This document shows, one piece after another, positions 1 to 64,000 of a stretch of 64,000 nucleotides of DNA (positions are counted from its first letter, which is position 1; each line of letters opens with the position of its first letter). The notes under the pieces were generated by a model. The model searched no databases. It worked only from the letters and a program-made list of their open reading frames with translations, and had not been told where the DNA came from. The position numbers were made by a program, and so were the translations under genes. This DNA is from Atriophallophorus winterbourni. Its lineage: Eukaryota > Platyhelminthes > Trematoda > Plagiorchiida > Microphallidae. Where the stretch lies: the NCBI GenBank assembly GCA_013407085.1, contig JACCGJ010003207.1, forward strand, positions 39,803 to 103,802, given 5' to 3'.

Positions 1-232
1 GAACCATATATTGCTCTCGGCTCCTGATCGTAAACCACGTTGTCAGCATGAAACTGATATCGATTAACTGAATATTGCCTATTGCTCTGATCGATGTGTG
101 AATAGATTGTTTCTCCTAAATGGGACTGTTTAATAATTCGAAAAGCTGTGGTGCATGAACGCTTCATGCGTTTTTGATGTACATCCATGGTCAACATCGA
201 CTCAAAAAGACAAACAACAACAACAACAACAT
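1..232 (+). mobile_element. F1 LINE 3' end with (CAA)n tail
   Basis: Decayed 3' end of the C2H2-tailed endonuclease/reverse-transcriptase LINE family, also seen at 23.5, 26.9, 33.0 and 38.4 kb. The stretch reading gatgtacatccatgg followed by a (CAA)n run at about 212-231 matches the end of the copy at 27.27-27.31 kb. The start is cut by the window edge and no open frame survives. Confidence 0.7.
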
Positions 233-2225
233 TTGGTGCAATTTCTTTGTCTCAACTTTGTTTTTAGTGGCTTGGAATTGTAGGATGATTCAAGTTTTTT
301 TCAGTTTGGGGAATACAAAGAAGAATATAATAATTTTTGTATAGTGGAATGCATTTATTGGAAAATTTTATTAACGTATATTTTGCTATAGTCACGCTAA
401 TTTTTTAAGATATTGTTTTTTTATGAAAAATGCATTCATTGTAATTTTTATCTGCTTATTTTTCTATGAAAGACGCGCATTCCATAATGAGTTTATACGG
501 GAAAATACTGTACCGCTCAAATTTCTCTAAATTCAGTTATATAAATATCAGAATTTGAAATGATCACGCGAGCGCTGTTTTTGAACACAATTTGCTAACC
601 AATTGTCAAGCTATTGCGATGTTGCTAATATCCTTCTAACACGAAAAGCAAAGCCATTATAAATTCCCTCCAGGTGAATGAAATTAAAAGATTCATCGCC
701 GAAAATGATAATCACTTGCAAAAATTGCTTAGTAATAAGGAAATGAATAATCGATTCGTTTCTCAATATCTGTGATATTCACAAAGTATTATGAGCAAAA
801 TATACTCAAACACTCGCACTCAACCGTGTGTATATTGCCCAACAAAACACATTCCAGGAAACACAGGCTAGTAAACGCAACCGATTCTATCAGCTTCATT
901 CAAAGTCGCCCGATTAAAATTTGACCGTAGTCAGCGTAACGTTCTCATCCAACTTTAACGAAAACTATCCCTTTGATTATTTTTACATCTCTTCAACGCG
1001 AGTCAGCTACGAATGTTTAAAACGAAGATCTCGTCACTTTTCTAGGTTTATGTAGCAGATTTCTATATATCTACACAAAGGTTTTGTTAATGATTCAAAA
1101 TTAGGGATAGATTGATTACTTCATTATTTCTAACTGTATAACCCCACAGCCACTACTTGTGGAATGAGACTACTGCACTGTTAACATTTGGTAATTTACT
1201 GTCTGTCAGTTTGATTGATATTCAACCCGACATCACTAAACATTAGTTTGCGAGGCTCCTTGGATCCTATTTTGATTTCATCATGACTGAAACCATTACT
1301 GAAACCATCAAACACAGTGTTGCCTAAAACATTGTCCTGAATGGTACACTTGCAAATTTTGTCCTAGACTTCTCATTCGCATTCTCTAGCTCTAGGTTTA
1401 CACAAACAACATCATTTGAAAAGTTACAAATACCGTCATAGACAGGCACACATGTGGCGTCACCATGCTCGACAAGTTTTCTATCACACATCTGCATGAT
1501 TTTGCCTTACATTTACACTGCAAATCAATTTAAAACAACCTGAATTTCTTTATGCTTTTATTCATATCCGTGTTATGAAAGGAGACATTTCACAGACTGT
1601 TATTATCGCACAAATTGTTTGGATGCCGATGATTTTTGAAAAAATGTCTCTCGTGGGTTTCAAACTTTCATGGGCAAATCCTGTATCTAATTGCTTGAAT
1701 CCTCGCTCATATCATTGATACTTTAATTGTCAGTTGTGTAGAAAATGAGCACACACAAAACCTACAGAAATTGATATAGCGTATCCGGTGGTAGTGAATG
1801 GTAATCAACTTAGGCAAATAAAACTTTCGCATCCTGACTTCATAAATATTAAGCCACGCAACAAACCATTGAGAAATTCTTAATGTGTCTCAGACGATAG
1901 CTAATTTATCCACATTGATTCTTCGTTTTCTTTTATCTGAATAAAGTTCGAAATTCTCTCAAATCACCATACAATGTTCTTCATCAATGCCAGCGACACA
2001 CAAGACGTTTCTCTATCAGCAGTGATAGGATCTCTGATATCATGATCATCGCAATTTTTTATTTACAGTTGGTCAGACTAAAAATGGCAACCATTAAGTT
2101 AGAGTTACACGGATACTAATTTTATTACTATTTTTCTAAAAAAATATTTGGTAGGAAAAATAAAAAATCAGAACCAAACAATATTAAGCATTTATCACAT
2201 TCAATTAAAAACTTCAGGACAATTT
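233..2225. other. AT-rich intergenic sequence, no gene seen
   Basis: No frame in this stretch looks coding and no repeat shared with the rest of the window was recognised. It may be intergenic, or the intron of a gene lying to the left. Confidence 0.5.
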
Positions 2226-3262
2226 ACAAACAAAGCGGTCACTGGATGAACAGGATCTTCTTGAGTATATAGAAAAGGCCATCAAGTGGTCTGCTACATG
2301 GGATCTACCAGTTAACTTCACTTAAAGCTATCTATTATTTAAAGTCATTAAGAAGCTAGAGGTTGCTGGTCCAGATGTTATACTTGATATAAATGGGGTG
2401 CCGAAAGTTCGTGACTTAGGTATAGAAGTTTCAGGGGACTTTAAATGGGCTGATCAATGCGCAGCTGCTGCACAACGCGCTAGGAGAGAGCTTGTTCGCC
2501 CTCGATCAGTTTCGTCCAGCAGGTCCCCAGAGGTTTTCATACCATTATACAAAGCGGTCGTCAGACCACACCTCGAGTATTGCGTTCACGTATGGTCACC
2601 TTATTTGGAAAAAGATATTGCCAAGCTGGAAGGTGTTCAATGTTCAGCTACCGGTCTGATTTTAGGGCAATCGGGTAGGACGTATGAGGAACGATTGCTG
2701 AGTCTAGAGCTCTTCTCTCTAAAAAGGAGGAGGCTACGTGGGGACCTGATTGAAACCTTCAAAATCATGTCAGGTTTCAGTACTATTCATCCCAGTGAAT
2801 TGTACGCTCTGGCGTCAAGTGTCGGTACTCGAGGCCACCCATTAAAACTGGCCAAGCGACATGTCACGTATAATGTTCGTAAGTCCTTCTTTAGTGAAAG
2901 TGTAGGAAATTACTGAAATCGACTTCCTGAAGAAGTTGTTTATTCTACTTCGGTAGGGGGTTTAAAGAATGGACTTGACTCGGTGTGCTCTTTATTATTT
3001 CCTGATTTTTATCCCTAAGGGAATAGTTGGTATGATCATCATGTTGTCTTTGAACGCACCAATGTTTCTCTTCACCTATTGGTGAGTGGAGTTTTTCTGT
3101 TGCACTACAGATTACTCTCATACCAGAAGATATTTGTGAAGATATTGTTCGAGGTGGTGGACGCTCTTCTGTGGCATACCACCGAAAGAAATCTGGACGC
3201 TCGATTTACTCGTTAGCCACTTACAGTCCTATGCAAACTGAACTTAACTGAACTTAACTGAA
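2226..3262 (+). mobile_element. 5'-truncated F3 (CR1/Jockey-like) LINE, RT C-terminus and 3' UTR
   Basis: The 172-codon frame at 2398-2916 reads as the C-terminal part of a CR1-like reverse transcriptase. It contains VRPHLEYCVHVWSPYLEKDI and LFSLKRRRLRGDLIETFKIM, closely matching the better copy at 19.8-20.3 kb. Upstream codons continue the homology but carry a stop near 2324. The 3' UTR ends in a short (TGAACTTAAC) repeat at about 3238-3260, the tail type of this family. Loss of the 5' part is the usual outcome of target-primed reverse transcription. It encodes no functional enzyme. Confidence 0.85.
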
Positions 3263-4076
3263 AGAGTGGGGAAATATATTAGAAAAACAAAGTTCTATCT
3301 ATAAAATATTAGGCATGCAAGTCAAACATCAGCATATTACCTAAACTGCTTCACCATTTAAAATCGAAGGACTAGATATAGCGATCAAATTTTGAAATCA
3401 AAGGTTAATATTCTTTATATCGTGTTCAGGAAATTTATTTTCTGTTTTGAACGGGCCTGCAATTATTGAATTCATAATGTTCGATTATCGTCATATAAAA
3501 TGGAAGAATTGATAACCTAATTTCAGCAGTCTGTTAAAAAATATGCTTTACTGGATTTTTAGATATCAAAAACAGACCCGATGTTAGTTTTATATAAGTG
3601 TCACTGGTAATTGTTCCTGAGGAACCGTCGTCCGTGGAATCGATTATCGGTGTGATTGTTGGTGCGATGATCCCTCCAGTAATTGGCATTAACTAATGAA
3701 ATTCGGTTTTGAATTGGCGGGGAGTAAGTGTGTGATAACCTTGACGTTGCTGTGTATTTTAGTGCTTCAAAACACTTAAGTTTAGTTATATTTGCACGTT
3801 ACTGTGAATTGCTGACAAGTCGATCGAGCATTCAGATTTATTTCACTGAATAGTTGCGGATGATCACAAACTGCTGCTAAAACTTTTCACTCATTTTGTC
3901 CGTTTTAAATCTTCTACGATCGCAAAGCCAAGAATTTATCCTGACTGCTCTCAGGGAGCACATCCGTTAATGTTATATGAAGTTATAGAAATATGAAAAA
4001 GAAAATCAAATTTGATTTTTCCGTTATACAGTAATTTATTTTAAATCAAAATTTCTCCTTTAAATATTAAGAATGT
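3263..4076. other. AT-rich spacer, nothing recognised
   Basis: No coding-like frame, repeat or RNA motif was found between the LINE tail and the LTR element. Confidence 0.5.
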
Positions 4077-4261
4077 TGTTATATCTGTAATGTGCACTAT
4101 TGGCCCAGCCGTGGGTTCGTCAGAACACAACCGTAACTGATTTCGTGTATTAACCGAATAAATGAATATAACAATGTTTGTACACTCAACGATAATCACA
4201 ATATGCACCTACAATCGATCGTGATTGATGATTGAACGATAGTTCGTTCGCCGTCTATACA
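4077..4261 (-). repeat. 3' LTR of the deleted LTR element
   Basis: Direct-repeat partner of 5420-5597. Both share gtgggttcgtcagaacacaa and gataatcacaatatgcac. On the minus strand it reads TGT...ACA. A G-rich tract lies immediately inside the element, as expected at a 3' LTR. Confidence 0.6.
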
Positions 4262-4271
4262 ACACCCCCCA

Positions 4272-4667
4272 TTATTGAAAAAAATGAACACATTGGACGA
4301 TTGCTAAGCTGGTGATCTTTGGCCAGATTCTGGTTTTATAAACTGAAGGCTTTAGGTAACGCGTTGCTGGGTGGTTGATAAGGCCTTTGGGTAGAATTTC
4401 TGATTTAATGGGGATTTCTCGTGGAAATATGTTTGGTGGTCGTTTTGTGTACTTAGAATTTCTATATCGTTGACTGAGATGTACTTTGTATATGCCATTT
4501 TCCATCTTCTCAAACATTCCTTTTGACATCCAGAACTTCCGATGGTGACGAATGTTCTCTACATAAACTTGATCCTCACTGGAAATTATTTGCAGTCTTG
4601 CACCACGGTGTTTTTTCAACTGAGGTTCGATTCTGTAATTATATTTGTGCTGTCGAGCAGTTAACAA
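4272..4667 (-). pseudogene. Integrase C-terminal tail of the LTR element
   Basis: A 131-codon frame with SSEDQVYVENIRHHRKFW. This follows the pattern found downstream of the integrase core in Ty3/gypsy polyproteins, where a basic chain leads into a DQVYV-type strand (GPY/F-like region). No HHCC zinc finger or DDE catalytic residues are present, so it is an orphan C-terminal fragment. It sits directly inside the left LTR, the correct place for the 3' end of pol in a minus-strand element. Confidence 0.55.
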
Positions 4668-5419
4668 TTTTATGAATCGCCGGTATGCGTACCTTCAAAC
4701 AACGGTTTCCACACGATTGATTACATGTTTCTGGTTGAACTGTTCAACATCCCGTTTCTGCCGAAATTCAGACATGACATCGCGGTGTCTGTTTCGTCGT
4801 ATTCTGTTGCCAGTTAATTCTCTATTGATTCTCCTGCTGTATTAAACTGCATCTGCCGCTGAGTTTGAAGGCAGTGCATGTTGTGCTCTCATTTATGATT
4901 CAGATTTATGCATCACCTTACTCTGACATTTTTTACTGACATTTTGTAACTTTCTGTTGGGGTCGGACTGCAGCTCTGATTCAAATGCAGTTTGTAACTC
5001 ATAATTTCCGACGGACTGGAACTCGACTTCAACAGTAGCATTTACTGTGTGCCTTTCAATTTCAACGAATCGTGTTCAACTTCATTTTCTGGATACGACT
5101 GAATTTCTTCGAAGTTTCTCGCTGAATTTTCGACTGTTTCTCCTAAACTTGAACTGTTTATTTGATGAACTGCAACCTTCTCTATGAACTTCAGCTGAAT
5201 GTTTTATAATTCTTGTAGGGGATTCAGCGGTACTGACATTCTTTGCAGTAGACTTACACTTGATTTTCCCGAACTTGGACTGTTGATTGTCTGGAATGTT
5301 ATTCGTTGTATTAACTCTTCAAACATCTGCTCCTGTTGATTAAGCAATTCTTTTACGAATTCCATTGGCACTGACATCCTTTGCTAAGTGAAAAAATTGT
5401 CCTACGCCCTGTCGCTAAT

Positions 5420-5597
5420 TGTTATATCTGTGATATGCACTGTTGGCCCTCCGTGGGTTCGTCAGAACACAACCGTAACTGAACTCGTGTATTGACCGAA
5501 TGAATGAATATCACAATGTTTGTACACTGAAGATAATCACAATATGCACTTACGATCGATCGTTGTTGATGTTTGATCGATAGTTCGCTAGCTGACA
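5420..5597 (-). repeat. 5' LTR of the deleted LTR element
   Basis: Direct-repeat copy of 4077-4261 with scattered substitutions. The inner minus-strand flank (gcgacagggcg) stands where a primer-binding site would be, but the tRNA was not identified. Confidence 0.55.
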
Positions 5598-5845
5598 AAT
5601 GAACGTGCTCGTGGAAAGAAAACTTTTCTTTTTCCACCAGCATCGGCAATAAAGATTTGTACATCATTAAGAGAGACCGGATAAATTCTTCGTCGCAATC
5701 GTTGAAGGTTTCAAACGGACGAAACGAACAACTTTTTATTGGTTAATGCTTCTCTGCTGCATTTTACCGCAAGAAATTCTATATTCTCGATTTGATCATT
5801 AGCCCAATACAGACACGTGAAATCTGAACTGAAGTGAAACTGACT
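5598..5845 (+). mobile_element. F3 LINE 3' UTR fragment
   Basis: Matches the F3 3' UTR copies at 16.5-16.75 and 20.63-20.8 kb: cgtgctcgtgg, then a T-rich run ending ttccac, then gaagaaattctatattctcg-like text, ending in a degenerate gaactgaagtgaaactg tail. Confidence 0.6.
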
Positions 5846-6089
5846 GAGGGGCAACCCTCTGTCGTATATAAGGAAGAAAAATTCGAGCTTCAACCGGTAT
5901 ATGCGATAGAGGGCTTGGTTTAGATACACAGCCTTCCATATTTATAGAAATTGCTATGAGGCTTCTGAAAACAGTGTATCAAAACTACAACATATGCTTG
6001 AACGAACTTGAAATACTTACCTGGAAATTTCTGTTAAGATTATCCTAATTGAGTAATTTAGCCATCTTCAGTCAAAAGGTACGACAAGG

Positions 6090-6900
6090 GAACACAAGGA
6101 TCTCTAGTATTGGACAGCGCGAAAAAGCTTGTTGTGACACAGACATTGCAGCAGTCCTGCTGAATTACTTTAAAAATGTTCATATAAGGGATAGGATATC
6201 ACGAATCCCTTAACCAAACCTCGTAGTGCTGCGATGAATGTCTGGCATGAAAATCAACAAGATTTTAGCATCGAGGATGTCTTTCATGTTTTGCGAAATT
6301 TTGATGAAAATGCATCCGCTAGATTTGGTGGCTTTCACACGAAATGATGTGTGAAATTTCTATGGTACAAGCAGAGCCTCTTTGTAGGTTATACAGCCAA
6401 ACCGCTTTCCTAAAGGATTTTCCAGATAATTAGTAGAAAATTAATATAGGGTCCCTCAAAACTAAATTGAAAATCACAGACAGGTTTTGCAGGCATCTAG
6501 TGCAGAATTCATTAATAAACCTGGTTAAAAATAAATTTCTCGAATGAGGTCTTGTCTCTCAAATCTTACGTGCTTTTGAGATAAAGACGAATGCGTTCGA
6601 GTAGATGCGTTCTAATTTGACTTCAGTAAGGCTTTCGATAGAATCAGTCACATATTTCTTGGGTTGAAGCACTTGTCGAATGGAGTATCTGAAAAAAACG
6701 TTTTCTTCGTTATAGATCCATTTAGGTCCGTGTATGGAATGTTAACTTCGAAGTCGCAAAAGCAAATAAGGGCCCCGACAGTACTCAGTAGTATTTATAT
6801 TCAGTTCAGTTCATTTCAGTGTTGTTGGCGAAGGACTTTAAATGGCTGATAAGGCAATCAAGTGTCCAAACTTTCTGGCTGTTGAATGCGTCGAAAGGGC
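6090..6900 (+). pseudogene. Heavily decayed F3-type reverse transcriptase
   Basis: Only short blocks remain: IEDVFHVLRNFDENASA near 6258-6310 and DFSKAFDRISHIFLGLKHLS near 6617-6680. The second is the RT motif YLDFSKAFD..H. Stops and frameshifts separate the blocks. Confidence 0.55.
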
Positions 6901-8150
6901 GCCCACCACTGCCAAATTTGGTTTTTGGTTCTTTGCTAGCTTCGTCGTACGCAAAAGTCGTTGAGATGTCACAGGTTATCAAGACTTAGATATTTAAACC
7001 AGGTTTTTAAGCTGCGGCTGTGAAAAATCGGAAAGTGTTTCGATATACGAAGCCAGTGAGAGGTAAGCCTAGGGAAATTTGTGCGTACATTTAAAACGTG
7101 ATATAATATAATTGAAGCAATTTTATATGGAGTTCCTTGTTTTCAATGTATTAAAAGAGTATAAAATAGAAAATGAAAAAGATTTTCACGCCAACTCTTT
7201 CGACAGACGATATGCATATTAAACAGGGCATTCAAACTCTATTGAACGCGCCTACATGATGTGCAAGCAATTAGGACATCAGGCAATTTATTCCAGAAGC
7301 TTACCACTTTAACACTGAAGATGTGTTGCCTATGATTCAGAATATTGTGATTTTTCGCGAGGCTCATTGAATGTCTTCTTGTTCAATGGTTGCCGCTCGT
7401 GAAACAGGATTTGACAACACTCATCTTTTAGACCTTTCCGTATTTTTAATTTTTCCATTAGTTCACTCCGTAGACTCCGGTGCTCAGGTCAGAAGAAAAA
7501 TACGAAATAGGCGTTTCTATCAGTGTTTCTTAGACATACATTCTGTATTGACTCAACTCGTTGGTTAGTCGTTTATTAGTTCGACAAATTCAGAACAACG
7601 ATTTAGATATACTACGGTAATGTAATTGACAGTTACGATAACAATAATACAAACCTCAACTGTACTGGATCGCAACAGCCAAAAAAATGTATCCAAAATA
7701 TTCCAGAAAAAATTCAAATCAAAATCAAAGATGACACGAGATATAAAAATGCAAACAATTGATTTTCCAAAATTGCCGTCCAAAATGTCTCTATCAAAAA
7801 TGCATGACACCCAAAATTGGTGTCAAAATTGAAGCAAATTACAAGTGCCCAAAATTACAACCAAATTCAACAATGACAGATAGAACATTTAAACAAAATA
7901 TTCACCAAACATTTGAAAGGAAAAGATTTCCAATAAAACAAATTAATTACATAAATTTTATCGTCTTATCATTTCCACCTAATGAAATGCCACACACTCT
8001 GATAGCCCTTAAAAGTGATCTGGCATCTCTTTCAAGCACAATAAGGATTAGAATTTTCGGCTTTTAAGACACGCTATATGGGATTATGCTGCTTAATCTC
8101 CTGTGACACACTTACATTAAGTGGCTAAACCCTAACTCCTTTTGCAGAGG
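6901..8150. other. AT-rich spacer, no gene recognised
   Basis: Short frames occur on both strands, for instance around 7370-7570 and 7760-8070, but their composition is that of AT-rich non-coding DNA and no splice-framed exon was found. Confidence 0.45.
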
Positions 8151-8620
8151 TTAGGGACCTCGTATTTAAGTATTCCTCTTCTCTCAACTTTAATGAACAA
8201 GCAGGACATCTCCTCACGAGTACATGACAAAACTTTGGCTTAAATAACCATTAACTCCTCTTACGCTAAAGTAAAATTGCACTATATAAAATGAAGGTCC
8301 TGCCAATTCTTGATTATTGTAATATCATCAATTTCCACTTGGGGAGGTGTCATTGTTTTCTCTTACAGAGACTTCAACGTACTTTCACCAATCGAACAAG
8401 GCTATTTAATATCCCTTTGTATCGCGCTAAGTTAGACGCAATTTCTTCTTAATTAGATATGCACAACTTTGTAATTCTCTTCCCCTAAATTTCCGTATGT
8501 GCACATCTACAGGAAAATTTGAAACGCTTGTAGGAAATCTTACTGTTCACTCACTATCCCAAATCCTTAAGATAAACTCTTCTCTAGACATTCTATACTC
8601 TCATGGAATCCCAGGTTTTC
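8150..8620 (+). pseudogene. LINE reverse transcriptase C-terminal remnant
   Basis: The frame at about 8288-8451 reads KVLPILDYCNIINF...LLQRLQRTFTNRTRLF, the post-RT segment of CR1/Jockey-like enzymes, where an L..LDYC block is followed by LQRVQRRFT. Later codons resemble the next block but contain stops. Confidence 0.6.
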
Positions 8621-8944
8621 AAATCCACATCTTTCTGCATATATTAGTATATCATGAGGTCAGATAGTATTCTCTGGATAACTGGCCATTCAAGTGTCAC
8701 GTTACCGGACCCTAGAAATGCTTTTACACTAATTAATATCAACATTGCCTTTGATAACATTTTTATACACCATTATGTATATAACTGTCTTTTATTTCTC
8801 ATGAGGCCTAGAAATGTCTCATTTTTATCTTCACGTGCCAAATATTAAAAATCTACGAAATAAATAAAAAAACGTAAAAACCAAAAAATCATTATGTTTT
8901 TTTAATGTACATTCTTATTTCTTAAATGATGTACTATTTTACTT

Positions 8945-9012
8945 TGATGACCTCTCACCGTGCTGGTGAATAGAAAATTTTTCATTATATTCCAGTGTCT
9001 TCAAATAACGAA
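8945..9012 (+). mobile_element. F3 LINE 3' UTR block
   Basis: Contains tgacctctcaccgtgctggt, identical to 20632-20651, followed by a T-rich run ending in ttccag as in the other F3 3' UTRs. Confidence 0.6.
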
Positions 9013-9559
9013 CATCACTGTAATTGGCTCGAAATCTATCTGCCCGAGATTTGTTCCGTATGCGATTCACTCTCCTGCAGATAACGAAAATCAGGCTGGC
9101 GAACAAATTTTGGTTCGATTCGTCGACAATTCTTCAAGAGTATTGGAGCACACCACCCTACTGCCAACTCTCTGCTATTAGCCACACCCTATCTCACCCC
9201 CCACAATTTTTTAGATTTTCTTATTCCGAAGGATTTATGTTCCCTTTTCAATCTTCTTAACTAACCTTTCCGTAGAATTTACTTCTTACTTTCGTACAGA
9301 ATCTAAGTAATTCCACTAGGTTATCTTGATGCAATCTAGATGAAGCTTCATTAATGTGTGACATTAAGCGAAAAAATATTAACTTTCTTACCCGCTGTAA
9401 ATTTACCATAATTTATGAAACGGAAACTTTTTCAAAAATTCTGCTTGATAAGGTCATATTAACAATTCATTTATTTTGTACACATTGATAACCTGATCAT
9501 GTATTGCATGCCTTGGTTTACCAAAAATAGATTAATATTACTGTTATTATTATTATTAC

Positions 9560-9645
<86 letters not shown>

Positions 9646-10199
9646 TGTAGATACAATAAACAAAACCAAATTCAAGTGTACAAAAATCAGTTTTGTACTT
9701 ACGCGTTAGTTTATGAACAAACTGTGTATACCCTAGAAGACTGATGGTATTAGAAAAAGGCTTGAGGCTTTTATTAGTAATTATTACCCAGTTAAGTGTA
9801 GGCATGTTAAAATCTCCTACATTATTTTATAGTGGCAAGCGTGATGAGAATCTTACATGAAGCAATCGATCCAGCTGCAAATTGATGATGTGTTCGTAGG
9901 CGGTTGATAGTAGATGCATCCAAATAAGAAATCAAAAACAGGTAGTGCAAACCAGATGGAATTTTGGATATGATCGAATACGAATGAAATGATTATGTTT
10001 ACATGGATGTTAGAGTGAACGTAAAGAAAACATACCCATCATCGTTTGAAAACGTAGTCCATTCTAAAAATTTGATTGTTTGGAATCAACAGATCAGAAT
10101 CTGATTGTTTCTTTGTTGTCCATGATTCAGTTGTTAGAACGATATCAGCAGGGTCAGAAAGCAGATATAAAAGTAAAGCTAATGGGTTGTTAGTTATGG
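9013..10199. other. Spacer with a long (TTA)n microsatellite
   Basis: No coding frame recognised. The poly-Leu, poly-Asn and poly-Ile frames across 9538-9644 are translations of the microsatellite only. Confidence 0.6.
9538..9644. repeat. (TTA)n microsatellite
   Basis: About 35 nearly perfect TTA/ATT units with a few interruptions near the left end. Confidence 0.95.
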
Positions 10200-12985
10200 A
10201 TTGAGCGTTATTAGGAATGAATCGATGACGTGTGAACTCACGACCTGTATACTCGATATTAAAGCACTAAATGCTCAACCGCATACCATTTTTACCTACC
10301 GTGTAACTTATCCAGATGATGGATATGAATCCTTCTACTCCAACGGCGCGAGTCCAAATTGTAGGAAAATGGAGAACGGGATCCGCCCTAGGCCAATCCT
10401 GGTTGAATTCCTATAACAGGCGGATCGGGATGCATTCCGGGCTACGGCTGAGCATATCGCTAAATCAACCGTAGATAAACTTTAGGCCAAGCCAAACAAC
10501 CCTCTCTCCTGGAGTAGGCAAAACTCTTCCGATTCGAATCGGAAAAACCCTGCATTAGGTGCATCTGCCATTCGTAAACGTGATGTAGCTCAAAACGCTT
10601 CTAAATCACATACGATCAGACCGAAAAGCATTTCGCCACGAATCGTGCTGTGTGTCTCAGACGAAGTTGATTGGGTGAGCGCCGAGCAGGTATTACCAGT
10701 AGTTGTCCTCTATGATGGATTTGGTCTCAATTGTCAGACAACGATCCATTACCTTAACGCAAGAAGCTGCCGAACCTGATGCTCCTGCTCTATGTAGCAC
10801 TACAAAAACGTGAAGCTCTTCGGATGCTTCTACTGACGGTTAAGCAGGATTATTTTCAGAAGCACGAATAACTAGTGCCCCAGTATTGTACGCAAATATA
10901 TGCAGTATTAGGACTGAGTAGGCTGATCATTATCTTCATGTGGATGAGTTACAACCAGGGGTTATAGCGTTTTCTGACACCTAGATGTTTGCGCTTGACG
11001 ATGTGCCGATAAACATCAGCGAACCGTGTCTTATTATAAGATGCGATAGACTTGGTGATAGGAGAGGTGGTGGTGTTGCACTCCTCTTTGGGTATGGTTT
11101 GCACAAAATGGGTACAGATATATCTTTATCCAGTGAAAACGTCCAAGATTGGACGAGTATTCTGACATGCTACAAGTAATCCCTCGCAATTGCTTGTTTC
11201 TGCGTCACACCCAGTGCAGCCAAACAGGAGATTACATTGCTGATTGAAACACTCGATGGTTTGATTCACTGAGTTCCAAGCGTACTTATCTTGGATGATT
11301 TAAAACTCCCAGACATATTTTGGCCCGTCATTAAATGTGTATGCATCAAGAAATCCGAAACTTTACTAGAATGGCTCAATAATCATGTGTTACACAGCAT
11401 GTGAGTGATCCTACTTGGTTTCGTCATAGATGTACTCCATTCACTCTTGACTTGGAATTGTCATCACAGCTAAAGCCGTTAGATATTGAATTACCAACCA
11501 CTGCTAAGCAAAAGAGATCTCGTAATGATAAGCTTCGAAGCGTTACTACGTAGTCACAAAACTCTTTTTCGTCCTTAGCGCAAATTTAGGCTTGTAGTCT
11601 AGGGTTTACTCCTACAAACTTTAAATTTTCCCCTTTAGTTATCTTTCGATTCCAATGTAAATTCAAACTGAGATATAATTTGTGAGTATATAAAAGAATA
11701 ACAAGACAAGCACGCTCCACTGCAGTGCGTGAGAAGGTATCCAATGCCGCCTAGTTTGATTACTCATGTCCCGAAAACAGCATCATCTATGGGGGCAATA
11801 TGAGCTCACCCTCACGTCTGGTTCTTGGGCTTGCTACAAAACCGCTCAGAAGGCTTGTGTTAAATTAAAGCGTTTGCTTAACCAGGAATTTGAGTTATTT
11901 TTAGCTAGGGATGATAAATCCAATCTGGAAAGATTTTATTGCTACGCACAGGCAAAACCAAGTAAAATATCGGAGATTTGAAACTGGAGGACGGAGAAGT
12001 AGCTGATACCGACCTGTCTAAGGTGACTACATTTCCAGTAGCGTTCTTTAAATGCACCGGACCGGATGGTATCGAGTCAACGATGCACAAAATCTTGCCT
12101 CATTGCTTACTGAACCTTTGTGCAAGCTTTTTAATTTCTGCTTGCGCCTGAGAGTGGTTCCTAGTGAGTGGAAAGTAGCCATAGTCGTGCCATTACACAA
12201 GGGTGGTTGCAGATTAATTGTTGTTAACTACAGAACTGTCATGCTGAATAGCATCTTCTCGAGAGTATTGGAAAACTATTGAGTGATTAAATCTGTCAGC
12301 TTCTTTTTGGAATTCTCTACTGAGTGTAACTTAGCACGGATTTCTTAAGGTTAGATCTTTCCTAAGTCGCCTTAATTTTCTCAATATTACCACTAAAATG
12401 TTGGGCGGAGGAAAGCAAGTCAAATCGGTTTACCTAGATTTTAGCAAGGCTTTCAAATCTACGAGTCACCGCCTTCTATATATGAACCTTGCAGCAAAGG
12501 GCATACCGGGTAGTCTACTTGCTTGGATAAACGCATTCATTACAGTTATGTAATTCATAGTTCGGGTACGATGTACGTTGATCAGTGAGGACCATCAAGT
12601 TTCGGTACTCGGTCCTCTTCTATTCCTGATTTTTATTGTTGACTAGTCTTCTGACTTAAAGTGCCCGTGCTTCATTTTCACGGATAATGTGAATTTCATC
12701 GAATCAATAGATGAAGATAACTTGATGAACGACCTTGAGTGGGTCATTATACCGTTGGGACCACCAGCTAAACTTAATAAGATCCAACTCTTTTCAGCAG
12801 TATGCGATATGATTCCGGTCCAGGTTTCGAAATATTCCCTCAGTTTGTTGAGGATTTGGGAGTACTAGTTAGGGCTGACTTCAAATCGGAGGGAAAATAT
12901 GCCCCTAAAGACCAGCGTGCACGCTGGTAATTTTTCGGCTGAGATCAGTGCTGTCGAGCAGAAGACCTGATGTATTCATGCAAAC
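10200..12985 (+). mobile_element. Full-span but heavily decayed F3 LINE
   Basis: Blocks occur in the order of an intact element. An ORF1-like piece lies near 10340-10420 (RPRPILVEF, like RPILVEF near 17.18 kb). An endonuclease piece near 11060-11090 reads RRGGGVALLFGYGL. A linker frame at 11766-11975 follows. RT blocks are VPSEWKVAIVVPLHKGG (12150-12205), YLDFSKAF near 12430-12460, SVLGPLLFLIFIVD near 12600 and a degenerate FADD block near 12675. A (TTCAA)n run at about 12985-13005 probably derives from the tail. Many frameshifts and stops, so it is inactive. Confidence 0.65.
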
Positions 12986-13172
12986 GTTTTCAATTCAATT
13001 CAATTCCATTCCATTTTAATGGTCTGAAAAGCATATAGCGTGACAAAACCACAGAATTATATGAGAATTACGAATAACATGGGTAGAAAAACGGGATTTG
13101 TTTGCTTACTGAGCAGTTCAGGAATCAAGTAAAAATCCATTGGACAGAAACTGGTTTCAAAGTTCAAAGCTT

Positions 13173-13640
13173 TTATGGTGTAAAATATATAGGTTCAAAG
13201 TTTGGATTGGTCAACATGAAATTGTCCAAATTCGATTTGAATATATCCAAGTTGGGTGAATGTGCAACATTATAAGGTAGGTAGTTCCAGGTAAAGCATA
13301 CACGTACAAAATAAAAGTACCTTCGACAGTTTAGTCTTGAGTCGGGAATATGTACTATATAGTCGTGATTCCGGCTGGTTCCGGGTGGTAGTCGCGTGAA
13401 TAGTTGATTTAGGGGATGGTTGGGGGTATACAGTATATTGAACATAAGTATAAAATCACCTCTAAGACGGCGGTAGCGAAAGTCGAATAGATTGAGACTT
13501 GCAATACGATCTTCGTATTGTTTGTGCTTCAAACCGCGTACGAGCTTGGCGGTCCGATGATATATTCTCTGCAAGAGACTGATGTCCTTCTGTAGCCAGG
13601 GTGACCAAGCCTGAACCGCATACTCCATGGTTGGCCTCAA
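13173..13640 (-). pseudogene. F3 reverse transcriptase, C-terminal part
   Basis: A 155-codon frame with RPTMEYAVQAWSPWLQKDI and FRYRRLRGDFILMFNILY, equivalent to the C-terminal blocks of the 20.0-20.4 kb copy, ending in a natural stop. Confidence 0.8.
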
Positions 13641-13724
13641 GTACGTATTAATTATTCGATGAACGGTTTGTTCATGAAACTCCCGAACACGCGTTTTAGC
13701 AGTAAGAGTACTCGTGACGTCTTT

Positions 13725-14528
13725 TCATAGACAGCTGTGGACGTCATGTGACCTTTTCAAAGTGCTGCTTACCCATACACCCAAGTCCTTCTCCTTGTCA
13801 GTGCTTTCAATAATATGGGAACCAAGGGTGTAGGAGTACTCGAAATGTCTTCCAACAGTCAATACCTTGCATTTTCTGACATTGAAAGGTAGTTCATTTC
13901 TAACTGACCAGTCTTGTAAGGCATCGAGGTCCAGCTGAAGCTCTCTGCAATAATCAGATGTACGTACTTGTGTCCACAGCTTGATGTCTTCCGCAAATAA
14001 CAAGATTTTGCAGCGAACAAGTTCAGGTAAGTCGTTGACATACATCAGGAAAAGAAGCAGTCCAAGCACTGATCCCTGCGGCACCCCGCTCATTACTGCA
14101 ATAGGTCGTGACAAAGCACCATCAACCCTTACTCTAATGACACGGTCGCGGAGATAATCCTCAAACCAGGCTAGTAATGAACTTTTGATTCCACATAGCT
14201 CCATCTTTTGTGGTAACAGACTGTGGTTGACACGATCGAATGCTTTTGACATATCAAGATAACAAGCGTGTACTGTGAGACCTTTGTCTACAGCTTGTGT
14301 CCAGTCATCGAGGGCGAGCAGAAGGTTTGAAAGGCAAGAGTGTCTTTTTCTGAAGCCGTGTTGTTCGACTGCGAGCAAGCAATTGTCTTCCAGATGTTTT
14401 GTGACGCTGTTTACTACGAGGCACTCCATCACTTTAGAGATCACCGGTAGTAGTGTAACTGGCCGATAGTTGGATACTTCGGAACGGTTTCCTCCTTTGT
14501 GGATGGGGGTAATGATGCATTCTTCCAA
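13725..14528 (-). pseudogene. F3 reverse transcriptase, palm/catalytic part
   Basis: A 267-codon frame. NYRPVTLLPVISKVME, QHGFRKRHSCLSNLL, YLDMSKAFDRVNH and SGVPQGSVLG are intact RT motifs. The YXDD-equivalent FADD reads FAED, losing one of the paired catalytic aspartates. The frame breaks at the C-terminal side near 13.73 kb and resumes in 13640-13173. Confidence 0.85.
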
Positions 14529-15184
14529 TCACAGGGAACGAAACTTTGGGTTAAAGAGAGGTTAAACAAGTATGTTAGAGGCGTACACAAAGTATAAGCA
14601 CAGTTTTTAAGAATCAACGGGGTAATTTCGTCGGCTCCGGGAGATTTTCTCGTGTTGAGATTTAGCAATGTGCGGAGGACACTCTCCGAGGTAATAGTTA
14701 GTTGTTGTAAAACATTTTCGGGTGAGATGACGGGAGTTAAGGGACAGGTAACGGTGTTTCGTGGGCTGAAGACAGTGGAGAAGAAATGGGCTAGAACTTC
14801 GGCAGATTCCGATGCTGGGGTTGTTGTTCCATCACGCGTCTTTAAAGCAGCAACCCCTGGTTTCACCCTAGACCGGTTATTTATGATCTGATAGAGAATT
14901 TTGGGGTTTGATTCCATTTTGTTGAGTAAATGCTTTTGATAATTCAGTTTGTCATCAACAACAAGTTTGTTTACCTTATTTCTCAGCAACCGGAATGTCT
15001 CCCAACTCTCAACAGTGGTATCTTGTCGATGAGCCCGCCATGCAGCATTACGCAAAGTTAACCATTTTCGTGTTCGGCTACTCAGCTTAAACGTATCCAT
15101 TTTTTGCACCTTTGGAACAAGATGAGAGTGCATTTCAACGGCAGATTTAAGTTTGTTTATCATCCACTGCAACTGATCGTACAC
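14441..15184 (-). pseudogene. F3 reverse transcriptase, N-terminal part
   Basis: A 247-codon frame with the linker and RT fingers. It carries NKMESNPKILYQIINNRS, then TRKSPGADEITPLI, then FVPCDWKNA, after which the frame is lost. The next RT block (ITPIHKGG...NYRPVTLLP) is in another frame starting at 14528, so one frameshift lies near 14.50 kb. Confidence 0.8.
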
Positions 15185-16006
15185 GCTGTCGGACTTAAGA
15201 CCAGGGTCTGTGGTGTTCCTAAGAGTAGATTTAAGTTATGAAAAGTCAATTTTTCTAATCACCTTGTTGATGTCACTTGTTCTGATTGCCTGGCAAATAT
15301 AATCAAACGAATAACTAAGTGGTCACTGAGTCCTATTGGAGCTTCATAAGTTAGACTTTCTATCACGTGCTCTTCATTTGTCAGTATAAGGTCCAAGATA
15401 GACGGCGTATCAGTACCACGAAATCAGGTATTGTTGAAAATATGGTTGTAGAGTAGAATTTCTTCTAGCAACTGTTGAAATAAAGCATTTAAGAAATTTT
15501 CTGGATGAAATGAATTTCCCTTAAAGTTTGGCAGATTAAAGTCTCTGATCAGAAGAAGTCTGCCGCGGTATCTGGTAGCCGCTAAGCGTATATTAGCAAG
15601 TTATGCTGAATTGTAGGCTTCGTCGTCTGAGGGCGAACGGTAAATCACACCCACTATGCATTTTTCACCTGCTGTTACATTCAGCGAACACTATATTGTG
15701 TCTTGCAGTTGTAAATCGTCATCAGTGATCTCTTGGCAGAGCAGTCTCCGAATGTGGTAAAGCGCAACACCACCTCCCCGAGACAGGCGATCGCGATGAA
15801 GTAGAGACATACCTTCAATGGCAACTTCATTGTCTATTAAAGTTGGATGAAACCATGTCTCGGTTACAGCAATCACATCTGGCGAGTGTGTGGTAGTTAG
15901 TTCAGTCAATTCGTGTAGTTTACAAGGCATTAGTTCGCTCGCATTTTGAATATTGTGTTCAGGCGTGGTGTTTATATTATAAGAAGGACATTCTTCGACT
16001 TGAAAG

Positions 16007-16745
16007 TGTACAGCGTCTAGCAATTCGCATGATTGAAGGACAGCGATGTAAAGCGTATGTTGCATGGCTGAAGTCTACCCATCTTTTCTTCCTTAGGCTC
16101 CGTCGTGTAAAAAATGACTTCATTGAAACCTTCATGATCTTTAAGCGTTTAAGTGGCGCTCCAATGAACGATTTCTTCACCTATAGCTATAGCTGGCAAG
16201 CAGAGCCATTCACTTAAACTTGCTATGAAGCTATGTCGGCTAGACTCCAGGAAACACCGTTTCAGCATAGAGCTGATAAGCTTCTGTAACATTGTTACAG
16301 AAAAACACATCCAGCATTACCTTCTAGAGTTTTAAGCAGTGTTTGGACCGCAAATTGGAAAAGTTATTTCCCGAATACTCTCCCTAATCAGGTTATACTT
16401 GAATGCCACTGTTTTATAGGGTTCGTAGAACGAACCACGATGTTCAAACACAGAAGAGTTCTCTGTGTTTCTTATTTATTATACACGATGCTACTTTAGC
16501 TGACCTTTCACCGTGCTGGTGAAAAAAACTGCTTTTCTTTTTCCAGCATTTGTTATAACGCGGTGCTTCCTAAATATAATCCGGATAATCTCTTGGCATC
16601 GTGATCGTCGAAGATTTCAAATAGACAAAAAGAAAATCGTTTGATCAGTGGTGGGTGTTTCTGTGCAGCTTTCCACTGAAAGAAATTCTGGACACTTGAT
16701 CGGCTCGTTAGCCACAAACTGTCCTGTGCAAACTGAATTGAACTG
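16007..16745 (+). mobile_element. F3 LINE 3' fragment with tail
   Basis: An RT C-terminal scrap (VKNDFIETFMIFKRLSGAP near 16100-16165) is followed by the family 3' UTR (ctgacctttcaccgtgctgg at 16500; ttggctcg-type block near 16710) and a gaattgaactg tail at 16732-16745. It abuts the minus-strand element's 5' end. Confidence 0.75.
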
Positions 16746-16840
16746 AAAAAGAAAAGAATCACATAGTGATTTGTTGTAAAGCGCTCAAGGTTATTGTGGA
16801 TGACCAAAGTGATATGTTGTCCGCATTCCTTGAAATTATA

Positions 16841-16886
16841 CTCCATTACCTGATGACAGCAAACAGCCAGAAACCGGTAGTGGAGT
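16841..16886 (+). ncRNA. Hammerhead ribozyme motif, subfamily 2, partly decayed
   Basis: The core CTGATGA (16850-16856) and GAAA (16870-16873) are intact. CCGG then TA completes a zero-loop stem III (ACC/GGU) and a GUA cleavage triplet, with cleavage predicted after 16879. Stem II reads CAGC/GCCA around an AAACA loop, so only the two loop-proximal pairs form. The subfamily ancestor was probably TGGC/GCCA. ACTCC (16840-16844) can pair with GGAGT downstream as outer stem I. Part of the interspersed hammerhead repeat family described elsewhere in the window. Confidence 0.5.
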
Positions 16887-17019
16887 GTAATTTCTTTGGA
16901 TGCGCGCAAAACAGTACTCTCCATAATAGTTATACAAAATTAGGTAGATCACCTTTTTAGCGTTATCCCCTGAAAAAGTAAACGCTAGAATTTTCTGTTT
17001 TTTATACACGATTCTAGTT

Positions 17020-17086
17020 CTGCAGACCTCGCAACGTGCTGTTTAAAATAAACTGTTTCTCTTTTTTCCAGCATCCGATATAACGC
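17020..17086 (+). mobile_element. F3 3' UTR fragment
   Basis: Matches the cgtgctg, T-rich run, ttccag, tataacgcggtgc series also present at 16510-16570. It lies just upstream of the large F3 element. Confidence 0.55.
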
Positions 17087-17159
17087 GGTGCTGCATGGCA
17101 GGGCTAATTGACTGCCAGGTAAAAGGGTCCATCGTGTAGGCCGGTGGAACCCAACTGTA

Positions 17160-17603
17160 AGTAGCGCTCGTCCGATCTTGGTAGAATTTATGAACCAGCA
17201 GGACAGGGATACGCTTCTTTTAAAAAGTGCTTACCTTGAGCGCTACACAAATGGACGTTTCAAAGTTGTCCAGGATAAGGGGCCTCAACCACATTTTCAT
17301 GGAGAGCGTTCAAAATAGCCCATGACTGGCTTGAAAAGTACCATAAAAGGGATCAACCTTAGGCACCATAAAATGTTTAAGTCATCTGCGGTAGTTGTCA
17401 TTGAAGATGTACTCCAAAATGGCCCGCCAGTAGAATACGAGCGCATGAAAAACTCGCTTTTCAGTAAGCTTCTGAACGAGGAAAATCTATGTACAACTGC
17501 CATTAGGCCGGTGCAAGCTCGTTCGCAAGGGCAGTCTAGCCACTTATCAACTTCTCCGGTTTCAAAAAACGGGGTGCTCCCACCCCGAGTAAAGTTAGTT
17601 TAA
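17160..17603 (+). pseudogene. F3 ORF1 C-terminal remnant
   Basis: RPILVEFMNQQDRDTLLLKS near 17170-17230 is followed, after a frame change, by VVVIEDVLQNGPPVEYERMK (17380-17440). Both fit the short ORF1-type protein that precedes the endonuclease in fluke CR1-like elements; the related scrap at 10.34 kb supports this. No RNA-binding zinc knuckle is visible in what remains. Confidence 0.5.
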
Positions 17604-18740
17604 AATGTGCGCAGAATAGAAATACCCGTGTACTGTACACAAATGCTTGCAGTATACGTAATAAATGGGGTGAGCTGCAGCTTGCTGCACTGGAAAACCA
17701 GGTCGACATAATTGCCATCTCCGAATCATGGTTGAAACCAGATGATCATGTTCCGTCATTTGTATCAACTAAGTATGCCATCTATCGTCAGGATAGGGAT
17801 AATGGGGCTACGGGAGGGGGGTGGCAATTATGATAAACGAAGATCTCCCCCACAGTGAGACATCGATAAAGATCGTTTCTCACTCAACCCAACTAACATC
17901 GGTATTTCTTACTGTCGCCAGGAGAAGACTGACACTTGCATGTGCTTATAGAAGCCCGACTGCTTCATCATTAGACGACCAATTACTGCTGGACACATTG
18001 GAAGTACTAAAAGGGCAATGCAACCCATTACTAATTGTCGGAGACTTCAATCTCCCGGGCATTGATTGGCGTACTGAAATTTCTTCACCAGAGTCAGTTG
18101 AGTCGCAATATCTAGACTGGTTTCATATCGGGGCCTTTTATCAACATATCAGGGAACATACAAGGTTTAGGACAGGACATACTCCGTCAACTTTAGATTT
18201 GGTTCTATCGTCTCATTAAAGAGATATTTATGGAATCAAATACCTTTCGCCATTAGGCAAGAGCGACCACGCTGTAATTATTCTTGACTGGACTTCAGTG
18301 CATCCTAGTCCCCAAGTAATGATGTCCCGCAACTTTGGTCGAATGGACATCTTCCAACTACAAACTGAAGCAATGAATCTAATTTGGGAACCAGACGAAT
18401 TAGAACCTAGTGTAGAAATCAGGTGGAATATTATAAAAGGGCACCTTTTACAACTACAGGATAATTTTGCTCCTCTACAACCAGTGAGAACGCGAGGAAA
18501 ACCACCCTGGTGGAGCGCGTCTATTCGCAAGGCTATTAGATGTCGTGACCGTAGCTGGAGGGCTTACAAATTCTGTGGAACTCACAGATCTAGACTGCAG
18601 TACATACAGACCAGAAATTCAACCGTTGCACTGCAAACTAAAGCTAAAAGGGACTTCGAATACCGACTTGCCAAAAAAGCAAAAATTAACTTGAAAGCTT
18701 TTTATGGCTATGTTCATTCCAAGCGATCATTAAGAGAATA
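17604..18740 (+). pseudogene. F3 endonuclease domain and linker
   Basis: The endonuclease starts NACSIRNKWGELQLAALE, then VDIIAISESWLKP and YAIYRQDRD. The frame shifts at the poly-G run (GGGVAIM) and continues in 17821-18219 with LIVGDFNLPGIDW (GDFN catalytic block) and STLDLVLSSH, ending at a stop. KSDHAVIILDW-type text follows at 18256-18295, then the 18298-18741 frame with PPWWSASIRKAI and the Lys-rich linker FEYRLAKKAKINLKAFYGYV. Confidence 0.8.
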
Positions 18741-18753
18741 AATAGGTACGTTA

Positions 18754-20450
18754 GTGTTGGACGACGGCAATACGGCTTTGACTGCACCGGAAAAAGCCGA
18801 TGCGTTGCATTCATTCTTCTGCCGTGTTTATCGGCGCGATTTAGGTAACTGTTTAGAAACTCACGAGTGCAGAGCACCTCCCTTTAGCTCGGTGGAGGTT
18901 AATCAGGAAATGGTCACCACAGTTCTGTCGCAGCTGGATAAAACTAAGTCAGCTGGCCCCGACGGTATACATCCGGCTATTCTTCAACCGCTCGCGAATA
19001 TAGTTAGCCTTGCAATCAGAAATATTTTCGAAGCTACCTTACTCCAGGGTATACTACCGGATGATTGGAAACGAGCGGCGGTAATAGCCATATACAAAAA
19101 GGGTCCCATTTCGGATGTACGCAACTACAGGCCAGTAAGCCTGACAAGCATTCTTTGCAAGTGCTTGGAAAAAATCATTCGGCACCAGGTATGTAAACAT
19201 TTGGTAGACAATTCCTTACTATCCGATGCCCAGCACGGATTCTGGAAAGGAAGGTCCTGCCTAACCAATCTTCTAAGCTTTCTGGACGAAGTGACATTAC
19301 GCCTCGATGAAGGGAGAGTAGTCGAAGTCTGCTATCTTGATTTTCAAAAGGCATTTGACTCGGTGAACCAGAGGTACCTTCTGCACAAACTAAGTATGTG
19401 TGGCGTCACAGGTGACCTACATCGATGGTTAGACAGCTTCTTAACTAATCGCACTAACTATGTTAGAATTGCAGGGGAGTGCTCGCAGGGATCACTGATT
19501 CTCAGTGGAGTGCCTCAAGGCTCGGTGCTTGGTCCATTACTTTTTCTTATTTTTGTAAACGACCTGGCAGCGTGCTTGAGTTCACGCTGCTTCCTGTTTG
19601 CTGATGATGTTAAGATCCTAGGAACCGCCAGTAGAGATACGCTTATCTCTGATTTAGAACAAGTAATCGAGTGGACAAAGACCTGGGACTTGCCACTAAA
19701 CCTGGGGAAGAGCTGTCTTCTGACGACTGATTTAGCGACAACCCAACTAGAAGTTGGTGAAGGAACCATCAGAATAGCGGCTGCTCAGAAAGTAAAGGAT
19801 CTTGGCATTACTATAACAGGCGATTTCAAATGGGCTACTCAATGTGCCGAAGCTGCAAACAAGGCTCACAGAGAATTGTTCAGACTTCGCTCAGCGTTAT
19901 CTTGCCGAAAACCTTCAATCTTCATTCCCTTATACAAAGTAGTCGTGCGGCCTCACTTGGAGTACTGCGTTCAATCCTGGGCACCGTACTTAAAAAGGAT
20001 ATAGCATGTCTCGAAAGGGTCCAGTGCCTTGCGACTAGGATGGTTGAGGGTCAGGCAGGTCTTGAAAGGGTCCAGCGCCTTGCGACTAGGATGGTTGAGG
20101 GTCAGGCAGGTAAAACTTATGAGGCTAGAATCAAGGACCTCGGTTTGTTCTCACTAAAGAGACGGCGGCTGCGAGGTGACATAATAGAAGCCTTCAAGAT
20201 TCTGAAGGGTCTAACGGGTGATAATATTACTAAAATCCTTAAACTTGCACCTAAAGCAGCTACAAGAGGTAATTCTATGAAACTTCTTAAGTGTAGGCAC
20301 AGGTTGCTGGCACGTGAGCACTTTTTCAGCAACCGTGTGGTCAACTTCTGGAACGAGCTACCAGATTGTATAGTAAGCCTCCCAAATGTGTTGAGCTTTA
20401 AAAGGGAATTAGACGGTAAATGGTCTATCATATTTCCGCATATTGTCTAA
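18754..20450 (+). pseudogene. F3 reverse transcriptase
   Basis: A 416-codon frame (18754-20004) holds KTKSAGPDGIHPAILQPLA, NYRPVSLTSILCKCLEKII, QHGFWKGRSCLTNLL, YLDFQKAFDSVNQRYLLHKL, SGVPQGSVLGPLLFL and the intact catalytic FADD. It then stops after VVRPHLEYCVQSWAPYLKRI, and the C-terminus continues in the frame ending at 20450 (GLFSLKRRRLRGDIIEAFKI). The 51-bp duplication at 20010-20111 lies at the frame junction. RT would copy the element RNA at the nicked target; this copy is non-functional as it stands. Confidence 0.85.
20010..20111 (+). repeat. 51-bp tandem duplication inside the RT
   Basis: Two consecutive near-identical 51-bp units, each ending gttgagggtcaggcaggt, differ at two positions. 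The length is divisible by three, so it adds 17 codons. Confidence 0.9.
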
Positions 20451-20821
20451 TAAAATACTGAAAAAACGTATTTTTACATTTTTATCATATCTGTCTAGGC
20501 CTGGACAACCTGACAGTAAATTAGCCCACATGCAGTCTATGACTGTGTTCCACTTTACCTCAACTAGGCTAGTGATTTCATACACCACACATTGTTCACG
20601 CATATTATTGCATTGTTTCCTGAATAGCTGACCTCTCACCGTGCTGGTGAAGAGAAACCCTACCTTACTTTCCAGATATTCGGAAACAAGAACGTGTGAA
20701 AAGTACGAACTGTATACTCGATATCGAAGTGCCGGGTGCTCAACCGCATACCGTCGAATGAAATCTGGGCGCGTGATTGGCTTTTAGCCACCTTCAGCCC
20801 TGTGCAACTGAACTGAATTTG

Positions 20822-20995
20822 AACTTGCCTAAGTACAATACGGATAATCTCTTGGCATCGTGATCGTCAAACATTTCTGACAAACGATAAAACGTTTTGG
20901 CAGTGGTTGGTTTTTCTCTGCAGCTTTCGACCGGAAGAAATTCTGGACGCTTGATTGGCTCGTTAGCCACCTACTGTGTAAAATGAAATGAAATG
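20822..20995 (+). mobile_element. Second F3 3' UTR fragment in tandem
   Basis: Repeats the family's cggataatctcttggcatcg to gattggctcgttagccacct block directly after the previous element's tail and ends in an aaatgaaatgaaatg tail. Confidence 0.75.
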
Positions 20996-21242
20996 AACGT
21001 GAACTGTCAAGGACGTTGTTATGACAATCATTAACATTTATTCAAAAAAATGAGTGACAACGGAAAAAAGAAAAGCGCTGAAATGTAATACGGTTTTAAA
21101 ATAATAGTTATCTAGAATACCCTCTAAAAAATCGAAACAGGATGGAAATTTTTTCCCTACAGATGAGCATGGAAACATTATTCCCGGAACCTATAAAACA
21201 CCTATTGGGGGTAGAATATATTTTAAATTTATTTGCAAATAG

Positions 21243-21411
21243 AGGTCAAAGTGAAAAAGATTGAACCTGCAAAACATTATGACGTGATTTCATTTGCGAG
21301 GGCGATGAATGATGATTTTGCGACCCGCACAAAAGACTTGTTTAGTCCGGAGGTAATGGCAGTGCAAGAAGCTATTGCAAGTGGTGAGTTGGCTAGCCAG
21401 TGAAATTTGCC

Positions 21412-21448
<37 letters not shown>

Positions 21449-24400
21449 CAACAGAAGAACACGAAGAATCGACCTAAGAAGTGATAATACTGTATGTATA
21501 ATATCACAAGCTTTATCCAGGCAAAATTCACACAATCATATTTTGCGTGTGGGCTAGGACACTATCAGCTTTCCCAGGACTAGATTGATATGAGAAATGA
21601 GGATAAAATGAGAATAGGAATGTCAGTGATATTCCAGCGTGTTTCCGAATGCAGCTCACTTCCGATGGCTAATAGGTTAACTACGGTGTTTGCTGCACTG
21701 CACAGAAGTACTACGCAATTGCATTTATGTGTAGCATATATGCTCATTTAACTGCGTAAAATGATAATATCGAATAAAAAAATCTGTTGAATTGTGTGAA
21801 ATATCGTTAATTAAACAAAACAATTACCGTGCAGGTCGATTGTTACGAATATGGCTTACTTTGAATATTGAATTGAGGATAAATTGAAATAGTGAACAAT
21901 ATGAATGCCAGTTATAGAAATGAAAGTCTGGGTTTAAGTACCGTGGAAAACAAAGTCTATATTCGCGACTATTTATATTGATAACAAACTATTTTGAACT
22001 TTTAATGATCAATTTGAAATGTTTATTTCTTTAATATTGTGTGATTCTATACATAATTTTTAACAAAACAACATAATGTGATGTCAAAGCGCAATAGAAA
22101 TAAAGTAAATGGGTAAACTTGACGGTTTTTTAAAACAATCCGCGCATAAAGTATTTCCAGAGATAAATATATTACGGTATGTTACGCTCTGTATCCTCTC
22201 CATGCAATACTATTAATGTCTAAAAAGTGAAACACATCAATTGTATCAAATCAGCTGTGAAACATTAAATAGACAGTCTGACAACTTTAAAATATAAACT
22301 AAATATTTTGAGTAGCAGGGACATAATAACACTGGAGTGATAAAAAATAGACTGTTACCAGTAAAACATTTTGCCTACATTTTATAATTAAATTTCATTT
22401 ACTAGCAACATTATTAATTGCGGTCTTTAGTTCATATTGTTTTTAAACTTCAGTCTCTCGGGAAACTCAAATGTTCAGATAAGCCAGAATAATAGCGTTG
22501 TTGAAACATGGAATATTTGCATATAACACAAAAGCTAGATGCATTCCGACTAACAAATGCTATTTTTATCGTAAAAAAATTTGCTGCAAAATTGAGTGAT
22601 CAATTGGAAATTTTTAACAAAGCTCGGAAATCACCATTGATGGTTTCCTTATATTTACTTCACATTAGTAACATTATACCTGACGTCCAAAGCATAACAT
22701 TTAGCACAAAATCCGTAGTAGCTAAAGCGCCTGCCGGTATGAGCAGCTAGAGTTGCTGATAAGTAACATCCATAAGAGCAGCGTTGTTCGTTTTATGGAA
22801 TGCGACCCTCAAGATTCAATGTCGCGTGGGCTAGTAACATTTGAGCATAACTCGAAATTTCTTTCACTTTTACTATTGAAAATTGAATCTTATCTGTGCA
22901 TTTGGGTCAAATTATACACAAATTAAGTGGGTTGCTGAGGGATAAATTCAATGGCGCATAACAGTGAAAACTGCAAGAAAGTGTTTTTATCTGAAGTCGA
23001 TCCGCTTATTCGCTTCAGAGGATAGCTGATTGCAATTGTATCCCTTTCACCAGGCTGATGGGGTTCATTAGGCTTGAGTTTATCTTCTGTTTCCTTAGCA
23101 CAATGCATTGTGTGATATGACTTCACACACTGGACAACACGCCAAGCTGCAGCAATTATGTTTCCAGTTTTACTGATACCGATTTACCATCTAAGGAGAT
23201 CGGTTAACCAGATATATTCAAATGTGTGGCGTGTGTTGAACTAGGTCCATTAAATTGAATATCGAACCTCCTATCTGTTCTGTGACCACGACTTATCCTC
23301 TTTCAAACTGAAAACTCGTTGCGTCTTTCTCATCCTCCTTTTATTTTTCAACATGATTGCGGCGTGATTATATCGCGGTAGTTATTAAACACTTGTCATG
23401 TATATGATTTTTCTCTTTGTTGACGATGATTATGATCATATTGAATTTGCAAAAAATTTGTAAACATGAAGTTTTTACCTGCATCGCAGTCATTTTAAGC
23501 CTATATTTCCGGTTAATATTGATTTCGGCTTTCTTTTGTCAATGTTGACCAGGGATTAACATCACAAGTGCATGATCTCTTCATGCTCTACAGCTTTTCG
23601 AATTACTAAACAGTCTGATTAGGGAAGAACAATCTCTCCCGCAGCGCTCACAGCGATAGGCAGTACTCGGTCGATCGGTGGCGTGATCTGCGTTTAGCAG
23701 CCAAGAGCGTATCTGCTCCTCCCCAGCTTGCGGTCAACGCTTCACACAATGCCTATCAAGTGGGCGGTCAAATGCAACTTCTTCCAAGCTCTTCATGTCA
23801 ATGACAAGAACTTTCATATCTCCTTTGCAAACAGATTTGTGGAACGAGTGCTGTCTGCCCTGATTTTAGCTCACGATAGGGTAGCTATTTTGGAATACAA
23901 CCATTTTCCAAGGTTGTCACGGTTGTTTGGGAATAAGCTCCCAATTCCAAAACCACTCCAATGGCAAGCGTCTCATATAGCCACTGACAACCAAGTTCAG
24001 CTCCTGGCCTGCACTCGTGGTCCTGTGTGACCCGACTGAACTGCTTCAATTGACAGGAGAAGGGGCGAAATCGGCTGACTGGCCCCTCAAAACCAGCTTG
24101 CTTCGGGCAGGTGGAGCTCGTAAGTCCATAAAGGCGGTTCACCTAGGGGAATGAAAACCCTTATCTCAAACCTTTACTGCCTTGCAGCTACATCCAATCA
24201 TAGAAAAGGCTTCAGGAGTCAACCTCGAGGAAAAATCCAGAGCCGGAGTCGCGTTAAGCGATCCGAAGTTTTATTCAACTTCATCTTGCCAACTCCCGCG
24301 ACGGCATCGTTGTTCGAACGTATTGGCCTAGCTGTTCCTTTGGTTTCGGTGGTGTCATGGAATGGGAGCAGTTGCTGCATGGAAAACAGCTAGTTCTCCA

Positions 24401-27400
24401 TATTGAAGTGCCCTGCAATACATTACAACGCACTAATGGAGAGGGCACTCCATTCCGCTTCTACTGATAATAACACGGGAAGCAGCAGATACCGGTTTAA
24501 ATCTTTGGTTCGGCTAGCGTAGAGCTCAGCGCCTGGGACTGCTTCCGACGGTGGGAGAGATTTTGAGGTCTCATTGGAAGGCTACCACCCGCCTTAAGCT
24601 GGGCAGACTGCAGTTAATAAGGTGCCGTCTCGCTACGTTCTGCTATGCTCATTGTGTGCATGAGGATTAGGAATCAACCGACAAGCTGAATGTATTCTTC
24701 CGCACCAGCAACACGAATTCATCATCATCATCATCATCACAGACAGCATTACACCAGTAGCGCGTACCGAATGCTTAACCGCCACACAACCATGAAAAAG
24801 TAAAATCCTAAAAGATGAGGAAGGGTGAGACTTAAATAGCTATGGATTCTATAGAAGAGTAAGCACAAACAAACTGGGAAGAGGTGTCTACACCTCGAAT
24901 GGAACATGCATCTAAACAAGTTTCGTGAACGAGTAGAGCGACATCAGCATGGCAGCTTTTTTGCGGCTTTCACTGTCATACATCCTAACAAGCTTTTCTC
25001 GTCACTCCGCTTGACAACATACAAGGTTAAGCAAACACTCCAAGAAGATGCTTAGTGCAAGACCGCCATTGAACACGGTTTCGGGACATATCCTGAAGCG
25101 TAACTAGCCATTGCGATATCTTATCTCGGGGACACCAATTTGGAAGACGCGCTGCGCCGACTTTGGAAAGGTTACTAGTAAGTGTTTTTAACTGCTTATG
25201 CCATGTGACGGTTTGGCCACCCCGAGATTTACGCCAATCTGGATGTGGCGTCGCAAAAAGAATCTGTTTTGGAATTCGGTGGTCCGGCATCCGTAAAACG
25301 TAACCTATGCAGGTTGATTTGCTTCTCTATATCAACATTACTACCGAACAACTTATTTCGGAGAGCATCGGTGCGTATGCGATTGTAACAGCTAACTCCA
25401 AGAATGTTGCGGAGACATCGGTTGTCAAATATTTGGAACGCTGAAAGTGTTCTTTACGTAGGGTCCAGGTTTCGCACCCATACAGTAACACAGCCCGAAC
25501 TGTCGCTTTATAGAGACAGTCCTTTCTGACGCCAGAGGTGACCTAGGTTGCGGAATGCTACGGTCGCTTTAGAAATGCGTGCCGAGACCTCGTCATCTAA
25601 CGATGCAGAATTATTGATACAACTACCCAGATACGTAAAGCGATCTACAATTTCAAGCGCCTGGTTGTCAAGTAATAAAGTGCTGTTTGATAAGTCGATG
25701 TCCTGCAGCAGAACACTGCACTTAGAGGGTCCAAAACGCATTCCAAATGCGGGCACAATACTGGATAGCTTGTTCAGTATCGCCTGTGCATCTGTGTACG
25801 AATCGGAGAGCAGATCTATATCATCAGCATAGTCCAAGTCGAGAAGCTTGACGCCTGGCATTATGTGAACTCCGAAGGTTGGAGCACCGTCGCTGCATAA
25901 TTCCATGATAGCATCAATTACGAAATTGAACAAAAACGAAGAAATCGGACATTCTTGTCGGACGCTACTTGTAGTGTTGAATTTGGGTGAGAGTTCGTTG
26001 TAAACCTTAACGCATCCGGATGTCTGTGCATAAAGTGCACGTCGTATGTTGACGTAATTTTGTGGAACGCCTTTGCATAGCAAGGTGTTAAACAGGACAT
26101 TTCGATCGACTGAATCAAATGCTACTTTGAAGTCTAAAAAGATGGCTATTGTCGGTTGCCGATAGGTGTGCCGCAGTTCTAAGATCCGTCGAAGATTAAA
26201 AATGTGGTCGGCACAGACTACCAGGTCGGAAGCCAGCTTGCTGCTCTCGGATATGTGATTCCCTATGCGATGTTAATATCCGAAGGCAGATTGACGCTAA
26301 TAATCTCGTCATGATGGGAGTGAGACTTATCACACGGTGATTAGAGCATGAGCTTCGCACAACTTTTTCAAACAAAGGTATGATAACCGATTCGCCCCAA
26401 CTCGGAGGGACGGATTCTGACAACCACACTTCACGGAGGAGATCGCCTAATGTGCTGATTAGGACTTGGCCAACTTCTTTGAACAGAACAGGCGGTATGT
26501 CATCGGGGCCAGCGGCTTTGAATCGCTTCATCAATTCGATACATGCTTTAATTTCTAAATCATGAGGGGATTTACGCTAACAGGCCAAGGATCACACTGC
26601 CTCACGTGAGGGGATGATTCTGTTGCAGGCGATCAGCTGAACTGTTCTTCAAAATGTTCGGCCCAGCGTACGAGGCGGCGATTCTTATTAGTGATAAGAG
26701 TACCGTCTATTTCAGCGATAGTCTCACTCACTCCTTTTTTCGTAGGCCCGGTCGATCGAATAAGTTGGAAGAGTTTTCGCATCCGTCTTTTCTTGAACAT
26801 ATCGTTATTGGACAAAGGCACTAATGCTGAAGTGATTTCAAAAGTTGGTCTACAGAGCATGTTCACCTAACTAGAGCAGCGCCGCCACGTCTACAGAATG
26901 AAAAGTTGTCGTATTCCTGAAGATAGACTCTATGGTGTGTTGCAATCAGGAAGTCGACCATTGGACAGACCGCAACGGCGGTAAAAGAAGTTTGCAAAAG
27001 AGATATGAAAGCTCTTGGCATTGACCGCGAGCTGGGAAGAACTTGCTCTTGACCGCTTATATTGGTGGCATTGTGTAAAGCGTAGTCTGCATGCTAAAGA
27101 GGGGCAGATACAGCTCTTGGCTGCTGAACGCAGATCACGCCACCGGCGTGCAACTGACGCCCTACAACTGAGTTCTACCTATCGTTGCAAGCTCTGTGGC
27201 AGAGATTGTTCCTCCCGAATCAGAAAGTTTATTCATTCAAAAAGCTGTAGAAGATGAAAATTCATGCGATTGGGATGTACATCCATGGTCGACATCGACC
27301 GAAGGAAGCCAACAACAATTCGTCACTGAGCCACCGCGGCGGGGTGCCGTTTATAAGATCAAGAATTTTGGAAAGACCCTCCATGCTGATGTAGTCGAAT

Positions 27401-30400
27401 GCCTTCGTTATATTGATAAAAACAGTGTATAATGGCACAAGCTGTTCCCCATACTTTTCTTGAAGTTGTCTCAGAGAGAATATCATGTCGATGGTTGATC
27501 TTCCCCTGCGAAAGCCACATTGAGATTCGGAGTAAATTCTATCAGTCAAAACTTGTATCCGGATCTGTAAGACTTTAGCAAACAATTCGCCCACAACATT
27601 CGAAAGGGAGATTCCTCTGTAATTGTTGCAGTCACCTCTATCACCCTTATTCTTATATAGCGTGATGATCTTCGTGTCTCGCATCTCGTGTGGGATGCTC
27701 TCCTCCTGCCAGCACTGAAGAAGCCAATGGTGAACAGGCTCTATTAATGCTGTTCTACAGCATTTGATAAGATCAGCTGGAATTCCGTTGTAACCAAGGG
27801 CATTCGCATTCGCTAAGCGGTCGATTGCCCCATTGAACTCATCAAGAGTAGGAGGGGTATCTAGATATTCAATGATCGGCAACCGCTCGAGATTTTCAAG
27901 TGCATGCGGCGAAACCATGCTGTCTCTAGTGTAGAGAAAGTTGGTATTCTGTGTTATCATTTTAATAAACATATTACTCAATCACAATTTTTCTTCAAAC
28001 TACTCTGGGCACCCATTTCGATAGATTTGCGAGGTGAGATTCTCGAATTGTGGAATTCTTCATAAATATAAATTTGTAGCGTCATCTCAATTCACAATTT
28101 ATGGAGACGAAATTGCTACCCTATAGCCTTCAAATCATTTGATTAGGAGTTTCTTGAAAATCCTTTCCGACTAAATGTGCAGTGTAAGTTGTGTTTTAAC
28201 GTAAGCGTGAGCCACATTTATCCGCTCGGAAATGATTTGATAACCATCAAACGGAATATTCGGTCACACTGCTTTTATTTTTCAGACAAAGCTTCTACGT
28301 GCAAGATGCAATTCAATTTTATTAGTTTGGAAAACATATGGGTTTGCATGAACCCCAATAATAGAATATTGTAACAGGCGAAAACGGAAATCTAAAGAGC
28401 AGAATTCTTTTTGGTTGCATAATGGAGGGACATGTGAAGTTAAATTGTGTCACGATGTATAATTTTCTTCCACGCAAAGGTTCGAGGCCAAGAAGGTTTC
28501 AAGATTTCCCTCTAACATATTCTAAGTTCAATGGTTCTCAACATGTTCTTGTAAATTGTCCGACGTAAAACAAACACGTGCTGTGAAAATGTGTCGTCTA
28601 CGGTTGATACATGAGTGAGGTACAGTCGAACGTTTTATGTTCGCTCTTGCCTTACCTGAGCCCCATAGATTGCGTAAGCATAACAAACGGTGGTCGGTGG
28701 CTAGCGAAATATAGTAAGTCAAAATCAAATCCCATTGGAGAAGATGACGTTGAAAATCGAAAGATTTTAGCCGGGTAATTTGTTTATTGTAGGGTTTCCA
28801 GCTGAGTCTGGCGAAACATTTTGTAGTTTGTTGTAGTGTTCTTCGCAAAATCTCAACATTTTTCATCTATTGCGACCATCCTTAAAGTGGTCACCGTGGA
28901 TCTCATATAGCTGTTTATTATATGGGATAGCGCCTACTTTGTGAAACGCTTGAACAATTTATTCAGAATTGACAATCTACGCGAGGTATTTTGATGGACA
29001 GTTTTGCAGTATCTGGATGTCTCTGGAGTGTTGCTTATTCAAACACCCAAATCTTTTCGTTCCGTGATCTACGAGTGGCTGTTGGCACCCAGAGAATATT
29101 GAAACTACAAATTTTCCAAAGTTCAACAAGTGCAACATTGGAAGCACATAGTATTTTTATGGACCAACCGTGGAGATTGTCCAGACCCTTCTGGAGCGTT
29201 ATTGATCCTCTACCAACTATTAATATCATCGGCGAAATGTACTGTTTGACACTTCGTGGGAGCCGGTAGGCCATTGGCATAAAGTGCAAAGAGAACAGGT
29301 TTGACGACGAATCCCTGAGGCACGCGAATTGTCACGACCGCCGAATTTGATAACCAACCATCCACAGAGACTTGAACAAACCAACCAGTTATGTTATTTT
29401 CTAACCATTATAATAGTCAGGTAGTGAAGTGATAACGTTCCAGCTTTTGTTGGAGAATGCCGAGGTTTACGCCAGCAAAGGTCCTTGATATATCCAGGTA
29501 GAATACATCTACTGCTCGATTCAAATCGACAACAGTAACGATGAATGCGCTGAAATCTATCCTTTTATTCAACCATAAAGCATTGAAAACATGCCTGGGT
29601 TTGCCAACTGGAGAATATTTTTAAATAATAACAATCAAATTTGTGAATAACTCCATTTCTTCATGGTAAGTATGTAATTTACGAACACAGTCGTTCAGTA
29701 ATAACATTTTTGAGTTAAATAGCGCTTGAATCCTTCAAGACGCGGGATTGCTAAGCGTGGTTTTGGCACTTTGAGAACAACTACAACACATCCAGCAATG
29801 CCACGAACTGCGAACTGCTAGTTTCTTTTCTTTGGTTGACTTTCACATTGAAGAAGCATTTTTCGATAAACGATCTCAAATTCTAAAATATTTATTTGCA
29901 TGCTTTTCCGTCACACACACACACCCCACGACCGGTTTCGTGCTGCTGGCACTCATCAGGTAGGGACAGTAAGATCAGAATCCGCATTTTGCGATTTGAT
30001 AAATCATTTCATAAAGCAGATTGTTTGGATGAATGACAAATGAAACGGAATATGTTGACAATAATAAAATATTTTCCTCAGAGTGATTTATGGTCGTAAC
30101 TTTAAAGAGTAATGCCTTCGTAATTGTCATCACTAAACTCCAGCGATTTAGTAAGAATACGCATTCTTCTTTCTCGTTGAATGATAAAAAACAAATTTCA
30201 AGACCCATTTTAAAAGGTAATTTTTAGGAAAACGCAAAGTTGTTAGAACTGAATCCGCTATATGAGTTGAACTCAGAATATTACAGTGAAATTTTATTAT
30301 TAATATTAACAGCATAAACGTAAGTAGTACAGTTATTGTAATATTCTTGAATTTCTTGAGTTGCAATATAGAACTGATCACTTACGCTCTGAGCTACCGT

Positions 30401-31779
30401 TTAGCTGTCCTTTTGTTTTGTTTAAATTAAATTTCCATTGCAGGTGGTCGCCTAATCCAATGATAGTGTTTGGAGCGAAATATTAAAAAATACCTATGAA
30501 GAAACTCTCAATTTGTTGATCTTTTACCATAAATATTCAATTTAACAAATATAGCTGATTAATCGTACACATCGGAAGTTGTGCGGTGACTTTTAATTTA
30601 TAATGAATCATTCCAGCTTATTATACAGGTCGATAGACGGCGAAAAATTAATTTTGACAGATACTGTGACAAAAAACTATAAATGTACTTCAAAACAGCC
30701 CATAAAAATAAACATATACCTGAATTCCAATTCAATTTTCAGATGCCTATCAAAACAATGAATTGTTATTTTCTGTCTAGGAGGCTGCATCGCTAATTCT
30801 CTCCACTTTATATTTTCCTACGTTGTTAACTACTAATTGTTTGCTAGTAGCAACAAATATGAAATATTCTGCATACTAGGTATCTACGTTTCGTGGCGCC
30901 CGATAGAAAAGCCTTGGGATCAGCAGGACTGTCAGCGTGTTAGCTCGAAAACACGATGTTTCTGTGGTCACTTGTTGGACCAACATCAGAAGCTGGATGC
31001 ACGGTGGAACAATGTCGCCTGCCAACAGGTTCGTTTGCAAAAGACATTTTTGACTGTGTGCTCCTCAGACATAAATTCTCATTACCGCATATGCATATTC
31101 ACTGCTTGCTTATCAGGCTCAGCCGTATTGATTTCATTTGGTTGTTGTTAAGATAACGGCCTTTTGTCCCCTTTTCCATCGCTTCGAACCTCGTGGAAGA
31201 TTTGTCAATTCCAATAGCTTATTTTGTTTTAAAAGCACACAGGTGTTGTGGCGTGCAAATAATACTATCGAGAGCAGCCAAAAGTCGGCCTCGTTTAAAA
31301 ATCTACATTGATCTGTGCACCAATTAACACTAAATGTAGGGGATATAAATATAATGCAGCGCGACTTCCATGCTGGTGTCCCCACAACCAGGCTGTTTAC
31401 GCTTTAGGATATGTCCTGAAACCGTGTTCAATGGCGGTCTTGAACTAGGCATCTCCTTGAAGTGTTTGTTTAACCTTGTATGTTGGTAAGCGGAGTGACG
31501 AGAAAAGCTTGTTATGATGCATGACAGTGAAAGCCGCAAGGAAGCTGCCACGCTGATGTCGCTTTACTCGTTCACGAAACTTGATTGAATGCATGTTCCA
31601 TTCGAGGTGTAGGCACCTCATCCCAGTTTGTGCTTACTCTTCTATAGAATCCGTTGATATTTAAGTCCCACCCTTCCCCATCTTTCAGGATTTTATTTTT
31701 TCATGATTGTGTGGCAGTTAGGCATTCGGTACATGCTACTGGTGTAATGCTGTCGGTGATGATAATAATGATGATGATA

Positions 31780-31838
<59 letters not shown>

Positions 31839-34800
31839 AATGATGATGAACAAAACTATGCTTAGAATAAACAGTTAATCAGATTGACAGAGCCAATCTC
31901 TGGATGATCGATTCAGCAATGGATCAAACTTAACAGATCTAATCCCTGTAAAATCCCGGTCAAAAGGCTGCTCACAGACTTTCACTTACGCCGGTCTCGG
32001 ATATCCGATCGGATAACCAGTCACATGCAATCTGACATCCCCTTGTTGTTGATTGAAAATAAATTTAATTCCGCACAGCCACAGAAGTTCTTCCTGGCCA
32101 AGACCATAAAAAACCGAGATTTCTTTGTATTAGATCGCGTACGTTCAGTCGAACTACTTCGATTGTTGTGGCACCGATAGGGCTTACAATTCTTGCCCCT
32201 AGCTTCAATGACCCATTGCACAGTTACTAATAACTGTCCGGTAACGCTTTTATAGAAGATGATATAGAATTAAGCGGTTTTTCAATTTCACAAGCATTTT
32301 GTCACTCCACTTAGGTGCTTAGGTGTGGTACGAGAATTCGGTATCCTTATCATCCAGTTCCACAAAAGCAGCAAAATTTATGGTTGCATGTATGATTTCA
32401 TCAATAGTTGGATGGTATTTATGCTGCTCTCTGATAGTTGCCATTCCGGTGATATACATACACATAGAGAGAGACTTGTATTTTATTCATCATCATATCT
32501 CTGATGACCGTGGTGAAACGGTAATAATGTATCTCTCACTGAAATACCAATAAGACTATGACTCACCAAATGTTCATCCTCTACGCAGGTGGGTTGTGTG
32601 TGTAAATGTTTCCGCTTCGTCCCAAGTCGCCCAGAAGAGGTTGGAGAATATTGGCTCCGCAAGCGCAGAGATTTCGATCCAGCCGCATATCGGATCAAGT
32701 GCAAATGCAAACACACGCATGAAGAACACTTGGCCGACCCACCCCCGCACCGCTGCCAAGCCAAGGGTTGTGGATGTTCGAAATTCCAATCCACGTCGGT
32801 GTGCGCGGCGTGTGACAAGCCGTGGGAAGCGCATGACACGGTCATTGAGACCGAGGCGGAACGGAGAGCAGCAGGAAGACAAGTCGGTGAGTCACGCGTC
32901 TTCACGGGGGGATACGCTTTAATCCAGTTCACAGGAACCGTATTGCTCATGGCTTCTAGAAGCACTTGTTATTGTTGTTGTTGTTGGCCTCCTTCGGTCA
33001 ATGTCGACAATCACAATCGCATGAATTTTCATGTTCTACAGCTTTTTAGAATGTCTAAACAATCCGATTCGCGAGGAGCAATCTCTTCCGCAACGCTGGC
33101 GGCGTGATCTACGTCCAGCAGCCAAGAGCTTTATCTGCTCCTCCCCAGCTTGCAGACGACGCTTTACACAGTGTAGAAGCACTAAGGCATTAATATTAGG
33201 CTATTTCAATCTACATTTAAATTGGGAACGAGAGGCAATCCTGAACATGTTTGAATCGTTCCTACAAACTTGAAACAACTTTGTTGTTCAATCATGCAGT
33301 TTGAAGTTGGGCTCAAGATAGAAGTTTATAACATTCAGAAATTTTGCACACTCCATAAATGGTACTCAGTTTGATTACTCATGTTTTATTTCTTGCTCTA
33401 CACTCTTGGTACATAGCATGGTGTTCTGTGGATAAAGGATGCATTGCATCGCTTCTATTCAACTTCCAGATGCATCACTGATGACAGTGTTTCAAATCAA
33501 TTTAGAGGTAACTTCGGTGCAAAAGCATGTGGCACACACGATCTATGCTTTTTGGGACTTTAACACTTTAGGTGTTTACAAATTCACTCGCGAGGCATGT
33601 ACTCATGTGCTCATGCACTCAAAAGCCCTAAGCAGATTGTTTGAACAGAAATACGAGAATTTCACAAAACACATGTCAATCCTATGATATCGTGTCATGA
33701 GTGACAGAATGACAGGTGTGCCTTTCAAATAAGAGGCACTAGATAGAAAACTTGCTGTGCACAATGATTGCAACCCTAATTCCAAGCCAGACCGGAGTGT
33801 ATAATGGTTTCTGTCGGAGAATACGCCGTGTCTGTTGGGTGAAGCCATCTTATCTGTGACACCCAAGGTTGTGTGATCTTTATTGAGAGTGATTCAACAG
33901 TTATTGACTTGTAGCACCAAAATAAACACGTAATGAGTCATCACACACTCCAGACGTTATCAATGCACCAGCAGTGATGCAAGAGAATAACGACCAACGT
34001 CAGTTAAGCGGAATGACAAGGAAATCTTGCCTAGTAGTGAAAGCCGCAAGAAAGCTGACGTGCTGATGGCACTCAACTCGTTCACGAAACTTGATTGAAT
34101 GCCTGTTGCAATAGAGATGCAGCACATCGTACCAGTTTGTTTGTGTTTACTATTCCCTAGATTTTGGATCTATCAAATCACATCCTTCCCTATCTTTTGG
34201 AATATCTCGTTTTTTCATGATTGCATGGCAGTTATACATGCGTAACTTGTTACCGGTGTAATGCGGTCCTATAAGATGATGATGATGATGGTGACGTCAG
34301 TCGGTTAGAAACATTCCATCATTTATATTTGTGACTACTCATCCGTACCAAGGCCATCGAAATATTTACAAAGTTGATCATGAAGGTCCTTAATGGAAAC
34401 ACTGGACTCCAGTTTCGCTCTTATTTGAGCTCATCAGCAGTGCATATCCTCCGCTTCGGGTGGGATTCTAACCTTCGTACCATCACCATTGTAGTCCCAC
34501 GCCTTAACGACCTGGGCAAACGTCCATCGTTTGACCAATCACAATTAAGCGTTCATGAACTATTCTCCAGATTGGTACATTTGAGTAGCTTTGTTTGCCC
34601 AACCAGTTCAGATGGAGCCAGCAACATCTGTTGTGGTCGCCCAACTGAACAGTTATCCGTGTCATGTCTTCCAATGGGATACAGTGTATGCTAATACCGA
34701 TTAGATCTGATGGACATTGTTGTTTAAGCGATATTTGGAGAACATGTTGTTTATATTTGTGACTACTAATCCATGCCAATCCCATCGAACTATTCACAAA

Positions 34801-35092
34801 GTTGATCACCATTACCACGCGTATAATGTACGAAACTAATGTCATATCTGATTATCCGTAATGCCATCAAAGTGTTAACGCGAGCGTTTCATAATTCAAT
34901 TGTCGCACACTTGCTCTAGGCGAAGCTTGGTTCCCGTTCTCGGAGCTTCCCGCGCTATCCAAGATCGCTTTGACCGGCATCGACAATCCCGACGTGCAAA
35001 CTCTCGCCGACGCAGTTCCCATGGACGCGCGCCAGAGAATGCTGTCTCAACTGGAACGCTACTCACTTCCACGGACATCGTCGAAGCGATGA
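21243..35092 (+). CDS. FAM221B: FAM221B-like protein, spliced (5' exon not found)
   Basis: Four exons join in one frame. 21243-21383 (acceptor gcaaatag, donor GTGAGT) encodes HYDVISFARAMNDDFATRTK and SPEVMAVQEAI. 30880-31028 encodes IYVSWRPIEKPW and TRCFCGHLLDQHQ. 32589-32886 (acceptor ctctacgcag, donor GTGAGT) encodes FRFVPSRPEEVGEYWLRKRR, KCKCKHTHEEH, KGCGCSKF and CAACDKPWEAHDT. 34920-35092 encodes EAWFPFSELPALSKIA and ends in TGA. Junction phases are 1, 0 and 1, all compatible. The order SWR, RCFCGH, IPSRPEEVGE-type, C.CKH.H..H, AC....EAHDT is that of the FAM221 family, closest to FAM221B; its Cys/His clusters suggest metal binding, but the function is poorly known. About 250 residues are recovered and an N-terminal exon is expected further left. 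Introns are 9.5, 1.6 and 2.0 kb; the first holds LINE debris of all three families. Confidence 0.85.
21412..21447. repeat. (TA)n microsatellite
   Basis: About 17 TA units, 30 nt inside the first recognised FAM221B-like intron. Confidence 0.95.
21448..23515. other. FAM221B intron sequence, nothing recognised
   Basis: AT-rich with no shared repeat identified. A short frame at 22508-22750 has no splice context. Confidence 0.5.
23516..23935 (-). mobile_element. F1 LINE 3' fragment
   Basis: Minus-strand copy of the F1 C-terminal region. The blocks cagcgataggcagtactcgg and ctgctcctccccagcttg match 38.56-38.66 kb, and the degenerate end near 23520 matches the family 3' terminus. Confidence 0.7.
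23940..24445 (+). repeat. Interspersed repeat R (also at 58.65-59.26 kb, inverted)
   Basis: Shared blocks: ctcctggcctgcact, cttatctcaaacct, caacctcgaggaaaaat, and a ctgcatgg block near 24377. The minus strand of 58.65-59.26 kb carries the same blocks in the same order. No convincing protein. It may be the 5' region of one of the LINEs, since it sits next to F1 sequence here. Confidence 0.6.
25508..26083 (-). pseudogene. F2 reverse transcriptase palm
   Basis: A 191-codon frame: FNTTSSVRQECPISSFLFNF is the VRQGCPLSPFLFN motif, LDYADDIDLLSD is the catalytic box and FTYLGSCINNSASLDDEVSA is the thumb-side block. Preceding and following parts are in other frames. Confidence 0.85.
26196..26534 (-). 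pseudogene. F2 reverse transcriptase fingers
   Basis: A 112-codon frame with FKAAGPDDIPPVLFKEVG, SVPPSWGESVIIPLFEK and EQQAGFRPGSLC. It runs into the palm after a shift near 26.19 kb. Confidence 0.8.
26880..27320 (+). mobile_element. F1 LINE 3' end
   Basis: Plus-strand C-terminus: HVYRMKSCRIPEDRLYGVLQ and RPLDRPQRR near 26890-26985, LYWWHCVKRSLHAKEGQIQL (27055-27115), then the zinc-finger-like CKLCGRDCSSRI (27188-27225). The 3' end gatgtacatccatggtcgac is followed by aacaacaa. Its left edge abuts the F2 5' end and its right edge abuts an oppositely oriented F1 piece. Confidence 0.8.
27330..27981 (-). pseudogene. F1 reverse transcriptase, N-terminal half
   Basis: Most of one 239-codon frame: YNGIPADLIKCCRTALIEPV, EMRDTKIITLYKNKGDRGDC, NNYRGISLSNVVGELFAKVL, QCGFRRGRSTIDMIFSLRQL and VFINITKAFDYISMEGLSKI. 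These are RT motifs of the C2H2-tailed endonuclease/RT LINE type; homology stops before the YADD box, near 27.36 kb. It is the same family as the plus-strand fragment directly to its left. Confidence 0.8.
27982..28527. other. Intron sequence, nothing recognised
   Basis: No shared repeat or coding frame seen between the two LINE remnants. Confidence 0.5.
28528..29600 (-). pseudogene. Decayed CR1-like LINE reverse transcriptase
   Basis: Minus-strand order: VFYLDISRTFAGVNLGIL near 29.50 kb (YLDFSKAFD motif), VPQGFVVKPVLFALYANGLP near 29.26-29.33 kb, a degenerate FADD region, then a C-terminal frame (28866-28528) with LKSFDFQRHLLQWDLILTYY. Many stops. Confidence 0.65.
29890..29995 (-). repeat. 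Hammerhead repeat, truncated copy
   Basis: Contains the CA-rich block, the ribozyme core and the ctgtccctac flank shared with the copies at 42.0-42.3 and 63.1-63.3 kb. Only about 100 bp of the roughly 240-bp unit remains. Confidence 0.75.
29924..29965 (-). ncRNA. Type I hammerhead ribozyme, complete core
   Basis: Minus-strand RNA reads CCCUAC (stem I 5'), CUGAUGA, GUGC-CAGCA-GCAC (stem II and loop), GAAA, CC-GG-U (a three-pair stem III with the preceding A and no loop), C17, then GUGGGG (stem I 3'). Stem I pairs fully with one G-U wobble. All invariant core residues are present and the cleavage triplet is GUC. It lies in the FAM221B-like first intron on the antisense strand, so the host pre-mRNA would not contain it. 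Confidence 0.85.
29996..30879. other. Intron sequence before the second FAM221B exon
   Basis: AT-rich, no shared repeat recognised. Confidence 0.5.
31363..31856 (+). mobile_element. F2 LINE 3' end with long (GAT)n tail
   Basis: Sequence from the C-terminal coding remnant (tttaggatatgtcctgaaac near 31405) through the 3' UTR (ttcacgaaacttgattgaatg) to the microsatellite matches the minus-strand element at 24.72-25.11 kb and the copy at 34.0 kb. The GAT/ATG run at 31757-31850 starts exactly where the family tail starts. Confidence 0.85.
31757..31850. repeat. (ATG)n/(GAT)n microsatellite
   Basis: About 30 ATG units with a few AAT variants; an expanded F2 tail. The poly-Met frame across it is an artefact. 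Confidence 0.95.
32965..33180 (-). mobile_element. F1 LINE 3' end with (CAA)n tail
   Basis: Minus-strand copy. The (GTT)n run at 32965-32986 is the family tail, followed by ggcctccttcggtcaatgtcg and ctgctcctccccagcttg as at 38.44-38.66 kb. Confidence 0.8.
33181..33955. other. Intron sequence, nothing recognised
   Basis: Lies inside the last FAM221B-like intron. No repeat shared with the rest of the window was found. Confidence 0.45.
33960..34292 (+). mobile_element. F2 LINE 3' end
   Basis: Matches the F2 3' UTR (gtgaaagccgcaagaaagct, ttcacgaaacttgattgaatg, ggtgtaatgcggtc) and ends in a short (GAT)n tail at 34277-34292. Confidence 0.8.
34320..34812 (+). repeat. Pair of ~60-bp direct repeats 430 bp apart
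   Basis: 34323-34380 and 34750-34808 share ttatatttgtgactact and caaagttgatca with similar intervening bases. The sequence between them is not repeated elsewhere in the window. It could be a small LTR-like or duplicated unit; identity unknown. Confidence 0.6.
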
Positions 35093-35334
35093 AGCCCCCC
35101 TCCCCGCGTGCAATCATTTTCAAGCCCCGGTTACAATTTTGTTTCAAAAAGAACAATTTAATTTTTTTGTTTTCAATTTCATTTTGTTCAGGTTTATAAT
35201 TGAGTGCCATAGATGTATTGTTTTGCCAAATACATTACTCAAGAAAATATAGCCTAACAGAATTCAGAGTTGGTTGAAAGTTTAAAATATTTTGCCGAGA
35301 GAAATTCTTGATGTTGAAGAATGGGTTGGTGCAA

Positions 35335-35340
35335 AATAAA
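35335..35340 (+). terminator. Candidate polyadenylation signal of the FAM221B-like gene
   Basis: First AATAAA on the plus strand after the TGA at 35090-35092, 243 nt downstream. Confidence 0.45.
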
Positions 35341-35819
35341 ACGGGATTACTATACGGCCATGAGTTCTTCGCTACTGACTCTAAACCATGATGGATCGTT
35401 TTTATATCGTTGTATGTTGTAAAATGTATGCATATACGATAAAATACATTTGATTCTAAGGTTATGCCCGAACTCAGGAGTTTTTGTGTTAGAAATAATA
35501 GTTAGCTTAACAACATACCACAGGATGACAAGTTATGTGGAGTAATACGTAAAACCTTCAGAGGGTTGACAAGGGACAGTCACAAAGCGTATGGTTCGTC
35601 GTCATTGATCTAAGAAGTGAAAACCAAAACCCGATTCTGCGCGTATGGTTTCTTTCAACAAATTCTAACCAAAGACAAATTACGGCGAATATCCAATCGA
35701 AAATGTGGGATGTTCAAAGCCCTTGAATGTTTTTGCGTTCAAGTAGGATTCTAAGGCTTTAGTAACCGTATGAGGGAATGAATTTTTGTGTTCATAATAA
35801 AGAAGAAGAAGAAGAAATT

Positions 35820-37060
35820 GGCTTTATTCATATAAACGAATTTTCAGCAGTTACAAAAATTTCACCAAATAATTTAAAACAAATTGACCGACAGGTCCCG
35901 ATATCAATTTGTCGAATGAACGATGTTTCTTTTCCGTCTTGATTGATAATTTCCACATGTGATCCAGTTTATTAACAGATGGTGTAACCAAAAGTTTTGA
36001 GACAATAGTGTCACAACAATTCCCGGTATCTCGTAATTCGTTCAAAGTTGCGCGTCGAAAATTGGCCTTAGTTGATACGAAAAAATGATGCATTTCGCCC
36101 ACAGCTAGCGTTGAAATTTAATGAAAAATGTTGAAAAAACCTGCGGAGAAATTAATTTTATGCACGGCCGATTTGATGGCCCCGCTTAAATATTAACTGA
36201 CAATAAAAGTTAACTCGGCATTCGTCATTGGGAAATCAGGTAGTGTGCGTTTGGACATTCGCAATTGAAAAGACAAATTCTTGTAACATAAGACCAACTT
36301 GGTTGCGCGATGATTAATGCTCTCGAGGAGTTCAAAATCCTTCGTCAGTCATGGTACCCGATCTTGGGTTGAAGATTCCATAACAAGACGCATGTGTGTA
36401 TTTAGTTATCGGGATAAGTTTTTCAACGTGAAATTCCTAAATGTCATATTTAGCAGACTCAGCATACAACCTTGTTTTATTCTACACTATGGCAATGCTA
36501 TCCTGGATTAACATGATATCCAAACACCCAGAACATTTTCTGTGATAGTCCAGACTCGATCTTGCATGCCAAACTTATGAGCGGAGATTTTCCAAGCAGC
36601 GACATGTTAAATTGTTTCCGAGTTAAAGGTCAACTCATTTGTTCGTGACCAACTGTATAATTTGCGCATATCCCGCTGTGGTACCAAAAAGACGTAAATT
36701 GACCTAAGATGCTTCAATACTTTAATATTATCAACAGAGTATAAATTACAAACGATATCTTCCATTACATCATTCATATGCATCAAAACGCTAAGAGGTC
36801 TAAGCCCCGAGCCTTATGGAACCTAACTCATAACATTTGTTCTTCTAGAAAGGATGCCAGACACGCGAATTAGGACGTCTCTCTCAGTAAGATAGTCCCT
36901 GATCCAATCAAGCAACATTCCCGTTATGCCATGACCTTCAGGCAAACAGCACACAACCGGTTGTTGGGATACCAAATGTGATGTGGAAAAACAAATGAAT
37001 CGCCAGAACTTCTACAATCCCGTTCAACTCTTTTTCAGAAGAATATATATTTCAGCATAC
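35820..37060 (-). pseudogene. Decayed CR1-like LINE, RT and C-terminus
   Basis: The minus strand near 36.94-36.83 kb reads GHGITGMLLDWIRDYLTERD, then VLIRVSGILSRR, then a stop-broken VP.GSGLRPLSVLMHMND (the SGVPQGSVLGPLLFLMYVND motif). The C-terminal frame at 36102-35851 reads FFVSTKANFRRATLNEL and LLVTPSVNKLDHMW. A (GAA)n run at 35801-35817 may be its tail. Not functional. Confidence 0.65.
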
Positions 37061-37629
37061 CTTGTTTTATGAATTCGCTCTTGTGTTTATAAAAGGACGA
37101 TTGAACTTCGCATCTTCAATTTGCTTCGTTCCAAACATAAATCGAACACAATTATTTCATAGACCGGAAATACAAAGCGCGTGTCACGTATACGATCATT
37201 TCGCATACTATAACAGAGGTGAACTAAAAAAGCACCCACGTTCCATCTAGTGTAAAAAAATCAGCCATAAAACAGGACTTTATTATAATTGGCAAAGTCA
37301 CTCCGAACGCGCAAATAAATCAATGAAAAATTCAAGCGACCAATAATCAATAATTGATTCCAATAGACCGTCAGACAGAAAAAAGCACCGAAATCAGATC
37401 ACATGCATAGAGATTTCGAGGGGGGAAATTACGAGAACAGAATTGACTGCAAATTAGTAAGTAGTCGGTTTAAAAGAAAAAAAATAAAAGTCAAATCACA
37501 TGTCTACATTCTCCGGGTCCGCAAGCATAGCGAAACACGAATATCAGTGAAAGAGTGCAAAAACAATTTCAGATTTTTTACAATGAAAGCCATCAATCAA
37601 AATGGGAAGCAGACCAACGGGGTCTGGAG

Positions 37630-39956
37630 TTACAAGCCAGTCAGACAGGCTTTTATGAGGCATCTTCGGTGTCTGTTGGCAGAAATGATGGGATTTAGGG
37701 TAGGATAATCTGTGGGCGGAAAAATCGCAGAAAAGGGTGAACGGCGCTTGCATTCAGAGATTCGACAGGTGGGGGGGTCATCACATTTTATTATTGCGTT
37801 GGAGATGCACGTTTCATTAAGATCCGGGTTGCGTCTCGTCTGAAACATTCATAATGAGTATGGTTAAGCATTGAGATTTGTTCCATATGTATGTAGCACA
37901 AAATGCGATCAACCACATCAATGTAGAAGTTGAATAAAGGTAATGCAATTATATAACGACCATGGCCGGACATTAAAGACTGGTTTAAAAGCGGAAAAAC
38001 GTCCATTTACCTCGTCAACATAATCGGTGAGAAGTGGAATGTTTTGTAAGCGAAGTGCAACTTGGAAACCATTGTTTGGACAGAATGTAAACGTGTGGAA
38101 GGAAATTTGAATACCATAGCCGAAGGCGTTTACACCCAAGGCGGTCTACAACCGAGATGCTATCAGACCGAATTCATTTTTGTATGCCGGTTTTAATTTT
38201 AATGTTGTCTACATTTCTTGCACGGTTTTAAGGCTTAAGCTTTACCGAAAAGTGTCCGTTTGTTGAGAGCACATTGTAGGATCGGCTGTGCGTAAATTTA
38301 TCAAAAATGTGTTCCTGTCAGATGAAGCTTATAGACAATCACGCGTTTGTTGTTTAACCATGTGAGTGAAAAGAGTAAACAGTCTCGGCATATCCCAACT
38401 GCAGCATACATCCATATTAATCAACACACTTTGTTAGCGTTGTTGTTGGCCTCCTTCGGTCGATGTCGACCATGGATGTACATCACAATCGCTTGATGGT
38501 TTCATGCTTTGAGGATTACTAAACAATCCGATTCTGAAGTGACAATCTCTTCCGTAGCGCTCACAGCGATAAGCAGTACTCGGTCGATCAGCGTCAGATG
38601 CACGCCGGCGGCGGGTTCTGCGCCAAGCAGCCAAGAGCAGTATCTACTCCTCCCCAGCTTTCGGAAGACGCCTTCAAAGTAAGCGGTCAAATGCAAGTTC
38701 TCCTTAACTCGAATGGTCAATGACTAGGTCTTTCATGTCTCTTTTGCAAACGTCTTCGTAATGCAAGTGCGGTCTGCCCAATGGTCGAATTCCTAATTTC
38801 AACTCACCATGGAGTAGATCTTTCGGAATACGACCATTTTCCATTCTGTACACGTGACCAAGCCAGCGTTGACGGCGCTGTCATAGTAAGGTGAACATGC
38901 TATATAGACCAGCTTTAGATAGCACTCCAACATTCGTTATTTTGTCCATCCACGACATGTTAAAGATACGGCAGATGTTTCTTAAATGGAAAGCATTCAG
39001 ATTCTGGGGGTGTCTTCGTGGATGGTTTAGGTCTCGCTGTCGTGAAGTAAAGTATTTAGAACGCACGTGTTATATACCATCATCTTTGTTTTACAGTCAA
39101 CTTGCGGTAGCCCCAGACACGAGATGCTCAAACAAGATTAGAAGGCAGCCGCTCTGCCAATCCGATTATCAATCTTCGTGTCTAGCTAGAGGTTATCCTC
39201 GATGGTTGAACCAAGATATGTGAAATGACGTACTGGTTCAAGCTGACAGTTTCCAACAGTGATGATTGGTGGCGATACAGTCCCTTGACCAAGGACTTTA
39301 ATCTTGCTCATGCTGATTTGTAGCCCAAAGTCCTTGCATGCCTACGAAAATCAGTACATTATCGCTGTGTAGCTGCTTTTATTTGTGAGCAATAAAGGCT
39401 GCATCGTCTGCAAACAGCAGGTCACGGATTAGCACATCCCGTACCTTGGTTTGTGCTCTCAGTCGGTTCAGATTAAAAGGCTCATTACATAAAGTTGAGT
39501 TGTCCGGTAGATGTATCTATCTTAATATACGTTATGGTGTAACCGTACTTTTGATCTATTCTCAAATTACGTTCCATAATATAGCGAACTACAATTCACT
39601 ATTGCTACGGATAAATGTAAGGTCCAATAGGTGATCCGTGTGGAATTTCATTCTCCATGAATATTCACACACACCTAGCCTTTTACCATGTGATTGTGGG
39701 TGGGTGTCGCTTTGACACATATTACGTCGCCTAGAATGGTTCCAATGAGACTCGATCTTTTACGTCTCCGAATTTGACACGGGATCGATAAATTTCGCGA
39801 ATGAACCACATTAAAGCTGAGTTCTCGATTACTCGCTAAGATGAGCCGCGTGCCAGCGAGGATGATAATACCTGACGCTATCGATCCCCATAATACTTGC
39901 TGCAACTTTCTATTCATTCGGGTAGACACACCGTGTAGAAATACTTCCTTCGTCAT
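37630..39956 (-). CDS. Candidate three-exon gene, small membrane-anchored Cys-rich protein
   Basis: Tentative model of 191 residues. Exon 39956-39726 starts with ATG after tttcaaa and encodes a 20-residue N-terminal segment, a hydrophobic anchor (VLWGSIASGIIILAGTRLIL, residues 21-40) and a basic RRRKR stretch. Exon 38145-38011 (acceptor ggttgtag, donor GTAAAT) encodes GVNAFGYGIQISFHTFTFCP. Exon 37839-37630 (acceptor gaatgtttcag) encodes NETC, DDPPTCRISECKRRSP and a Cys-containing end, then TAA. All junctions are phase 0. Topology would be type II or secreted. No family recognised. The large intron holds an F1 LINE remnant. The first donor (GAC then GTAATA) is weak, so exon 1 may belong elsewhere. 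A candidate AATAAA lies at 37284-37279. Confidence 0.35.
38434..39470 (-). mobile_element. F1 LINE, RT C-terminal half with (CAA)n tail
   Basis: Minus-strand copy: a degenerate catalytic region DDAAFIAHK near 39.38 kb, a TYLG-like part near 39.2 kb, the frame 39066-38881 (LRNICRIFNMSWMDKITNVG), VYRMENGRIPKDL near 38.84 kb, and the zinc-finger-like end CERYGRDCHFRIGLF near 38.52-38.57 kb. The tail at 38438-38450 reads gttgttgttggcc on the plus strand. It occupies the intron of the tentative gene at 37.6-40.0 kb. Confidence 0.8.
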
Positions 39957-40827
39957 TTTGAAAATCCCACCAGTTATTTCTTACGGTGAAAGTGTTAGCT
40001 CGATAAGTTCATCTCAAGGTTGCAGCGATTGATGGGCTTAGCTTTGTCCCCGGTTGCAAATGAGGATTTATCCTCGACTGTAAAAAAAATTGGGTTTAGC
40101 ACAATGTTAGAACGACATTTGAAGGTCAGTTCACTGCCAGGACGAGTGGTAACAACTACCAAACCAGTCGTGTGCTTCCGTTATGTTTTCCAAACGTCCT
40201 ATACTACTCATCTAAAGATTCTGACTTTAATCATTAATAATTTCGTGTTTTTGGACAGATGTTTGATTCAATCAATCACTATCAACCGCCTAGACCGACA
40301 TAGCAACTATTATGAACGAGTTTGTAATATTTGTAATGAGTTTTCGTCCTTTGTCAAAGCACTAGAAAAGAATTACAGAATTTGTTTCAGAATTTCAAGT
40401 TTTTCATTTTTAGCGGATGTATTTTCTTAAACTGTGAATAATTTCGTTCCGAATTCACAATATGAACAACTACGGGGATTTGAAAACCTTCCGACAATCT
40501 CATGCACAAATCTCGCAATCCTTCGTTCACTTTTAGCACAGAAATGCTGATTATCGATTCTTTGCCAGCTATACTGAACCAAATTATCCCATCTCTCCTT
40601 ACGCGATATTCCAGATCTTCTATCGATCCGAAATCCGTTTTCCCTAATCTGGCACAGATTAGGGGTTCCCACTCGTTGATAAACAAGGTGAACTGAATAT
40701 ATGGAACACGTTACGCACTGGCGTCTAGACAAGGGAAATTTTCCGACAACCAGTTCCCCGTGGATCGATATTTTCCCATGGGCGTGAAAAACTCGTCTGC
40801 AATCGGTTACTTACCATTTACAGCAGT
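39957..40827. other. Unassigned stretch with open frames on both strands
   Basis: A 136-codon plus-strand frame (40020-40430) and two overlapping minus-strand frames (about 100 codons, 40387-40732) are present. None resembles a known domain or is bounded by a convincing splice pair, so none is called a gene. Confidence 0.35.
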
Positions 40828-42699
40828 CTATTTGACTTTTTCCGTTTTGAACCGAGGACGTTTGGGTTTGGATTCCTTGGTTTTGTCGGTAGATTTTTTC
40901 TTCCGTTTTAACAACCAATTATGAGGATCGCGATATCGATTTTCTTTATCATCTGACAAGGTTGACAATTTGTAATTAAAGTGAAGTCGCTACGTGGTCA
41001 AATTGAAGATTAATAATCAAGTAGATTAGCTCGTGTGATCACATAAAAAGCACACATAAAAATCGTTCCATTTGTTAAAACGAAGCTACAAAGTATTTTT
41101 CAAAAGCACTTGACCTTGACAGAGTAAAGCGATTAGAATAGTTAATATGTGAGAGATAATAAAAAAATCAATAAGCACGCGAGGTTGAAATGAATGCAGT
41201 ATTTAGGAATCGGGTGTTTGAAATGTGATTCATACTTTCAGTCTTGCATCAAATGCCATGCAATGTCTATGATTTGGTATAAAAAAACAAATCAGCATTA
41301 TTAACCATCAAATTTGTTATTTGATATGACAGACTTCGTCAAACATAATTGGCGACTACACAGGAAAACTATGCCCAGTGACGTCAGAATAAGCACATAA
41401 AACGCAGCCTTAGAAACACAAGCCGAATCATTGCCGTGCAAAGATACTGAAAACTCAAACTCAAAAGACGGTTCAAATAACCACAAAGGTCGGGCTCTCA
41501 GGGGATCGGACCAATAGACACCATCCATACATCATCGTTACATACCAAAACCAGTATTAATTGTGTATTTACTAATACGCAGTGTTTGTGGAACAAAATA
41601 CTGTGTTGGTCACAGTTTACTGAAATCCCTTAGTGGTTCCTTCTTACACACATCTGGAAAACAAATTAAGCAAACATATATAAAAATGTCCTCCCTTCAT
41701 GTCACAATTAAAATTACTTTTACTCCTCCTTTGAAGCACATGGACGCAAACATTAAAGTACGATTTGTATAAGTTTCATATGTATATCCTATGTCATTTG
41801 CTTTTCGCATCATAAATCTTGAATTTTATAGAGCCCCGGTTGTGACCAAGATTGATCGTGCACGAGTCTAAGGTTGGTTGTGACAAACCTACATATTAGC
41901 GACGAATATATTGCGTTGCTCACATCCTCATCCCTTACTTACTTACTACTTATTAGCGACTTCAAATTTAAAGCTGTATTAATTATTCAAACACACACCA
42001 CAGCAGAGTTAGTTCTGTTTGCACTCATCAGATACGAGCAGTACGATCAGGATTTGCGTGCCTTGAAACAGTGGAGGAATGGTAAACACGTTGTTGAGCT
42101 TGCACGTCAGTGTTGGATAAGGTTGTCACGACTAATATGTTCAAGCTCATATGCATGAACACGTGGTGATGGGCCTAAACCCATGGTCGTGAACAAAGCT
42201 TTTCGTTTGCGTGCATCATCATCAAACAGCGTACATCACACACACAAACAGCCACGACCGGCTTCCTGCTGTTTGCACTCATCAGGTAGAGACATTACGA
42301 TCACGATCTACATGATTTGAAATAGCGCAAAGTGGTGACCGAGATGTGAACACTGTTTTAAGGCTTGCTAAAGCTAAGCATTCGGACTGATAGTGGAATA
42401 AACAAAGTACATGAGTGTCATACTATATAGGTTGAATCGTGGTTTTTTTAATCCTCAACAGCATCACTGCAATCACCAAAAAAAGGTTTTGACGACAAGG
42501 CAGATCACCTGATATCAATTTGAGTCGGGTTACATGGTCAGTATGTGTTGATATGGATGAGATATGTGTGCTTGTGCGTTAAATAGAGTGCAAAAATCAC
42601 TTAGAAAACTAATGATATCTCTAATGATGATCAAATCGAGTGGTCGAAAAAAGTGAAAATTTACCGCTTTTCACCCTTACGGAGCTCACTGAAACTCAT
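40828..42699 (-). CDS. Candidate small Lys-rich protein (two exons)
   Basis: The terminal exon 40962-40828 (acceptor ccttgtcag) encodes DKENRYRDPHNWLLKRKKKS, then a Lys/Pro-rich end PKRPRFKTEKVK and TAG. Its amino-acid make-up is unlike the AT-rich noise around it. A candidate first exon, 42699-42681, reads ATG then SFSEL and ends at a GTAAGG donor in the matching phase, giving a 47-residue product; further exons may be missed. An alternative acceptor at 40989 would extend the exon in phase 0. Such a basic end would suit a nucleic-acid-binding or nucleolar protein, but that is only inference. The intron contains two hammerhead repeats in the sense orientation. Confidence 0.35.
42001..42037 (-). 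ncRNA. Hammerhead ribozyme motif, decayed
   Basis: CUGAUGAG and the 5' side and loop of stem II (GUGC AAACA) survive. The 3' side is mutated and the GAAA box reads AACUAAC, so self-cleavage is not expected. Confidence 0.55.
42251..42291 (-). ncRNA. Hammerhead ribozyme motif, damaged
   Basis: CUGAUGA, GUGC-AAACA-GCA and the CCGGUC/GUGG cleavage region remain. The closing pair of stem II is lost (C to G) and GAAA has become GAAG. Probably inactive. Confidence 0.6.
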
Positions 42700-42836
42700 C
42701 TCAATGTCTCCTTAAGATGAGGGCAAACAATTATAAACCGGAGTAAATGCGATCGGTGCAACACAGAACTTTGAAGTGCAAGTGACTTAAGCCCGATCAG
42801 TAAACTTGTGTTTATAAACCAAATATGATTAGCATC

Positions 42837-43102
42837 ATGCAAAGAAATTTGAGTGGAATCAGTTAGAGTAGTATTTGGGTAACGTTTCACTTCTGACACA
42901 GAAGCTTCGTCAGACCAAGGGTGATAGTCAGGACAGGGAACATGATTTAGTAGTAGTCAACCCACCACCACTGATTTGACCTTACCGCTAAACAGCCTAT
43001 AGTACGCCTACGCTGTGTCACGTCTCGTGGGAATGACCAGGATCAGTGGACGATTTTCATCACAGTGCGTATCCACGTCAATCTGATACAAGTGAACACG
43101 GT
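42837..43102. repeat. Fold-back (MITE-like) element, truncated copy
   Basis: One about 90-bp arm (gcaaagaaatttgagtgg to ccaagggtgatagtcagg) plus the inner region, the latter inverted relative to 56596-56770. The second arm is missing. Confidence 0.7.
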
Positions 43103-43207
43103 GGTTCACATGCGTAAAAGTACATAACTAACGGGGTTAAGGTTAACCTATTTTTGAAGAATAACAATAATCTAATGAACTAGTAGGTGAATAATAACTA
43201 TTTACCG

Positions 43208-46200
43208 TCACAGCAGTGCCGAGCGCCAGATTTTGGAGATTTCTACCCCATCCACCTTATTGACTGTCAGTCGACCTGCCTTCGCAATTTCGACCGCCTC
43301 CGCATGTAGGCGTTCGCTATACGCATTATACGCATTATGAATACACGATCGGTCCCAAACATATTCCAGTCGATTGATGATTAGCACCATTTTTCAGCCA
43401 CAAACGGTGCAGAATATGTAATTTTTTGGAAAAATAATAATTTCCAGTGGAAACCGCCTAGTTGTATCCCATGGGTGTTGTTTAACGTCGCATCGCCTTG
43501 TGTGTGTGGTCTGCACGACACGCACGCGTGCAAGTTAACGATCGTCTTGACCACGTGACGAATGGTCGATTTTGAAATGGGTCACATGACCCTCAGTGTT
43601 TAACTATTGTATCGTATGGTAGAGTGCGGTGGATCGAAAATTACATGACATTAATGCAATGATTGACGGACACAAACCTGTCATCAATGTTGTTGATCAG
43701 CGCACGCGTCTTGCCTAAACAATTCAGAAATTATTCCACTTTGCAAAGTATTATAAATTAATGTCAACAGCTGCTAATCAACATGCAATAGAGCGAGTTT
43801 ATCGAGATGAAACATGCTCGTCTGACTAAATTTTGTGATTTCGATTTCATGCGACCACACTTAAAGCCTAAGAATGGTCAAAAATCGATGATGAATCATA
43901 ATCAGCAATTTTGATGTATTTTAAGGAAAGATTTCGCCCAGGTCTATTAACTATGAAATGAAGTCATGCATTTGTACGGAGAGAAATAAACAAATATCAA
44001 TTTAATTCAAACTACGTAATTGAAGATTCAATGATTCAATGAATTGAAACAGATCAGATAAGCGGCCAAGAAGTTAGCAAAACCATCATGCGATTTAGGA
44101 CCAATTAGTTAGCAAACTGAGATTAACTAAACTGTTATACACAATTGGTCACCCGTTCAAGCTACTTACGGCTTTTCGAACGTCTCGAAAACAATGCTCG
44201 TATTTTGGCTAAAACAAATGTTGATAGATTTACAAACAAAATACACTTTTTGTCTAAAATAAGGCTGTTGGAATAACATTATTGGTATGTTTCTATGGAC
44301 AGATGGATGGAATCGTGATTAAATATTGTTGTTATCAAGTTATACCTCGTGTGGTATGTAAAGTTGAGTGTAAGAGTGTCACCGTGGTAGGTTCAGAAAA
44401 TATATGTGACATTTATACTTATCCATATGATAACGCCAGATAATATGTCACCTCTTCTGTCAAAAATCACGCAGTAGGAACAACGGGTTGGTTTTGAAAT
44501 CAACCATCATCGCTTCAATGATATTGGCCCAATCTCGCTTTAAAATTATAGCCTGACATTAGGTGTACCTTCAGATAACGACACTTAATCACAGTAACGG
44601 CAACATTTCAGTGATTTTTTACCATATTGAGGTTGATCGATACCTTTTTAAAAGAAAAATATGATGGCCATCACCATACGTCATCAGTGTGATCAAAGGA
44701 GAATCTGAGTGATCATATCGTCATGTACGGATCGCGTTGTGCACAATTTATTCGTTTAGGTTATTTTGTCATGAACTGCAGTAAGAATGTCGCAAGCCTA
44801 AAGCTGAAGAGCAATGTTTGTTTGGTCTTCTTGAAATTGTAGGGTTTAAGAAACCAAAAGCTAAACTGACAACACAATTGCCTTCTTGATTCAATCCACA
44901 TAGGTTTACCAATAGGTGATTTAACTTCAACAGCTTAAGCACATCATAGCCCTTCGTCTAAAGTATGTGCCAATGTAATTAAATGAACCTGATTCAGAAT
45001 TGAAAGACTACATTTAAACATCAAAAATACAATTATACTTCATTGCCCGTCAATGTGATAAAAATCTATGTAGATGGCATCGCAACAAAAAATGAAATAT
45101 ACGTACCCAACGAGATCACACTACTCTCCTCTTCAGCATTCATCCGAGCGAGACTATCTGATCGTTGGGAGAGCTGCGAAATCAAAGTTCTCCTCGATTC
45201 GCCAATTGGCCATTCTGGTTCCTCGGTCGGTAAAGCATTGTCATCCATGTACGGAACATCGTAGACGGCATTTTTGCTGCCACGGAAACTTGGAATCTTG
45301 GTAGGGGTAAGAGCATCTGGGAATAAGTAGTCATCATTTACAAATACACATCCAGAAGGGGGATATTCGAGCGTACTCCACGGTCTCCGCTTGCCAGAAT
45401 CGCCAGTTCCTCTGCGGCGAACATCGATGGTGTTCGCATAATCGGAAAGAATCGGAGTAATTCTAATGCCGGTCGGGAATGAAGGAATTTCTGGTGGTTG
45501 ATCAGAAATCTCGGTGTCCATTGCTTCGTTTGATAATCGATGTGCCGAATCTTGTCCGTGCCACGTTTGCCTAGTGCTCAAGTCCTTTTGAGCAGGCAAC
45601 ACTTGTGGTTCAACCGACAAATCACCTTCTTTCTGTTGTTTTTTCTTCACTCGCCGCTTTGCCTTGCGTTGCCTAGGTTTTTCCGGTGAAATTATGGGTT
45701 CCTGTAGATTTTCATCATCTTCCGGTGAGGAAATAGGTCGATATTTATGAGACCGGGGGCGAAGTGAATCGAAGAAACGAGAAATTTTATGTCCTGGTCG
45801 TGTTGGAGATTCTAAGGTCGTGTGTGCAGAAACCACTGGACTGACTATGGTTGAAGGACATCCGGAATCAGGGAATGCATCTGTCGAATCAGGAGATCTT
45901 GTGGTCGGGTCAGGATGTGATGAAGATGGAATATCGACAGAAAGATGGGTTGAAATATGGTGAGCATCGGAAGCTTTCAAACCGGTAGTGATGGAAGGAG
46001 ATGCAATATCACGTTGCAACGCTGAGCCAAAGGGAATTGGAGTGGATACAGGAGGACTTGCTGCAACCTTAATGACAGAGACTTCATCAACTACAGGTTC
46101 TGAAACAGATTCTTGAGGAGGAATGAAGCTGGAATCATATGAAAGCGAACCGAGGACGTTTAAATCATCAGATGAAAAAACAGACGTGTCACATATAGTG

Positions 46201-49200
46201 CGAGGATGGGCTGAGACAGAGGCAGTAGAAGAAATTCGATCAGCGATAATTGCGGGTTCGAAAACCGGAGAATTAAAAGTCTTCGCTTCACCACCGACTG
46301 CACCGGCCTTCAACTTCGCTTTCGGCAGCTTCAACTTGGGCAACTTCAAAGATAAACCTTTCTTACCACCGACATCAGCATCAACACCCGCACCAGCATG
46401 TGCATCCACTTCGATCGACGGTGCCTGCACGTCCACACCCACTTCACCAGATACAGCCGGCTTCTTGGCCTTCAATGAACCCTTCTTGCCCTTGCCGAAG
46501 CTGAAACCGAATTTCTTCTTCGGAATCTTCACCTCAGCACTCGGAGCTTGCACGTCGCCGGAAACGCCAGCTTCCACGGTCGGCAAGGTTACGTCGACTC
46601 CAGCACCGCCATCAGCGCCAACCGCAACACCGGGCAACTTTGCCTTCTTCTCCTTCTTGCCAAACTTCAAACCGAACTTCGGCATCTTCACCGAGATACC
46701 AGGAGCAGTCGCTTTACCACTCACATCCGGAACTGTCACACCAACATCAGGAGTCTCCAGCTCGGGACCTCGAACCGTTACACTGGGACCAGTTGCCTCC
46801 AGCCGAGCCTCGGGCAATTCCAAATCCACGCCAGCTTCACCAGCAACACCAGGCAAACTAACCTCAGCCCCAACTCCGGGAACTGACACATCGCCAGTCA
46901 ACGAAACATCAGGTAAGGTCACCGCAGCCTCGCCACCAACAGACGGAACCGACACGTCCACACCGGCACTCACACCGGGCAGCTCCACGCCCGGACCGGA
47001 AACATCCAAGGCAACGTCAGGGGCACCGATCTTCGCCTCACCACCGACAGCACCGGCCTTCAACTTCGCTTTCGGCAGCTTCAACTTGGGCAACTTCAAA
47101 GATAAACCTTTCTTACCACCGACATCAGCATCAACACCTGCACCAGCATGTGCATCCACTTCGATCGACGGTGCCTGCACGTCCACACCCACTTCACCAG
47201 ATACAGCCGGCTTCTTGACCTTCAATGAACCCTTCTTGCCCTTGCCGAAGCTGAAACCGAATTTCTTCTTCGGAATCTTCACCTCAGCACTCGGAGCTTG
47301 CACGTCGCCGGAAACGCCAGCTTCCACGGTCGGCAAGGTTACGTCGACTCCAGCACCGGCATCAGCGCCAACCGCAACACCGGGCAACTTTGCCTTCTTC
47401 TCCTTCTTGCCAAACTTCAAACCGAACTTCGGCATCTTCACCGAGATACCAGGAGCAGTCGCTTTACCACTCACATCCGGAACTGTCACACCAACATCAG
47501 GAGTCTCCAGCTCGGGACCTCGAACCGTTACACTGGGACCAGTTGCCTCCAGCCGAGCCTCGGGCAATTCCAAATCCACGCCAGCTTCACCAGCAACACC
47601 AGGCAAACTAACCTCAGCCCCAACTCCGGGAACTGACACATCGCCAGTCAACGAAACATCAGGTAAGGTCACCGCAGCCTCGCCACCAACAGACGGAACC
47701 GACACGTCCACACCGGCACTCACACCGGGCAGCTCCACGCCCGGACCGGAAACATCCAAGGCAACGTCAGGGGCACCGATCTTCGCCTCACCACCGACAG
47801 CACCGGCCTTCAACTTCGCTTTCGGCAGCTTCAACTTGGGCAACTTCAAAGATAAACCTTTCTTACCACCGACATCAGCATCAACACCCGCACCAGCATG
47901 TGCATCCACTTCGATCGACGGTGCCTGCACGTTCACACCCACTTCACCAGATACAGCCGGCTTCTTGACCTTCAATGAACCCTTCTTGCCCTTGCCGAAG
48001 CTGAAACCGAATTTCTTCTTCGGAACCTTCACCTCAGCACTCGGAGCTTGCACGTCGCCGGAAACGCCAGCTTCCACGGTCGGCAAGGTTACGTCGACTC
48101 CAGCACCGGCATCAGCGCCAACCGCAACACCGGGCAACTTTGCCTTCTTCTCCTTCTTGCTAAACTTCAAACCGAACTTCGGCATCTTCACCGAGATACC
48201 AGGAGCAGTCGCTTTACCACTCACATCCGGAACTGTCACACCAACATCAGGAGTCTCCAGCTCGGGACCTCGAACCGTTACACTGGGACCAGTTGCCTCC
48301 AGCCGAGCCTCGGGCAATTCCAAATCCACGCCAGCTTCACCAGCAACACCAGGCAAACTAACCTCAGCCCCAACTCCGGGAACTGACACATCGCCAGTCA
48401 ACGAAACATCAGGTAAGGTCACCGCAGCCTCGCCACCAACAGACGGAACCGACACGTCCACACCGGCACTCACACCGGGCAGCTCCACGCCCGGACCGGA
48501 AACATCCAAGGCAACGTCAGGGGCACCGATCTTCGCCTCACCACCGACAGCACCGGCCTTCAACTTCGCTTTCGGCAGCTTCAACTTGGGCAACTTCAAA
48601 GATAAACCTTTCTTACCACCGACATCAGCATCAACACCCGCACCAGCATGTGCATCCACTTCGATCGACGGTGCCTGCACGTCCACACCCACTTCACCAG
48701 ATACAGCCGGCTTCTTGACCTTCAATGAACCCTTCTTGCCCTTGCCGAAGCTGAAACCGAATTTCTTCTTCGGAATCTTCACCTCAGCACTCGGAGCTTG
48801 CACGTCGCCGGAAACGCCAGCTTCCACGGTCGGCAAGGTTACGTCGACTCCAGCACCGCCATCAGCGCCAACCGCAACACCGGGCAACTTTGCCTTCTTC
48901 TCCTTCTTGCCAAACTTCAAACCGAACTTCGGCATCTTCACCGAGATACCAGGAGCAGTCGCTTTACCACTCACATCCGGAACTGTCACACCAACATCAG
49001 GAGTCTCCAGCTCGGGACCTCGAACCGTTACACTGGGACCAGTTGCCTCCAGCCGAGCCTCGGGCAATTCCAAATCCACGCCAGCTTCACCAGCAACACC
49101 AGGCAAACTAACCTCAGCCCCAACTCCGGGAACTGACACATCGCCAGTCAACGAAACATCAGGTAAGGTCACCGCAGCCTCGCCACCAACAGACGGAACC

Positions 49201-52200
49201 GACACGTCCACACCGGCACTCACACCGGGCAGCTCCACGCCCGGACCGGAAACATCCAAGGCAACGTCAGGGGCACCGATCTTCGCCTCACCACCGACAG
49301 CACCGGCCTTCAACTTCGCTTTCGGCAGCTTCAACTTGGGCAACTTCAAAGATAAACCTTTCTTACCACCGACATCAGCATCAACACCCGCACCAGCATG
49401 TGCATCCACTTCGATCGACGGTGCCTGCACGTCCACACCCACTTCACCAGATACAGCCGGCTTCTTGACCTTCAATGAACCCTTCTTGCCCTTGCCGAAG
49501 CTGAAACCGAATTTCTTCTTCGGAATCTTCACCTCAGCACTCGGAGCTTGCACGTCGCCGGAAACGCCAGCTTCCACGGTCGGCAAGGTTACGTCGACTC
49601 CAGCACCGGCATCAGCGCCAACCGCAACACCGGGCAACTTTGCCTTCTTCTCCTTCTTGCCAAACTTCAAACCGAACTTCGGCATCTTCACCGAGATACC
49701 AGGAGCAGTCGCTTTACCACTCACATCCGGAACTGTCACACCAACATCAGGAGTCTCCAGCTCGGGACCTCGAACCGTTACACTGGGCCCAGTTGCCTCC
49801 AGCCGAGCCTCGGGCAATTCCAAATCCACGCCAGCTTCACCAGCAACACCAGGCAAACTAACCTCAGCCCCAACTCCGGGAACTGACACATCGCCAGTCA
49901 ACGAAACATCAGGTAAGGTCACCGCAGCCTCGCCACCAACAGACGGAACCGACACGTCCACACCGGCACTCACACCGGGCAGCTCCACGCCCGGACCGGA
50001 AACATCCAAGGCAACGTCAGGGGCACCGATCTTCGCCTCACCACCGACAGCACCGGCCTTCAACTTCGCTTTCGGCAGCTTCAACTTGGGCAACTTCAAA
50101 GATAAACCTTTCTTACCACCGACATCAGCATCAACACCCGCACCAGCATGTGCATCCACTTCGATCGACGGTGCCTGCACGTCCACACCCACTTCACCAG
50201 ATACAGCCGGCTTCTTGACCTTCAATGAACCCTTCTTGCCCTTGCCGAAGCTGAAACCGAATTTCTTCTTCGGAATCTTCACCTCAGCGCTCGGAGCTTG
50301 CACGTCGCCGGAAACGCCAGCTTCCACGGTCGGCAAGGTTACGTCGACTCCAGCACCGGCATCAGCGCCAACCGCAACACCGGGCAACTTTGTCTTCTTC
50401 TCCTTCTTGCCAAACTTCAAACCGAACTTCGGCTTCTTCACCGAGATACCAGGAGCAGTCGCTTTACCACTCACATCCGGAACTGTCACACCAACATCAG
50501 GAGTCTCCAGCTCGGGACCTCGAACCGTTACACTGGGACCAGTTGCCTCCAGCCGAGCCTCGGGCAATTCCAAATCCACGCCAGCTTCACCAGCAACACC
50601 AGGCAAACTAACCTCAGCCCCAACTCCGGGAACTGACACATCGCCAGTCAACGAAACATCAGGTAAGGTCACCGCAGCCTCGCCACCAACAGACGGAACC
50701 GACACGTCCACACCGGCACTCACACCGGGCAGCTCCACGCCCGGACCGGAAACATCCAAGGCAACGTCAGGGGCACCGATCTTCGCCTCACCACCGACAG
50801 CACCGGCCTTCAACTTCGCTTTCGGCAGCTTCAACTTGGGCAACTTCAAAGATAAACCTTTCTTACCACCGACATCAGCATCAACACCCGCACCAGCATG
50901 TGCATCCACTTCGATCGACGGTGCCTGCACGTCCACACCCACTTCACCAGATACAGCCGGCTTCTTGACCTTCAATGAACCCTTCTTGCCCTTGCCGAAG
51001 CTGAAACCGAATTTCTTCTTCGGAATCTTCACCTCAGCACTCGGAGCTTGCACGTCGCCGGAAACGCCAGCTTCCACGGTCGGCAAGGTTACGTCGACTC
51101 CAGCACCGGCATCAGCGCCAACCGCAACACCGGGCAACTTTGCCTTCTTCTCCTTCTTGCCAAACTTCAAACCGAACTTCGGCATCTTCACCGAGATACC
51201 AGGAGCAGTCGCTTTACCACTCACATCCGGAACTGTCACACCAACATCAGGAGTCTCCAGCTCGGGACCTCGAACCGTTACACTGGGCCCAGTTGCCTCC
51301 AGCCGAGCCTCGGGCAATTCCAAATCCACGCCAGCTTCACCAGCAACACCAGGCAAACTAACCTCAGCCCCAACTCCGGGAACTGACACATCGCCAGTCA
51401 ACGAAACATCAGGTAAGGTCACCGCAGCCTCGCCACCAACAGACGGAACCGACACGTCCACACCGGCACTCACACCGGGCAGCTCCACGCCCGGACCGGA
51501 AACATCCAAGGCAACGTCAGGGGCACCGATCTTCGCCTCACCACCGACAGCACCGGCCTTCAACTTCGCTTTCGGCAGCTTCAACTTGGGCAACTTCAAA
51601 GATAAACCTTTCTTACCACCGACATCAGCATCAACACCCGCACCAGCATGTGCATCCACTTCGATCGACGGTGCCTGCACGTCCACACCCACTTCACCAG
51701 ATACAGCCGGCTTCTTGACCTTCAATGAACCCTTCTTGCCCTTGCCGAAGCTGAAACCGAATTTCTTCTTCGGAATCTTCACCTCAGCGCTCGGAGCTTG
51801 CACGTCGCCGGAAACGCCAGCTTCCACGGTCGGCAAGGTTACGTCGACTCCAGCACCGGCATCAGCGCCAACCGCAACACCGGGCAACTTTGTCTTCTTC
51901 TCCTTCTTGCCAAACTTCAAACCGAACTTCGGCTTCTTCACCGAGATACCAGGAGCAGTCGCTTTACCACTCACATCCGGAACTGTCACGCTAACATCAG
52001 GAGTCTCCAGCTCGGGACCTCGAACCGTTACACTGGGACCAGTTGCCTCCAGCCGAGCCTCGGGCAATTCCAAATCCACGCCAGCTTCACCAGCAACACC
52101 AGGCAAACTAACCTCAGCCCCAACTCCGGGAACTGACACATCGCCAGTCAACGAAACATCAGGTAAGGTCACCGCAGCCTCGCCACCAACAGACGGAACC

Positions 52201-55200
52201 GACACGTCCACACCGGCACTCACACCGGGCAGCTCCACGCCCGGACCGGAAACATCCAAGGCAACGTCAGGGGCACCGATCTTCGCCTCACCACCGACAG
52301 CACCGGCCTTCAACTTCGCTTTCGGCAGCTTCAACTTGGGCAACTTCAAAGATAAACCTTTCTTACCACCGACATCAGCATCAACACCCGCACCAGCATG
52401 TGCATCCACTTCGATCGACGGTGCCTGCACGTCCACACCCACTTCACCAGATACAGCCGGCTTCTTGACCTTCAATGAACCCTTCTTGCCCTTGCCGAAG
52501 CTGAAACCGAATTTCTTCTTCGGAATCTTCACCTCAGCACTCGGAGCTTGCACGTCGCCGGAAACGCCAGCTTCCACGGTCGGCAAGGTTACGTCGACTC
52601 CAGCACCGGCATCAGCGCCAACCGCAACACCGGGCAACTTTGCCTTCTTCTCCTTCTTGCCAAACTTCAAACCGAACTTCGGCATCTTCACCGAGATACC
52701 AGGAGCAGTCGCTTTACCACTCACATCCGGAACTGTCACACCAACATCAGGAGTCTCCAGCTCGGGACCTCGAACCGTTACACTGGGACCAGTTGCCTCC
52801 AGCCGAGCCTCGGGCAATTCCAAATCCACGCCAGCTTCACCAGCAACACCAGGCAAACTAACCTCAGCCCCAACTCCGGGAACTGACACATCGCCAGTCA
52901 ACGAAACATCAGGTAAGGTCACCGCAGCCTCGCCACCAACAGACGGAACCGACACGTCCACACCGGCACTCACACCGGGCAGCTCCACGCCCGGACCGGA
53001 AACATCCAAGGCAACGTCAGGGGCACCGATCTTCGCCTCACCACCGACAGCACCGGCCTTCAACTTCGCTTTCGGCAGCTTCAACTTGGGCAACTTCAAA
53101 GATAAACCTTTCTTACCACCGACATCAGCATCAACACCCGCACCAGCATGTGCATCCACTTCGATCGACGGTGCCTGCACGTCCACACCCACTTCACCAG
53201 ATACAGCCGGCTTCTTGACCTTCAATGAACCCTTCTTGCCCTTGCCGAAGCTGAAACCGAATTTCTTCTTCGGAATCTTCACCTCAGCACTCGGAGCTTG
53301 CACGTCGCCGGAAACGCCAGCTTCCACGGTCGGCAAGGTTACGTCGACTCCAGCACCGGCATCAGCGCCAACCGCAACACCGGGCAACTTTGCCTTCTTC
53401 TCCTTCTTGCCAAACTTCAAACCGAACTTCGGCATCTTCACCGAGATACCAGGAGCAGTCGCTTTACCACTCACATCCGGAACTGTCACACCAACATCAG
53501 GAGTCTCCAGCTCGGGACCTCGAACCGTTACACTGGGACCAGTTGCCTCCAGCCGAGCCTCGGGCAATTCCAAATCCACGCCAGCTTCACCAGCAACACC
53601 AGGCAAACTAACCTCAGCCCCAACTCCGGGAACTGACACATCGCCAGTCAACGAAACATCAGGTAAGGTCACCGCAGCCTCGCCACCAACAGACGGAACC
53701 GACACGTCCACACCGGCACTCACACCGGGCAGCTCCACGCCCGGACCGGAAACATCCAAGGCAACGTCAGGGGCACCGATCTTCGCCTCACCACCGACAG
53801 CACCGGCCTTCAACTTCGCTTTCGGCAGCTTCAACTTGGGCAACTTCAAAGATAAACCTTTCTTACCACCGACATCAGCATCAACACCCGCACCAGCATG
53901 TGCATCCACTTCGATCGACGGTGCCTGCACGTCCACACCCACTTCACCAGATACAGCCGGCTTCTTGACCTTCAATGAACCCTTCTTGCCCTTGCCGAAG
54001 CTGAAACCGAATTTCTTCTTCGGAATCTTCACCTCAGCACTCGGAGCTTGCACGTCGCCGGAAACGCCAGCTTCCACGGTCGGCAAGGTTACGTCGACTC
54101 CAGCACCGGCATCAGCGCCAACCGCAACACCGGGCAACTTTGCCTTCTTCTCCTTCTTGCCAAACTTCAAACCGAACTTCGGCATCTTCACCGAGATACC
54201 AAGAGCAGTCGCTTTACCATTCACTTCAGGAGACTCCAGCTCGGGACGACGTTCCGTTACACTGGGACCAGTTGCCTCCAACCGTGCTTCGGGTAATTTC
54301 ATTTCTATTTTTGGCGATCCTGTGTCTGTTTGTGTTTCCAAATCATCCATTTTTTTCCTTGTTTGTTCTATTCTTTTTGGTGGTTTTTCCATCCGCTTTG
54401 GTGTGCATATCAATCTCATTTTTTCTGAAGCTTTTGATTTCTTTTGAGTTTTCTTCGACTTCCTTCTCATTTGTTCATCTTCTTTTTTTGTTCTGCCCTC
54501 TGTATTCGTGAATTCTTCTTCTAATTCGTTTTTCTTCATTATACCAAATGTTTTCTTGATCTTTCCCCTTTTTTCTTTGCTCTTTTCTTGAGGTATGTCA
54601 GATACTTTTAATTCATTTTTTTCTGGCATGTCCTTTCCTAATTTCTCACTCGTTTTTCTCTTGAGATGTTCTTTGTGCTTCTCCGATTTTCCTTCTCTAT
54701 CATCGTTTTCTAAACGCAATATGTCGTTGTCCATGTCATATCGATCGGTGACATGAACAAAATACGCGGGCGTATGTAACTCACTACTAATTGGTAAATG
54801 CAATGGCATATACGCTCTCTCGTCGTACACATCACAAATGTCACTTGCTTCGGCAGATGTGGACGTTTCGTCTGCAGAACTCGCGGACTGTGTTTGTTCT
54901 ACCTGCTGCTGAGACTTTTTACCGCTTCTTCGGAACCGTTTTCGCTTAGGCTTCACCGTAAACTCTTTTAAGGAAGGCTTCATCTCGATGTCCGTTGTAT
55001 CGAGTGTTGTGTTGTCCATCGTTTTTCCTTCCATAGCTTCCGATTCACCAGTACTCCATTCCATCGGTGGTGTTTTGCGGGTTTCCCAATTATAGCTAGT
55101 TAAATCAGACTCCGATTGAATGCCTGCGGGAGTGGATGAAGTGGATTCACCCTCGTGGCCAAATGGTTCTGTGGGTTTGCTAATATCCTCCTCCTCCTTC

Positions 55201-55259
55201 TCCAACTTTTGAGGTTCCACGACGGTTTCTGAATCCTCGATTCTCTGTTCGATATCCAT
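43208..55259 (-). CDS. AHNAK: AHNAK-like giant repeat protein, four coding exons
   Basis: Exon 1 (55259-45107) starts at the first ATG after an in-frame TAA, in the context AAAATGG. It encodes about 3384 residues: an acidic/Lys-rich head with KRKRFRRSGKK near residue 105, about 10.7 repeats of 250 residues (about 320-2993), then a Ser/Pro-rich tail with RQRKAKRRVKKKQQK near 3205. Each repeat has Lys blocks (KMPKFGLKFGKKEKKAKLPG; KKKFGFSFGKGKKG; LSLKLPKLKLPKAKLK) between Val/Pro strands, the AHNAK/periaxin signature. The frame stays open to TAG at 45066, but a donor GTACGT at 45106 joins in phase to 44208-44170 (acceptor tttgttttag, donor GTAAGT), 43714-43678 and 43316-43208, giving a 3445-residue product ending KVDGVEISKIWRSALL. 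AHNAK proteins are membrane-associated scaffolds; flukes carry them at the tegument surface. Single-exon termination remains possible. Confidence 0.85.
43317..45106 (-). other. Putative AHNAK-like 3' introns
   Basis: Three introns (45106-44209, 44169-43715, 43677-43317) with GT donors GTACGT, GTAAGT and GTTTGT and acceptors ending TTTTAG, GTTTAG and CGTATAG. The last intron ends within a 33-bp block shared with 56858-56890. Confidence 0.55.
46281..54300 (-). repeat. 750-bp tandem repeat array in the AHNAK-like gene
   Basis: Unit boundaries fall at 46281, 47031, 47781 and so on every 750 bp to 53781: ten complete units and a partial one of about 520 bp. Units differ at only a few positions and none differs in length. 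The partial unit at 53781-54300 (first in the protein) is diverged and shortened after 54200. The array is visibly richer in G+C than its surroundings. Confidence 0.97.
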
Positions 55260-56504
55260 TTTTGATAAAAATAATAAATCCACAATAATTGGTCGCGGTT
55301 AATACCGATCGATCACACAGTTATATCCAATAGGGAAATGAGACACAAATGTTACGTATTACCGGATGTTTTGCAATTGTGCACACGAAAAACAGGTTTG
55401 AAACATAAGGCCGTTGAAGAACAGAGCAATTGGTCTTGATTGACGTGGTTTGTATTGAACGATGAAATGCTCTACACTCACAATGCCTTATTTGTAAATC
55501 CGACAAGAATGCACTCAAGTCTTGTACAAATGCAAGGAGGTTCACATGGAAGCACCTCCTTTCCTCGTATGATAAACGGTCGAAATGATTGACCTAGTGC
55601 CGGAGAAATCAGATCAGCGGTTCTCGTGGGCGGAGTGTTTCAACGGATCGTATGTGTTTTCGTGTGCGTGTGTGTTTGTGTTTGTGTGCGGGGTATAATC
55701 CGTGGGTACTTTTACGGTAGATCACAGTACTATATCCAACCGAACGGGGACAATAGTATCCGAATACCCCTTTCAAGTAACTATGCGCCAGATTTTACCA
55801 CGGTGCATTTTGTGTACCCCGTGGGTGATCAGACTGAAGAGTGTGTGCGAGCAGCGGTATACGAACGAGATATTTGATTGGCTAGAAAACGATCTGTATG
55901 TTTGATTGGTTAAAAATCATGGCATTTCGATTTGCGCGCACTGACAAGTTATTGGAGGTTAGACTCATCGGAAACAGACACGTGGTCGCAGAAAGAGGCC
56001 GAACCCTGATGGATGATAATACTTTCATTTGGTGCCCGGACGCCCTGCTTCTGCAATTTTGCAACTCGGCTCAAACGTACTTGTAAAAAATTTAAACAAA
56101 TATTAATCATTATGCGTTGAACTTATTTTCAGCATTAACCAGTGTTGTCATTCCATCAAGTTATGGACCACCTATTGAATTCACCGCAAAAATATTTTGT
56201 GTTTGGTTGAATCTCCTGAATTTTTGGCATTTAGTTATAACATTATATTAAGCCTAGGTGGACTTTCAAGAGGAATGCCAAAAAATAGCAAGAGAGTAGT
56301 ATAAATAATGAGGTAAAATATAACAAAGGTTGACGTGAAAAATCAGTTTGGGCTTAATGCCAATAGAGCCCGAAGAGCAGACGCGATTGAGGAAAGTCTA
56401 GGTACCTCAGTGAGCATAAAATCAAAATGAGTCCGGGTTGAGTTTTTGGAAATGGTAACGCCTTGATATCTAGCAAGTTTCCCTTTACTAATGTAAGTGA
56501 ATTT
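55260..56504. other. 5' flank of the AHNAK-like gene
   Basis: Contains a short GT-rich run at 55655-55690. Plus-strand frames at 55626-56086 lack splice or family support. No TATA box or other promoter element was convincingly identified. Confidence 0.45.
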
Positions 56505-56863
56505 ATAATGCAAAGAAATTTGAGTGCAATTGGTTAGAGTAGTTTTTGGGTAACGTTTCACTTCTGTCACAGAAGCTTCGTCAGACCAATGGTGACCGTG
56601 TTCACTTGTATTGGATTGACGTGGATACACTCTAGTAGGAAAATCGACCACTGATCCTGGTATTTCCCACGAGACTTGACATATTGTAGGCGTACTATAG
56701 GCTGTTTGGCGGTAAGGTCAAATAAGTGGTGTTGGGTTGACTCCTACTTAAATATGTTCCCTGCCCTGACTATCACCCTTGGTCTGACGATGCTTATGTG
56801 TCAGAAGTGAAACGTCACCCCAAAACTGCTCTAACCGATTGCACTCAAATTTCTTTGCATTAT
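56505..56863. repeat. Fold-back (MITE-like) element, both arms present
   Basis: The left arm 56505-56595 (ataatgcaaagaaatttgag to gaccaatggtga) is the imperfect reverse complement of the right arm 56771-56863 (tatcacccttggtctgacga to caaatttctttgcattat). Inner region about 175 bp. No transposase. A second, partial copy lies at 42.84-43.10 kb. Confidence 0.8.
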
Positions 56864-57076
56864 GAATACACGATCGGTCCCAAACATATAGCAATCGGTA
56901 AGTGAATTTAATTCTTGAACGCTGGAGAATGCTCCATATAATTTCACCACTGTCCTCACGAAGATTAGTGTTGACAAGTTCTAAACATCCTCCCATATTT
57001 AAAAACTAAGCATCTCACTTCAAACCAGGAATATATTTAGTCAAAAGCAGGTGATATCGTATCTGAAGAGCTATTT

Positions 57077-57319
57077 CTAGGTACAACATATACAGCGTAT
57101 TTCAAACTGAAAGCAGAAGGCAGCTGCGAAGGAGCAGATAAATATGTTTGATTCCTGAGGACAACCTTGCGTCAAAGTGCTTTCAATGTTCAAACTTGGG
57201 GCTTCACCCCGAATTATTGTGCATGAAATTCCTCGCAAGTAGCATTCTGCTACATTGGAAAGCGATACGAAGTATCCTTCGTAGCGTACGCCTGCTGATG
57301 GCGAGCATATGTTTTTCAA
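57077..57319 (-). pseudogene. Possible LINE reverse transcriptase scrap
   Basis: An 80-codon frame with LTQGCPQESNIFICSFAAAF, resembling the VRQGCPLSPFLFNF motif of RTE-like RTs. Short and diverged. Confidence 0.35.
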
Positions 57320-57339
57320 TAATTAAACACTAAACTGTT

Positions 57340-58030
57340 ACCTTTGTCACGCAAGTTCTGTGTAAGATTGTGTATTGTGAATTTGCTAAAATAATTTATT
57401 GCTTTGAGGTCAATTTCACCTGAATTTGATAGAGCTAAACATGTGTGAATGATTTACATAACCATTGGACGGAAGACAATTTTCAGTTTTCGTTCTATTA
57501 TAAACAATTCCAAATCATTACTTTCGTTGCTGCGCCACACTGCAAATAGTCCACCCGAGTAGCCTTCACTATCGAGTGTTTCGGAATTGGCAACTTTGTT
57601 CACCGTATTCCATCATTCCCAGGGAACTTGCAATAAAGATATTTTCATCATCAGACCGCTGTGGCCCATACGGTCAGCGCTATTCTCCCAGTTGGTTAGA
57701 ACGAAGTGGTGCCCGGGATAGAACTTATCCCACTTAGCACGATGATAGACCACCACAGTTACTTTTTGAATATTACACAATAAGGAGATTCGAGTTTACC
57801 AGAATTTTATTAGAAATGTACACTTGAGGAAGGGACCGAAAAGTGAACCTCTTGGAAGATTACCGTGGGCTGACCACTACACCCCACGGTCAAACTATCA
57901 AATACGCTTGATAAATGCAAGCAGTGTCAAAGCGAAATTGCGGATTTGTGGAAATGCGGGTGCACACCAAGCGATTCCGCAATCGCGCTAGTTGCATAGA
58001 CAACATTTTTAATCCACGTATACATCAAAG
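57340..58030. other. No gene recognised
   Basis: No coding frame or identified repeat. Confidence 0.4.
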
Positions 58031-58061
58031 TAATGAGTTGCTCACATCCCCCGCACTTACA

Positions 58062-58103
58062 CACCACTACCGGTTTCTGGATGTTTGCCGTCATCAGGTG
58101 GAG
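58062..58103 (-). ncRNA. Hammerhead ribozyme motif, subfamily 2, partly decayed
   Basis: The minus strand reads CUCCAC, CUGAUGA, CGGC-AAACA-UCCA, GAAA, CCGGUA, GUGGUG. The core boxes are intact and the triplet is GUA. Stem II keeps two G-C pairs but lacks the closing pair. Same stem II type and GUA triplet as 16841-16886. Confidence 0.5.
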
Positions 58104-58377
58104 ATGCATATATATCGTTTGAACGTGACATGCATCTGATGGTGCTGGCGTAATATGCTAAGTGAAAACCATTTGCTGCTCACACATACACACACTGGCA
58201 TTTCACATTTACAATACGTTCAGACAGTAAGATTAGTTTCAGTGAGCCTTGAATTGATAAACAGTGAATGCGCTGCAAGTTGCTATTAGATAATATTCTT
58301 ACAAAGAATCATTAGGTTCAAATAAACTGAGCGATTCATGGTCAAGCGCTCAAGATGAATATAAATCAGCACTAACA

Positions 58378-58425
58378 CTCCACCACCAGATTCTCGCGCT
58401 TTGCGTTATCAGGTGGAGACAGTAA
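58378..58425 (-). ncRNA. Decayed hammerhead repeat copy
   Basis: The minus strand has CUGAUAA, a CGC-AAA-GCG hairpin, a disrupted GAGAAU box and the flank gtctccac. Recognisable by position and flanks but not expected to be active. Confidence 0.35.
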
Positions 58426-58649
58426 GATTGGGTTCAGTGGGTGTTTGTAACGGTGGAAAAGTGGTGAATATGGTTTCACTATTAAACCGCGGTAAAATCG
58501 GGCTCTCACAAAGATGCACCGTGGTCGACAATAAAATCACAGACTGATTCCCGGACTAGCGCTCAAAAAGCTTGTAAAGGACCAATGTTTATTGTGTTGC
58601 TCGCCTCTCCTTGTAAACCTTTTCTAGAATCTCATTTGTCAATAACGAG

Positions 58650-59260
58650 TGGTGCCTCATGCGATTTCGCACGCGATTTCGTACTATGAAATTGAGCAGC
58701 TGTTGCTTCACCTTTCTTTTAATTCGAGAAATATACTGCTGATGTGTATAGCAGGACAGGACAATATTGAGAACCAGCTTTTGCCCATGCAGCAAGTGCT
58801 CCCAATCCATGGCACTGTTGGAACCAAAGAAACAGCTATACAGAATTATTCGGACAACGATGTCGTTACAGGAGTTGCCGTGACAACGTTGAATACAACT
58901 TCCAACTACCCAACGGGATTCCGGATCCGAATTTTTCCTCGAGGTTGAATCCTGAAGAGCTTTACGTGATTGGGAATAGCCACAAGACAGTGGAGGTTTG
59001 AGATAAGTTTTTTTATCCCCTAGATGGACCGCCTTAATGATTTTGCTAGTTCTACGTACCTGATGCAAACTAGATTTTAGGCGCCAGTCGCCGCTTTTGC
59101 CCCTTCCCTTGCCAGTAGAAGCGGTTTCGCCAGATCACACAAGACCACAAATGCAGGCCAGGAGATGGACTTGGTTGTCAGAGGGTATATGATACGGGCG
59201 CCGTTGGGCCATTTTTTTAATGGAAGCTTTCCCAGTATACCACCCAGTGATGGCAAACTT
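58650..59260 (-). repeat. Interspersed repeat R, second copy
   Basis: Minus-strand counterpart of 23.94-24.44 kb: the blocks ctcctggcctgcat, cttatctcaaacct and caacctcgaggaaaaat occur in the same order. A 159-codon frame covers part of it but resembles no protein. Confidence 0.6.
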
Positions 59261-60880
59261 AGACCTGACTAGACTGTATTCAGCTATCTTCTTCGTGTTT
59301 TGATTTTGCATGGTCTCACAGCAAATATACCCATGGCCCATGATCCGTTACTGGTCATGACATCTGCTCGAGTCCTACACAAAATGAAATAGATCACGAA
59401 TTAGAATATCTAAATTGGCGATAAACAACGTTACACATTCACGCATCGTTTTTAAACATTTCACTTCACACGTAAACAGCTTTCACTTCTTCTAACTTCA
59501 ATCGATTTCACTGAGATCATTGCGACAGCACTCACAAACAAGCATTTGTGCAGACAAGTCACTTGAAGCGAGGTCGTATTGATTTATCAGACTCCGTATT
59601 CTTACTCAAGCTTGCAAAGGCAACTGTTTCGTGTTGTGTTGTGTTGTGTTTCACATATTGGACACTTCATACCACGTAAGCAAGTCACGCTAGCTTGTCA
59701 AAACGCGTTTCGCTAGATGTGGTCGTGCTGGCAGAGAGTGAATGTGACTTTCTCTGAGTTAGCATTGATGTCACTCGCGTTTTCGTGTGTTGGTGATTCA
59801 TCGCAGTACTGCATATAATCACACGCGTAGAACCAGCGTCTTTTGGATGAATTATAGATTAAGAAATTCGCATGAGCACTGAGATACAAGCGAGCTTGTC
59901 GGTGTGTGCACGTGTGTGTGTGAATACCACTCCACTAACCTGTGCTTCTTTCTTTTACAATGACCGTTGCAGAATACGACTTTGGAAAAAAGTTGCTTTA
60001 TGTTGTGAAAGGAAACAACACATGCTATTAGATGGCGATGTGATCAAGGGAGGAACTAATTCGGTGCTTTATAATGTATACGTGTGTATAGCACAACAAT
60101 TGCGCATCGTCTGAATTCCATTCTGACGATGTAAATATACCAAATCGATTACTTTGGACTCGCAAACTTTCAGATGGTTTCCCGAAACCTAATTTGCTGA
60201 CTGATAATCTTGATGAAGTGCATAGCCACCCACAACATACATTGATGACAGTCTGGTAGCAGTCGTGTCTTGTGCTGTATATAGCAATTGCTATTTAAAA
60301 ACTATGAATAAGCTTCCCTGAATACCTTCCTGGTAACGTAGAGATTGAGAGTTATTTGGGATACTGTTAGTACATTTCTGAGGATGTCCGTATTTAAGTG
60401 AAATCATGTAACTGTTGAGGAAAATATTTGAGGCTCCGTGCGTCATGAAGGACCAAATAAGTTGAATTCGTTAAAGACCTTAGGCGACTGGAGTGTCCAT
60501 ACTGGGGCAATGATTTTAGATGCCCGCAAATGCTTAGAATCCTCAATGAAGCAAATGGTGTGGATAGGCCGAACGGTATTCGACGCTTAATTGTTTGGAT
60601 TTAAGCTCCGTGTAAGATTGATTCATGATTCGAGAAATATCTTGAAGGTGACAAAAAACATTCAACTTCACAAAGATTATGAGACATTAAATAGGCCTCC
60701 AGAACGAAGTATTAATAAAAGATCAATGTCAATGAAGCTATGTAAGTTTACGTGCAGTCCTGATTAATACTCACCCTAACTTAATAGCACGACATACCTG
60801 TTCAATCACGTGTGCTTACACATTTAGATGAATTGAACCCACAAACTTGAACAAAATAATCCGAATTTACATGACTTATT
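59261..60880. other. No gene recognised; (GTGTT)n run
   Basis: Holds a short (GTGTT)4 microsatellite at about 59628-59650. A good-looking acceptor (accgttgcag) ends at 59972 but no supported exon follows it. Confidence 0.4.
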
Positions 60881-60959
60881 TCTCACAGACCACAACCGGT
60901 GTCATATTATTTGCAAGAAACTGAATGGAAAGGTATATGCGAATACGCATTTTTGTTCG

Positions 60960-61170
60960 AGCCCATTAATGAAACCCACTTACATTTGTGTGATTGAACG
61001 GGTTGGTCGGGATAACCTTATCCAACAGGGGCATACCAACGCAACTTGTTTACCATTCTTCCACTGTTTCAAGCGCGTGGAGATCCTGATCCTACGGAAG
61101 AGTGCAAACAGCATGAAACCGGTTGTGGGGTGTGTTTGATGGAAATGCATGCATGCCGCCTGAAACCACT
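60960..61170 (+). repeat. Hammerhead repeat copy, plus strand
   Basis: The unit body (gattgaacgggttggtcggg, ttaccattcttccactgtttc) is followed by the ribozyme region and the gatggaaatgcatgcatg block seen at the right edge of the window. Confidence 0.75.
61092..61131 (+). ncRNA. Hammerhead ribozyme motif, damaged core
   Basis: GUGC-AAACA-GCAU, GAAA, CCGGUU and GUGGGG are preserved, but CUGAUGA has become CGGAAGA, which removes essential core residues. Inactive. Confidence 0.6.
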
Positions 61171-61179
61171 GTTGCGTCT

Positions 61180-63040
61180 TGGAAAGTGATAAATTGCACT
61201 GTGGAATGAATGTGCATCGAGATATTGAGCATGGATAATTGACTTTTGATGCTGGATATTCAAAAGTCTCCGTGTATGGAAAAGAAATATTACGCTCCAA
61301 CTGCACTGTGAATTACTTCACGCTGCAATGATAAAAGTCTACTGTAGGTGGGGCTTCAATAACGAAGTGTTGATGAATTAATTCAATGGTACTTGTACTT
61401 TTATACAACTATCTCCTCCTGGAGGATGAGTCGGCTTCAATGGAAGAAACTTGGGAATTTGGGTACAAAGCAACGTCCCCAGCACCACTCGGCGCTTGCT
61501 CGAGTCGGGAGAAAACCCTGAGGAAAAACCTGGAACAGAGCCTGGTAGACAGTTAATTGGTGCACTCCACCTCTTTCTGGTAACTCCCTGCTGCGTTGCA
61601 GGTTGCACTTGGTTGTGCAAAGGCTCGAGAAGCTGACTCGAAAAATGGTCATTGGTGATGATCGATTTAAAGTTTTAATCGCTCTCAGAATCTGTCCACA
61701 TTTGATCACCAACTAGACTTAACCATATCATATAGACATATCCAAATGTGGGGTCGACCAATCTATGCTTAACTCTCATAATCGTTGAGTTACAACGAAA
61801 TTGAAAAAAATATTCATCTATACAAAACGTAGCTTAATCGTGCCCACTCTCTCAGGTAGCGCGGTTGTTTGTACGTGCACCGGACATTGTCGTCTGTCAA
61901 TACTCCGGTAGATCACAGGAACCGGCCGATTGTGTTTTTTTTGAAATCGTTTCACATATACTTCATTCGCAGATGAATAGCGATTTTCACGCGTGGCTGT
62001 CATCGTGAACTACGTCAAACTCATCCACACAAAGTCGAAAGTAATGACGGCGTACCGCGTTTAATTTTTTTGAAATCGCGTACGTGTCGGAATGATATAC
62101 ATTAGTTTTAACACGGTGCTCGGTGCCAAAATCATGCACGCGCCTAACGCATTTGGCAATACGACTGTTTACACGCGCTTCGAATCTACGAAGTAAGGAG
62201 AGTCGCTTGCGCGATGCGTCGCACGTAGCACGTAGCAAGCGGGAGTCGTGTGAGAATGCTTGTCAAAATGACCGAAGTAAGAGGGGGATAGCATAACTTG
62301 TGATTTGAAGTTCTACGATCGATTGTGTGAGTGTCCAGAAGTTAGAGAACCGATTTACTCGGTCGTGTTCAATTAAATTATGTGACCTTATCTTTAACAC
62401 GCTTTGTTCATTGTCCAGTGAGAAATGTGGCATAATTAATCAGCTAGATTTCCGTTGCCTGTGTAAATAATCTATATTTTTGATGCAGCCGATATATGAC
62501 AGGTCTATTCTCAAATCAAGCAGCAATTTATCTCAGCAAAACCGCCAGGACATTTTAACCGATTAAAACGTCATTTTGTATCAAAAAATGTTATAATTGT
62601 GACACAATCAATTAGACGAAATCTGCTAATTGAAATTCGGCATTTCGACAAATAAATTAGATGACGATCCAATGAATCGTTATCTTTTTCGAGCATGAAA
62701 TGTATTTAGTGAAAACAGTTGGAAATTTCAACGTATCCGATCGATATTTGATGACCGGGTCAGATGTAGGATTTGTTGTTGCTATTCAATTGATTCTACA
62801 GTGGATTTAATTCACACGCACGTATTTACGTTATACATTGCACCGTCAGAAATTATTAAACAGCTCGATTCGGTAGCTAAAATCTCCCCTGCAAAAAAGA
62901 GAAAAGGAGAAGTACTACTCGGCCGATTGATGGTTTGCAGACTGTCCAGGTGATCTACTTACATCAGATGATAGCAGTATCAGCTGTTCCCTTGCTAGAA
63001 AATGACACATCACATCATGACTTCAAAGTGAACGCTGGAG
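61180..63040. other. No gene recognised; CpG-rich patch at 61980-62280
   Basis: The patch is richer in CpG than its surroundings and is covered by open frames on the minus strand (62238-61987 and 62003-61818) without splice or family support. It could be a promoter or first exon. Confidence 0.35.
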
Positions 63041-63045
63041 CGTAA

Positions 63046-63375
63046 TCAAGTTGCGCTTTATGCCACTGATGAGTAAGGTTGGTACGACCAACTTGTTCAA
63101 TCACATGAGTTCACCCTCATGCAGTTAGGGTGTAAACCCATAACCATGAACATAAAACTCATTTGGATGCATTTCCATCACACACACACACACACCCCAC
63201 GACCGGTTTCGTGCTGTTTGCACTCATCAGCTAGGGACAGTAGGATCAGGATCCGCATTCGCTTGAAACAGTGGAAGAATGAAAATCAAGTTGCGCTTGT
63301 ATGCCACTGTTGGGTAAGGTTGGTACAAACAACCCGTTCAATCATATGGGCCCACACTCATGTAGACTGAGTTTG
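63046..63375 (-). repeat. Tandem hammerhead repeat (1.4 units, period 240 bp)
   Basis: tcaagttgcgctt recurs at 63046 and 63286, giving a 240-bp period. The intervening unit holds the CA-rich tract and the ribozyme; the second unit is cut at about 63375. Confidence 0.8.
63195..63236 (-). ncRNA. Type I hammerhead ribozyme, complete core with one stem I mismatch
   Basis: The minus strand reads CCCUAG, CUGAUGA, GUGC-AAACA-GCAC, GAAA, CCGGUC, GUGGGG. Stem II is perfect and the cleavage triplet is GUC. One substitution turns the stem I base pair next to the core into G-G, which may lower activity; the next five pairs are intact. Confidence 0.8.
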
Positions 63376-63447
63376 AAGACAGAAAAAGATATTTAAAAAT
63401 ACACTTAGTCGTGCATCGGCGGTTGATGTACCTCTCGTTGCTTCACT

Positions 63448-63539
63448 TTATTTCTTATTCTTTGTGGAAGCAAGTTGCTGTATGAATCCAGATTTCGCTG
63501 CCAACAAGTTTCGCACTCCGATTACACCACCGGTTTTAA
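63448..63539 (-). CDS. Candidate terminal exon of a gene lying to the right
   Basis: From the acceptor gaaaccag, preceded by about 110 nt without any AG, the exon reads KTGGVIGVRNLLAAKSGFIQ, then QLASTKNKK and TAA. An AATAAA overlaps the stop codon, which would give an unusually short 3' UTR. Upstream minus-strand exons would lie beyond the window. Family not recognised. Confidence 0.35.
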
Positions 63540-63804
63540 CTGGTTTCCCCACATCAGTTAGAATTAATGGGATTAGGTACAGCGAGAATAAAGACGTGAG
63601 ATGATGGTAGATAGAGATTTTCCGTAAAATCACAGGCAAATGAGATTCGTACGACGAACCGGGACATACAAAAAACATAATCACACAGTGATTCCGAGTC
63701 ATGTCAAGAGTGTATACAGTGAAAGTGTTCGTTTGGTTAGTGGTGTGAATGGAATCAAATGTGAGATTTTTATCAAACCCATGTAATTCATACATACTCA
63801 TTTG

Positions 63805-64000
63805 TCCATGTGATTGAATAGGTTTGTCGTGCCAGCCTTATCAAACTACGGCTTTCAAGTTCATAACGGGTTTACCATTTATGTGTGGTTTTAAACCATT
63901 GTACATGTTGTTTCTTGTGCTGTCTCTACCTGATGAGTGCAAACATCACGAAACCGGTCGTGGGATGTGTGGGATGGAAATGCATGCAAATGCGAGTTTT
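63805..64000 (+). repeat. Hammerhead repeat copy running off the right edge
   Basis: Same unit as 60.96-61.17 kb (gtgattgaataggtttgtcg, acgggtttaccatt, gatggaaatgcatgcaaa), in opposite orientation to the copy at 63.05-63.37 kb. Confidence 0.75.
63924..63965 (+). ncRNA. Type I hammerhead ribozyme, complete core
   Basis: The plus strand reads CUCUAC, CUGAUGA (from 63930), GUGC-AAACA-UCAC, GAAA, CCGGUC with cleavage predicted after 63959, then GUGGGA. Stem II has three pairs (GUG/CAC); stem I has five pairs including two wobbles. All core residues are present. Confidence 0.8.

Follow-up and report, generated by a model that had tools for sequence, protein, structure and literature searches.

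The hammerhead ribozyme sequence found on the minus strand at 29924..29965 of the 64-kb stretch of fluke DNA analyzed here (the window) belongs to a 233-bp repeat that is best explained, with a probability of roughly 0.75, as a non-autonomous animal retrozyme carrying a minimal, probably dimeric hammerhead and moved in trans by a Penelope-like enzyme. In the parts of two earlier accounts available to us, the enzyme that moves animal retrozymes was left open, with Penelope-like elements as the strong candidate (PMC7229834, PMC7761336). A family with thousands of copies that appears to record two fixed starts of reverse transcription (RT), joined head to head within a short duplication, therefore makes the question of the mobilizing enzyme testable. 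The same two-site record suggests why stem III of the ribozyme is palindromic, and it may also explain where the dispersed minimal hammerheads come from that have been reported by the thousand from animal genomes (PMC7761336, as available in part). As far as we have seen, what is new is a retrozyme-like repeat that combines a minimal stem III with such a record, the ribozyme and the kind of repeat being known already. Among the literature matches listed (titles and abstract openings), which are not proof of absence, there is no description of this family, and all trematode hammerheads mentioned come from schistosomes.

The minus strand from 29965 to 29924 reads CCCTAC-CTGATGA-GTGC-CAGCA-GCAC-GAAA-CCGGTC-GTGGGG. 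Stem I is formed by 29965-29960 with 29929-29924 and stem II by 29952-29949 with 29943-29940, while CTGATGA occupies 29959-29953, GAAA 29939-29936 and the palindrome ACCGGT 29936-29931; cleavage is predicted after the C at 29930 of a GUC triplet, that is, between 29930 and 29929. All type I features were present, namely CUGANGA and GAAA around stem II, a NUH triplet at the cut, and an open stem I, and each part named in the preliminary description (CUGAUGA, stem II, GAAA, GUC and stem I) could be read on this strand. A pattern search of the whole 537-Mb genome for the 30-nt core CTGATGAGTGCN5GCACGAAACCGGTC found 3,964 exact copies (1,920 forward and 2,044 reverse) vs. none for the control pattern read backwards, and a chance motif as the source of the hammerhead is ruled out by this copy number. 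Within the window, a 44-nt version allowing up to three mismatches matched twice vs. zero times in each of 100 shuffles. The proposal that the hammerhead lies in an interspersed repeat was borne out, with the addition that the repeat is partly tandem. COX1 from this genome, translated with the flatworm mitochondrial code, matched that of the digenean fluke Prosthogonimus cuneatus best (79% identity) and other trematodes next, which puts the host among the digeneans.

The unit was defined from a tandem array (locus L059) of 14 adjacent copies of 230-234 bp with a mean pairwise identity of 95.4%, which follow one another in head-to-tail order without long gaps. The resulting family A consensus is 233 bp long with a GC content of 45.5%; its phases are numbered from the first C of CTGATGA, so that the predicted cut falls after phase 30. 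Further family A arrays have periods of 234 and 237 bp, and the family occurs both as tandem arrays and as dispersed copies. A sister family, B, has the core CTGATGACGGC...GCCAGAAACCGGTA with a GUA cleavage triplet and is represented by 2,317 exact cores genome-wide (control, 0), some neighboring cores being 241 bp apart. The string GAAACCGGTH occurred in 82 of 103 distinct cores, many of the loci having been picked by a pattern that contains it, and a number of the 103 are decayed. The ATG frame is not conserved, ranging from 11 to 78 codons over 119 family A copies, and on this ground an ORF that would begin with the AUG in CUGAUGA, in the style of the Penelope pseudo-LTR, was rejected. The repeat has several of the properties by which retrozymes are recognized: tandem hammerhead units of 150-450 bp, a GC content below 50%, absence of coding sequence, and duplications longer than 4 bp.

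The preliminary description had presented the hammerhead as complete, with a stem III made by ACC and GGU without a loop. Every motif is there, but as a monomer the ribozyme is incomplete. A hairpin of ACC and GGU that lacks a loop is sterically impossible, and by RNA geometry this stem cannot fold within one molecule, where ACCGGU would allow an A-U pair only, or at most two pairs (A-U and C-G) over a two-base loop. A complete monomeric hammerhead was set aside because the loopless stem III cannot close. Since ACCGGU is a palindrome that forms six pairs between two molecules, the stem is probably better read as a dimer interface, in keeping with the ribozymes of newts and Penelope-like elements, which are dimeric; a palindromic stem III of three pairs or fewer, as present here, is a trait of dimeric minimal hammerheads. 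Lunse, Weinberg and Breaker reportedly described minimal dimeric hammerheads of Penelope-like elements in 2017. Cofolding of the family B core, read by eye, gave a double hammerhead in which stems I and III are intermolecular. For the family A core the cofold minimum was another dimer, not the double hammerhead, and the minimum-energy fold of the monomer sequesters the CUG of the core.

Pairing at the RNA level was examined in an alignment derived from 264 profile hits, which yielded 117 full-length copies, 102 distinct sequences, 46 representatives and finally 42 aligned rows, four representatives (divergent copies from the L059 array) having been dropped before alignment. The tested structure, drawn by hand from the unit fold and the alignment, has seven helices and 38 pairs. 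Besides stems I and II and two stem III pairs, it contains a hairpin at phases ~129-145, an arm AACAGTGG/CCACTGTT that encloses ACAAG/CTTGT, and an outer helix GCATGC/GCATGC, which surrounds the ribozyme. Over the 42 copies and 38 pairs, 88.7% of cells were paired and two-sided changes occurred in 16 pairs (38 cells); no shuffle out of 500 reached the observed value on any of the five measures used. When partners were slid as a control, no more than 43.2% of cells were paired, two-sided cells numbered 23 at most and the covariation score was 0.027-0.062 (vs. 0.143), so that the structure stood out on these three measures; it did not stand out in two-sided pairs, of which slid versions had up to 18, and barely did so in pair types (47 vs. 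up to 46). Stems I and II each have two pairs with two-sided changes, which largely reflect the divergence of family A from family B, and family B also swaps the outer helix GCATGC/GCATGC for GCTTAC/GTGAGC. Judged from the alignment, the RNA pairing of the repeat covaries, although the paired-cell changes are not independent events because much of the covariation is this single A-to-B divergence. When the core alone was aligned, using 30 copies selected for their divergence (one row being misaligned by a column), three of the five measures were not significant. Applied to all 42 rows, RNAalifold returned no pairs. On 13 hand-chosen rows of the 42 it predicted 38 pairs, which included the hairpin, the arms, the outer helix and the greater part of stem I; stem II was not recovered in these 13 rows, the core CUG pairing with CGG instead. 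The circular fold of the unit was mildly more stable than shuffles (z = -1.9), with the antisense circle equally stable.

A covariance-model search, suggested beforehand as a check on the hammerhead, had a divided outcome. At gathering score, Rfam models gave zero matches in the whole 64-kb window, whereas under a permissive E-value threshold Hammerhead_HH9 matched within 501 bases at 26.0 bits (E = 2.6e-4), half of its curated cut-off of 52. Lack of a covariance-model hit had been named as refuting the hammerhead; the sub-threshold result comes near to this and is offset by the copy number and the covariation. R1, a covariance model made in the present analysis from 30 cores, gave ten matches in the window with E < 1e-7, of which five overlap its training rows (29916, 63920, 58054, 16840, and 34394) and five lie outside them (63187, 42241, 61086, 58370, and 41988). 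The match at 34394-34447 is a hammerhead unrelated to the repeat, though it is among the R1 matches and overlaps training rows.

The repeat copy that holds the hammerhead at 29924..29965 spans 29885..29987 on the minus strand and is a 5′-truncated simple insertion running from phase 206 to phase 71. It is 90% identical to the 233-bp unit across 103 nt (blastn), and its 3′ end is the common one, site A (AATATTTT); its flanks show no convincing target-site duplication, the longest shared stretch being 6 nt. A longer family A copy (63042..63341, minus strand) extends from phase 123 via its hammerhead (63187-63240, minus strand; R1 81.6 bits, outside the training rows) to phase 182, where it ends at site B. 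A third family A copy lies near the window end (63814..63992, plus strand), with a hammerhead at 63920-63973 on the plus strand (R1 74.4 bits, a training row). Family B is represented by a hammerhead with the GUA cleavage triplet at 58054..58107 on the minus strand (R1 62.7 bits, overlapping a training row) and by one at 16840..16893 on the plus strand (R1 59.3 bits, a training row). Three further copies are decayed: 41988..42314 (minus strand, blastn 71%), with two hammerhead matches on the minus strand at 42241-42295 (R1 58.2 bits) and 41988-42041 (R1 32.9 bits); 60994..61153 (plus strand, blastn 81%), with a match at 61086-61138 (R1 49.7 bits); and 58370..58468 (minus strand, blastn 72%), with a match at 58370-58422 (R1 35.8 bits).

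The form of the insertions was determined in 114 unit clusters from loci L001-L082 and the window. Loci L001-L028 were the best-scoring hits, L029-L058 the top 30 entries in the list of pattern matches, L059-L078 20 regions hand-picked from the remainder of the 100 places listed, and L079-L082 the COX1 loci; the sample was selected by similarity or an intact core, and copies without a hammerhead lie outside it. After removal of 13 clusters (edge, N or duplicate), 101 unique clusters remained, a deduplicated count comprising 78 simple, 22 head-to-head and one tail-to-tail cluster. Shared flanks of at least 8 nt occurred in 29 of the 101, vs. 77 of 5,050 shuffled pairs (1.5%). Because one of the 29 (L059 1902-2602) sits inside the array and is not an insertion, it was taken off the duplication list by hand, leaving target-site duplications of 8-15 bp in 28 of 100 insertions.

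While 5′ truncation varies among copies, the 3′ ends are fixed. The simple insertions that have duplications and lie outside the array, 15 in number, all end within site A, at phases 62-78. Among the 13 duplication-flanked head-to-head insertions, 12 join one end at site A to one at site B, none joins A to A or B to B, and the thirteenth ends at phases 64 and 156. This pairing of A with B comes from a small sample, and the site windows (A, phases 60-79; B, phases 174-188) were set after the end histogram had been viewed; with the windows thus post hoc, the probability that 12 A and 12 B ends joined at random would form A-B pairs exclusively is 0.0015. The histograms left out L059, L060, L018, L051, and L052, and their pair counts are inflated by overlapping loci. 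Over all 22 head-to-head insertions there were 13 A+B, one A+A, three A+other, three B+other, and two with other ends, so that eight have an end outside both sites. Site A lies ~42 nt and site B ~150 nt past the ribozyme cut, ~108 nt apart, and site B falls just beyond the ACAAG/CTTGT hairpin. One-third of the simple copies (26/78) begin within the interval (phases 188-206) that separates the CCACTGTT strand from the base of the outer helix, and the short solo form therefore corresponds approximately to the ribozyme domain. In family B, several copies appeared by eye to end at places corresponding to sites A or B.

Penelope inserts are described, in the part of the source available, as an inverted head-to-head pLTR with target-site duplications of 8-10 bp and a tail on one arm (PMC3846280). 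By comparison, the form seen in the fluke, with head-to-head arms, a short duplication and an extension on one arm only, is Penelope insertion anatomy. The preliminary description had placed the repeat with type I hammerhead retroelements akin to retrozymes, schistosome repeats and Penelope-like elements; that assignment stands, and the insertion anatomy narrows it to Penelope-type integration.

Target-site duplications and 5′ truncation also suit target-primed reverse transcription, and the repeat could accordingly be a LINE-dependent SINE that carries a hammerhead, like schistosome S-alpha, whose pol III transcript would be copied by a CR1/RTE-type enzyme and whose inverted copies would come from twin priming. 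S-alpha provides a trematode precedent (PMC8490949, as available in part), and RVT_1 was matched by four of the six window frames tested. However, a search with a simple consensus found no B box on the plus strand of the unit and a single A-box-like match at phase 158, and a pol III SINE was rejected on the absence of the B box. Tandem arrays and a circularly continuous unit are unlike an ordinary SINE, and two fixed, different 3′ ends were paired in 12 of 13 cases; to our knowledge, LINE twin priming uses no second fixed 3′ end. We consider this explanation unlikely.

Candidates for a Penelope-like enzyme are present in the genome. Pfam GIY-YIG matched over its cut-off in at least 17 places, some of them near-identical, with 150 of 1,370 candidates scored, and in one of these loci (L086) a stretch ~0.7 kb upstream of GIY-YIG reads by eye as a Penelope-type RT. 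A hammerhead-like motif, CTGATGA...GAAACG, lies ~180-250 bases downstream of GIY-YIG on the same strand in four of the 17 loci (L091, L094, L095, and L101); L094 and L095 are the same sequence. Since neither Rfam (8 of the 17 loci) nor R1 (all 17) scores these motifs, they serve as a lead only. GIY-YIG-like broken frames adjoining hammerhead copies (L071, L048, L038, L049, and L070) were dropped as evidence for the enzyme: the L071 piece fell under the Pfam GIY-YIG cut-off and no relatives of it were found, and the L048 and L083 pieces do not match Pfam GIY-YIG.

These loci bear on whether the copies are solo pseudo-LTRs of autonomous Penelope-like elements and not a separate non-autonomous retrozyme. 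Such an origin would agree with the presence of minimal hammerheads in Penelope pseudo-LTRs (PMC7761336, as available in part) and with the four motifs downstream of GIY-YIG. However, those motifs differ in sequence from the family A/B unit, and none of the 17 loci yielded an R1 match with E < 0.1. The only clear unit-like stretch, in L086 (a weaker one occurs in L088; E = 0.005), is a family B fragment that ends near site B and is flanked by its own 15-bp duplication; it is a separate insertion, and a pseudo-LTR common to the unit and the L086 element was rejected. Head-to-tail units without a long gap between copies also speak against it, and in the sample of 17 short GIY-YIG loci there was neither an autonomous element sharing the unit sequence nor a Penelope-like element flanked by the unit. 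A pseudo-LTR origin thus seems improbable, more so than the SINE. Least probable is satellite DNA spread by unequal exchange and rolling-circle DNA amplification, with the hammerhead as a relic and no RNA step, since the arrays of many 233-bp units such as L059 and the decayed members of the 103 distinct cores would suit it but the duplications in 28 of 100 clusters, the fixed 3′ ends, the variable 5′ truncation and the covariation of RNA pairs between families A and B disfavor it.

Under the preferred reading, a retrozyme moved in trans by a Penelope-like enzyme, we infer that the 233-bp unit would be transcribed as multimers, which the minimal type I hammerhead, acting best as a pair of molecules joined through ACCGGU, would cut to unit-length RNA that a host ligase may then circularize. 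This RNA would be taken in trans by a Penelope-like enzyme bearing a GIY-YIG endonuclease, which would make staggered nicks, after which RT would start inside the RNA ~42 nt past the cut (phase ~72), with a second start ~150 nt past the cut (phase ~180) when the other DNA strand is also primed. Joined head to head, the two cDNAs would leave an insertion whose two 3′ ends differ and which is flanked by a target-site duplication of 8-15 bp. According to the part of the account available, the Anolis Penelope-like protein cut and extended both strands in vitro, and RT started internally at two adjacent RNA sites past the hammerhead (PMC11167929). In the same system cleavage-dead hammerheads left insertion unchanged, and the ribozyme therefore need not take part in integration itself (PMC11167929). 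A more tentative proposal, which we regard as possible but doubtful, concerns the role of the palindrome: two RNAs might be loaded as a double hammerhead on a dimeric Penelope-like enzyme, one RNA being copied from site A onto one DNA strand and its partner from site B onto the opposite strand. If so, every full insertion would consist of two arms in head-to-head orientation, one with a short and the other with a long 3′ end. The geometry of the ribozyme dimer would then determine how integration is laid out, and two-strand priming of the Penelope type would be the way in which retrozymes move.

Retrozyme-like repeats have already been noted in platyhelminths, as in other phyla (Cervera and de la Pena 2020, PMC7229834), and the following comparisons refer to the parts of the published accounts available to us. 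Like animal non-LTR retrozymes, the fluke repeat has a type I hammerhead per unit, units (233 and 241 bp) within 150-450 bp, tandem arrays, a GC content below 50%, thousands of copies, and duplications longer than 4 bp (PMC7229834). Invertebrate retrozymes are mostly good monomer cleavers, whereas the fluke stem III is a loopless palindrome of the minimal Penelope type; the fluke copies are also dispersed as two-ended head-to-head insertions, a form that we did not see described for retrozymes in the available part of that source (PMC7229834). The satellite hammerheads of newt and axolotl resemble the fluke ribozyme in their weak stem III, a likeness by description and not by stem sequences, but they occur in vertebrate hosts and in longer units of 330-350 bp (PMC7229834). 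One of the two axolotl hammerheads, HHR_Amex1, has a single-pair stem III with a palindromic tetraloop, and these hammerheads are far more active as dimers (PMC7229834). The W elements of Schistosoma mansoni are likewise trematode repeats with minimal hammerheads and a very short stem III, and three of five candidates tested, those with intact motifs, cleaved in vitro (PMC8490949). They differ in belonging to other repeat families and another taxon, and the available part of that account gives no two-ended insertion anatomy (PMC8490949). Dimeric minimal hammerheads have been reported in Penelope pseudo-LTRs, whereas the fluke unit stands alone, in head-to-tail arrays without an ORF between units. 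The Penelope elements of Adineta vaga and the Poseidon element of Anolis are autonomous, with RT and endonuclease, while the fluke unit is non-autonomous, and their tails measure ~30-40 bp compared with ~108 nt between the fluke ends (PMC3846280, PMC11167929). With these elements the fluke repeat shares head-to-head inverted arms with a tail on one arm, short duplications (8-10 bp there) and, probably, two internal RT starts and the extension of both strands (PMC3846280, PMC11167929).

Simple insertions of the repeat began at phases 188-206 (counted within the unit from the first C of CTGATGA) in 26 of 78 cases. These starts lie close to where the GCATGC helix has its 5′ foot, a pattern that would fit a halt of reverse transcription at the next RNA domain. 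At one of 17 genome loci with a Pfam GIY-YIG match (L086), a fragment of the sister family, family B, occupied positions 2047-2176, ending near site B and flanked by a 15-bp duplication. It adjoined the GIY-YIG match and a Penelope-type reverse-transcriptase stretch, the latter read by eye.

A motif, CTGATGATGTCATCTAG..GAT..CGAAACG, was found downstream (3′) of the GIY-YIG endonuclease matches in L091 (1905), L101 (1907), L094 (1335) and L095 (1325, minus strand), the last two being identical in sequence; a decayed copy lay near 1860 in L086. Judged by eye, the motif is putatively hammerhead-like, and stem II of the L091 copy is perfect. It received no score from Rfam in the 8 of 17 loci scanned or from R1, our covariance model built from 30 hammerhead cores, in all 17.

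Four RVT_1 fragments in the window, at 18754-20004 (plus strand), 13725-14528, 25508-26083 and 27262-27981 (all minus strand), appeared by eye to be of non-LTR type; for the first, the first eukaryote-named match was Dicrocoelium dendriticum (49%). Elsewhere in the genome, COX1 matches interrupted by TAG and TAA stops (contigs C4746, C11485, C8922, C10138, C4773 and C15234) are apparent nuclear insertions of mitochondrial DNA, or may instead derive from host contamination; the readable copy lies on C6618.

An open frame at 45066-55283 (minus strand) spans 3,405 aa and is made up of 750-bp repeats that hardly differ from one another; by eye, it resembled AHNAK-like proteins. Ten weak R1 matches within it (E 0.056), spaced at 750-bp steps, were attributed to chance.

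A second type I hammerhead was present at 34384-34453 (minus strand), with stem I GCACUG/CAGUGU, stem II GCUC/GAGC, a two-pair stem III with a UGGA loop, and a GUC triplet. Rfam HH9, a hammerhead family conserved in amniotes, matched it at 37.6 bits (E 4.9e-8, 501 bases scanned), below the gathering score of 52. This hammerhead is no kin of the 233-bp repeat's ribozyme and is closer to the canonical type I.
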